From assembly GCF_964355755.1 (NCBI RefSeq), contig NC_092679.1, positions 23,684,432 to 23,748,431 of the forward strand: 64,000 bases of DNA, written 5' to 3'. Below are positions 1-64,000 of the stretch, piece after piece (position 1 is the first letter of the stretch; each line of letters begins with the position of its first letter). The notes under the pieces are model-generated. The model was not told where the DNA came from. It did no database searches and was given only the letters and a program-made list of their open reading frames with translations. Position numbers and translations under genes: made by a program. The stretch is from Antedon mediterranea (lineage: Eukaryota; Echinodermata; Crinoidea; Comatulida; Antedonidae).

Positions 1-1490
1 ACTTAACATTATACAACAAATAAAATTAATGTATGATCCCGTTTAACACTGTTCTCAACTATAGTCATTTTGGTATACTTGAGCACAGTGATAAAGAATA
101 GGATAAACTTAACAATATACAACACATAACATTAATGTACGATGTAGTTAAACACTGTTCTCAACTATAGTCATTTTGGTATACTTGAGCACAGTGATAA
201 AGAATAGGATAAACTTAACAATATACAACATATAACATTAATGTACGATTCCGTTTAACACTGTTCTCAACTATAGTCATTTTGGTATACTTGAGCACAG
301 TGATAAAGAATAGGATAAACTTAATAATATACAACAAATAGCATTAATGTACGATCCAGTTTAACACTGTTCTCAACTATAGTCATTTTGAAATACTTGA
401 GCACAGTGATAAAGAATAGGATAAACTTAATAATATACAACAAATAACATTAATGTACGATCCAGTTTAACACTGTTCTCAACTATAGTCATTTTGGTAT
501 ACTTAAGCACAGTGATAAAGAATAGGATAAACTTAATAATATACAACAAATAGCATTAATGTACGATCCAGTTTAACACTGTTCTCAACTATAGTCATTT
601 TGGTATACTTGAGAACAGTGATAAAGAATAGGATAAACTTAACAATATACAACAAAAAACATTAATGTACGATCCAGTTTAACACTGTTCTCAACTATAG
701 TCATTTTGGTATACTTGAGCACAGTGATAAAGAATAGGATAAACTTAAAAATATACAACAAAAAACATTAATGTACGATCCAGTTTAACACTGTTCTCAA
801 CTATAGTCATTTTGGTATACTTGAGAACAGTGATAAAGAATAGGATAAACTTAACAATATACAACAAAAAACATTAATGTACGATCCAGTTTAACACTGT
901 TCTCAACTATAGTCATTTTGGTATACTTGAGCACAGTGATAAAGAATAGGATAAACTTAACAATATACAACAAATAGCATTAATGTACGATCCAGTTTAA
1001 CACTGTTCTCAACTATAGTCATTTTGGATACTTGAGAACAGTGATAAAGAATATGATAAACTTAACATTATACAACAAATAACATTAATGTATGATCCCG
1101 TTTAACACTGTTCTCGACTATAGTCATTTTGGTATACTTGAGCACAGTGATAAAGAATAGGATAAACTTAACAATATACAACAAATAACATTAATGTGTA
1201 CGATCCAGTTTAACCCTGTTCTAAACTATAGTCATTTTGGTATACTTGAGCACAGTGATAAAGAATAGGATAAACTTAACAATATACAACAAATAACATT
1301 AATGTACGATCCAGTTTAACACTGTTCTCAACTATAGTCATTTTGGTATATTTGAGCACAGTGATAAAGAATAGGATAAACTTCGAATAAACAGCAAATA
1401 ACATTAATGTAAGATGCCGTTTAATACTGTTTTAAACTATAGTCATTTGAGTATAATTAATCACAGATAAAGAATAAGATCAACTTTAAT
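1..1490 (+). repeat. 106-bp satellite array, left arm of an inverted pair
   Basis: About 14 head-to-tail copies of a 106-bp unit, cut by the window start. The word gtttaacactgttctcaac recurs at 41, 253, 359, 465 and 571, with a variant at 147, exactly 106 bp apart. Each unit has short arms (cactgttctcaa and ttgagcacagtg) that can pair across a loop of about 20 nt. Copies near the window start are very similar. The innermost ones (about 1380-1490) are degraded. The same unit occurs in the opposite orientation at about 3260-4925. No coding capacity is seen. Confidence 0.95.
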
Positions 1491-1574
1491 ACTATTTATT
1501 AAATAAAAAAAACTAATTCTATATTAACACATATTATTTACATATACTTTCACTGCTGATTTCTAGTATAAACA

Positions 1575-1680
1575 GGCCATAGGCCTATACATGGCTGCAG
1601 TCGCGTGCTCAAATTTGAGTTGGTGTTTACCGACCGACCGATCGACATAGTGAGCTGTAGAGTCGCGTTTGCACGCTACT
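1575..1680 (+). repeat. short dispersed element with gtcgcgtgc ends (copy 1)
   Basis: A segment of about 100 bp starts near ggctgcagtcgcgtgctcaa, passes through a run of cgac repeats and ends with gtagagtcgcgtttgcacgc. Its outer parts are partly self-complementary. A close copy lies in the opposite orientation at 25402-25500 inside calpain intron 14. This makes it a dispersed, probably MITE-like or otherwise non-autonomous, element. The family is not identified. Confidence 0.6.
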
Positions 1681-1919
1681 AAAAAGTTCACAAAAACCGT
1701 AGGACGGGCACAGGGAAGTTTGTTCGAGACTCCAACCCCTCCCCTGGCTATGCGTTTAGATTTTTCATGCCTCCTTTACAAACCAAGATTATTAGAATAC
1801 TATTAGGAGGATCAAACACAATTCTTGTTGCCAGATTTCATTGACATTACAGGTATGAAGTCTATCAATATACAGTACCGCTTAATACAATACTTGTTGA
1901 GGCCTATCCATCTATACAT

Positions 1920-3260
1920 TTTAGTGTTATTCCACTTTAAAAAAGTCGATTTATATCAATACTCATCAACATACGATATAACGATAGAATTTATTGGAAC
2001 TTGTCCATGTCGTATTCATCTACAAATAAAGTGTCTATTACCGTACTTTTATAAATCTATTTATATCAATACCTATCAACGTATGTACGTGTGCATATTA
2101 TATATACAAAAATATATACATCAACATAAATGTCATATCATCTACAGTCATTAGTGTTATTTCACTTTTAATATTAGTAAATCCAAAGGCAAAATACTGA
2201 AATAATAACAATGCTGTGGTCTCAATGGAGATACAAAAAAAGAAGCGAAAAGCTAAATCAAAACGATAAAGTAAAACAGCCAGAAAAGTTAGCAGAGTTT
2301 TCGGGCAACACTAGCCCTTCATCAGTGCAAGTGAGGGTACTTGTACAAGATAGTGTTATTTAACGTTTAGTCGATTTATATCAATACACTCATCAACATA
2401 TGTACGTGCAATTCACGTCTACAATCAATAGTGTTAATTCCTCTTTTAAAAGTCGATTTATATCAATATACTCATCAACATATGTACGTGTCCACGTCAT
2501 ATTCATCTATAAATATTAGTGTTATTTCACTTTTAAAAGTCGATTTATCAATATACTCATCAATAAATGTACTTGTCCACGTCATATTCATTTACAAATC
2601 AGTGTTATTTCACTTTTCGAAGTCAATTATATCAATATAGGCCTACTCATCAACATATGTACGTGCAATTCACGTCATATTCATATATGATCAATAGTGT
2701 ACAACTAATAGGATTATTTCACTTTTAAAAGTCGATTTATATCAATATACTCATCAATAAATGTACTTGTCCACGTCATATTCATCTACAATCAATAGTG
2801 TTATTTCACTTTTAAAAGTCGATTTATATCAATATACTCATCAACATTATGTACCGTACGTGTCCACGTCATATTCATCTACAAATATTAGTGTTATTTC
2901 ACTTTTAAAAGTCGATTTATATCAATATACTCATCAACATATGTAAATCGTGTCCAAGTCATATTCATCTACAAATATTAGTGTTAATTTGACTTTTAAA
3001 AGTCGATTTATATCAATATACTAATCAATATATGTACGTGTCCACGTCATATTCATCTACAAATATTAATGTTATTTCACTTTTCAAAGTCGATTTATAT
3101 AAATATACTACTCATCAACATTATGTACGTGCAATTCACGTCATATTTATCTACAATCATTTGTGTTAATTCCACTTTTAAAAGTCAATTTATATCAATT
3201 ACTTATGAACATATGTATGTGTCCGCGTCATTCATCTACAAATATTATAGTGTTATTATG
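1920..3260 (+). repeat. core of about 88-bp tandem repeats between the satellite arms
   Basis: Degenerate tandem copies of a unit containing cacttttaaaagtcgattta, tatcaatatactcatcaaca and a cacgtcatattcatctaca stretch. Copies near 2718, 2806 and 2895 are spaced 88-89 bp apart. Others are irregular, with indels. Between about 2160 and 2350 a non-repetitive stretch interrupts the array. It includes the words ttcgggcaacactagccc and ttcatcagtgcaag. Short open frames here (for example 2431-2640) are read-throughs of the repeat and not genes. Confidence 0.85.
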
Positions 3261-4925
3261 TTTTTCATATTATCACTGTGCTCAAGTATATGAAAATGAC
3301 TATAGTTGAGAACAGTGTTAAACAGAATCGTGTACATTAATGTTATTTGTTGTATATTGTGCTCAAGTATACCAAAATGACTATAGTTGAGAACAGTGGT
3401 AAACGGGATCGTACATTAATGTTTTTTGTTGTATATTGTTAAGTTTATCCTATTCTTTATCACTGTGCTCAAGTATACCAAAATGACTATAGTTGAGAAC
3501 AGTGGTAAACTGGATCGTACATTAATGTTATTTGTTGTATATTATTAAGTTTATCCTATTCTTTATCACTGTGCTCAAGTATACCAAAATGACTATAGTT
3601 GAGAACAGTGTTAAACGGGATCGTACATTAATGTTTTTTGTTGTATATTGTTAAGTTTATCCTATTCTTTATCACTGTGCTCAAGTATACCAAAATGACT
3701 ATAGTCGAGAACAGTGTTAAACGGGATCGTACATTAATGTACGTTTTTTGTTGTATATTGTTAAGTTTATCCTATTCTTTATCACTGTTCTCAAGTATAC
3801 CAAAATAACTATAGTTGAGAACAGTATTAAACTGGATCGTACATTAATGTTTTTTGTTGTATATTTTTAAGTTTATCCTATTCTTTATCACTGTGCTCAA
3901 GTATACCAAAATGACTATAGTTGAGAACAGTGTTAAACTGGATCGTACATTAATGTTTTTTTGTTGTATATTGTTAAGTTTATCCTATTCTTTATCACTG
4001 TTCTCAAGTATACCAAAATAACTATAGTTGAGAACAGTGTTAAACTGGATCGTACATTAATGTTTTTGTTGTATATTTTTAAGTTTATCCTATTCTTTAT
4101 CACTGTGCTCAAGTATACCAAAATGACTATAGTTGAGAACAGTGTTAAACTGGATCGGACATTAATGTTTTTTGTTGTATATTTTTAAGTTTATCCTATT
4201 CTTTATCACTGTGCTCAAGTATACCAAAATGACTATAGTTGAGAACAGTGGTAAACTGGATCGTACATTAATGTTATTTGTTGTATATTATTAAGTTTAT
4301 CCTATTCTTTATCACTGTGCTCAAGTATACCAAAATGACTATAGTTGAGAACAGTGTTAAACGGGATCGTACATTAATGTTTTTTGTTGTATATTGTTAA
4401 GTTTATCCTATTCTTTATCACTGTTCTCAAGTATACCAAAATGACTATAGTTGAGAACAGTGTTAAACTGGATCGTACATTAATGTTTTTTGTTGTATAT
4501 TGTTAAGTTTATCCTATTCTTTATAACTGTTCTCAAGTATACCAAAATGACTATAGTTGAGAACAGTGTTAAACTGGATCGTACATTAATGTTTTTTGTT
4601 GTATATTGTTAAGTTTATCCTATTCTTTATCACTGTGCTCAAGTATACCAAAATGACTATAGTTGAGAACAGTGTTAAACGGGATCGTACATTGTTGTTG
4701 TATATTGTTAAGTTTATCCTATTCTTTATCACTGTGCTCAAGTATACCAAAATGACTATAGTTGAGAACAGTGTTAAACGGGATCGTACATTAATGTTAT
4801 TTGTTGTATATTGTTAAGTTTATCCTATTCTTTATCAATGTGCTCAAGTATACCAAAATGACTATAGTTGAGAACAGTGTTAAACTACATCGTACATTAA
4901 TGTTATTTGTTGTATATTGTTAAGT
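3260..4925 (-). repeat. 106-bp satellite array, right arm in inverted orientation
   Basis: About 16 copies of the same 106-bp monomer as at 1-1490, in reverse complement (gagaacagtgttaaac followed by gggatcgtacattaatgtt). With the left arm and the core repeat it forms an inverted-repeat structure of nearly 5 kb. The array stops near 4925, where the sequence becomes unrelated. Short open frames inside it, such as 3961-4188, are repeat translations. Confidence 0.95.
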
Positions 4926-5600
4926 GTATTCTTTATTCTTATTAATTGTACTAAATTATTAAAAGAAACAGTAGTAAGCATAACATTTCCCCACTCCTAC
5001 ATTAGCATGGTAGGACATTGTAATGGTCGCAGGTGGCTCAACTTTATTACTGCAATGGGATGGACATGGTCCTACTACCACCTTACCATCCAATAGGATT
5101 CCAGTAAATTTCCTTTACTACCAATCATAATTCAGTAATTAAATGACCCCTTAAGTTAACAAGGAAATCAGCCTATCCCATTATACCGGTAGGCTTCGTC
5201 GTTACAGGCGTACTGCGGTAATAGTTGAGAATTCTCAACTAGCCAATTTGGTATATTTTATATACCTGGGACAGGTTATTATTGTGATTTAAATGTAAAT
5301 GGTTTAAATTTTGCGGTCCGCCTCGAAGTATCTGTGGTTAACCATCTCTATGATTGCTTCATGGAAAAGGGAAGGAATTATGTAAACAAATAAAAAATAA
5401 AAGTTTCTTTGGGATGGACACTTTCCGATTAATTCTGTGTGTTTACATTGATATGTTTGGTTAGACAAATTCGTTCTTTAACCGAAACATCGTGGATATT
5501 GCCTTGACAACGACTTTATTCCGGTTCAAACTTGTCCGCCGGAATGGCGTCCATGGATTACAAAGGTCTCACCCAGTTACCTATCTTGCGCCGCGTAGCG
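4926..5600. other. no recognisable feature
   Basis: Single-copy-looking AT-rich DNA beside the satellite. A small perfect palindrome, gttgagaattctcaac, lies at about 5225-5240. No coding, RNA or mobile-element signal is recognised. Confidence 0.5.
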
Positions 5601-5990
5601 GCGCTATACAATCTTTGGCACGAGTAACACTTGGCTCACTAAAAAATTTGCCGCAAACTGTGATCGCGTTCTATTGGACGCACACTAAACGCCTCCAGTA
5701 CGCGATTTTCTGATTGGATAATTACTTACTACGCTATACGGCACGCGCTGAAATATCATAATAAATCAGAAAATGTCATGCGCAGTGGAATTTTTTAGTG
5801 AGCAGGAAGCTCACGTTCGGCGCACACTTGAGGAAAATGGCACGCGTGCCAAAAAATATTAAACACGATAGATATTTTCCTCAGCGGCACGCGTGGCCAA
5901 TTCCTCACGAAATCCCCGGCGCACACTGTGAGGCAAGTGTTACTCGTGGCAGTTGGCTCAGCCGAAAGCTCTAGTGTGCGCCGGGCTTAA
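5600..5990. repeat. GC-richer nested inverted-repeat region, MITE-like
   Basis: The stretch has complementary segments. One pair is tggcacgagtaacact near 5617 against tgttactcgtggca near 5938. Another is cggcgcacac near 5818 against gtgtgcgccgggc near 5972. Two tandem-like blocks also contain ggcacgcgtgcc-type palindromes. The composition is clearly richer in CG than the flanks. This looks like one or two nested non-autonomous DNA transposons, with edges not resolved. Confidence 0.55.
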
Positions 5991-6234
5991 CGATTTTCCA
6001 ACGCGCTTACTCCGTGTCTCTAACCGCGGCCCTCTACAGAACGCTGCGAATCAACTGTTACATTTTTTAAGAATAAAAAGTAGCCATGTAGAAATCGTAT
6101 GCGCAGTCTGATTGTTCTATTAACATGCGTGCGTCGATGATTAATTGACAACAACAATATATTGCTGAACAATTCTCTTTTAATCTCATCACAATCGGAG
6201 TACGAAAAGTAATTTTAAGTAGTTGGTGATTGTT

Positions 6235-6416
6235 AAAGCGTGTTCCCACTAGCGACGCAACACAAGGACGTAACGCAACGCAAGTGAAATGACAAATCAC
6301 AAGCGATGGCTTATTCGCTTGTGATTGCTAACTGTCTATAACTTCGCTTGTCATTGGTTAAAACGCTTGCGTTGCGTTTACGTCCTTGCGTTACGTTCTG
6401 TGGGGACCAAGCTTAA
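6235..6416. mobile_element. MITE-like element with about 45-bp terminal inverted repeats
   Basis: The left end (6238-6286) contains acaaggacgtaacgcaacg. The right end (about 6365-6412) contains the near-complement cttgcgttgcgtttacgtcc. The termini begin with ttcccac and end with gtggggacc. The internal region is about 80 bp and non-coding. Long imperfect inverted repeats with a short non-coding centre are typical of MITEs. No target-site duplication is obvious, and the superfamily is not assigned. Confidence 0.65.
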
Positions 6417-6579
6417 GTTTGTCTTTCGTTTTAAAAACGAGCGCTGGAGAGTAGTCAGTGGTGACGTATCGCAACTATACATAGCCAGCCGGATCAGGAA
6501 TCGCAGTTTTGATTCGATTAGGTCCGGTCATTGGCTGAGATGTGAATGACAAAATCACTAGCCAATCACCAGGTAGGAC

Positions 6580-6951
6580 AATTTAAAAGAAAAAAAAAAA
6601 AATATAAAACAAATGTAAATGAAATAAAAAAAAACTCACAAAATAAACGAATCCAAATGGGTGTCGTGTTTTCACAAAATATCAACACCCAAAAAAAAGT
6701 CCGAGCGCAACATTTAATTTTGGACACTTTTTGTGTCCGTAAGCAGCTGTAATTGTATTATTCTATAACTTATTTCATATTCATATTTTATCATGAAAAT
6801 GTTTTAATCTGCCGATTGACTTGAACGTGCACCTCTCATGCTCGTTGTCACTTTATATCCCATATCGAGTATTGCACTTTTATACTTTTATCATCCCATG
6901 CAAATTATTATTAAGGCAGACAAGACCGTGCGGAGCACGGGTTACTGCTAG
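6580..6951 (+). mobile_element. Helitron-like 3' terminus (copy 1)
   Basis: The segment ends with the hairpin ccgtgcggagcacgg, followed by gttactg and ctag. A GC-rich hairpin about 10 nt before a terminal CTRR is the known 3'-end signature of Helitrons. A related segment follows directly and ends the same way at 7566. Shared words include ccaaatgg and catgcaaa. The 5' limit is not determined and no Rep/helicase coding is present. Confidence 0.5.
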
Positions 6952-7566
6952 ACCACAATTTAATTACATAAGTAGCAAAAAGCTAACAAATCTCCCACAC
7001 AAAAAAGTTGTAAATATCAAAACCATTGAAATAAAAATAAAATGTAAAAGAATAAAGTTTAACACACACTAACAAAACGATTCCAAATGGTTTTATATAT
7101 TGAAAACAACACTTAACAATTCGTGTTTCCGCAGCAATGTATTTTTCAACGATTTGTTAAACTTTTTTTATTTTATCTGTATGTATAATAATTAATACAC
7201 CACGAAAAAACCCTAAAATAATATAGTTTGGTATTTTATACTTTCATTAGTGTTTGCGTACGTGCATCATCTAATTCACACAGCACAATTTTTCAGTCAA
7301 AAGCTAGCAAAGTATAAAGTTCCATATCCAGTATTGCTTATATTTTTTAGTGTATATATATTCCAAAGTGAAGTGATAGTGTATAACAAAATCAATGGCC
7401 GCCGTAAATACAGCAGTTCTGAATTTTATTCTTGATACAATTTTATTTTATTTTAATAATTTGTCAAAGTACATTTATCAGAGTGCGCTTTTATTATACT
7501 TGCCCATGCAAAGTATATAACCAGATAGGGCAGAAAAAGGCCGTGCGAAGCACGGGTTACTGCTAG
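6952..7566 (+). mobile_element. Helitron-like 3' terminus (copy 2)
   Basis: It ends with ccgtgcgaagcacgg, gttactg and ctag at about 7541-7566, the same arrangement as the copy ending at 6951. Upstream parts of both copies can be roughly aligned (acgattccaaatgg, cttgcccatgcaaa). This supports two related non-autonomous elements lying head to tail. No open frame is shared between the two. Confidence 0.5.
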
Positions 7567-8937
7567 TAAAATATTAATCATGCCACCAAGAAGAGCGCGC
7601 GAAAGCGTAGCCAACAAGGTTAAAGGTTGTTGAGCGTGTGCAGTAAACAATATATTAGGCACGCGACCGTTTCGTTGTTAACGACGGTTGAAAGTGATTG
7701 AGAGTGATTTCTTTCTTTATTCATCCAAAAAAAAAAACAACACATAAACATAACATTATAATATAAAATATTAAAATAATTGGATAAAAAGGAAGAAGAG
7801 AAAAGGCAACTTCATGCCTATCAAGCTCTACTCCCTGTATAACTAAAAGATTTCAATCTATATATAAATTTACGTAAGGGCAAAATTCGGTAAATCGCGC
7901 CTTACTTTTAGAATTTTTACTCGATGGTATGTAAAGTTGGTTCGTACTTTCGGTACTGATTTTAACCACCTGATGTAACCCTGTTTACTAATTAAATTAA
8001 GTTAGATAATTAGTTATTGACGATTAAAAGGAATTTAAGTTCAACGATTTGCCCCAAATAGGGGTGTTTTTCGATCGTGGTATACACTGTCTAATGGATG
8101 TCCGTCTTGAAAAATACCCGCAGACGATAATACGAGGATGCTTCGCATTTTCCTATCTCCTCCTACGATAATTGTTTTTAATGGCTGAAAACCGGTTGAA
8201 CAGCTCGAGTACAGCATCATAATGTTGAAGACAGGCCGATTTTCTTTAAAAAATACTATTTTGATAGATTTAATATAGGTTTATACAAATGTATTGATTT
8301 GCGTTGAATGGAACATTCCAATCTCTGTTCCACAAGTGTCTATTCCCTCAGGCGTCGTAAAGGCAAGTACTGTATACTCATAACAGAAATTCGATCCATT
8401 TTTTTTTCAATCTGTGCTGCAGAGGTTGGATATAATTTTTTTTTTAACGGATAAAGAGCTAGCGTTTTCACTCGCCGTATATTATGTATAAATCTTTAGT
8501 ATTGCAGATAAACCACCCACATCATCACCCTTCCCTCACTGGCATGAGTAGCGTTGTAAAACCAGTAGAGGAAAGGCCTACGGTACATCACATGCCCTAA
8601 ACGCAGAACAACTTTGGTGGGTAGGGTAGGAACCAACTTAAGTATGAATTGGCTCTAGGAAACAATTGAAAACCATTAGGCCTACTAATTAAGTTGAGTT
8701 AGATAATTTAATATTTATTGACGATTAAATCGAATTTATGATTTTCCCCGAATAGAGGTGGTTTTCACAAATTGTTTTACATTATATAAACATATACACG
8801 TCGTAGTGATGTATCGTTACATGTAGGGGCTACTGTACTATTTCAATCGACTAGGACGGTGATAGTTTCAACAAAGTATTACATCGCAATGTTTTACTGT
8901 GTTTAGTGGTATATTATTTGTAAAACATGAAAACAAT
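7567..8937. other. non-coding DNA with a diverged direct repeat
   Basis: No gene is recognised. A segment at about 7983-8072 (attaaattaagttagataat, then ttgacgattaaa and a cccaaataggggtg word) recurs in diverged form at about 8682-8766. This suggests an old dispersed repeat of about 85 bp. The rest shows no interpretable signal. Confidence 0.5.
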
Positions 8938-9363
8938 AATAATAATAATAATAATAATAATAACTGGTACTTGATATAGCGCATTATGCTGAAAGCCTCA
9001 ATGCGCTTTACAAAGACAGAACAATTTAGAAATTTACAAATTAAAAAGTGGGTTCTTGAGGAGAGATTTGAAGACACTGGTGGAAGTAGCCTGACGGATT
9101 TCAATAGGCAACGCATTCCATAGAGAAACGGATGCCGAAGAAAATGAACGATTTCCATGAAACTTAGTGGAAGGATGAAATATATGGGCAAGAAGAGACT
9201 CAGATCTAGATCTCAGAGACCGCTTAGGAACATAAGGTTGAATAAGTTCAATTAATATTTCGTTACTAAATGGATAAAGAATAATATTTAAAAATTTTTC
9301 CTCTTTGCACCCATCCTCTTCCCCATCCCTCAACCCTAATGTTACATACAAAACACAAATCAA
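8938..9363 (-). mobile_element. LINE 3' fragment (L2/CR1-like), 5'-truncated
   Basis: Reading the minus strand, 9363-9034 encodes the C-terminal end of a non-LTR reverse-transcriptase protein. Recognisable pieces are YVPKRSLRSRSESLL, then HGNRSFSSASVSLWNALP and FKSLLKNPLF. This pattern is typical of the L2/CR1 C-terminus. The 3' UTR follows, with aaagcgcattgaggctttca and taccagt, and ends in an (att)n tail at 8938-8962. That is the usual 3' end of L2-like LINEs. The RT core is absent, so this is a dead 5'-truncated copy. Confidence 0.85.
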
Positions 9364-9579
9364 GTTTGTTTAAAATTGACTTAAACAATTGGTCTCATTT
9401 TGTGACAAGTTTCTCTTTCGGAAGTAATTCCCATGGTGCTAATTTTAGTTGAGTACATAAATTACAGTGTCTATTTATTCGTTCCTGTAAACGACATGTA
9501 TTATTGTCCTGCGGTACGTACATTTGAAATCGCCAGTTTTTTAACGCTGAAATTATTATGTATTCGAGAACCATCTGTG

Positions 9580-9636
9580 GGCACGACCTAGATGGTACGC
9601 GAGCGAAGCGAGCGTACCATCTAGTTTTATTCAAAT
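9580..9636. repeat. strong hairpin ending in ctag
   Basis: The near-perfect palindrome ctagatggtacgcgagcg / cgagcgtaccatctag has a short gaag-type loop. A GC-rich hairpin next to a CTAG end could be another Helitron-like terminus, here in an uncertain orientation. The element's other end was not found. Confidence 0.4.
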
Positions 9637-9689
9637 CAAACAAATCATATTATGATAGAATTTAATTACTAATAAATAATAGTATAATA

Positions 9690-9775
9690 GTAATAATAAT
9701 AATAGATGTATATATATATAACATATATAAATTATACTGTAAATTATATACACATACATACACACACACATATCA
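9690..9775. repeat. (ta)n and (ca)n microsatellites
   Basis: A simple-sequence tract of tatatata, then acacatac/cacacaca, lies here. The 400 bp after it, up to the LINE, hold nothing recognisable. Confidence 0.8.
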
Positions 9776-10179
9776 TTCCGTTTTAATTGTTAATTAAACT
9801 GTGTTTATTTTGTAACATTGTGGTCGGTCCACGCTCTGTCGACTAGAGTCATGGAAACTTTGATCTCATACTGATGCATATCCTTCTATTCCTTAAATCC
9901 ATGGTTAAATCAAATAATAACAGTGATTTCAATCTTATCTTATATAGAATAGATTTTCTCGCGCATAAATATACGTACGGTTATTATTGTGAGTTGAGCA
10001 AGCGTGACAAACATTACCTTATTTGGTATTCTACGCGTAAAGTGCGCCCTCAATTTGTTACTGTACGTGGTTTTAGCTAAGATTGTTTTATAGCAATGGA
10101 CTAACAGGGGTGGCTTTAGTAAAACCATCTATCCGCGGCCGATAAAGCCGGCTTACGGCTTAAATCATATTCAATGATA

Positions 10180-13100
10180 AATGCCTACGTTGACAGCCAA
10201 AACGGAAACATTGCTTATTGAATACATACATCTCAAATGATACAATCTAACCGTGCAGGTAAAAGAGGCGGGGGAGTTGCCCTTTAAATTTCAGATGAAC
10301 TAAATTTCAAAATCAGAAGTGATATAAATTTACCAACAAACTAAAATTATGATTCGTTATTTATTGAAATAGAATCTATTACCAAAAATAGCATTGTTGG
10401 TATTATCTATAGGCCTCCCAATAGCTCTTTTTAACCATTCATAAACAACATTTCTAACTGCATTGATTCAATAACAAAGGAAAAAAAAACAATTATTTGT
10501 CTGTGATGACTTTAACCTAGACCTTATAAAACACTCAACCCATAACTACACGAATGAATTCTTAAACACCATGTACTCAGCATCTTTATATCCTCTAATT
10601 GACAAACCAACTAGAATAACCACTAAAACATCTACACTTAGTGATAATATTTTTACAAATGTACTTGACCAAAAAATAACTCCTGGTATTCTTTTTAACG
10701 ACATTACTGATCACTTTCCAGTATTCCAAATCCTAAACAATTCCCATTCAAATCAAATAAAAAATTTAAAATGTAACAAAAAACATTACTCAAGAAAGAT
10801 AAACCAAGAAAATATAGCATCTCTAGGGATTAACTTAATGAACACGAACTGGGACGTGTCTACCAAAATAACTCTGCAAATGAATCCTACAATATTTTTC
10901 TCGACAGATTTTCTTCACTATACGATACTCACCTCCCAAAGACAAGAACTAAAATTAACAAACGTAAACTTTGTAAACCATGGATAACAAAAGGTATAAT
11001 CAAATCTATAAACACTAGAAATAAATTATATAAAAAATATATAAAAACACCAAATATGATTAATAAAACCAATTACATTACTTACAGAAATAAACTCACA
11101 CGACTAATAAGAACATCATGTAAGCAACACTATACAAATAACGACTATAAAAATAACATTAAAAAAACCTGGAATATAATTAATAACATTCTCTGTAAAA
11201 ACACCACAAAGACGCTACCTAGTTATTTTACAGATAATGGTACAAAAATTACTGACCCATCTCAAATTGCCAATAAATTCAATCGCTATTTTACTGATAT
11301 TGGACCTAAACCTTCTTCTAAAATTTCGGCTACTCATGGCAACTTTACTGATTATCTAAGGAATCCCACTCAAAATTCAATTTTCTTCCAACCTACATCT
11401 GGTAAAGAGATTCTTGAAATAATTTCTAATCTAAAAAACAGTAAAAGTGCTGGCCTTGATGATATTGAACCCACGATTATTAAAGAAATTGGACCTTTTA
11501 TTACCAGACCCCTTACCCACATTTTTAATCTATCACTAACTAATGGTGTATTTCCATCATCCTTAAAAATCGCCAAAGTAATTCCTATTCATAAAAAAAA
11601 TGATTCCCATTCCTTTGAAAACTACCGTCCAATCTCAATTTTGCCTTGCTTTTCTAAAATACTCGAACGCCTTATATACAATAGACTTTACAACTTTCTT
11701 TCTTCACATAAATCTTTTCATGATAACCAATATGGCTTCAGACCAAAACATTCTACCGATCTTGCAATCCTTGACATTCAAAGTAAAATCCCTAACGCCT
11801 TATCTAAAAATCACCATACTATTGGCTTATTTTTGGACTTGTCTAAAGCATTTGACACTATTAACCACACAATTCTTTTAACTAAACTTAGTCACTATGG
11901 TATCCGTGGAACTCCTCTATCTCTACTCTCTAACTATCTCCAAAACAGACAACAAATCACCTCTTTCGGCTCCTACTCCTCAGAAGTTCTTCCCATAACA
12001 TGCGGTGTGCCCCAAGGATCAATTCTTGGTCCTCTACTTTTTCTCATCTATGTCAACGACATCATCAACGCTTCCAACTCTTTTGAATACGTCCTGTTTG
12101 CCGACGACACGAACATTTTTTCCTCCCATCCTGACTACAACACCTTAACTAGAATTTTTAATAAGGAAATAAAACATATATCTCACTGGCTTAAACTTAA
12201 TAGACTCTCACTAAATATAAACAAAACTGAATATATACACTTTTCTCCAAATAGAACATGCAATGACAATCAAAACACAATCCATATAGAAAACACTCCT
12301 ATCAAAAGGGTTACTTATTCTCAGTTCCTTGGTGTAACTATAGATGATAACTTAAACTGGAAAACCCATATAACAAATATAGCTAATAAAATTTCAAAAA
12401 ACATCGGTGTCTTAAAAAAACTTAAATATATTCTACCCTCTAATATCCTCTTTTCTTTATATAACACATTAATTTTACCTTATCTATCTTATTGTAACAT
12501 TGCTTGGGGAATTACAGATACTAAAAATAAAACTCTCTGTCCATGGGCTTCCACACATATTTCTAAATTAGACAAACTCTTTAAACTCCAAAAACGGGCT
12601 ATTCGCATTTGTACCAATTCTCACTATATAGCCGGCCCACACAAAGTCCCTTTTCTTTAAACTTAATACCCTAAACATCTTCGATATTAACAAATTACAA
12701 ATCGCCACATTCATGCACAGATACTCAAACAATCAACTTCCAAATATTTTCAAACATTTCTTCATCAAAAATAATGAATTTCACAACTACAATACAAGAA
12801 ACGCCAACAATTACGCCACAATAAATTTAACCCATAACACAATCCGGAATTCTATCAAATACCATGGTCCTCTAGTATGGAATAATTTAAGTCAATCCTT
12901 ACTAAATACTAATAACTTAAATACATTCAAATCCAAATATAAACAATTCCTTTTATCACAATACAGATCGTATTAATAAAATGTTTTCATCAAACTTTTT
13001 TTTTTGTCTCACCTCCTGCAAGTATATATGATAGTACATATACTATACCCTTTACGTTTGTCCTCTTGTTGTGTTTGTATTGTCCTGTAGCGTAATTGTG

Positions 13101-13350
13101 TATAAAAAAATAAAAATAAATATATATATATATATATAATATTATTTCTACTACTTTAATTAATATTTAGTTATTGTCTATTGTAATTGATACAATTATT
13201 AGTGTATTTTGTACTGGTGAAACCAGGCTTAAAGCTCTATATTGAGCTTATTTGGTCTTTTCCAGGCTTTACATTTTTTTATTTAATACTTATTATGTAA
13301 AAATATTAAGTTTGATGCATTGTGAAATAAAAACGAACGAACGAAGTCTC
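10180..13350 (+). mobile_element. non-LTR retrotransposon, Jockey/CR1/L2-type, endonuclease and RT, broken
   Basis: The element has the order APE endonuclease then reverse transcriptase. Endonuclease traces run from about 10200 (KRGGGVAL, then IGIIYRPPN-like, DFNLDL and ITDHFPVF). They contain in-frame stops near 10288 and 10436 and a frameshift around 10870-10930. The RT frame is long (11056-12660, 534 codons). It shows KSAGLDDI, YRPISILPCFSKILERL, LDLSKAFDTINH, GVPQGSILGPLLF and the catalytic FADD at about 12095-12110. A frameshift near 12630 moves the C-terminus to the 12713-12976 frame (YNTRNA, GPLVWNNL). The 3' region ends near 13345 in a gaac/cgaa repeat. The element is 5'-truncated and not autonomous. 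Clade assignment within the Jockey superfamily is tentative. Confidence 0.9.
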
Positions 13351-14994
13351 TCTTCTCCCAGACGTGCTTTGTGATTTGAGCGTGCCCAGCCTGAGTTTAA
13401 AATTCCCATTTTGTCAGCTTCCGTAAATTATAAGCTTCCGCGCAGTTGCATAATGCCTCCGTCCTCTTGAATATAACTCCTAAAGGCGCGGCGCGAAAAT
13501 ACTTCACAGCGCCCTCTACAAACGCTAGTTGATTGTGCATACATTGTATTGTGCAACGATATATAGGCCTACGGTGGTAAAACTATAGAGGTAAAATTAA
13601 GCCTTCGGCTTCTAGATATTTGGAAACAAATAATTAAAAAACAAATAATTAAAAATCAATTCAAAGCAGACTCACAGAATGACTATTATGTATCATAGGA
13701 AAATACTACAGCATATCCTGTTTTACATGGGGTGCCTGTATCGGTTAGGTTAAGGGTTAGGTTATAGGGTTTATGATACAGGCGTCCCATGCTGTATAAC
13801 GAAAATGTCATTTAAGATACAGGTTAAAGTTTTATACAGTTACAGTTTTTAATTGGTGTTTAAATAATACATGATTGAGTTGACCTTAATTAGATACTTA
13901 ATAGTTTTAATATCTCTATTCTATTTGAATACAGAAAACAAAGGATGGACACGAAAATCGGTTTTGGGGTTAATATACCCATGGAAGATTTAAATTAATT
14001 GTAATTTCACTCTTCCTTGATATGTCCGAATTAAATTCATAAGTATTCATAACCTCCGCAAGAGAGATTAAGGGCCTATTTACATACATTTGTATTTACA
14101 TTTATTACATAATTACATTTACATAAACAATTATTATAATTTACGGGACTTTGTATAATTTACAGGGCTTCCATTTGAATACAGAAAACAAAGGATGGAC
14201 ACAAAAATCGTTGCCATAGCAACTGTTATAAGAACAGACCGAAAACATGATTGTTTCGACAATGTTAAAGGTAAACATTTCTGTACTGAAAACGAAATAA
14301 ACTGAATTATTGTAGTTCCATTACTTTTAGTTTTAAAGCAGATCTATCCTTTAACTGTTTGTAACATACATTGAGTTTTCTTTCCAATTTAGTTTATCAT
14401 CGATAGTTTTACAATTTATAATGTTTGACAATTTCTACTTTATTCATAACAGTCAACTGAATAAATTTCTAAAATCAATATTTCTTTAGTTTTCATTACA
14501 TTCAACCTTTATTAATTGTTGTTATCAAAGTATACATGTAGAAAAACGACCAACATTTAAATCAAAGTAGAGAACTGAGTAGAGTTTCTGCAGATTTCAC
14601 GTGCACAAGCCTAAAACTCACAAAAACTATTGTTTATTATCGATATAACTTAAACTGCACGTGTTGCTAAAAGTGTAGCTTAAGCAAAATAGGTATGAGA
14701 TCACCCCAGTTTGCCTTCATGAGTTTCTGTGTTTGTTTGTCTATGTGTTAGCAAGATTAAGTCAAAACTACTAAACTTGATCCTTCGGATCTGTTTATTC
14801 TGAACCTATTACCTCAGCTTGACAAAATTAAAACGCTTACTAATATGTGTTCCGCAATCTCACCCCAATTGGCAAGATAACGATAATTAAGACTTTAATA
14901 GTGCCCATGTGCTTACTTTTTTGTTTACTGTGATAACCAATCCACCTATATCATTTTTTAAAACATTAGATAACATTCATTTGGAATCGCAAAC
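13351..14994. other. non-coding DNA with small repeats
   Basis: No gene is seen. A small inverted-repeat unit lies at about 13720-13797: tacatggggtgcctgtatc against gatacaggcgtcccatgctg, with a gttagg-rich centre. A direct repeat of about 40 bp (gaatacagaaaacaaaggat) occurs near 13927 and again near 14176. Nothing else is recognised. Confidence 0.5.
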
Positions 14995-15900
14995 CGGATA
15001 AAATAAAGAGAAAACTAATTATAAATACAATAGAAAAGGAAACAGAAAGTATCATGGGTAAAACGATTTCTAGATGAAGATAACCGTGGTCGTTGGAAAG
15101 GCATATGGCAGGAGTTTTTAAACCCGGCTGGGGGTAATTTGATTTGATATTGTAATATATCACATAATGACTCAATTCTCAATAAAATAAGTGACTTTGT
15201 TTGTATATCAAGTAATTAAATGTTGGCACTCTGTTAATTATAAGCAAATAAATGATGTTGTAATGTTCCACAATGAAACATTACGGTTTAACAGTCATAT
15301 TACAATACAAGGTGAACAGTTTTTTTATAAAATGCTATAATGATAGTGGTATAACAGTAGTTAAATATATGATTTGCTATGATAACGGAAGTATGCTGTC
15401 TTATGAACAGTTTCATATTAAATATGATACACGTGTGGATTTTTTGACATACCATAGTATAATTGTAGCTATTCCTAAAATACGGAGAGAGGCCATGCAA
15501 TCTAAGACCTATGATTGTTAAAACAAAAAAATGAAGTAATAATTATAGCATCGAATTTGGGTATTATGTAAGCTGTGTATATATGATTTTTTTTTTAAAC
15601 TGAAAAAAAAAACTTAAAGATGTGTTTACCCCCCAAAAAACATGAACAATTAAGATGTATGCAATTTATAGCCTTCTGGTATTTTAAATGTAGGTTAATC
15701 ACCAAAATGTTCAGGGGGACAATTTAATATTTCTTTATTATCTTTATTGACCATAAATTTTGCCATTGTTAAATTACTTAGAACAATGCATTGTTAATTG
15801 CAGAATTTGATATTTATATTTATATTGTGTGTGTTTTACCGCTCCGTCGGTCCTGTTTTTGGTACCATGAAGTATGAAATAAATAATAATAAAAAAAATA
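14995..15900 (+). mobile_element. L1/Tx1-type LINE ORF2 C-terminal fragment with 3' UTR
   Basis: Around 15060-15170 the plus strand reads FLDEDNRGRWKGIW, then FLNPAGGNL. After indels, 15273-15521 reads FFIKCYNDSGI, DNGSMLSYEQF, KYDTRVDFL and HSIIVAIP. This block order (RFL-D, WK, W-GI, N-G-LSYEEF, FL-Y-II-AIP) is characteristic of the C-terminal end of Tx1/L1-like LINE ORF2 proteins. The fragment has frameshifts and stops between its parts. It is followed by an AT-rich 3' end with an a-rich/ataat tail near 15880-15900. It is a dead fragment. Confidence 0.7.
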
Positions 15901-16750
15901 AAATAATACATATATGGAATAATATTTTCAATTCGAATAAACGATAAATTAAAACAAACGCTTGTATACGGTATTCGCCTATTATGATTATCTCTGTCCG
16001 TATACTATAGATCGTGGGGTTATTTATTTCAACATTTATTTACAATAATCAACAATTTATATAAGACCATTTAGTGATTAAAATCAGAAGTTATAAAAAA
16101 ATAAACAAAAAAACAACTACTAAACGGTTTTTGACCGAATATTCACCAGATATCAATAGATACGTGATCTACGCGCTATTTTTTTAAATAACATAGGCCT
16201 AATTCATCTTAAATCATAAATACACCATATTTATCAACACATTTTGAGTGAATTCTATCAATACCGGTACACGTTGTGATGTGAATAAAATTAAAACTAC
16301 AGTATTCAATGATATCGATCGGACTAACTCATTTTAATAGACAATCTAACTTGACTGAGTAACAAAAGGGTTATTTATTTTGAAATGTTATTGTGTACAG
16401 AAAATAATTTATTTGTAAATGCATTGGTAGTGTCTCAGAGTTTACCACTGAATACATTACACAATAGACACGGATGAACGCGTTAGTTTTGTTACTGTTA
16501 TGATGATCAAACGCATTCGATAATGGCATTGCGACGGCAAGAAATTCAACTTTTAACTTCAATTTTATCAGTTTTTGAAAGAATTAAGCTTTGGAATTTA
16601 TAATATACCATAATAATCAAGGCATGTGGCTACTCTCTGGTGGTAGGATTTGTCTGGTAGCCTTGGTATCTGGTGGTATCTTGTGACGTTTAGTAGGACT
16701 CATCTAAATCAGCTATCAACTTATATTAGGCCTATGATTAAATTTTAAAA
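15901..16750. other. no recognisable feature
   Basis: AT-rich DNA between the LINE fragment and the edge of the calpain array. No similarity to the array units is seen here; homology with the 33.9-kb region starts only near 16755. Confidence 0.5.
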
Positions 16751-16763
16751 ATAACAGTCATAC

Positions 16764-16821
16764 CTGAACAGATAGAAAACGGCAAAACGGCCAATATCAC
16801 AAGGATTTGAAAGATGAACAT
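16764..16821 (-). CDS. orphan signal-peptide-like first exon at the array edge
   Basis: The minus strand reads ATG at 16821, then MFIFQILVILAVLPFSICS, and then a GTATGA splice donor at 16763. The peptide has an N-terminal hydrophobic core followed by small residues, as in a secretory signal. It is homologous to 33884-33941, with two amino-acid changes (F and I instead of L and S). No calpain or other downstream exon is found to its left in the window, so the exon is probably a stranded copy. Similarity to the array unit ends almost at its 3' border, near 16755. Confidence 0.45.
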
Positions 16822-16915
16822 CTTTTTACACAATTCTGTATAAACGCTAAACTTTACCTACGACAGTTCGTGACTGTGTCCGGTTAATAATAAAATACTG
16901 TAGTTTTTTTTTTAC

Positions 16916-16922
16916 CTTTATA
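16916..16922 (-). promoter_or_regulatory. TATA box of the orphan first exon
   Basis: TATAAAG lies about 95 bp upstream of the ATG at 16821. The box and the sequence just upstream (gcgtaattgac, then cactg-aagaatacaat) are conserved at 34031-34037 and its copies, although the surrounding DNA has diverged. Confidence 0.5.
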
Positions 16923-17227
16923 TCACACATAATTGTATTCTTACAGTGGGATGTGTCAATTACGCATCACGGGTCATTTAGCTTTTTGTAAACATTTTGA
17001 GAATTTTTGACCCGCGACTTTTTTGACTGATCGCATTATTGCTCGCCGTCTATTAACGGCTATTATTTAAAGTGTTTATTTGTAGACCTACTGTGCACTA
17101 TCGTATCTATATCGATCAGATTGGTATTGTTATAGTTTTAATAATAGTTTTTGTAATACTCGCTGCACTTGGTTACGCCAGTAGTTCAGTACATAAGATG
17201 TAGAATTAAAATAAAAACTATGCTATA

Positions 17228-17233
17228 TTTATT
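17228..17233 (-). terminator. polyadenylation signal of calpain gene 1
   Basis: AATAAA on the minus strand, about 45 nt downstream of the TAA stop at 17278-17280. The equivalents for genes 2 and 3 are at 35624-35629 and 50205-50210. Confidence 0.6.
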
Positions 17234-17277
17234 TATATATTCTGGTGTTTTAAACTTGCTGTTACTTCTTTCCGAGA

Positions 17278-20200
17278 TTAAAGCTTGGCACATATTTCGA
17301 GCAACTGAAAAAAAAAGAATAACCATTTGACTGTAATTCCAGATCTTCCGAAAGCTACAAGTTGGTTTGATTCGACAAAGATTCGAATCAGATTATGTAA
17401 ATTTGAATACTTTTTTTTCATTCATTTAATTGAATTTTGACTTTTAAATCGTTTGTATACGAACTGTATTATACAAAAAATAATATAAATTAAATTCAGT
17501 GAAATACAAAACAACCAACCAACCTAAGAGAGCAGTAAACCTACTGTGTACAGTTCATTCCAAGTTTTATATAATTTAGATTTTGCAATGCATACTTTAG
17601 CACCAGTTATTGACTACTTTTGAACAGTCTACAGATATTATGTATATTTCTAATACATTCTATTGGAATTGTACAATGCCTAGGTTGTTTGATGCGTAAA
17701 TCATTAGTTATTCTAACACATTCTAAAGGAGTCATAGCCCTTCACTACATTGTACCTTTAATGCTATACATTATATTATTCATTATTAGTTTACTATTAC
17801 TTACGTCTTCAAGTGTAAATGTCAGAGATTTCTCATTTGTTCCACCGAGCTTCTCAAATTTTCCTGCATAATAAAAAGATGGTAGAATTTTGATGGATGA
17901 ATGTGGATGGATGGATGGATGATTGAAGGATGGATGGACGATTGAAGGATGGATGAGGATGGATGGATTGAAGGGATGAGGATGGATGATGAATAAATGA
18001 ATGGATGGATGGATGATGATGATGATAAGGATGGATGGATGGATGATGTATGATGATGGATGGATGATGATGTATATATGATGCTGGATGGATGATGATG
18101 TATGCACGATGATAGATGGATAATGATGTATGGATGATGATGGATGGATGATGATTGATGGATGATGATGGATGGATGATGATGGATGGATGAATGGAAG
18201 GGATGAGGATGGATGATGGATGGATGGATGATGAATGGATGGATGGATGGATGGATGATGATGGATGGATGGATGGTGAATGGATTATGGATGATGGATG
18301 GATGATGATGATGGATGGATGATGATGATGGATGTATGATGATAGATGGATGATGATGGATGGATGATAAATGGATGATGGATTATGGATTATAATGAAT
18401 TATGATGGATGATATTATGGACAATGATGGATGATGGATAATGATAGATGTATGATGATGGATGGATGATGAATGGATGATGATAATAAGGAATGATGGA
18501 TGATGATGAATAAAATGATGGATGATAATGGATATTGATTGATGGTAATAGACAATGATGGATGATGAGGATGATAATGATGATGGATGAATGATGATGT
18601 ATGGGTGATGGATTGATGAATGGATGAATAATGGAAGTTGATAATTAATTTCAATTAAAATCTATTGCAAACCAATCGTAATCATCTAGGATGGAGCTAG
18701 TAACACTGTTATGCGTGGGTAATTTGTGAATGACGTAGTACCTACACGAGCCTAGATAGGAAGATCTGTACTGTCGTTTATTGCGAGAGGAGAGGGAAGT
18801 CCGGTAATGTGGAATGACAATGTAACAAGCCAGAGATGAAATAAAATCACGAATAAATTTAGCTGATTGCCGTTGTGTTAGTCGTTGTCAGAAAAGTAAT
18901 GACCGACATAACATATATATTTCTCATGTGTAGTAGTGTTTCTTTGATTGAATAATTTTGTTTGTATTATAACAGCTCATTTTGGATTTTCAGTAAATTA
19001 TCTAACGGCAAAGTTAAGCTTACCAAATTCAACACTGTAACTAATCCCTCACTATTCAATTATTATATTATTATACTATAAAATGGATTGCGTCATACGA
19101 ACATTGATTGACAGTAAAACGTAACAAAGATACGTTCTAGTCTGGTTATTAGGTATCCATGCAGTGATGATGCGGAGGGTTATTTTTGTAGTGTTCTATT
19201 TAAAATAAATTTGTTTACAAAGAAATATTTTGGTTGTAAAAGTCGTTAAATTCGTTGACGTCAGCATTACTTCTTTTACGAATTTGAACAATTAAACTAC
19301 AAAAAATTCAACAATGAATGATGCATCGAAACTCTGTAACTAATCATGCCTTCACACATGAACTTTGCGTAAAAAGAAATTAAAAGACGAAATAAATATT
19401 CAATCCTTTTCCTTATGCATATTGCCAAAGCTAATAATTGATTTGTCCATAATGATTGCGTTTGCCGGGGGTTTTCCATAATTTAAGACCAAATCATAAT
19501 GGTACGTATAGTTTTGTATTCCGTGTAGTACCCTATTTATCTTCATTTTTGTACGTCCGTAAATATTAGGCCGAACTTTGAAATAACCGTGTTATAGCGT
19601 TAACAGAGCAAAGTTTGCTTAAATCCATCCATCAGATCAATTCCATCCATTTCATACATATCATCCCACCAATCGTAATCATCGATGGAGCTAGTAACAC
19701 TGTTATGCGTGGGTAATTTGTGAATGACTTAGTACATACACGGGCCTAGATAGGGAAGATCATGTAACTAGTAACACTGTTATGCGTGGGTAATTTGTGA
19801 ATGACTTAGTACATACACGGGCCTAGATAGGGAAGATCATGTAACTAGTAACACTGTTATGCGTGGGTAATTTGTGAATGACGTAGTACATACACGGGCC
19901 TAGATAGAGAAGATATGTACTGCCGTTCATTGCGAGAGGAGGAGGAAGTCCGGTAATGTGGAATGACAATGTAACAAGCCAGAGATGAAATAAAATCACG
20001 AATACATTTAGCTGATTGGCGTTGTGTTAGTCGTCGTCAGAAAAGTAATGACCGACATAACATATATATTTCTCATGTGTAGTAGAGTGTTTCTTTGATT
20101 GAATAATTTTGTTTGTATTATAACAGCAAGTTCATTTTGGATTTTCAGTAAATTGAAAAATCTGACGGCAAAGTTGTTAAGCTTACCAATAGTTGATTTA

Positions 20201-23200
20201 AATTCAACACTGTAACTAATCCCTCACTATTCAATTATTATATTATTATACTATAAAATGGAATGCGTCATACGGAAATGGATTGATAATAAAACGTAAC
20301 AAATATACGTTCTAGTCTGGTTATTAGGTATCCATGCAATGATGACGAGGAAGGTTATTTTTGTAGCGTTCCATTTAAAATAAATTTGTTTACAAAGAAA
20401 TATTTTGGTTGTGAAAGTCTTTAAAATCGTTGACGCCAACATTACTTCTTTTACGAATTTTAACAATTAAGCTAACTAAAAAACATTCAACAATGAATGA
20501 TGCCCTGCAAATCTGTAACTAATCATGCATTCACACATGAACTTTGCGTAAAAATAAAATTCATCGACGAACGAAATTAAATATATTCAATCCTTTTCTT
20601 TATGCATGTTGCCAAAGCTAATAATCGATTTCAAGTCCATAATTATTGCGTTTTGCCGGGGTTTTTCCATAATCTAAGGCCAATTTCTAGGCCAACTCAT
20701 AATTGTACGTATAGTTTTGTATTTCCGTGTAGTACCCTATTTATCTTCATTTTCGTACGTCCGTAAATATTAGGCCAAACTTTGAAATAACCGTGTTATA
20801 CCAGTAACAGAGCAAAGTTTGCTTAAAACTTAAAACTTATTGTGTGTGGGTATATATTACATGGGTTAATTTGCCTCTTTTGACCCGCAGTCAGAAGCCC
20901 AGAATGTTAATAAAGTTCATATTTGACCAATTTTGATGGATGGATGGATGGATAGATAGATAGATAGATAGATGGATGGATGGATAGATGGATGGATGGA
21001 TGGATGGATGGATGGATAGATGGATGGATAGATGATGATGGATGGATGATGAATGGATGATAATGGATTATTTTGACAATGATTGATTTTATTCGATATT
21101 CATAAATAGTTAAAATATACAATGTACATATTAAAAAAGAATATCAGGATAACCCATTAAGTCGACAAAAAAAAGTAAACTTATTTCCAATGGGGTCCAA
21201 TCCGTATAAACTGAAAAAGTGAGTGATAGGGCCTAGTACAATATATATGATTAAGTTGGACGCAGTTCATTTCATTTTCATTTTCATTTTACTGTTCCAC
21301 CTAAAATATGACAAGACAAAGAAAAAACAGAATTTAAAAAACCTGGGTAGTTATTTGTTTATGTGAGGAGACTCAAGTAAGCCAAAAAAGGCTTTAAGGC
21401 TGAGTTCCAAAATACATCAGTTAATATGGAAAAACAAGAAAAAACATATAAAACAAGATAACATAAAAAAACAATATTATAAAATAACTTAATTAAACTG
21501 AGATTCCAAGTTGTTCATTATTAAAATATTCTTTAAGTTTTATTTTGAAGGTTGCATTATTTTGTATTGATTTAAGTGAAATGACGAATGATAATGAATA
21601 TTGATGGATGATAATGTGGACAATGATGGATGATGAGGATGATCATGATTATGAGGATGATGGATGAATGATGATGGTTGGATGATTGATGGATGTATGA
21701 TGATGTATGATGATGAATGGATGGATATGATGTGTAAATGATGGATTGATGAATGGATGGATAATGGATGTTGATAATAATGGAGGAATGATGGATGATG
21801 TCGATGAGGTTGAGGTGGAGGATGATGAAGATGACGATGGTGAGGATTGATGAGTATGATGGGTGACGATGAGGAGGATTATGAATGTGGATGATGGAAA
21901 AGGATAGATAATGATGGATATTGATGATTGATGACGACGATGACGATAGTGAGATATCTGTATGGATGGCTAGGCTCAGAATCGAATCCAAGTAAGCAAG
22001 ATATCTGATTCACACGGGCACTCTGGATCTTACAGTGTTACAACGCTTTCACACGGAATGTAAACACAAACAAAGATACAGATATCGATGTTTCTACAAG
22101 GTATCCATTTGTTGTAAGATGTGTGTAAATGTGAATTTGTGTACAAAGAGTAAGAGTTTAAATAGGCTACTTACTGATAACGTAGCGAATCTTTGAAACC
22201 ATTAGGAAAAATTCGTCGTATGTAATCTTATTGTCGCTGCCAACGTATCGACTCACTAGGTGCTGCAATATGGTGTCACTGGTTTTAAGACCTGAAACAG
22301 GATCCGTTGAATAGTAAAAAAAAATGGTTCTTCGTTTGCATTTAATAAACTGTAAATATTGCATACTATTTAAATATATGTACGTTCAAGAGTGCCGTTT
22401 TAAAAAAGAATAGGCGTGTGCTCAAATAAATGTATATACAATCATTAGTCATGTCGTACGAAAGGGCATAATATCAAAGTCTTAATGAATGGATGTATCC
22501 AATTGGAGGGAGAGGACTCGGTGAAGTGACGGGAGTTTAAAATTATCACACTTCTACTATCTTACATACCTGCTCGTGACAATGCATCTCGTAACTCGCT
22601 CACATCAAGAGTTTTGCTTTTGTCCTTATCAGCTCGAAGAAACATCATCTGAAATCAGAAACAAAGCTAGCCATAAGCACGTAGGCCAAGGTCTAACGCG
22701 AAGCTAAGTTTTAATGGATGTAGCCATTTAAACTTGCCAACTAACTTTGTATTGGTAATGTTTTACAACAAAATGGAGTCAAATCCGTCTCATGTGCCAC
22801 TGAGTAATATTAAAATTGTGATGCTTATATTTCTTATTGAATTTGGGCAAAGTTTATTACTTTCGTGGCAACCCATTCGCGAGATCAGAGAATATAACAT
22901 TATTAGCATTAGTTCGAGAAAACTTATGATTGACTTATTTTTATGTAGACTGTTTGTAGAGTACAGCTCTTGTAAGTAAGATCATCATTTCCATAATTAT
23001 ACCGTACTCTCCGGATTGTTGATATTTATAAATTATATTGGGATTAGTTAGCCCATAAACGTACATAGTACGTCGCAGCCTGTGTTCAGGCGCGTGTTCC
23101 GGATTTAAAATGAATAGTAAAAAATGTAAAATATATTTGTTTGTCTCTTGAACGGTAAAAGTTTCAATTTATATAAGCGCCCAGTGAAGCAGAACGAAGG

Positions 23201-26200
23201 CTGTGAAATGAGGCCAGATTGCAAGTGCAGCTACGGCGATATGACACTGTGTTTACAGAATAGGAAATTCGTGAAATGGTCAATGTTCCGACGACTCGTT
23301 ATCATTAACCATATTAATTACTTTTGTGAAATTATACTTATCTAATGTAATTTTAGTCGGTCTTCCCATTTATAAAGTCAATTTTCTATGAAAATTCATC
23401 AAAACAGTGAAAAATTAGATATGTTTGCACTTTACGTTTGCCGATTTTCGCACTGACTTAGGGAAAGCCTTCAAAATCAATGAAGCGTAACGTATGCATT
23501 CCTGCTGAGCGAGGAGAGCGAGACGACGATACACGTGCTCTACCTGCCCATGCCTGGCATGTCACGTGATAAGCAGATACAGTATACAATACCAAACTGG
23601 TCGGGTCGAGTATACCCCGTCTATAATCACAACATGAACGATGTACAGTATTTGGTTGAAGGTCGACTCGACCTACCGGAATGGTATAGATAATATAGCT
23701 CGAATGAGAGAGTTGGAATATTTGTAAACATAAGTATATTGCTAATTTTAACAAGCCTATAATACTTTATTAAAAGGCCTGGTAGTATCAATTCGCATAT
23801 AGGGTCTACTACACTAGCTAGCTCAATTTTTAACTGGGCCGAATCGGCTAGGTCTCCTTCCTACTACCTGGTCTACTTGCTTGATGCAGTATCTGCTTTT
23901 TTGGAGAGTAAACTAGGCCTATTTTAGGCCTACTTTTAGACGATCGAGACACCATACGTGCGGACGGCGATCGTACCTTTTTTGCCTCAATATTTACAGC
24001 CGATTTTGTAGAATGTTTTAGGTTTAGATTGTTTAGGAGTTTGGTTGATAGGATAGGTTTGGAATCCACCGAGTTTTATTATTATGGGCCAATCGTTTAG
24101 TAGGCTAGCTAGGCCCATGATGGGCCCCAATGTTTTAACGTAGCCATCGTGGCATGGAATCCCTAGTCAGAATGGCTCTCACCCATGAAAACAAATGATT
24201 TAGGCTAGGCCTAGCCTAGTACGTGAAGCCGATAAAACGATCTGTACGATTCGAGGTATAAAAATAGTATATAATTTAAGACTCCGTAATCTTTACTAAT
24301 TGTTGTATTTATGTCAAATAAATATATGCTACTACTGTTATTATTACACTTTAGGCCTAGCTTAGAAAATCTACAAAAAATGTATTTCACAATGATCGGG
24401 TGGTTGTCGTTTGACAGGGGAGAGAGATTTGAAGTTAACAAACACAACGTACATGACGTCGCGAGTTTGGAATCCACTGATGACGTGATTTTGTGAATAT
24501 CTCATGAATGTTAATGAGCTTCCCTAAGCTGCTGAAAAACAGACTTTCCATGAATTTACCCTAAAATGTATATGAAATTAATTTTTTTTTATTTCTCGTT
24601 ATTACTTCTTCATTCTGACATGTCTATATTGTTATGATATTTTTTATTTAATTTTTTAAATAAATAAACGATATTTAAAAGCAATTTTAAACCCAGAATC
24701 CCCCTTTAAGGGGTTCGAGGGTTAGGTGTTCTCTCCCGTGTTGCGACGTTGCCCTAGGCGTACGTCATTTCGCCAGCCCATTGGCTAGGCCTTGTTTTAT
24801 GTGTGGATGCGTTCGACCGCATCGTGTTGCGGACAGCCGGAGTTGAGGGCGCTGTCATTTTAATAATTTATTGTTGATAAGTTAGCTCTGTATCTTGAGT
24901 GAGTTTGAGGCTGTCTTGAGGGCGCTCTTTGCGCTTAATTGTAATTGTTGTTTTGTCATTTATTACAGTTTACCGTATTATTCCGTATCGTACATCGGAT
25001 GCAGTTTTACAATATCGGCGTTTGTGTATCGATCGTCGTAAAGTATCGGCGTGAATAAATGCTGTTCAATAACTGAGATTGTGTGACACGAGTATTCTTA
25101 CGGTTATCTATTTGAATAGCGAGGCAGAGATACGCTTCACGAGGTCAGAACAAAAATGAATATGATTTTTTGTACAAAATCAAATGTTGTCAATATAGTA
25201 GGCTCCTACTTCCTTTGTTTGCTTGTTTTTTTTAAGTTATCGTCCTGTACAATTGTGGACGTTAATAGGTATCATGCATATCAAGAAAATTGATATATTG
25301 GTGACTTCACAATTTCACAAAAGCTTATTATATTGAAATCTCCAGTTACCCGAATTTTTAAATAGTCCGCCCTGTCGCTCTACATGTATCTGTATCTATT
25401 ATTAGTCGCGTGCAACGCGACTCTACAGCTCACTATGTTGGTCGGTTGGTCGGTCGGTCGGTAAACACTTGAGCACGCGACTGCAGCCATGTATATGGCC
25501 TTGTTATATTAATTATTGGTACTTACGTCACAGTAAAATGACCATGCTCCAATAGCAATGCCTTCATTGACAGAAAGTTTCCGAGAATCGTCTTCCTATA
25601 GTTTTAAGCTTAAGGAATTTAGACAAAAAAACTTGCACTTCTTACCGTATACCATTAATAGATCTTATAGATCTAAGTCTCCATCATCCGCTTTATTGAC
25701 AAACAGGAAGGGTAGCATACACTTTTTGGCGCTCTCAATTTTATTTATTTCTAGAGACAATATACCTGTATACTCTCATCTTTGGATGATATGTTAACTC
25801 GTAAAATCTGTTAACCATTTTGATAGAGCATGAATTTCTTCCGATATGATGATGGTAGACGATGATAGTGCCTCCTTTGGTTACAGGGAAGCCTGATCCG
25901 AATCATCCCAGTTTCCTATTTTACATTTCAAATATTTTTGGAAAACTTTTTTAACAAAAGGATACGTCAAACAGTGAGGCAATAGCTGCCGACGTCTCAT
26001 GTGATATGTCAGAAGGAATGATATCTATAAAAAATAATATTTTTTATTACATTATTATTACATTATTATTATCTAGACATAGATGATCTTTAGAAACTGT
26101 TGAATATAATTATGCCAAATATGACTTTACTTTAAATGTTGCAAAATACACAATAAAGAATTTATTGTGTATAATAGTATACATAATAAAGAATTTATTG

Positions 26201-29200
26201 TGGCGGCGTACTGAGACATATAACATACTTTCTTGTTTCCAACGTACAAAGAAGTTATCCAGTCCTGAGTTGTCCACCAACCCGTCCTGTAAGATGTAAT
26301 TGGGTTTAACTGTTTACGACTGGAATGCATTATACCGCATGAATACAGCAGTAAGGGAGGCTACAGCACTTACAGTTTAAAAGAGAAAAAATTCCGAAGA
26401 ATTTAGAATGTTCTTTCACTCTCACAATGTTTTCTCTTCATACCATTTATCAAATTGCCTAACATTTGCATATCAACAGCATTAAAGCATATTTGTTGTG
26501 TTCTCTGCTTCAAGGATGTAGTGCTTTGTAAATGATTATATTTTATATAACAATAAAACAGTTAGTTAGTGACATGATTAAGTGGATTATGCCACTACTG
26601 ACTTACCTCTCCAGCATATTCTTCAAAGACTGATTGAATGATTTCAACCATCATTGGGTCAAGCGTTTTATTCTAAAATAAAGTAAAAAAATGTATGTCT
26701 ATAATTACAATCTAATATAGCAACAATGCTGCTGCTGTGATTGGTGGGTTCCTCTTCTTGTGTTTTGCCTTTGTTTCTGTTTGTTTGTCAGAATACTGGG
26801 TTCTCTGGGAAAACAGTCTTTAACTAAAGAGCTCCCCAGTAAAAAGAAGAAATAAATAAAAGAAAAATAAAGACATGTTGAATTATACAACTACAAGTAT
26901 TCACGGATGTTACTGTTTTGTATAGTATTATGACCACCAATGCATTTGGCCGTTTTGTAAACCTGATGTGTATTCTTCAATTGTATATAGGCAAATACCA
27001 TAATTTGTATAATAGATCATAGACAAATTCTTAAAAACATGCTAATGTTTTACTCTAATTTTTACTGAATTGAAAATAATAAATGTAACGAACATGATTG
27101 TGATACGGTATCACGAAACTTTCCTAATGCTCAGTCTACACTATCAAACTAGTTTGACAACAAAGTGTGATGTGACCAAATATGATATCATTATATCCAT
27201 TTATGTGCACATCACATTTGTTTTTGTCAAATAAAGCTTGATAGTGCAGATAAAGCTTAACACAAAAGACACAAATACTTTTTAGAATACACCTACCTCT
27301 GATAACGTTGAAGTGTAAAACGATGTGCTGTTTGCCGATCTAAAAAAATATGAATACTCAAATCAAGCTAGATTTTTTTTAGGTTTCCGTTATAAATGCA
27401 TTTACGGATATAGAAACTACCAAAATACTGTACATAATTGTGAACTATTTCTTGTAGATATGCAAAAAATCTGTAGACCATTAATTTTGTAGATTATTAC
27501 AAATTACATTGATGTTTTAGTTAATAATGAGTACAATACCGTATACTTACTTGGTCTTTGAAAAAGCTCTGCAAAAGAAACGCAAAAGGAACGGATATTC
27601 TTTGTCCTTTTCAAACGTTGAAGGAATGATGACGTAATTACCCGGACCAAGATCCATGAACAGAGCAGCTTCTCGTATTCCTCGTTTGTGTTCAAATGAG
27701 TGTAGTGGTTTGCTTGCTTGTATGAACTCCATATCCACTGGACATCCATTTTCTGTCTGTGAGTTAAAAACTATTAGTGTAACTAATAATAAAGAGGGTA
27801 CAACAACAGAATATTACGAAGAAAAAAATTAGAAGATGTATAAAAAATGGAAAAGAATGAATGAATAAAGGTGTTAACCACGAAAGATTTAAAAAAAATT
27901 GTAATTGTAACTATTTTAATTTTTTGCTATTTAATCTGAATATTGCTTTCTGTAGCGCTTTGACCATATTTGGTGGAAAAGTGACCACAAGTATTTAATG
28001 TTCATCTGAAACATGCTCCAGCTGAAACAGTACAATTCCGGCACTAGTAAAGGCCAACCAATTTCATTGATCTACCTAGTTTCTCACATTTTGGATTTCC
28101 AGTAATTAACCTAAAGGTATTTATGTAGTTAAAGGATCTCAATGGAAATAAGATAATACGCCTTTTGGGATATCCTGGAAAGTATGTCATAAATGTGTTT
28201 ATTTGTAACTTATGTTATCACTTTGTATGTATGATTATAATTTCCTGATAAATACAAATCAAATCATGTTGGTAATGTCAAAACAATGAATGAATATTAA
28301 TCAAAATGGTGTGTCACGATCAAATTAATTCGTGAATCATTAAAACTAAATTCAGTAACTATTTTTAAGACAATTTAGAAAAAAATTACTTTGTACATAT
28401 CAAACCCGAGATCAGAGTCTTCCCACCCGGATTCTTCTCTGTCTTTGCCAACTGCCATCAGAGAGACAACCACTAAATCACCATTATTGTCAACTTGTAT
28501 GTTGTACTGGGGGTTCTTGTGGAAATCTAAGGAAAGAGAGTGCAGTAGTATAATTTGCTTGTTACACACGAAACACAATCATGCAGGGCACTTTGAAGAA
28601 CTCATCTGTTTTTAGAAGATAACAATCGTAGAAGATTTTTTTTAATTTCCATTTTTAATGGTTTAGTTAGATTGTAAATTGAAACGAATTTAAGAAGATG
28701 TGATTTCGCGCTAGAGAGTGAGTCAACCGCTAATTGTAGGCCTACGGTTTGATGAAGATGTAATTTTTTGAAAATGTAATTGCACACCAGAGATCCTTGG
28801 GTAATGCCCAACTATTGGAGGAGATGAAATTACATAGAGGTGAGTTTCTTTGTAATTTTACTACCAATTTTTTGATATTGTATCTTTTTATTTGTTGCAT
28901 ACTTTCTTTATTATTTTCATAACGTCCCATAGCAGTTGAACCTTTTTGCCATTTATTCAAATGTTCAGTCACGTGCCATTTCACATCTTTGTCAGACAGC
29001 TCTGGTGGGATGTGAAGAATTCTCAGCTCGTTGAATCTGTGCAGGATGTCTTTGAGAACCATCCTTAAATAAATGAAGCAAATGAATTTTTTAATGCGCT
29101 GTTAAAATATTGGGGATGAGGTCAATATAATCATGGTCGCATGCGTCTAAATTTTAATTCTCAGTCGGCACGGTTAGTGCCATAGACAATAATTGGTTTC

Positions 29201-32200
29201 TATTGCGTGTGCTCGGTCCGTGCGACAAATCCACTATCTTGTTTTCTATTCGTTTGCCAATACAAAGCATTACATAGACGCACGGTCAACCGAGCCGATG
29301 GATATAATGATATAGCACGACCGATAGTCTATTCCTAGTTTAGCTTCGGTTGAGTACAGTGGCTCACTTACCAGAAATCACCATCGAGCTCACTTTTTAT
29401 ACCAAACTTTTTCATGGTATCTTTATCCAAAGATTTCATTTCTTCTGACCTAAGATGTTAATGTAAATTGTTACGTTGTAATATGAATTGTTTTCGTTCA
29501 TAAACAAAAAAATTAATAAAATTAATTGTACCTGACGTAACTTTATGACGATAACTCGTAACGAAAACTAGACGGTACAATAGTAGGCCTAAACTATTCC
29601 AAAAGGGACTAAAAAAGAGATTTTTTAATTATGCAAACAACCAAAGGTTTGTATGTAGGCCTCTCTTGTGAGCAATATATTTCTTACTTGTCACCCCATG
29701 GTCCAGTCCATTCACAGCGTTCTGTGCTTAGAATTCTGATGATACTTGCAGAGTTCATTTTACCATTGTTGTCATACGTTACCTAAAAGTTCACAATAAG
29801 ATAAGAAATGAAAGGATTTTTGACTTATCGGTGTTGTAATATACAACTAATAAATAAATTATGACAACAAAAAAACAATTTCATGAGGTGAAAGATGAAA
29901 GCATATATTTTCAGAAGGCGAATGAAATTATTTTGATATATTGAACGAACATTATTTGTTTATAACAGACCATTCAAAATGAGACAACGTTCACATTTTT
30001 AACATTGAAATAGAACAATTAGGCGGCGCACACAGCCATATAATAATAATTGATCGAACGTGATCAGTCAACAACAGCCTGTGGGTGCACTGTGGAACTA
30101 AAATGAACGCGCAAAACGAAATGCAGTAGCCGCATAATAATATAACGAAATCGCACTCTCGATTACGAAATTAGAAGTTAAATAGAATATTATTATTTAT
30201 CTTTCAATCAAATTAAAATGGTCGATACGTTCTTATTGCATCATTATGATATCTATTGCTGCGTTGTATGATTGAAAACAGGAACACATCAAAATACCTA
30301 GGTAGCTTTAAATAAAACGTTATTTGAAATCATTGAAGTTACCAAATCTTGTAATTGAAAGTTGAGTTAAATGTAGAATTAACATATATCGTATTAAAAA
30401 GACGTGTAAAGGTTAATACAAAAGTTAATGTAAATTATAAACCCACGTGTTTTACACTTCCAGATAGAATGTACATGCTCTGTAGTTGAAGACCGCACAA
30501 ATCAAGATTCTCGTCATTTAAAAGGCCGGTCACAAGAGATCCAGTTTTTCTCCACATCATCAACTTGGAACGAAGTATAGCCTCTGTGAAGTCAGACATA
30601 TCTACTCTCTCAACAGTACCACCAGATAGATCAATCAAAGCTTCAGGGATATCAAATGTACAATCCATCGCCTCGTAACGTAATAAAAGCCTTCATTATA
30701 AAACAAAAACAAAATATGTTGTTTGTTTGTTAGTTTGTTAATAGGATGGATAGTCAGCAGTGTCCTTTTCACTCGAGCTACTGTGAAAACTACTCAGTTC
30801 TCATAATATGAGAGCTTTTCAAAGTGCTGGAGAATGGAGCAGTGACAAGGGTTTTCCTGCGCTATCTTCAGATTGAATTTTGTTATTTTAAGAATGTTTC
30901 TCTTTGTTGGTGTAAACTATTTGTATTAGGTGCTATAAGACTATCATTATCAAATTAGCAAACTACTATTCTGTTCCCCTTAAAAAGCACGATCCATGTC
31001 AACATGTATGAGCATGGATACAATTATTCATGGTAGACCTAGTTTCCCAAAAGCTTAATTTTGATTTAAGGAGTGTAAGTTGAGATGGAATTGAAGTTTT
31101 GAAGAATATACGGTAATTTTGATTATAACTGTACCCTTAGGCTTCACAACGTTGTTTCTAAAATCTAAAGTAGTTACACGTTTTGATACTGCAGAAGTTG
31201 GAATATGCATTGTCTTTGGTAGAGGGAGGTAATCATGATAAAAATGATCATAAACAGATACGATTCTTTTCAAAGTGTTTAAGCATTTAGGACTTTATTA
31301 TTTTATCTCGGGTATTGTTGTGATGGTGACTTGCAGTAAAAGTGTAAAAGAACACTTACTTTGCCAATGCCTTTTCCATGAGAGGAGCCCAGAATTCATC
31401 TTTTGATTGGCAGTGACTGAACATCAGTTTACCATCCAGTGTTGGCAGTTGATCGTCAATGACAATTTCATACCAGGATCCAAATCTCCAAAATCTGAAT
31501 CTAAAGATGCCTTTATAGTCGTCTTTGAACGACTGTTCTGGACAGACGTAGTTGAGTACGGACGGAACAAGCGTCATCCCTGCCAATGCATTCATGAATG
31601 ACGCGTTTGCTGTAGGAAAATTGAGTGAACTCAAACGTTACAGTGTAGTTTGTTGCAAAGCGTTTCGCCTCCATTGCCTATTAATTGTAAAAGAACTTTA
31701 TACTGAATTTATAAATTAAAGACGCCAAAGTCTTACCAAGGCCCTCGTCTCTGGCTAAAATAACCTCATTAAAGGATGCTCCATCTTTAAAAAAGAAGGG
31801 TTCCTGCTTGCCTTCTAAGATTTCCTAAGAGAAAACACGGTTTTGTCAGTTTATTTTTGGATGGAATCCAAATGTTAGGCCTAGTTAAAAGGCAGCAGAT
31901 TGAAATTTTCTAGCTAGCTTCTATGCCCTAGGCCGTTGCAAATAAACATTGTGTGGGTTCCATGGAGTAGTTACTTCCATATAGTTACCGCCTTAATAAA
32001 TTATGGCGAATAATATTGCATACCCATGAATATGCCTAGTACAATTGATAATGTTAGTTATTGTAAGTAGTACTATTTATATTGAATAGAAACGCTTACT
32101 TTTGGACGTAGCCACCTGATGTCATTTCGCCTCTCGTATAAGTCAAACAAATATGTATCTTCTTTAATGAATATAGACTCGTTACATGCCTTAAAACATG

Positions 32201-32297
32201 GATCTTTGAATAGGTTGTCCCTATTGTACTGACTATCTTCTATCAGATCGGCGTAGTTTTGGCCACAAATTGTGTTTAATTTGATGGACTTAGCCAT
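17278..32297 (-). CDS. calpain-like pseudoprotease, gene 1 (18 exons, 677 aa)
   Basis: Exons in order of transcription: 32297-32100, 31824-31737, 31609-31360, 30690-30447, 29782-29688, 29449-29372, 29063-28903, 28526-28390, 27756-27551, 27339-27297, 26672-26607, 26286-26229, 26024-25966, 25595-25527, 22648-22570, 22291-22175, 17863-17805 and 17304-17278. All have AG acceptors and GT donors and compatible phases; the 2034 nt stay open from ATG to TAA. Domains: CysPc about 40-310 ([36 protein letters not shown]), CBSW about 318-465 ([14 protein letters not shown]) and PEF about 501-677 with two good EF loops ([12 protein letters not shown] and [12 protein letters not shown]). The length is normal for classical calpains, which are cytosolic Ca2+-dependent cysteine proteases. 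Here Cys is Ala98, His aligns to Ser257 and Asn to Ser279, so a non-catalytic role is inferred. The short last exon (LLEICAKL-stop) and the donor of exon 13 are the least certain parts. Confidence 0.88.
17884..18640. repeat. (GATG)n/(GGAT)n simple-repeat tract in intron 16 of gene 1
   Basis: About 750 bp of irregular gatggatggatgatgatg. It begins immediately 5' (in + coordinates) of the conserved sequence beside exon 17. Genes 2 and 3 have a shorter version at the same place (36287-36580 and 50868-51160). Open frames full of HPS-type repeats on the minus strand are translations of this tract. Confidence 0.95.
18655..20830. repeat. tandemly duplicated block of about 1.0-1.1 kb within intron 16 of gene 1
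   Basis: The sequence from about 18668 (ccaatcgtaatcat) to about 19625 (gcaaagtttgctta) is repeated at about 19668-20825 with small indels. Inside the second copy a 77-bp unit beginning ctagtaacactgttatgcg is present three times, at 19691, 19768 and 19845. No coding sequence is evident. The block is absent from the corresponding intron of genes 2 and 3. Confidence 0.85.
20936..21072. repeat. (GGAT)n/(AGAT)n microsatellite in intron 16
   Basis: A nearly pure ggatggatggat tract with a gatagatagata section, in the gene 1 intron. Confidence 0.95.
21073..21579. other. intronic sequence with no recognised feature
   Basis: An AT-rich intron 16 segment. At 21260-21540 there is a stretch with words such as tttcattttcattttca and aaggctttaaggctgag that may be an old LINE 3' end, but no coding piece is left to confirm this. 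Confidence 0.3.
21580..21930. repeat. (GATG)n-like degenerate repeat in intron 16
   Basis: A degenerate gatgatggatgatgaggatg tract, followed by unique sequence (gcaagatatctgattcacac) shared with genes 2 and 3 on the exon 16 side. Confidence 0.9.
22818..25153. repeat. about 2.3-kb sequence present only in intron 14 of gene 1
   Basis: Genes 2 and 3 read gagtaatattaaaatgaata continuously (near 37450 and 52030). In gene 1 the same sequence is split, with about 2.3 kb between attaaaat at 22817 and aaaatgaatatg at 25154. The extra DNA has no host-like exon. At its right end (about 24725-25145) it has a GC-richer segment with an aataaa signal that resembles a solo LTR. It is either an insertion in gene 1 or a deletion in the ancestor of genes 2 and 3. 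Confidence 0.6.
24725..25145 (+). mobile_element. possible solo LTR
   Basis: A segment starting tgttctctcccgtg carries repeated gagggcgct words and an AATAAA at about 25053. It has tgtgacacgagtattcttac near its end. The composition and the order promoter-like, poly(A) signal, short tail resemble a Gypsy-type LTR. No second LTR, primer-binding site or target-site duplication was identified, so the call is weak. Confidence 0.3.
25402..25500 (-). repeat. short dispersed element with gtcgcgtgc ends (copy 2)
   Basis: A reverse-complement copy of the 1575-1680 element, with a longer ggtcggtcggtc tract. Its end forms the hairpin agtcgcgtgcaacgcgact. It lies in intron 14 of calpain gene 1, close to exon 14. 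Confidence 0.6.
27129..27256. mobile_element. MITE-like inverted-repeat element in intron 10 (gene 1)
   Basis: The left end tctacactatcaaactagtt, then tttgacaa and gtgtgatgtg, is complementary to the right end cacatcacatttgtttttgt, then gcttgatagtgcaga. Inverted repeats of about 45 bp flank a centre of about 35 bp. Copies at 41710-41837 and 56291-56418 are carried by the tandem units and are not independent insertions. Confidence 0.65.
29161..29300. repeat. imperfect inverted repeat in intron 6
   Basis: tgctcggtccgtgcg at 29210-29224 is nearly complementary to cgcacggtcaaccgagc at about 29279-29295. This is a possible small MITE between calpain exons 6 and 7, copied in the other units at +14581 and +29162. 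Confidence 0.35.
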
Positions 32298-32421
32298 GTC
32301 TCAATAGACTTATAATCCAAAATGAATCGTAATATCAGATGAGAGCAGCTTTAATACTGAACAAACCACCACATCATTACAATAAAAGCTATTGTATTTT
32401 CATTGGGTTATTATGATTGTG

Positions 32422-32429
32422 TGACGTCA
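32422..32429 (-). promoter_or_regulatory. CRE palindrome (and CCAAT) upstream of calpain exon 1, gene 1
   Basis: A perfect TGACGTCA lies about 125 bp upstream of the exon 1 ATG. A CCAAT (minus strand, 32402-32406) lies just beyond it, and a TATTAAAG-like word is nearer the ATG. This would make an ordinary promoter for a transcript starting directly before MAKSIK. Identical copies are at 47003-47010 and 61584-61591. Function is inferred from motifs only. Confidence 0.4.
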
Positions 32430-33759
32430 AACAATAAGTTCAATTTTAATGGTACATCATAAGCAGTAACTTATATATGTAACCAATATACCGTAAGAAA
32501 AGACATATTGGAATTTAATTATGGAATAACAATAGTACTGCATATTATCATTAGGGGCAGTTTAAAGAGATTATTCTAAGGATAGCAATTTTCTATAACG
32601 CTACCATTTGTGTGTGTACTGTAAATTTAGATTTATTTTTATTACAAAATAAAAAGGTTTTCAATTTAACATATGCATTTAATTGTTATGTATTTATGCT
32701 CCCTGAATACGCTTTTATGGCAATAATATTTAATTGTTTATCTTCGTTCTTTAAAAAATGTACTGATAGTAATTGCAGTTAGTCCCATCGGAAACCAGCT
32801 TGCGATTTCAATACATACATTATTGAAAAAAATTAATGTTCAAAAATATTCTGTAAAATTACGTCATAGTTGGGCAAATGTCTTATCTTGCTTAACAATC
32901 TACAATTAGGTTTATCCAATTCGACATTTTAATATAATGCCGCTTTTGAATAATTCTATATGCATAACTTGTATTTATACATTTTGTAAACTTGAACTCC
33001 AGCCTAGTGAAACACGCAAAAATGTATAATTATCTTTCTAAGGGAGATAATGAGGTAGATATACTCTAATAGTATATTGTGTGTCGTGTATGTTTGAAGA
33101 TGTAGGCATATAGTGTAGGACTTGTAACAACGAGGCAATGTAACTGTCAAAGAAGGATGAGTCTATTGGCGGTATCTACAAAAGAAGAAACAAGATGTTT
33201 GATACCCGCGATATCTAATCTTATTATGATCTCTCCTTATTATTTTGGACAAGACTAATTCCAGATTTAAGTAGTCGTCCTACCATTGTTTTAAATGATG
33301 TCTTCGTGTTTTGTTTGATCAACTGAAATAAGAATTCTGTTCCGTCATAACCGTATGTGATGCATGAAGATAAATGTAATTTTTCGGTTGACTTATGGAA
33401 TTATATATACGAATGGTTTGATCGAAATTGCTATTGAATAAATTGAAAGAACGCTCATCATTTTTACCACCTTAGTTACCACAAAGGACTGCCTGAATAA
33501 TATCATAGGAAAATATATAATATCTCTATGGTAATATCGATTTAAATATTAACAAAATATTGAACTAATTCTAGTAAGTAGTAGTAATCTAGTAAGTGAA
33601 ATATTTTTAAATATTATAAAATCTTGGTTTGTTTATTTACCTATTGTTATTATTTTTTCGTCTTGTTATTGTTAAATATATAATGCAGGTTATTGTGTTC
33701 CAAATCATAAACAGACGGAGCATGCGCTCTCTCGAGGGTTTGCTGAAAAAAAGGTCAAA

Positions 33760-33830
33760 GTTCAATTCAATTCAATTCAAGAAACATTTATTGACCAACA
33801 ATATTATATCATAACAATGGTTGGCATATA
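33760..33830 (-). mobile_element. short LINE 3'-end remnant with (TTGAA)n tail
   Basis: gttcaattcaattcaattca followed by agaaacatttattgacca matches the 3' end of the intron 11 LINE (38768: attcaattcaattcaattc followed by aaagcaacatttattttc). It looks like the last tens of bases of a severely 5'-truncated LINE copy on the minus strand. It sits next to the signal-peptide exon. Confidence 0.5.
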
Positions 33831-33883
33831 ATATATATAGTCGAGAGACTACAAAAGACAAACATTTTTTAAATGAGAGTCAC

Positions 33884-33941
33884 CTGAACAGCTAGAAAGC
33901 GGCAAAACGGCCAATATCACAAGGATTTGAAAGATGAACAT
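33884..33941 (-). CDS. signal-peptide-like exon upstream of calpain gene 1
   Basis: ATG at 33941 encodes MFIFQILVILAVLPLSSCS plus one base, then a GTGACT donor at 33883. The peptide is a credible cleavable secretion signal (hydrophobic core, then SSCS). A conserved TATA box lies about 90 bp upstream. The exon ends in phase 1. The next minus-strand feature is calpain exon 1, 1.6 kb away. Splicing to the AG just before ACATGGCT (32299) would read S-D-M-A-K-S-I-K in frame. It could therefore be an alternative first exon giving a signal-bearing calpain, or the start of an unrecognised separate gene. I see no other convincing exon in between. Confidence 0.45.
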
Positions 33942-34030
33942 CTTTTTACACAATTCTGTATAAACGCTAAACTTTACCTCCGACAGTTCGTACTGTGTCT
34001 GGTTAACGTTAATATAGCATGTTTTGTTGG

Positions 34031-34037
34031 CTTTATA
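34031..34037 (-). promoter_or_regulatory. TATA box upstream of the signal-peptide exon
   Basis: TATAAAG on the minus strand. About 35-50 bp further upstream is a conserved block, gcgtaattgacc-atcacactg. Copies 2 and 3 have CCAATCA there, but this copy has CCTATCA. The diverged copy at 16916-16922 keeps the TATA box. Confidence 0.5.
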
Positions 34038-34194
34038 ACATACCTGATTGTATTCTTGCAGTGTGATAGGTCAATTACGCATCATGTGTTATTTAGCTTT
34101 TTGTAAGTATTTTGAGCATTTTGCCCGTCGACGTTTTTGACTCTGATCGAATTCGAACATCAACTTGTTGTGCACGCCGTCTATAACGGCTCAA

Positions 34195-35460
34195 CTCAGC
34201 GTCCAAAGTTGAATGGCCTAGCTTCCCGAACTAGCATTCGTCAATGATTTACATTGAATATAGGCCTAAGTAGGTGTGTTATAAAATAAATAGTGCATTT
34301 TTTTATTTGGTCAACGGCGGATCTGGTCAATTTCGCCTAGATAAAATTTGAGTCGTCAGTTTTTCAACTCATGAATTATTTTCACCATCAAACTCATAAA
34401 CAAGCTCTCCTATGATTGCCACATCTGCTTTATTCTGCTTTATCTGCATCACTTTTACAAAACATTCCCAATTATTGAGTTATAACTCAACGTGTTCAAC
34501 CTTTTTTTTTGTACAAGAGTACTTTATGAATATGATTGAATGTCAGAATAACAATTATTTTCAAGACATCATCTGAGAAAGAAGTTATGCGATTGGAAAA
34601 ACTTCATGCCGTAATTGCTAAATGAATTGTCAAATTCAGCTTATCCTCAGAGACCTAGATCAATTTATGAACGCATTTTACTTACAGATATTTTTACCAT
34701 TGCGTGAATTTTAGTTATTTAGATAAATCACATATAAATGATATTTGTTTTATATTTCAAGCATTATGATATAGAACTTAGAAAGTTGATGGATGTCATA
34801 TACCTCTATGATAAAATTAATTGAAAAACCATCCTAAATTAAATTGTCGCTTGTGATTGGTTAACTTGAGTCACGCAAAGCTTTTTTACCGATTTCCAAT
34901 ACAAAACTATTATACCATTGTTATTATTAGTGACGATTGACGTGTCCTGAAGTGTACCAAGAAGGCAAAAAAAAAAAACAACAGGCATACCACTCCATTG
35001 CAAATGGTATGGCCAAGTGGTGATCTGACGGTGAGTTATAAATTGTGTTACTTTAACGAGTTATTACATTAGACTATAAAGTTGTTGCTCTTAGTTAAGT
35101 CAATCCACACCCTGAATGCATAAAACAATAGAAATTTGACAAGTTTTTGTTCCATAGAATAATCATTTATGCTGTCTTTGATAAAAATGATTTTTTTTTA
35201 ATCCAATCCAATGACTTCATGATAAATAAAAACAATAAAATCGTTGTAGTCAAGATATTATTACTCTTACTAATCATGACGTCATTTGATTGGACGTGTG
35301 AAAATATCATTTTCATCAAAGACAACATAGATGCTTATCCTATAGTTATAGGATGAAAATTTATAAAATTCTCATTTGTTTCAGGTATGAAAAATGCATA
35401 TTTATCAATTTATCGTCGATCGTTGTCGTTCTAGTGTGTGAATGAGCATTAGGTCTACCC
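34195..35460. other. intergenic segment missing from the 3' flank of gene 1
   Basis: The flank of gene 1 (17041-17070) goes directly from gccgtctattaacggct to attatttaaagtgtttattt. Here the equivalent sites are about 1.27 kb apart. The extra sequence is AT-rich and shows no coding or clear transposon ends. A palindrome-like ttgagttataactcaa lies at about 34475-34490. Confidence 0.5.
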
Positions 35461-35673
35461 TTACCGGTTATTAAGTGTTTATTTGTAGACGTGCACTATA
35501 CCGTATATCGATCAGATTAGTAGTGTTATAGTTTTAATAGTAGTTGTTGTAATACTCGCTGCACTTGGTTACGCCAGTAGTTCAGTACATAAGATGTAGA
35601 ATTAAAATAAAAACTATGCTATATTTATTTATATATTCTGGTGTCTTAAACTTGCTGTTACTTCTTTCCGAGA

Positions 35674-38600
35674 TTAAAGCTTGGCACATATTTCGAGCAA
35701 CTGAAAAAAAAAATAAACATTTAACTGTACTTCCAGATCTTCCGAAAGCTACAGGTTAGTTTGATTCGACAAATATTCGAATAAGATTGTTTTCATTCAT
35801 TTCATTAAATTTTTAATCGTTTGTATAGGCCATCGAACTGTATTACTGTAAAATTTACGGTTATTAATTTGGAAAATGTAAGTACATTAACAAAAAAAAC
35901 TTTAAAATTTAACAGTTTTTTACAGGGTAAACCTACTGTACAGTTCATTCCAAGTTTTATATAATTAATTTAGATTTTGCAATGCATATACTTTAACACC
36001 AGATATTGACTACCTTTGAAACGACTATCTATAAGAATACATGTGTAAATTTATTTCTAATATTTTATTAAAAGTGTACACGTTATTGCTTAAAAAACCC
36101 CCAAACAACTATGCCTGTTTGAGAGCAATGCGTAAAGTATTAGTAATTATAAAGAACTTTAGAACCATTATATTATTCATTATTAGTCTAATATTACTTA
36201 CGTCTTCAAGTGTAAATTCCAGAGATTTCTCATTTGTTCCACCAAGCTTTTCAAATTTTCCTGCATAGTAAAAATATGGTAGAATTTTGATGGATGAATG
36301 AGGATGGATGATGATGACGATGAGGAGGATGATGGATGGAATGATGATGAGGATGATGATGATAATTAATGGGTGATGGATGAATGATGATGGGTGGATG
36401 ATTTATGGATGGATAATTGATGAAAGATGATGACGACGAAGAGGAAGATGATTAGAGAATTTGGTGCTTAGGATGATGAATGATGAGGATGATAGGTAAA
36501 AATTGATGAGGATGATGGATCAGGATGATGGATGTTGGTGGACGATGATTGATGATGATGATGATGATGACGAGATATAATGTAGGCCACTGGCAGAGTT
36601 CGTGCTTGATGGCTATGGCTTAGAGTCGAACCCAGGTAAGCAAGATATCTGATTCACACGGGCACTCTGGATCTTACAGTGTTACAACGCTTTTACACGG
36701 AATGTAAACACATTGTAAGATGTGTATAAAATGTGAATTTGTGTACAAAGAATAAGAGTTTGAATAGGCTACTTACTGATAACGTAGCGAATCTTTGAAA
36801 CCATTAGGAAAAATTTGTCGTATGTAATCTTATTATCACTGCCAACGTACCGGCTCACTAGGTGCTGCAGTACAGCGTCACTGGTTTTAAGACCTGAAAC
36901 AGAATCCGTTGAATAGTTTAAAAAATGGTTCTTCGTTTGCATTTAATAAACTGTAAATATTGCATAGTATTTAAATATATATGTACGTTCAAGACTGCCG
37001 CTTTTAAAAAAAGGCGTGTGTTCAAATAAATGTATATACAATAGTCATGTCGTACGAAAGGCATATCAAAGTCTTAATGAATGGTTGTATCCAATTAGAG
37101 GTTGAGGACTCGGTGATGAAGTGACGGGACGGGAGTTTAAAAAACCCGCGGCGCTCCTACCCACTGGTCACTACCGTAGATACCTGCTCGTGACAATGCA
37201 TCTCGTAACTCGCTCACATCAAGAGTTTTGCTTTCGTCCTTATCAGCTCGAAGAAACATCATCTGAAATCAGAAACTAAGTCTAAACATTTAGACGATGC
37301 GCTAGCCATAATCACGTAGGCCTAAGGTCTAAAGCGAAGCTAAGTTCGAATGGATGTAGCCATTTAAACTTGCCAACTTTGTATTGGTAATGTTTTACAA
37401 CAAAATGGAGTTGACTCAGTCAAATCCGTCTCATATGCCACTGAGTAATATTAAAATGAATATGATTTTTTACTTGGCGAAATAAAATGTTGTCAATTAT
37501 AGTAGGCATCTACTTGCTTTGTTTGCCTGTTTATTTGTACGATATTGTTTAAGTTATTGTCCTGTATAATTGTTGACGTTAATAGATATCATACCTATTA
37601 GGAAAATTGATATATTGGTAAATTATTATATTGATAAATCATTATATTGATATCTCCAGTTACCCGTATCTTAGCCGAAATATTTAATAGCCTGCCCTCT
37701 GTCGCTCTACATTTTGCCAAGTGTTGTATTTCGCTGTATCTATTATTATATTAGTTATTGGTACTTACATCACAGTAAAATGACCATGCTCCAATAGCAA
37801 TGCCTTCATTGACAGAAAGTTTCCGAGAATCGTCTTCCTATAGTTTTAAGCTTAAGGAATTTAGACAAAAAACTTGCACTTCTTTACCGTATACCATCAA
37901 TAGATCTTATAGATCTAGGCCTAAGTCTCCATCCATGTTCAGTTCAAGATAAAATAATTCATTATTGACATGACCAGAAACATACAGGAAGGGTAGCATA
38001 CACTTTTTGGCGCTCTCAATGTTATTTATTTCTAGAGACAATATGTTAAATCGTGAAATATGTTAACCATTTTGATCAGAGCATGAATTTCTTCCCATTT
38101 GATGATGGTAGACGATGATGGTGCCCACATTGGTTACAGGGAAGCCTGATCCGAATCATCCCAGTTTCTTATTTTACATTTCAAATATTTTTGGAAAACT
38201 TTTTTAACAAAAGGATACGTCAAACAGTGAGGCAATAGCTGCCGACGTCTCATGTGATATATCAGAAGGAATGATATCTATAAGAAATAATATTTTTTAT
38301 TACATTACAATTTATTATTATTATCTAGACATAGACAGATGATCATTAGAAACTGTCGAATATAATTATGCCAAATATGACTTCACTTTAAATGTTACAT
38401 AATACATAATAAAGAATTTATTGTGGTGGCGTACTGAGACATATAACATACTTTCTTGTTTCCAACGTACAAAGAAGTTATCCAGTTCTGAGTTGTCCAT
38501 CAACCCGTCCTGTAAGATGTAATTGGGTTTAACTGTTTACGGCTGGAATACTGCATGAACACAGCATCTTCATACCATTTATAAAATTTGCTAACATTTA

Positions 38601-41600
38601 CGTATCATTTTTTTATAATGTCTATCTTACAACTTTATTAAATCATACTTGATTTGTGGAACCCTTTCTCTGCTTTCAAGATGTAATGCTTTGTAAATGT
38701 TTATATTTTATATAACAATAAATCAATTTAAAGCCAGAGTTAATGGATCTAAGGCAAATTAATATTCAATTCAATTCAATTCAAAGCAACATTTATTTTC
38801 TCCTTTCATATACAAAATAGATTTCAGTGATCAATAAATATGTAAACAAAATTCGAAAGAAGAAGGTACACGCCCAGAAAGATGAAAAACACATCTTGTG
38901 GAGGACGTACCTATTACAGACACAGACAATGAAAATTTATAAAATAAAAAAAATATAAAAATAAAAAAAAAAATAAATAAAAAATTGACCGAGGAAAAGT
39001 TAATATTTGGCAATAAGGTGACTTTTAAGTTTAGATAAAAATGATTTACTAGAAAGAGAGTTTAAGATGGGGAGTGGCAGATCGTTCCAAAAAGTGGGTC
39101 CGGAATACCTAATGTTGTGTTGAAAGTGGTTGGTTTTATGGGTTGGAATATGTAATTTTGAACAAATACGGGTATTATGATAATGAATTGAAGAATTTGG
39201 AGTGAACATGGAGCACAGATGTTTGGGAAGGTTGGAATTAATAGAAGAAAAGATGAACGAGCCTTGTTGGGTTAGATTGATATCGGAGACTTTGAGAAGA
39301 TTAAGCTTTGAAAAAAGATGAGATGAATGAGACAGGGGTGGGGCGCCAGATATAACCCTGATGGCCTTTTTTTGAAGAGTTTGAAGTTTTTTAATACTGG
39401 AAGGATAAGAGTTGCACCAGACAATATTGCAATAGTTAAGATAAGGCAGGATGAGGGAGCAGTACAGGATACGAAGAATGTTAGGGGGTGAAAAAGAAGA
39501 AAGTCTAGTGATGATGCCAAGACTTTTTGAAATTTTATTCTCAACAAAATTGATGTGATTTTTTCCATGAAAGTCGACTGTCAAGATGAACTCCTTAAAA
39601 TGTAGCAGATTGGACTGAGGGAATATCATGATTGTTAATAGAAATGTTATAGTTTGCAGTATCAATGTTTTTAATTTTCTGAGGGGTTCCAAACAGGATG
39701 AAGTTACATTTTTTTGTGGTTAAGAGAAAGTTTGTTAGCTGAAAAGTATTGAGACATGAGGGTCAGATTGGTATTAACAGTATTAAATAAGGTTTGAATA
39801 TCAGGGTCAGAGTAATAAACAGTGGTGTCGTCAGCATATAGAAAAAAATTAAGAATTGCAGAAGAAAGATATATATCATTAATATATAGAATAAATAGGA
39901 GGGGGCCAAGAAGAGAGCCCTGGGGAACACCACAAGTAACAGGGTTGAAGTTGGAGACAGAATTAGAATACTTGGTACATTGGAAACGATTGGTAAGGTA
40001 ACTTTTGAAAAGATCATATGCGGGCCCTCTAATTCCATAGTGGGATAGTTTAAATAAAACTATGTTGTGGTCTATTGTATCGAATGCCTTTGACAAATCT
40101 ATAAAAACGCCGATGGCTAGATGGCCACTTTCAAATGCGTCAACAATTTTGTTTGTTAAGTCAATGAGAGCCATGGGTGTGTTGTGACCTTTTCTAAAGC
40201 CATATTGATTTTTGTGAAGAATGTTTTGAGATAAATGAAAATGTACGATCGTAGATTACCCTTTCTAAAGCTTTAGAGAAAATAGAGAGGACAGAGATGG
40301 GGCGATAGTTAGAGAAATCAGATTTGTTTCCAGATTTGTAGATAGGGGTAACGCGCGCAAACTTCATCCTGTCTGGGAAAACACCCTTTAATAAAGCAAG
40401 ATTAAAAATATGGGTAAGTGGAAAAGAAATGAGATCGGCAATATGTTTGATGGGCTTGGTTTGGAAATCATCAATACCGGGTGATTTGTTGTTTTTAAAG
40501 GTAGAAATGATTTTAAAAACTTCGGCCTCATTGACTGGAGTAAAGAATATTGAGTTAGGGGTAGGGTTGGGTAAAAAGTCTTTAAATGATCTGTTACTAT
40601 TGGGAATTTTATTAGCAAGTGAAGGGCCGATTTCAGAAAAATATTTGTTAAAGGCATTTGAAATTATATTGGAATCATTAGTCAACTCACCTTGAAAATT
40701 GAAAGTATTTGTATGTGTATTATTTGATTTATTGAGCAGGGAATTAATTGATTTCCAAGTTGCCTTAATATCATTTTTGTGTTTGAGAAACGTTTTGTGA
40801 AAATGATTTTTTTTTGCAGCTTTAATTGTAGTATTTAATTTATTACGGAATTGTTTAAAGGCTGTTTCATTTTTTTGGGTGGGACAATGGATAAATTTAG
40901 AGTACAGTTTATGTTTGTGTTTAATTGAATTAAGTAGGCCATTAGACATCCATGACTTTAATTTATTATTTTTTTTTTCGTTTTTGAGGAGAGGAAAGTG
41001 TTTATCATATATTGATTTTAATATAAGTTCAAAGTGTGAATAAGCCTTATTTGGGTCATCAGTGTTAATAACATCAGTCCAATGTTGGGTGGAAATTTCA
41101 AGACGAAAGTTTGCCAGTGAAGTAAGGTTAAATTTTCTAAAAGTATAGTTTTTATTTGGCATTCCTTATGCCACTACTGACTTACCTCTCCAGCATATTC
41201 TTCAAAGACTGATTGAATGATTTCAACCATCATTGGGTCAAGCGTTTTATTCTAAAATAAAGTAAAACATTGTATATCTATATAATTACGATCTAGTATA
41301 GCAACAATGCTGCTGCTGTGATTGGTGGGTTCCTCTTCTTGTGTTTTATTTTTGTTTCTGTTTATTTGTCTGAATACAGGGTTCTCTGGGAGAACAGTCT
41401 TTAACTAAAGAGGTCCCCAGTAAAAAGAAGAAATAAATAAAAGAAAAATAAAGACATGTTGAATTATACAACTACAAGTATTCACGGATGTTACTGTTTT
41501 GTATAGTATTATGACCACCAATGCATTTGGCCGTTTTGTAAACCTGATGTGTATTCTTCAATTGTATATAGGCAAATACCATAATTTGTATAATAGATCA

Positions 41601-44600
41601 TAGACAAATTCTTAAAAACATGCTAATGTTTTACTCTAATTTTTACTGAATTGAAAATAATAAATGTAACGAACATGATTGTGATACGGTATCACGAAAC
41701 TTTCCTAATGCTCAGTCTACACTATCAAACTAGTTTGACAACAAAGTGTGATGTGACCAAATATGATATCATTATATCCATTTATGTGCACATCACATTT
41801 GTTTTTGTCAAATAAAGCTTGATAGTGCAGATAAAGCTTAACACAAAAGACACAAATACTTTTTAGAATACACCTACCTCTGATAACGTTGAAGTGTAAA
41901 ACGATGTGCTGTTTGCCGATCTAAAAAAATATGAATACTCAAATCAAGCTAGATTTTTTTTAGGTTTCCGTTATAAATGCATTTACGGATATAGAAACTA
42001 CCAAAATACTGTACATAATTGTGAACTATTTCTTGTAGATATGCAAAAAATCTGTAGACCATTAATTTTGTAGATTATTACAAATTACATTGATGTTTTA
42101 GTTAATAATGAGTACAATACCGTATACTTACTTGGTCTTTGAAAAAGCTCTGCAAAAGAAACGCAAAAGGAACGGATATTCTTTGTCCTTTTCAAACGTT
42201 GAAGGAATGATGACGTAATTACCCGGACCAAGATCCATGAACAGAGCAGCTTCTCGTATTCCTCGTTTGTGTTCAAATGAGTGTAGTGGTTTGCTTGCTT
42301 GTATGAACTCCATATCCACTGGACATCCATTTTCTGTCTGTGAGTTAAAAACTATTAGTGTAACTAATAATAAAGAGGGTACAACAACAGAATATTACGA
42401 AGAAAAAAATTAGAAGATGTATAAAAAATGGAAAAGAATGAATGAATAAAGGTGTTAACCACGAAAGATTTAAAAAAAATTGTAATTGTAACTATTTTAA
42501 TTTTTTGCTATTTAATCTGAATATTGCTTTCTGTAGCGCTTTGACCATATTTGGTGGAAAAGTGACCACAAGTATTTAATGTTCATCTGAAACATGCTCC
42601 AGCTGAAACAGTACAATTCCGGCACTAGTAAAGGCCAACCAATTTCATTGATCTACCTAGTTTCTCACATTTTGGATTTCCAGTAATTAACCTAAAGGTA
42701 TTTATGTAGTTAAAGGATCTCAATGGAAATAAGATAATACGCCTTTTGGGATATCCTGGAAAGTATGTCATAAATGTGTTTATTTGTAACTTATGTTATC
42801 ACTTTGTATGTATGATTATAATTTCCTGATAAATACAAATCAAATCATGTTGGTAATGTCAAAACAATGAATGAATATTAATCAAAATGGTGTGTCACGA
42901 TCAAATTAATTCGTGAATCATTAAAACTAAATTCAGTAACTATTTTTAAGACAATTTAGAAAAAAATTACTTTGTACATATCAAACCCGAGATCAGAGTC
43001 TTCCCACCCGGATTCTTCTCTGTCTTTGCCAACTGCCATCAGAGAGACAACCACTAAATCACCATTATTGTCAACTTGTATGTTGTACTGGGGGTTCTTG
43101 TGGAAATCTAAGGAAAGAGAGTGCAGTAGTATAATTTGCTTGTTACACACGAAACACAATCATGCAGGGCACTTTGAAGAACTCATCTGTTTTTAGAAGA
43201 TAACAATCGTAGAAGATTTTTTTTAATTTCCATTTTTAATGGTTTAGTTAGATTGTAAATTGAAACGAATTTAAGAAGATGTGATTTCGCGCTAGAGAGT
43301 GAGTCAACCGCTAATTGTAGGCCTACGGTTTGATGAAGATGTAATTTTTTGAAAATGTAATTGCACACCAGAGATCCTTGGGTAATGCCCAACTATTGGA
43401 GGAGATGAAATTACATAGAGGTGAGTTTCTTTGTAATTTTACTACCAATTTTTTGATATTGTATCTTTTTATTTGTTGCATACTTTCTTTATTATTTTCA
43501 TAACGTCCCATAGCAGTTGAACCTTTTTGCCATTTATTCAAATGTTCAGTCACGTGCCATTTCACATCTTTGTCAGACAGCTCTGGTGGGATGTGAAGAA
43601 TTCTCAGCTCGTTGAATCTGTGCAGGATGTCTTTGAGAACCATCCTTAAATAAATGAAGCAAATGAATTTTTTAATGCGCTGTTAAAATATTGGGGATGA
43701 GGTCAATATAATCATGGTCGCATGCGTCTAAATTTTAATTCTCAGTCGGCACGGTTAGTGCCATAGACAATAATTGGTTTCTATTGCGTGTGCTCGGTCC
43801 GTGCGACAAATCCACTATCTTGTTTTCTATTCGTTTGCCAATACAAAGCATTACATAGACGCACGGTCAACCGAGCCGATGGATATAATGATATAGCACG
43901 ACCGATAGTCTATTCCTAGTTTAGCTTCGGTTGAGTACAGTGGCTCACTTACCAGAAATCACCATCGAGCTCACTTTTTATACCAAACTTTTTCATGGTA
44001 TCTTTATCCAAAGATTTCATTTCTTCTGACCTAAGATGTTAATGTAAATTGTTACGTTGTAATATGAATTGTTTTCGTTCATAAACAAAAAAATTAATAA
44101 AATTAATTGTACCTGACGTAACTTTATGACGATAACTCGTAACGAAAACTAGACGGTACAATAGTAGGCCTAAACTATTCCAAAAGGGACTAAAAAAGAG
44201 ATTTTTTAATTATGCAAACAACCAAAGGTTTGTATGTAGGCCTCTCTTGTGAGCAATATATTTCTTACTTGTCACCCCATGGTCCAGTCCATTCACAGCG
44301 TTCTGTGCTTAGAATTCTGATGATACTTGCAGAGTTCATTTTACCATTGTTGTCATACGTTACCTAAAAGTTCACAATAAGATAAGAAATGAAAGGATTT
44401 TTGACTTATCGGTGTTGTAATATACAACTAATAAATAAATTATGACAACAAAAAAACAATTTCATGAGGTGAAAGATGAAAGCATATATTTTCAGAAGGC
44501 GAATGAAATTATTTTGATATATTGAACGAACATTATTTGTTTATAACAGACCATTCAAAATGAGACAGCGTTCACATTTTTAACATTGAAATAGAACAAT

Positions 44601-46878
44601 TAGGCGGCGCACACAGCCATATAATAATAATTGATCGAACGTGATCAGTCAACAACAGCCTGTGGGTGCACTGTGGAACTAAAATGAACGCGCAAAACGA
44701 AATGCAGTAGCCGCATAATAATATAACGAAATCGCACTCTCGATTACGAAATTAGAAGTTAAATAGAATATTATTATTTATCTTTCAATCAAATTAAAAT
44801 GGTCGATACGTTCTTATTGCATCATTATGATATCTATTGCTGCGTTGTATGATTGAAAACAGGAACACATCAAAATACCTAGGTAGCTTTAAATAAAACG
44901 TTATTTGAAATCATTGAAGTTACCAAATCTTGTAATTGAAAGTTGAGTTAAATGTAGAATTAACATATATCGTATTAAAAAGACGTGTAAAGGTTAATAC
45001 AAAAGTTAATGTAAATTATAAACCCACGTGTTTTACACTTCCAGATAGAATGTACATGCTCTGTAGTTGAAGACCGCACAAATCAAGATTCTCGTCATTT
45101 AAAAGGCCGGTCACAAGAGATCCAGTTTTTCTCCACATCATCAACTTGGAACGAAGTATAGCCTCTGTGAAGTCAGACATATCTACTCTCTCAACAGTAC
45201 CACCAGATAGATCAATCAAAGCTTCAGGGATATCAAATGTACAATCCATCGCCTCGTAACGTAATAAAAGCCTTCATTATAAAACAAAAACAAAATATGT
45301 TGTTTGTTTGTTAGTTTGTTAATAGGATGGATAGTCAGCAGTGTCCTTTTCACTCGAGCTACTGTGAAAACTACTCAGTTCTCATAATATGAGAGCTTTT
45401 CAAAGTGCTGGAGAATGGAGCAGTGACAAGGGTTTTCCTGCGCTATCTTCAGATTGAATTTTGTTATTTTAAGAATGTTTCTCTTTGTTGGTGTAAACTA
45501 TTTGTATTAGGTGCTATAAGACTATCATTATCAAATTAGCAAACTACTATTCTGTTCCCCTTAAAAAGCACGATCCATGTCAACATGTATGAGCATGGAT
45601 ACAATTATTCATGGTAGACCTAGTTTCCCAAAAGCTTAATTTTGATTTAAGGAGTGTAAGTTGAGATGGAATTGAAGTTTTGAAGAATATACGGTAATTT
45701 TGATTATAACTGTACCCTTAGGCTTCACAACGTTGTTTCTAAAATCTAAAGTAGTTACACGTTTTGATACTGCAGAAGTTGGAATATGCATTGTCTTTGG
45801 TAGAGGGAGGTAATCATGATAAAAATGATCATAAACAGATACGATTCTTTTCAAAGTGTTTAAGCATTTAGGACTTTATTATTTTATCTCGGGTATTGTT
45901 GTGATGGTGACTTGCAGTAAAAGTGTAAAAGAACACTTACTTTGCCAATGCCTTTTCCATGAGAGGAGCCCAGAATTCATCTTTTGATTGGCAGTGACTG
46001 AACATCAGTTTACCATCCAGTGTTGGCAGTTGATCGTCAATGACAATTTCATACCAGGATCCAAATCTCCAAAATCTGAATCTAAAGATGCCTTTATAGT
46101 CGTCTTTGAACGACTGTTCTGGACAGACGTAGTTGAGTACGGACGGAACAAGCGTCATCCCTGCCAATGCATTCATGAATGACGCGTTTGCTGTAGGAAA
46201 ATTGAGTGAACTCAAACGTTACAGTGTAGTTTGTTGCAAAGCGTTTCGCCTCCATTGCCTATTAATTGTAAAAGAACTTTATACTGAATTTATAAATTAA
46301 AGACGCCAAAGTCTTACCAAGGCCCTCGTCTCTGGCTAAAATAACCTCATTAAAGGATGCTCCATCTTTAAAAAAGAAGGGTTCCTGCTTGCCTTCTAAG
46401 ATTTCCTAAGAGAAAACACGGTTTTGTCAGTTTATTTTTGGATGGAATCCAAATGTTAGGCCTAGTTAAAAGGCAGCAGATTGAAATTTTCTAGCTAGCT
46501 TCTATGCCCTAGGCCGTTGCAAATAAACATTGTGTGGGTTCCATGGAGTAGTTACTTCCATATAGTTACCGCCTTAATAAATTATGGCGAATAATATTGC
46601 ATACCCATGAATATGCCTAGTACAATTGATAATGTTAGTTATTGTAAGTAGTACTATTTATATTGAATAGAAACGCTTACTTTTGGACGTAGCCACCTGA
46701 TGTCATTTCGCCTCTCGTATAAGTCAAACAAATATGTATCTTCTTTAATGAATATAGACTCGTTACATGCCTTAAAACATGGATCTTTGAATAGGTTGTC
46801 CCTATTGTACTGACTATCTTCTATCAGATCGGCGTAGTTTTGGCCACAAATTGTGTTTAATTTGATGGACTTAGCCAT
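35674..46878 (-). CDS. calpain-like pseudoprotease, gene 2 (18 exons, 677 aa)
   Basis: Exons: 46878-46681, 46405-46318, 46190-45941, 45271-45028, 44363-44269, 44030-43953, 43644-43484, 43107-42971, 42337-42132, 41920-41878, 41251-41186, 38509-38452, 38277-38219, 37837-37769, 37262-37184, 36893-36777, 36260-36202 and 35700-35674. Exons 1-10 match gene 1 essentially base for base (offset 14581), so the Ala98, Ser257 and Ser279 substitutions are the same. Exons 11-18 differ from gene 1 by about seven residues, including V to M and G to E in the first EF-hand, K to E in the third EF loop, E to K in the fourth and T to E in the fifth. Splice sites are intact and the frame is open. Intron 11 is 2676 bp because of a LINE (320 bp in gene 1). 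Introns 14 and 16 are only about 510 bp each. Confidence 0.87.
36287..36580. repeat. (GATG)n repeat in intron 16 of gene 2
   Basis: A degenerate gatggatgatgatgacgatg tract of about 300 bp beside exon 17. It is at the same site as the much larger tract in gene 1. The identical copy in gene 3 is at 50868-51160. Confidence 0.95.
38766..41163 (-). mobile_element. Jockey/CR1/L2-type LINE in intron 11 of gene 2, 5'-truncated
   Basis: On the minus strand the element starts at 41163, inside the region between endonuclease and RT (WTDVINTDDPNKAYSHFE). It continues through RT: FKNNKSPGIDDF and NYRPISVLSIFSKALERV in the 41162-40194 frame. Then come FIDLSKAFDTIDHN, GVPQGSLLGPLLF and the catalytic YADD in the 40174-39704 frame, and the C-terminal part (YNTRICSKLH, GPTFWNDLPLP) in the 39692-39000 frame. 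Two frameshifts, near 40185 and 39700, break the protein. The 3' end carries an a-rich UTR and a (TTGAA)n tail at 38768-38785. Gene 1 lacks the element, so it inserted after the split from gene 1's 3' half and before the 14.6-kb unit was duplicated. Confidence 0.9.
41710..41837. mobile_element. MITE-like element in intron 10 (gene 2 copy)
   Basis: The same inverted-repeat element as at 27129-27256, carried by the tandem unit. Confidence 0.65.
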
Positions 46879-47002
46879 GTCTCAATAGACTTATAATCCA
46901 AAATGAATCGTAATATCAGATGAGAGCAGCTTTAATACTGAACAAACCACCACATCATTACAATAAAAGCTATTGTATTTTCATTGGGTTATTATGATTG
47001 TG

Positions 47003-47010
47003 TGACGTCA
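47003..47010 (-). promoter_or_regulatory. CRE palindrome upstream of calpain exon 1, gene 2
   Basis: TGACGTCA, about 125 bp upstream of the ATG at 46878, with the same surroundings as in gene 1. Confidence 0.4.
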
Positions 47011-48464
47011 AACAATAAGTTCAATTTTAATGGTACATCATAAGCAGTAACTTATATATGTAACCAATATACCGTAAGAAAAGACATATTGGAATTTAAT
47101 TATGGAATAACAATAGTACTGCATATTATCATTAGGGGCAGTTTAAAGAGATTATTCTAAGGATAGCAATTTTCTATAACGCTACCATTTGTGTGTGTAC
47201 TGTAAATTTAGATTTATTTTTATTACAAAATAAAAAGGTTTTCAATTTAACATATGCATTTAATTGTTATGTATTTATGCTCCCTGAATACGCTTTTATG
47301 GCAATAATATTTAATTGTTTATCTTCGTTCTTTAAAAAATGTACTGATAGTAATTGCAGTTAGTCCCATCGGAAACCAGCTTGCGATTTCAATACATACA
47401 TTATTGAAAAAAATTAATGTTCAAAAATATTCTGTAAAATTACGTCATAGTTGGGCAAATGTCTTATCTTGCTTAACAATCTACAATTAGGTTTATCCAA
47501 TTCGACATTTTAATATAATGCCGCTTTTGAATAATTCTATATGCATAACTTGTATTTATACATTTTGTAAACTTGAACTCCAGCCTAGTGAAACACGCAA
47601 AAATGTATAATTATCTTTCTAAGGGAGATAATGAGGTAGATATACTCTAATAGTATATTGTGTGTCGTGTATGTTTGAAGATGTAGGCATATAGTGTAGG
47701 ACTTGTAACAACGAGGCAATGTAACTGTCAAAGAAGGATGAGTCTATTGGCGGTATCTACAAAAGAAGAAACAAGATGTTTGATACCCGCGATATCTAAT
47801 CTTATTATGATCTCTCCTTATTATTTTGGACAAGACTAATTCCAGATTTAAGTAGTCGTCCTACCATTGTTTTAAATGATGTCTTCGTGTTTTGTTTGAT
47901 CAACTGAAATAAGAATTCTGTTCCGTCATAACCGTATGTGATGCATGAAGATAAATGTAATTTTTCGGTTGACTTATGGAATTATATATACGAATGGTTT
48001 GATCGAAATTGCTATTGAATAAATTGAAAGAACGCTCATCATTTTTACCACCTTAGTTACCACAAAGGACTGCCTGAATAATATCATAGGAAAATATATA
48101 ATATCTCTATGGTAATATCGATTTAAATATTAACAAAATATTGAACTAATTCTAGTAAGTAGTAGTAATCTAGTAAGTGAAATATTTTTAAATATTATAA
48201 AATCTTGGTTTGTTTATTTACCTATTGTTATTATTTTTTCGTCTTGTTATTGTTAAATATATAATGCAGGTTATTGTGTTCCAAATCATAAACAGACGGA
48301 GCATGCGCTCTCTCGAGGGTTTGCTGAAAAAAAGGTCAAAGTTCAATTCAATTCAATTCAAGAAACATTTATTGACCAACAATATTATATCATAACAATG
48401 GTTGGCATATAATATATATAGTCGAGAGACTACAAAAGACAAACATTTTTTAAATGAGAGTCAC

Positions 48465-48522
48465 CTGAACAGCTAGAAAGCGGCAAAACGGCCAATATCA
48501 CAAGGATTTGAAAGATGAACAT
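48465..48522 (-). CDS. signal-peptide-like exon upstream of calpain gene 2
   Basis: Identical to the 33884-33941 exon: start, 19 hydrophobic residues, phase-1 GT donor. The TATA box is at 48612-48618 and the upstream block has a CCAATCA (minus strand). Confidence 0.45.
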
Positions 48523-50254
48523 CTTTTTACACAATTCTGTATAAACGCTAAACTTTACCTCCGACAGTTCGTACTGTGTCTGGTTAACGTTAATATAGCA
48601 TGTTTTGTTGGCTTTATAACATACCTGATTGTATTCTTGCAGTGTGATTGGTCAATTACGCATCATGTGTTATTTAGCTTTTTGTAAGTATTTTGAGCAT
48701 TTTGCCCGTCGACGTTTTTGACTCTGATCGAATTCGAACATCAACTTGTTGTGCACGCCGTCTATAACGGCTCAACTCAGCGTCCAAAGTTGAATGGCCT
48801 AGCTTCCCGAACTAGCATTCGTCAATGATTTACATTGAATATAGGCCTAAGTAGGTGTGTTATAAAATAAATAGTGCATTTTTTTATTTGGTCAACGGCG
48901 GATCTGGTCAATTTCGCCTAGATAAAATTTGAGTCGTCAGTTTTTCAACTCATGAATTATTTTCACCATCAAACTCATAAACAAGCTCTCCTATGATTGC
49001 CACATCTGCTTTATTCTGCTTTATCTGCATCACTTTTACAAAACATTCCCAATTATTGAGTTATAACTCAACGTGTTCAACCTTTTTTTTTGTACAAGAG
49101 TACTTTATGAATATGATTGAATGTCAGAATAACAATTATTTTCAAGACATCATCTGAGAAAGAAGTTATGCGATTGGAAAAACTTCATGCCGTAATTGCT
49201 AAATGAATTGTCAAATTCAGCTTATCCTCAGAGACCTAGATCAATTTATGAACGCATTTTACTTACAGATATTTTTACCATTGCGTGAATTTTAGTTATT
49301 TAGATAAATCACATATAAATGATATTTGTTTTATATTTCAAGCATTATGATATAGAACTTAGAAAGTTGATGGATGTCATATACCTCTATGATAAAATTA
49401 ATTGAAAAACCATCCTAAATTAAATTGTCGCTTGTGATTGGTTAACTTGAGTCACGCAAAGCTTTTTTACCGATTTCCAATACAAAACTATTATACCATT
49501 GTTATTATTAGTGACGATTGACGTGTCCTGAAGTGTACCAAGAAGGCAAAAAAAAAAAACAACAGGCATACCACTCCATTGCAAATGGTATGGCCAAGTG
49601 GTGATCTGACGGTGAGTTATAAATTGTGTTACTTTAACGAGTTATTACATTAGACTATAAAGTTGTTGCTCTTAGTTAAGTCAATCCACACCCTGAATGC
49701 ATAAAACAATAGAAATTTGACAAGTTTTTGTTCCATAGAATAATCATTTATGCTGTCTTTGATAAAAATGATTTTTTTTTAATCCAATCCAATGACTTCA
49801 TGATAAATAAAAACAATAAAATCGTTGTAGTCAAGATATTATTACTCTTACTAATCATGACGTCATTTGATTGGACGTGTGAAAATATCATTTTCATCAA
49901 AGACAACATAGATGCTTATCCTATAGTTATAGGATGAAAATTTATAAAATTCTCATTTGTTTCAGGTATGAAAAATGCATATTTATCAATTTATCGTCGA
50001 TCGTTGTCGTTCTAGTGTGTGAATGAGCATTAGGTCTACCCTTACCGGTTATTAAGTGTTTATTTGTAGACGTGCACTATACCGTATATCGATCAGATTA
50101 GTAGTGTTATAGTTTTAATAGTAGTTGTTGTAATACTCGCTGCACTTGGTTACGCCAGTAGTTCAGTACATAAGATGTAGAATTAAAATAAAAACTATGC
50201 TATATTTATTTATATATTCTGGTGTCTTAAACTTGCTGTTACTTCTTTCCGAGA

Positions 50255-53200
50255 TTAAAGCTTGGCACATATTTCGAGCAACTGAAAAAAAAAATAAACA
50301 TTTAACTGTACTTCCAGATCTTCCGAAAGCTACAGGTTAGTTTGATTCGACAAATATTCGAATAAGATTGTTTTCATTCATTTCATTAAATTTTTAATCG
50401 TTTGTATAGGCCATCGAACTGTATTACTGTAAAATTTACGGTTATTAATTTGGAAAATGTAAGTACATTAACAAAAAAAACTTTAAAATTTAACAGTTTT
50501 TTACAGGGTAAACCTACTGTACAGTTCATTCCAAGTTTTATATAATTAATTTAGATTTTGCAATGCATATACTTTAACACCAGATATTGACTACCTTTGA
50601 AACGACTATCTATAAGAATACATGTGTAAATTTATTTCTAATATTTTATTAAAAGTGTACACGTTATTGCTTAAAAAACCCCCAAACAACTATGCCTGTT
50701 TGAGAGCAATGCGTAAAGTATTAGTAATTATAAAGAACTTTAGAACCATTATATTATTCATTATTAGTCTAATATTACTTACGTCTTCAAGTGTAAATTC
50801 CAGAGATTTCTCATTTGTTCCACCGAGCTTTTCAAATTTTCCTGCATAGTAAAAATATGGTAGAATTTTGATGGATGAATGAGGATGGATGATGATGACG
50901 ATGAGGAGGATGATGGATGGAATGATGATGAGGATGATGATGATAATTAATGGGTGATGGATGAATGATGATGGGTGGATGATTTATGGATGGATAATTG
51001 ATGAAAGATGATGACGACGAAGAGGAAGATGATTAGAGAATTTGGTGCTTAGGATGATGAATGATGAGGATGATAGGTAAAAATTGATGAGGATGATGGA
51101 TCAGGATGATGGATGTTGGTGGACGATGATTGATGATGATGATGATGATGACGAGATATAATGTAGGCCACTGGCAGAGTTCGTGCTTGATGGCTATGGC
51201 TTAGAGTCGAACCCAGGTAAGCAAGATATCTGATTCACACGGGCACTCTGGATCTTACAGTGTTACAACGCTTTTACACGGAATGTAAACACATTGTAAG
51301 ATGTGTATAAAATGTGAATTTGTGTACAAAGAATAAGAGTTTGAATAGGCTACTTACTGATAACGTAGCGAATCTTTGAAACCATTAGGAAAAATTTGTC
51401 GTATGTAATCTTATTATCACTGCCAACGTACCGGCTCACTAGGTGCTGCAGTACAGCGTCACTGGTTTTAAGACCTGAAACAGAATCCGTTGAATAGTTT
51501 AAAAAATGGTTCTTCGTTTGCATTTAATAAACTGTAAATATTGCATAGTATTTAAATATATATGTACGTTCAAGACTGCCGCTTTTAAAAAAAGGCGTGT
51601 GTTCAAATAAATGTATATACAATAGTCATGTCGTACGAAAGGCATATCAAAGTCTTAATGAATGGTTGTATCCAATTAGAGGTTGAGGACTCGGTGATGA
51701 AGTGACGGGACGGGAGTTTAAAAAACCCGCGGCGCTCCTACCCACTGGTCACTACCGTAGATACCTGCTCGTGACAATGCATCTCGTAACTCGCTCACAT
51801 CAAGAGTTTTGCTTTCGTCCTTATCAGCTCGAAGAAACATCATCTGAAATCAGAAACTAAGTCTAAACATTTAGACGATGCGCTAGCCATAATCACGTAG
51901 GCCTAAGGTCTAAAGCGAAGCTAAGTTCGAATGGATGTAGCCATTTAAACTTGCCAACTTTGTATTGGTAATGTTTTACAACAAAATGGAGTTGACTCAG
52001 TCAAATCCGTCTCATATGCCACTGAGTAATATTAAAATGAATATGATTTTTTACTTGGCGAAATAAAATGTTGTCAATTATAGTAGGCATCTACTTGCTT
52101 TGTTTGCCTGTTTATTTGTACGATATTGTTTAAGTTATTGTCCTGTATAATTGTTGACGTTAATAGATATCATACCTATTAGGAAAATTGATATATTGGT
52201 AAATTATTATATTGATAAATCATTATATTGATATCTCCAGTTACCCGTATCTTAGCCGAAATATTTAATAGCCTGCCCTCTGTCGCTCTACATTTTGCCA
52301 AGTGTTGTATTTCGCTGTATCTATTATTATATTAGTTATTGGTACTTACATCACAGTAAAATGACCATGCTCCAATAGCAATGCCTTCATTGACAGAAAG
52401 TTTCCGAGAATCGTCTTCCTATAGTTTTAAGCTTAAGGAATTTAGACAAAAAACTTGCACTTCTTTACCGTATACCATCAATAGATCTTATAGATCTAGG
52501 CCTAAGTCTCCATCCATGTTCAGTTCAAGATAAAATAATTCATTATTGACATGACCAGAAACATACAGGAAGGGTAGCATACACTTTTTGGCGCTCTCAA
52601 TGTTATTTATTTCTAGAGACAATATGTTAAATCGTGAAATATGTTAACCATTTTGATCAGAGCATGAATTTCTTCCCATTTGATGATGGTAGACGATGAT
52701 GGTGCCCACATTGGTTACAGGGAAGCCTGATCCGAATCATCCCAGTTTCTTATTTTACATTTCAAATATTTTTGGAAAACTTTTTTAACAAAAGGATACG
52801 TCAAACAGTGAGGCAATAGCTGCCGACGTCTCATGTGATATATCAGAAGGAATGATATCTATAAGAAATAATATTTTTTATTACATTACAATTTATTATT
52901 ATTATCTAGACATAGACAGATGATCATTAGAAACTGTCGAATATAATTATGCCAAATATGACTTCACTTTAAATGTTACATAATACATAATAAAGAATTT
53001 ATTGTGGTGGCGTACTGAGACATATAACATACTTTCTTGTTTCCAACGTACAAAGAAGTTATCCAGTTCTGAGTTGTCCATCAACCCGTCCTGTAAGATG
53101 TAATTGGGTTTAACTGTTTACGGCTGGAATACTGCATGAACACAGCATCTTCATACCATTTATAAAATTTGCTAACATTTACGTATCATTTTTTTATAAT

Positions 53201-56200
53201 GTCTATCTTACAACTTTATTAAATCATACTTGATTTGTGGAACCCTTTCTCTGCTTTCAAGATGTAATGCTTTGTAAATGTTTATATTTTATATAACAAT
53301 AAATCAATTTAAAGCCAGAGTTAATGGATCTAAGGCAAATTAATATTCAATTCAATTCAATTCAAAGCAACATTTATTTTCTCCTTTCATATACAAAATA
53401 GATTTCAGTGATCAATAAATATGTAAACAAAATTCGAAAGAAGAAGGTACACGCCCAGAAAGATGAAAAACACATCTTGTGGAGGACGTACCTATTACAG
53501 ACACAGACAATGAAAATTTATAAAATAAAAAAAATATAAAAATAAAAAAAAAAATAAATAAAAAATTGACCGAGGAAAAGTTAATATTTGGCAATAAGGT
53601 GACTTTTAAGTTTAGATAAAAATGATTTACTAGAAAGAGAGTTTAAGATGGGGAGTGGCAGATCGTTCCAAAAAGTGGGTCCGGAATACCTAATGTTGTG
53701 TTGAAAGTGGTTGGTTTTATGGGTTGGAATATGTAATTTTGAACAAATACGGGTATTATGATAATGAATTGAAGAATTTGGAGTGAACATGGAGCACAGA
53801 TGTTTGGGAAGGTTGGAATTAATAGAAGAAAAGATGAACGAGCCTTGTTGGGTTAGATTGATATCGGAGACTTTGAGAAGATTAAGCTTTGAAAAAAGAT
53901 GAGATGAATGAGACAGGGGTGGGGCGCCAGATATAACCCTGATGGCCTTTTTTTGAAGAGTTTGAAGTTTTTTAATACTGGAAGGATAAGAGTTGCACCA
54001 GACAATATTGCAATAGTTAAGATAAGGCAGGATGAGGGAGCAGTACAGGATACGAAGAATGTTAGGGGGTGAAAAAGAAGAAAGTCTAGTGATGATGCCA
54101 AGACTTTTTGAAATTTTATTCTCAACAAAATTGATGTGATTTTTTCCATGAAAGTCGACTGTCAAGATGAACTCCTTAAAATGTAGCAGATTGGACTGAG
54201 GGAATATCATGATTGTTAATAGAAATGTTATAGTTTGCAGTATCAATGTTTTTAATTTTCTGAGGGGTTCCAAACAGGATGAAGTTACATTTTTTTGTGG
54301 TTAAGAGAAAGTTTGTTAGCTGAAAAGTATTGAGACATGAGGGTCAGATTGGTATTAACAGTATTAAATAAGGTTTGAATATCAGGGTCAGAGTAATAAA
54401 CAGTGGTGTCGTCAGCATATAGAAAAAAATTAAGAATTGCAGAAGAAAGATATATATCATTAATATATAGAATAAATAGGAGGGGGCCAAGAAGAGAGCC
54501 CTGGGGAACACCACAAGTAACAGGGTTGAAGTTGGAGACAGAATTAGAATACTTGGTACATTGGAAACGATTGGTAAGGTAACTTTTGAAAAGATCATAT
54601 GCGGGCCCTCTAATTCCATAGTGGGATAGTTTAAATAAAACTATGTTGTGGTCTATTGTATCGAATGCCTTTGACAAATCTATAAAAACGCCGATGGCTA
54701 GATGGCCACTTTCAAATGCGTCAACAATTTTGTTTGTTAAGTCAATGAGAGCCATGGGTGTGTTGTGACCTTTTCTAAAGCCATATTGATTTTTGTGAAG
54801 AATGTTTTGAGATAAATGAAAATGTACGATCGTAGATTACCCTTTCTAAAGCTTTAGAGAAAATAGAGAGGACAGAGATGGGGCGATAGTTAGAGAAATC
54901 AGATTTGTTTCCAGATTTGTAGATAGGGGTAACGCGCGCAAACTTCATCCTGTCTGGGAAAACACCCTTTAATAAAGCAAGATTAAAAATATGGGTAAGT
55001 GGAAAAGAAATGAGATCGGCAATATGTTTGATGGGCTTGGTTTGGAAATCATCAATACCGGGTGATTTGTTGTTTTTAAAGGTAGAAATGATTTTAAAAA
55101 CTTCGGCCTCATTGACTGGAGTAAAGAATATTGAGTTAGGGGTAGGGTTGGGTAAAAAGTCTTTAAATGATCTGTTACTATTGGGAATTTTATTAGCAAG
55201 TGAAGGGCCGATTTCAGAAAAATATTTGTTAAAGGCATTTGAAATTATATTGGAATCATTAGTCAACTCACCTTGAAAATTGAAAGTATTTGTATGTGTA
55301 TTATTTGATTTATTGAGCAGGGAATTAATTGATTTCCAAGTTGCCTTAATATCATTTTTGTGTTTGAGAAACGTTTTGTGAAAATGATTTTTTTTTGCAG
55401 CTTTAATTGTAGTATTTAATTTATTACGGAATTGTTTAAAGGCTGTTTCATTTTTTTGGGTGGGACAATGGATAAATTTAGAGTACAGTTTATGTTTGTG
55501 TTTAATTGAATTAAGTAGGCCATTAGACATCCATGACTTTAATTTATTATTTTTTTTTTCGTTTTTGAGGAGAGGAAAGTGTTTATCATATATTGATTTT
55601 AATATAAGTTCAAAGTGTGAATAAGCCTTATTTGGGTCATCAGTGTTAATAACATCAGTCCAATGTTGGGTGGAAATTTCAAGACGAAAGTTTGCCAGTG
55701 AAGTAAGGTTAAATTTTCTAAAAGTATAGTTTTTATTTGGCATTCCTTATGCCACTACTGACTTACCTCTCCAGCATATTCTTCAAAGACTGATTGAATG
55801 ATTTCAACCATCATTGGGTCAAGCGTTTTATTCTAAAATAAAGTAAAACATTGTATATCTATATAATTACGATCTAGTATAGCAACAATGCTGCTGCTGT
55901 GATTGGTGGGTTCCTCTTCTTGTGTTTTATTTTTGTTTCTGTTTATTTGTCTGAATACAGGGTTCTCTGGGAGAACAGTCTTTAACTAAAGAGGTCCCCA
56001 GTAAAAAGAAGAAATAAATAAAAGAAAAATAAAGACATGTTGAATTATACAACTACAAGTATTCACGGATGTTACTGTTTTGTATAGTATTATGACCACC
56101 AATGCATTTGGCCGTTTTGTAAACCTGATGTGTATTCTTCAATTGTATATAGGCAAATACCATAATTTGTATAATAGATCATAGACAAATTCTTAAAAAC

Positions 56201-59200
56201 ATGCTAATGTTTTACTCTAATTTTTACTGAATTGAAAATAATAAATGTAACGAACATGATTGTGATACGGTATCACGAAACTTTCCTAATGCTCAGTCTA
56301 CACTATCAAACTAGTTTGACAACAAAGTGTGATGTGACCAAATATGATATCATTATATCCATTTATGTGCACATCACATTTGTTTTTGTCAAATAAAGCT
56401 TGATAGTGCAGATAAAGCTTAACACAAAAGACACAAATACTTTTTAGAATACACCTACCTCTGATAACGTTGAAGTGTAAAACGATGTGCTGTTTGCCGA
56501 TCTAAAAAAATATGAATACTCAAATCAAGCTAGATTTTTTTTAGGTTTCCGTTATAAATGCATTTACGGATATAGAAACTACCAAAATACTGTACATAAT
56601 TGTGAACTATTTCTTGTAGATATGCAAAAAATCTGTAGACCATTAATTTTGTAGATTATTACAAATTACATTGATGTTTTAGTTAATAATGAGTACAATA
56701 CCGTATACTTACTTGGTCTTTGAAAAAGCTCTGCAAAAGAAACGCAAAAGGAACGGATATTCTTTGTCCTTTTCAAACGTTGAAGGAATGATGACGTAAT
56801 TACCCGGACCAAGATCCATGAACAGAGCAGCTTCTCGTATTCCTCGTTTGTGTTCAAATGAGTGTAGTGGTTTGCTTGCTTGTATGAACTCCATATCCAC
56901 TGGACATCCATTTTCTGTCTGTGAGTTAAAAACTATTAGTGTAACTAATAATAAAGAGGGTACAACAACAGAATATTACGAAGAAAAAAATTAGAAGATG
57001 TATAAAAAATGGAAAAGAATGAATGAATAAAGGTGTTAACCACGAAAGATTTAAAAAAAATTGTAATTGTAACTATTTTAATTTTTTGCTATTTAATCTG
57101 AATATTGCTTTCTGTAGCGCTTTGACCATATTTGGTGGAAAAGTGACCACAAGTATTTAATGTTCATCTGAAACATGCTCCAGCTGAAACAGTACAATTC
57201 CGGCACTAGTAAAGGCCAACCAATTTCATTGATCTACCTAGTTTCTCACATTTTGGATTTCCAGTAATTAACCTAAAGGTATTTATGTAGTTAAAGGATC
57301 TCAATGGAAATAAGATAATACGCCTTTTGGGATATCCTGGAAAGTATGTCATAAATGTGTTTATTTGTAACTTATGTTATCACTTTGTATGTATGATTAT
57401 AATTTCCTGATAAATACAAATCAAATCATGTTGGTAATGTCAAAACAATGAATGAATATTAATCAAAATGGTGTGTCACGATCAAATTAATTCGTGAATC
57501 ATTAAAACTAAATTCAGTAACTATTTTTAAGACAATTTAGAAAAAAATTACTTTGTACATATCAAACCCGAGATCAGAGTCTTCCCACCCGGATTCTTCT
57601 CTGTCTTTGCCAACTGCCATCAGAGAGACAACCACTAAATCACCATTATTGTCAACTTGTATGTTGTACTGGGGGTTCTTGTGGAAATCTAAGGAAAGAG
57701 AGTGCAGTAGTATAATTTGCTTGTTACACACGAAACACAATCATGCAGGGCACTTTGAAGAACTCATCTGTTTTTAGAAGATAACAATCGTAGAAGATTT
57801 TTTTTAATTTCCATTTTTAATGGTTTAGTTAGATTGTAAATTGAAACGAATTTAAGAAGATGTGATTTCGCGCTAGAGAGTGAGTCAACCGCTAATTGTA
57901 GGCCTACGGTTTGATGAAGATGTAATTTTTTGAAAATGTAATTGCACACCAGAGATCCTTGGGTAATGCCCAACTATTGGAGGAGATGAAATTACATAGA
58001 GGTGAGTTTCTTTGTAATTTTACTACCAATTTTTTGATATTGTATCTTTTTATTTGTTGCATACTTTCTTTATTATTTTCATAACGTCCCATAGCAGTTG
58101 AACCTTTTTGCCATTTATTCAAATGTTCAGTCACGTGCCATTTCACATCTTTGTCAGACAGCTCTGGTGGGATGTGAAGAATTCTCAGCTCGTTGAATCT
58201 GTGCAGGATGTCTTTGAGAACCATCCTTAAATAAATGAAGCAAATGAATTTTTTAATGCGCTGTTAAAATATTGGGGATGAGGTCAATATAATCATGGTC
58301 GCATGCGTCTAAATTTTAATTCTCAGTCGGCACGGTTAGTGCCATAGACAATAATTGGTTTCTATTGCGTGTGCTCGGTCCGTGCGACAAATCCACTATC
58401 TTGTTTTCTATTCGTTTGCCAATACAAAGCATTACATAGACGCACGGTCAACCGAGCCGATGGATATAATGATATAGCACGACCGATAGTCTATTCCTAG
58501 TTTAGCTTCGGTTGAGTACAGTGGCTCACTTACCAGAAATCACCATCGAGCTCACTTTTTATACCAAACTTTTTCATGGTATCTTTATCCAAAGATTTCA
58601 TTTCTTCTGACCTAAGATGTTAATGTAAATTGTTACGTTGTAATATGAATTGTTTTCGTTCATAAACAAAAAAATTAATAAAATTAATTGTACCTGACGT
58701 AACTTTATGACGATAACTCGTAACGAAAACTAGACGGTACAATAGTAGGCCTAAACTATTCCAAAAGGGACTAAAAAAGAGATTTTTTAATTATGCAAAC
58801 AACCAAAGGTTTGTATGTAGGCCTCTCTTGTGAGCAATATATTTCTTACTTGTCACCCCATGGTCCAGTCCATTCACAGCGTTCTGTGCTTAGAATTCTG
58901 ATGATACTTGCAGAGTTCATTTTACCATTGTTGTCATACGTTACCTAAAAGTTCACAATAAGATAAGAAATGAAAGGATTTTTGACTTATCGGTGTTGTA
59001 ATATACAACTAATAAATAAATTATGACAACAAAAAAACAATTTCATGAGGTGAAAGATGAAAGCATATATTTTCAGAAGGCGAATGAAATTATTTTGATA
59101 TATTGAACGAACATTATTTGTTTATAACAGACCATTCAAAATGAGACAGCGTTCACATTTTTAACATTGAAATAGAACAATTAGGCGGCGCACACAGCCA

Positions 59201-61459
59201 TATAATAATAATTGATCGAACGTGATCAGTCAACAACAGCCTGTGGGTGCACTGTGGAACTAAAATGAACGCGCAAAACGAAATGCAGTAGCCGCATAAT
59301 AATATAACGAAATCGCACTCTCGATTACGAAATTAGAAGTTAAATAGAATATTATTATTTATCTTTCAATCAAATTAAAATGGTCGATACGTTCTTATTG
59401 CATCATTATGATATCTATTGCTGCGTTGTATGATTGAAAACAGGAACACATCAAAATACCTAGGTAGCTTTAAATAAAACGTTATTTGAAATCATTGAAG
59501 TTACCAAATCTTGTAATTGAAAGTTGAGTTAAATGTAGAATTAACATATATCGTATTAAAAAGACGTGTAAAGGTTAATACAAAAGTTAATGTAAATTAT
59601 AAACCCACGTGTTTTACACTTCCAGATAGAATGTACATGCTCTGTAGTTGAAGACCGCACAAATCAAGATTCTCGTCATTTAAAAGGCCGGTCACAAGTG
59701 ATCCAGTTTTTCTCCACATCATCAACTTGGAACGAAGTATAGCCTCTGTGAAGTCAGACATATCTACTCTCTCAACAGTACCACCAGATAGATCAATCAA
59801 AGCTTCAGGGATATCAAATGTACAATCCATCGCCTCGTAACGTAATAAAAGCCTTCATTATAAAACAAAAACAAAATATGTTGTTTGTTTGTTAGTTTGT
59901 TAATAGGATGGATAGTCAGCAGTGTCCTTTTCACTCGAGCTACTGTGAAAACTACTCAGTTCTCATAATATGAGAGCTTTTCAAAGTGCTGGAGAATGGA
60001 GCAGTGACAAGGGTTTTCCTGCGCTATCTTCAGATTGAATTTTGTTATTTTAAGAATGTTTCTCTTTGTTGGTGTAAACTATTTGTATTAGGTGCTATAA
60101 GACTATCATTATCAAATTAGCAAACTACTATTCTGTTCCCCTTAAAAAGCACGATCCATGTCAACATGTATGAGCATGGATACAATTATTCATGGTAGAC
60201 CTAGTTTCCCAAAAGCTTAATTTTGATTTAAGGAGTGTAAGTTGAGATGGAATTGAAGTTTTGAAGAATATACGGTAATTGTGATTATAACTGTACCCTT
60301 AGGCTTCACAACGTTGTTTCTAAAATCTAAAGTAGTTACACGTTTTGATACTGCAGAAGTTGGAATATGCATTGTCTTTGGTAGAGGGAGGTAATCATGA
60401 TAAAAATGATCATAAACAGATACGATTCTTTTCAAAGTGTTTAAACATTTAGGACTTTATTATTTTATCTCGGGTATTGTTGTGATGGTGACTTGCAGTA
60501 AAAGTGTAAAAGAACACTTACTTTGCCAATGCCTTTTCCATGAGAGGAGCCCAGAATTCATCTTTTGATTGGCAGCGACTGAACATCAGTTTACCATCCA
60601 GTGTTGGCAGTTGATCGTCAATGACAATTTCATACCAGGATCCAAATCTCCAAAATCTGAATCTAAAGATGCCTTTATAGTCGTCTTTGAACGACTGTTC
60701 TGGACAGACGTAGTTGAGTACGGACGGAACAAGCGTCATCCCTGCCAATGCATTCATGAATGACGCGTTTGCTGTAGGAAAATTGAGTGAACTCAAACGT
60801 TACAGTGTAGTTTGTTGCAAAGCGTTTCGCCTCCATTGCCTATTAATTGTAAAAGAACTTTATACTGAATTTATAAATTAAAGACGCCAAAGTCTTACCA
60901 AGGCCCTCGTCTCTGGCTAAAATAACCTCATTAAAGGATGCTCCATCTTTAAAAAAGAAGGGTTCCTGCTTGCCTTCTAAGATTTCCTAAGAGAAAACAC
61001 GGTTTTGTCAGTTTATTTTTGGATGGAATCCAAATGTTAGGCCTAGTTAAAAGGCAGCAGATTGAAATTTTCTAGCTAGCTTCTATGCCCTAGGCCGTTG
61101 CAAATAAACATTGTGTGGGTTCCATGGAGTAGTTACTTCCATATAGTTACCGCCTTAATAAATTATGGCGAATAATATTGCATACCCATGAATATGCCTA
61201 GTACAATTGATAATGTTAGTTATTGTAAGTAGTACTATTTATATTGAATAGAAACGCTTACTTTTGGACGTAGCCACCTGATGTCATTTCGCCTCTCGTA
61301 TAAGTCAAACAAATATGTATCTTCTTTAATGAATATAGACTCGTTACATGCCTTAAAACATGGATCTTTGAATAGGTTGTCCCTATTGTACTGACTATCT
61401 TCTATCAGATCGGCGTAGTTTTGGCCACAAATTGTGTTTAATTTGATGGACTTAGCCAT
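50255..61459 (-). CDS. calpain-like pseudoprotease, gene 3 (18 exons, 677 aa)
   Basis: Exons: 61459-61262, 60986-60899, 60771-60522, 59852-59609, 58944-58850, 58611-58534, 58225-58065, 57688-57552, 56918-56713, 56501-56459, 55832-55767, 53090-53033, 52858-52800, 52418-52350, 51843-51765, 51474-51358, 50841-50783 and 50281-50255. The structure equals gene 2. The few differences include one amino-acid change in exon 3 (H to R in the [12 protein letters not shown] stretch, base near 60576), a synonymous change in exon 4 (near 59699) and a synonymous change in exon 17. The catalytic positions are again Ala98, Ser257 and Ser279. The reading frame is intact, so the gene could make full-length protein. 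Confidence 0.87.
50868..51160. repeat. (GATG)n repeat in intron 16 of gene 3
   Basis: A copy of the 36287-36580 tract at +14581 bp, next to exon 17. Confidence 0.95.
53347..55744 (-). mobile_element. LINE in intron 11 of gene 3 (duplicate of the gene 2 insertion)
   Basis: Same 5' truncation point, same two frameshifts and same (TTGAA)n tail as 38766-41163. It was copied with the unit and is not a second insertion. Confidence 0.9.
56291..56418. mobile_element. MITE-like element in intron 10 (gene 3 copy)
   Basis: The same inverted-repeat element as at 27129-27256, carried by the tandem unit. Confidence 0.65.
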
Positions 61460-61583
61460 GTCTCAATAGACTTATAATCCAAAATGAATCGTAATATCAG
61501 ATGAGAGCAGCTTTAATACTGAACAAACCACCACATCATTACAATAAAAGCTATTGTATTTTCATTGGGTTATTATGATTGTG

Positions 61584-61591
61584 TGACGTCA
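61584..61591 (-). promoter_or_regulatory. CRE palindrome upstream of calpain exon 1, gene 3
   Basis: TGACGTCA, about 125 bp upstream of the ATG at 61459. Confidence 0.4.
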
Positions 61592-63045
61592 AACAATAAG
61601 TTCAATTTTAATGGTACATCATAAGCAGTAACTTATATATGTAACCAATATACCGTAAGAAAAGACATATTGGAATTTAATTATGGAATAACAATAGTAC
61701 TGCATATTATCATTAGGGGCAGTTTAAAGAGATTATTCTAAGGATAGCAATTTTCTATAACGCTACCATTTGTGTGTGTACTGTAAATTTAGATTTATTT
61801 TTATTACAAAATAAAAAGGTTTTCAATTTAACATATGCATTTAATTGTTATGTATTTATGCTCCCTGAATACGCTTTTATGGCAATAATATTTAATTGTT
61901 TATCTTCGTTCTTTAAAAAATGTACTGATAGTAATTGCAGTTAGTCCCATCGGAAACCAGCTTGCGATTTCAATACATACATTATTGAAAAAAATTAATG
62001 TTCAAAAATATTCTGTAAAACTACGTCATAGTTGGGCAAATGTCTTATCTTGCTTAACAATCTACAATTAGGTTTATCCAATTCGACATTTTAATATAAT
62101 GCCGCTTTTGAATAATTCTATATGCATAACTTGTATTTATACATTTTGTAAACTTGAACTCCAGCCTAGTGAAACACGCAAAAATGTATAATTATCTTTC
62201 TAAGGGAGATAATGAGGTAGATATACTCTAATAGTATATTGTGTGTCGTGTATGTTTGAAGATGTAGGCATATAGTGTAGGACTTGTAACAACGAGGCAA
62301 TGTAACTGTCAAAGAAGGATGAGTCTATTGGCGGTATCTACAAAAGAAGAAACAAGATGTTTGATACCCGCGATATCTAATCTTATTATGATCTCTCCTT
62401 ATTATTTTGGACAAGACTAATTCCAGATTTAAGTAGTCGTCCTACCATTGTTTTAAATGATGTCTTCGTGTTTTGTTTGATCAACTGAAATAAGAATTCT
62501 GTTCCGTCATAACCGTATGTGATGCATGAAGATAAATGTAATTTTTCGGTTGACTTATGGAATTATATATACGAATGGTTTGATCGAAATTGCTATTGAA
62601 TAAATTGAAAGAACGCTCATCATTTTTACCACCTTAGTTACCACAAAGGACTGCCTGAATAATATCATAGGAAAATATATAATATCTCTATGGTAATATC
62701 GATTTAAATATTAACAAAATATTGAACTAATTCTAGTAAGTAGTAGTAATCTAGTAAGTGAAATATTTTTAAATATTATAAAATCTTGGTTTGTTTATTT
62801 ACCTATTGTTATTATTTTTTCGTCTTGTTATTGTTAAATATATAATGCAGGTTATTGTGTTCCAAATCATAAACAGACGGAGCATGCGCTCTCTCGAGGG
62901 TTTGCTGAAAAAAAGGTCAAAGTTCAATTCAATTCAATTCAAGAAACATTTATTGACCAACAATATTATATCATAACAATGGTTGGCATATAATATATAT
63001 AGTCGAGAGACTACAAAAGACAAACATTTTTTAAATGAGAGTCAC

Positions 63046-63103
63046 CTGAACAGCTAGAAAGCGGCAAAACGGCCAATATCACAAGGATTTGAAAGATGAA
63101 CAT
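63046..63103 (-). CDS. signal-peptide-like exon upstream of calpain gene 3
   Basis: Identical to the exons at 33884 and 48465, with the TATA box at 63193-63199 and CCAATCA upstream. Confidence 0.45.
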
Positions 63104-64000
63104 CTTTTTACACAATTCTGTATAAACGCTAAACTTTACCTCCGACAGTTCGTACTGTGTCTGGTTAACGTTAATATAGCATGTTTTGTTGGCTTTATAA
63201 CATACCTGATTGTATTCTTGCAGTGTGATTGGTCAATTACGCATCATGTGTTATTTAGCTTTTTGTAAGTATTTTGAGCATTTTGCCCGTCGACGTTTTT
63301 GACTCTGATCGAATTCGAACATCAACTTGTTGTGCACGCCGTCTATAACGGCTCAACTCAGCGTCCAAAGTTGAATGGCCTAGCTTCCCGAACTAGCATT
63401 CGTCAATGATTTACATTGAATATAGGCCTAAGTAGGTGTGTTATAAAATAAATAGTGCATTTTTTTATTTGGTCAACGGCGGATCTGGTCAATTTCGCCT
63501 AGATAAAATTTGAGTCGTCAGTTTTTCAACTCATGAATTATTTTCACCATCAAACTCATAAACAAGCTCTCCTATGATTGCCACATCTGCTTTATTCTGC
63601 TTTATCTGCATCACTTTTACAAAACATTCCCAATTATTGAGTTATAACTCAACGTGTTCAACCTTTTTTTTTGTACAAGAGTACTTTATGAATATGATTG
63701 AATGTCAGAATAACAATTATTTTCAAGACATCATCTGAGAAAGAAGTTATGCGATTGGAAAAACTTCATGCCGTAATGCTAAATGAATTGTCAAATTCAG
63801 CTTATCCTCAGAGACCTAGATCAATTTATGAACGCATTTTACTTACAGATATTTTTACCATTGCGTGAATTTTAGTTATTTAGATAAATCACATATAAAT
63901 GATATTTGTTTTATATTTCAAGCATTGTGATATAGAACTTAGAAAGTTGATGGATGTCATATACCTCTATGATAAAATTAATTGAAAAACCATCCTAAAT

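Follow-up and report, generated by a model that had tools for sequence, protein, structure and literature searches.

Triad-less calpain genes in a tandem array of the crinoid Antedon mediterranea

What may a calpain gene be kept for when the residues that make its product a protease are gone? The question is raised by a stretch of 64,000 bases of DNA from Antedon mediterranea (C10:23684432-23748431 in a genome of 354 Mb on 18 contigs), which we call the window and from whose first base positions are counted in the following. A preliminary description, made from the letters of the window, had reported a tandem array of calpain genes in which all three catalytic residues appeared to be replaced. 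It had proposed for their products the role of a calcium-dependent scaffold, a decoy or a calpastatin-like regulator of active calpains. The array of triad-less calpains was confirmed by our analysis, while the interpretation as a whole is supported in part.

Structure and copy number of the calpain array

The window carries three calpain genes, A, B and C, which are all encoded on the minus strand and repeat with a period of 14,581 bp. Gene models were built by hand and by iteration with a custom spliced protein-to-DNA aligner, such that the joining of exons is modelled from spliced alignment and is not transcript-based. The models are open over 655 (A), 654 (B) and 654 (C) codons, with no frameshift and no in-frame stop. 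Copy B occupies positions 36193-46878 (exons from 46878-46681 down to 36260-36193) and copy C positions 50774-61459 (exons from 61459-61262 down to 50841-50774).

In copy A the exons were placed by spliced alignment unless stated otherwise. Exon 1 (32100-32297) encodes the N-terminus, and exon 2 (31737-31824) the loop preceding the catalytic position. Exons 3 to 5, located by alignment, provide the PC1 core with the motif ANASF (31360-31609) and most of the PC2 part discussed below (30447-30690 and 29688-29782); they make up the span 29688-31609 to which the preliminary description had referred. PC2 ends in exon 6 (29372-29449). Exon 7 (28903-29063) holds the end of the CysPc domain and the start of the CBSW domain, which continues through exon 8 (28390-28526) and ends in exon 9 (27551-27756). 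After a short linker exon (27297-27339) the PEF domain starts with exon 11 (26607-26672) and extends over exons at 26229-26286 (first EF region), 25966-26024, 25527-25595 and 22570-22648 (each with an EF loop), 22187-22291 and 17793-17863. The latter is the last resolved PEF exon, and the modelled 3' end is provisional; by eye, a GTAAGT-like donor coincides with the final codons of the models. A GATG-type microsatellite (17892-18635) adjoins this exon.

To connect exon 9 with the first PEF exon, the aligner had to insert a one-base bridge in A as well as in B and in the further members D and E. The linker exon, which was chosen among several candidates for its phase common to A, D and E, measures 43 nt in A and D and 46 nt in E and adds 14 residues. 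It would resolve the bridge. A matching linker-like stretch was found by eye in member F, and copy C needed the same bridge as the other members of the A-E group. The exon junctions match among the four members compared (A, D, E and F). The 677 open codons claimed earlier hold as far as the open frame is concerned; their number is plausible, given 655 codons, the 14-residue linker and an incomplete 3' end, and was not reproduced.

The domains CysPc, CBSW and PEF, previously described as intact, are indeed present. A draft of copy A with 505 residues matched the Pfam model Peptidase_C2 with an E-value of 5.9e-58 (196.7 bits, cut-off 23.8), which places it in the calpain family, and Calpain_III with 1.1e-17 (65 bits, cut-off 21). 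Among solved structures its best matches were calpains 1 and 2 (up to 4.7e-62). PEF exons occur in all six models A-F, giving, with the modelled joining of exons, the order CysPc-CBSW-PEF of a classical calpain. PEF domains bind calcium and pair. The draft PEF segment matched the PEF domains of calpain, sorcin and grancalcin in the PDB and scored above the Pfam cut-offs of EF-hand_7, EF-hand_6 and EF-hand_1, which are overlapping models covering one EF pair. By eye three EF loops carry the usual calcium ligands; the good EF loops reported before were thus found, three instead of two. An AlphaFold prediction of exon 3 alone, supplied with five paralog exons, reached a mean pLDDT of 53.8, too low for use.

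How much weight do three copies carry? Across 26833-41180, where the 14,581-bp unit is nearly identical between copies, 3 positions distinguish A from B; across 41181-49000, B and C show 5 differences, and their models differ in one residue. The edges of the repeat unit lie inside the genes, and copy A therefore has 5' exons in common with the others and a more diverged 3' half (A-B dS of 0.094 in the PEF part versus 0 over the first 484 codons). That three copies keep the triad-less state is correct, but their near-identity makes them count as about one observation rather than three independent ones. It may reflect recent duplication or partly be a matter of the assembly.

A LINE sits in a PEF intron of B and C (in B between 41186 and 38509) and is absent from A and D. 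Reading frames of LINEs, named by eye as reverse-transcriptase type, lie at 39000-41165 and 53581-55746 on the minus strand, where they occupy this PEF intron in B and in C, and at 10475-12976 on the plus strand. The window further contains a 106-bp satellite in two arrays of opposite orientation (1-1486 and 3358-4929) with other repeats in between; the listed arms of these arrays are 95-97% complementary.

Loss of the catalytic residues

Elsewhere on this chromosome, outside the window, another three members with open frames and no triad were found, namely D, E and F, with identities to A of 92%, 76% and 60%. Given their location they support the finding independently of A-C. Copy D lies just past the window (65365-74561 in window coordinates). 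Its 5' part is diverged and its PEF part agrees with that of B and C in 99.4% of residues, so that D counts as an independent member for the 5' part alone. All six members are open over 651-656 codons without stop or frameshift.

The catalytic positions were read from an alignment of A-F with calpain-1, calpain-2 and five paralogs from the same genome, using CAPN2 numbering. At the Cys105 position A to F carry Ala, Ala, Ala, Ser, Ala and Gly, at the His262 position Ser, Ser, Ser, Ser, Thr and Gly, and at the Asn286 position Ser throughout. None of these three residues of an active protease is thus kept in any of the six, and the claim that the whole triad is replaced across the array holds. 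The surroundings have changed as well: Gln99 of the oxyanion site is Leu or Val, Trp106 is Ser or Ala, and Trp288 is deleted in all six. In copy A the replacements of Cys and Asn are those previously given, Ala98 (31604-31602, exon 3) and Ser279 (29728-29726, exon 5, where Trp288 is deleted). The His replacement, formerly assigned to Ser257 within GSVKHVT, has to be moved 7 residues upstream to Ser250 (30479-30477, exon 4), because the GHAYTITG of the active paralog G aligns with QSMYILSG. By either alignment His is absent. In HMMER pairwise alignments the gaps in this stretch differ by target, with no His there in any of them, which makes Ser250 the most likely equivalent of His262.

An alternative exon bearing the triad was considered as a candidate and rejected on the basis of a six-frame motif scan of 93,568 bases (the window plus 29.6 kb), a scan blind to motifs interrupted by an intron. 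Over this range the Asn motif gave no hit in unsplit form. The His motif gave one hit at 77254 on the plus strand, opposite to the genes. The Cys motif gave four hits, all of them GSCF beside stops, three of which represent one intronic spot per copy. Within the window, the Peptidase_C2 search returned only three exon-3 matches among those listed. A different exon carrying Cys, His and Asn, whose use in a transcript the preliminary description had named as the finding that would overturn it, was accordingly not encountered among unsplit motifs.

Could the proteins still cut with other catalytic residues, or with residues at another place? According to the available text of a review, activity is in some cases retained when the triad is altered. 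In copy D the Cys position is taken by Ser, and the loop before this position is longer and divergent in the family, which would leave room for a relocated nucleophile. Against this stand Ser, Thr or Gly at the His262 position, Ser at the Asn286 position and the missing oxyanion Gln in all six members, and we regard residual proteolysis of this kind as highly improbable.

Since the change from Asn to Ser and the deletion of Trp288 are common to all six, the losses most simply predate their split. A common ancestor of A-F would then already have lacked the triad, together with the oxyanion Gln and the Trp that follows Asn, and the Cys and His positions would have drifted afterwards.

Relatives in the genome and selective constraint

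The Peptidase_C2 search gave 25 exon matches that resolve into twelve genes, namely the six members A-F and another six, G to L. The latter all keep Cys, His and Asn, with the Cys of L aligned weakly; L is CAPN7-like and its Cys exon was taken from a second stretch. A whole-genome protein search with F yielded at least 57 exon matches, which we assign to A-F, to four other calpain genes or to one scrap, and among the matches listed there was no further full-length member.

This scrap is a 116-nt piece at about C10:3741117-3741232 that is 96.6% identical to the coding sequence of E. It crosses the junction of exons 7 and 8 without the intron that is present in E, as would be expected if a spliced transcript of the E type had once been reverse-transcribed. 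The piece is likely a retrocopy of E; it is short, and derives from E and not from the copies in the window.

A PEF domain together with a triad was found in G and, with a weaker score, in H, while the stretches of K that were inspected contained no convincing PEF. The boundaries of the PEF exons are, by eye, common to G and the triad-less family. The family may act as a dominant-negative or regulatory partner that tunes activity, either by PEF pairing with the active calpains G or H or by competing for substrates. All six models contain PEF exons, and with G and H two candidate partners are at hand. Pairing of calpains is mediated by the fifth EF-hand. This very element is the least resolved in our models, which tells against the proposal, and we hold it to be rather unlikely.

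For a phylogenetic placement, A, D, E and F were combined with six mammalian calpains and with the five genes G to K of the genome. The four formed a single clade on a long stem (UFBoot 100; internal supports 81 and 82). Gene I, which is CAPN5-like with an intact triad, paired with CAPN5 (support 94). In this tree, which did not include CAPN6, the family fell outside the pair of CAPN5 and gene I, and it has a PEF domain, which CAPN6 lacks to our knowledge; a CAPN6-like placement was thus not obtained. These results bear on the idea that the proteins stabilise the cytoskeleton like mammalian CAPN6, mainly via CBSW. The CBSW is conserved, and CAPN6, itself without the active-site Cys, binds microtubules through this domain, as the available text on it states. 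Given the difference in the PEF domain and the separate CAPN5-like gene, we judge such a role improbable.

Are the genes maintained or are they decaying? Between diverged members the NG86 estimates of dN/dS were 0.371 (A-D), 0.391 (B-D), 0.408 (C-D), 0.247 (A-E) and 0.227 (D-E); for pairs with F synonymous sites are saturated. Values near 1, which together with inactivating mutations in other individuals had been named beforehand as speaking against the preliminary description, were therefore not seen (range 0.23-0.41). Replacements were fewer than neutrally expected in four comparisons (p of 9e-27 for A-E, 3e-30 for D-E and 5e-6 for A-D). Among A, D, E and F, 343 of 660 alignment columns are invariant, with the Cys and His columns belonging to the variable remainder. 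For PC2 alone, dN/dS of A, B or C versus D amounted to 0.52-0.65. The higher values in the pairs with D indicate that the recent copies may be relaxed.

One could take the genes as tandem duplicates on the way to becoming pseudogenes. The lost triad, the very recent origin of the copies and the raised dN/dS in pairs with D fit such a course, to which we nevertheless give hardly any credence in view of six open frames, dN/dS well below 1 over deep splits and a conserved exon structure. Judged from these substitution patterns, the constraint on the triad-less family is real.

Along A and D the identity is patchy. Exons 1-9 are 94% identical (1368/1454), compared to 84% of aligned positions for introns 1-8 (2281/2714 of 4757 columns). 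The lowest identity among these exons is that of exon 2 (65/85, 76%), which lies just before the lost Cys, with exons 3-9 at 92-99%. Introns 4, 5, 6 and 8 are 90-94% identical (introns 4-6 91-94%), slightly below the exons, and introns 1-3 only 56-74%, such that introns 1-3 and 7 account for most of the contrast between exons and introns. Together with the similarity of the D PEF to that of B and C, this pattern points to gene conversion or unequal exchange in some stretches of the genes.

Calcium sites and possible function

The core of a calpain changes its conformation with calcium, as stated in the available text of PMC3315469, and the available part of PMC4631099 assigns I89, G91, D96 and E175 to site 1 and E292, D299, Q319 and E323 to site 2. 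All six members keep G91, E175, E292 and D299, and all show the conservative exchanges D96E and E323D. I89 is Lys throughout. Q319 varies across A-F and likewise among the active paralogs. D321, presumably a calcium ligand as well, is kept in all six. The loss of the catalytic residues with retention of the acidic ligands is the main clue to function. The retained ligand positions lend indirect support to a Ca2+-dependent role, and their retention may alternatively reflect fold stability.

We consider it probable that A-F form an old, constrained and catalytically dead family of classical calpains which would serve as calcium-responsive binding or scaffold proteins without proteolysis. They retain a papain-like core with most of its calcium-ligand positions, as well as the CBSW and penta-EF-hand domains. 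Ca2+ would rearrange the core and the PEF contacts, and the rearranged protein would bind a partner that stays uncut, be it a calpain substrate, the cytoskeleton or an active calpain. The loss of activity, the binding of Ca2+ and the partner are all steps that we infer from the sequences.

By this assignment A-F are pseudoproteases, a kind that is already known. That non-catalytic calpains exist had been pointed out before, correctly, but they are commoner in print than was implied: the available text of one survey counts 337 non-peptidase calpains among 3795 homologues, and that of Joyce 2012 (PMC3315469) 344 calpain-like proteins without at least one of the residues. According to the accessible part of Rawlings 2015 (PMC4631099), calpamodulin, androglobin and CLP-3 have other residues in place of both Cys and His; by its wording Asn is apparently unconserved as well in non-peptidase homologues. 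With these precedents, at the detail given there, whole-triad loss is not itself new. Our family resembles calpamodulin/CAPN6, androglobin, C. elegans CLP-3 and Drosophila CalpC in combining a calpain fold with replaced active-site residues. It differs from them, as far as their descriptions go, in being a set of six PEF-bearing members in one genome, three of them in a near-identical array, and in that Gln99 and Trp288 are also gone while most calcium-ligand positions are kept. Trypanosomatid calpain-like proteins, for which we know of no PEF, are alike in their incomplete triads and have other domain plans. The available text on them describes whole families of this kind, with proposed structural roles.

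Classical family C is another group of classical calpains with lost catalytic residues that is similar by description only. The available text of Hastings 2017 (PMC5650170) reports such losses in Drosophila, Daphnia and Branchiostoma members, low support for the clade (36) and an intact triad in its lophotrochozoan members. Mammalian CAPN6 is a comparable case of a non-proteolytic calpain with a physiological role, in muscle according to the available part of PMC3731218. Human CAPN6 has Lys at the Cys position, where A-F have Ala, Ser or Gly. We found no description of a six-member triad-less set in the literature searched, outside of which most subscription papers and supplements lie. As inactive calpains have already been described, the surprise is limited.

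Dead and live calpain genes are equally numerous in this genome (six of each found). The dead ones may act as calcium-switched regulatory subunits, which capture or shield the substrates of active calpains by PEF pairing with them; we think this unlikely. If true, a core with calcium-ligand positions would open and close on Ca2+, freed of catalysis.

Under the favoured reading of a calcium-responsive binding or scaffold protein, calcium sensing would be naturally split from catalysis, offering a clean test of what a non-cutting calpain core does. The six paralogs, being of differing age, would provide a series for what stays conserved in a calpain after the loss of its triad.
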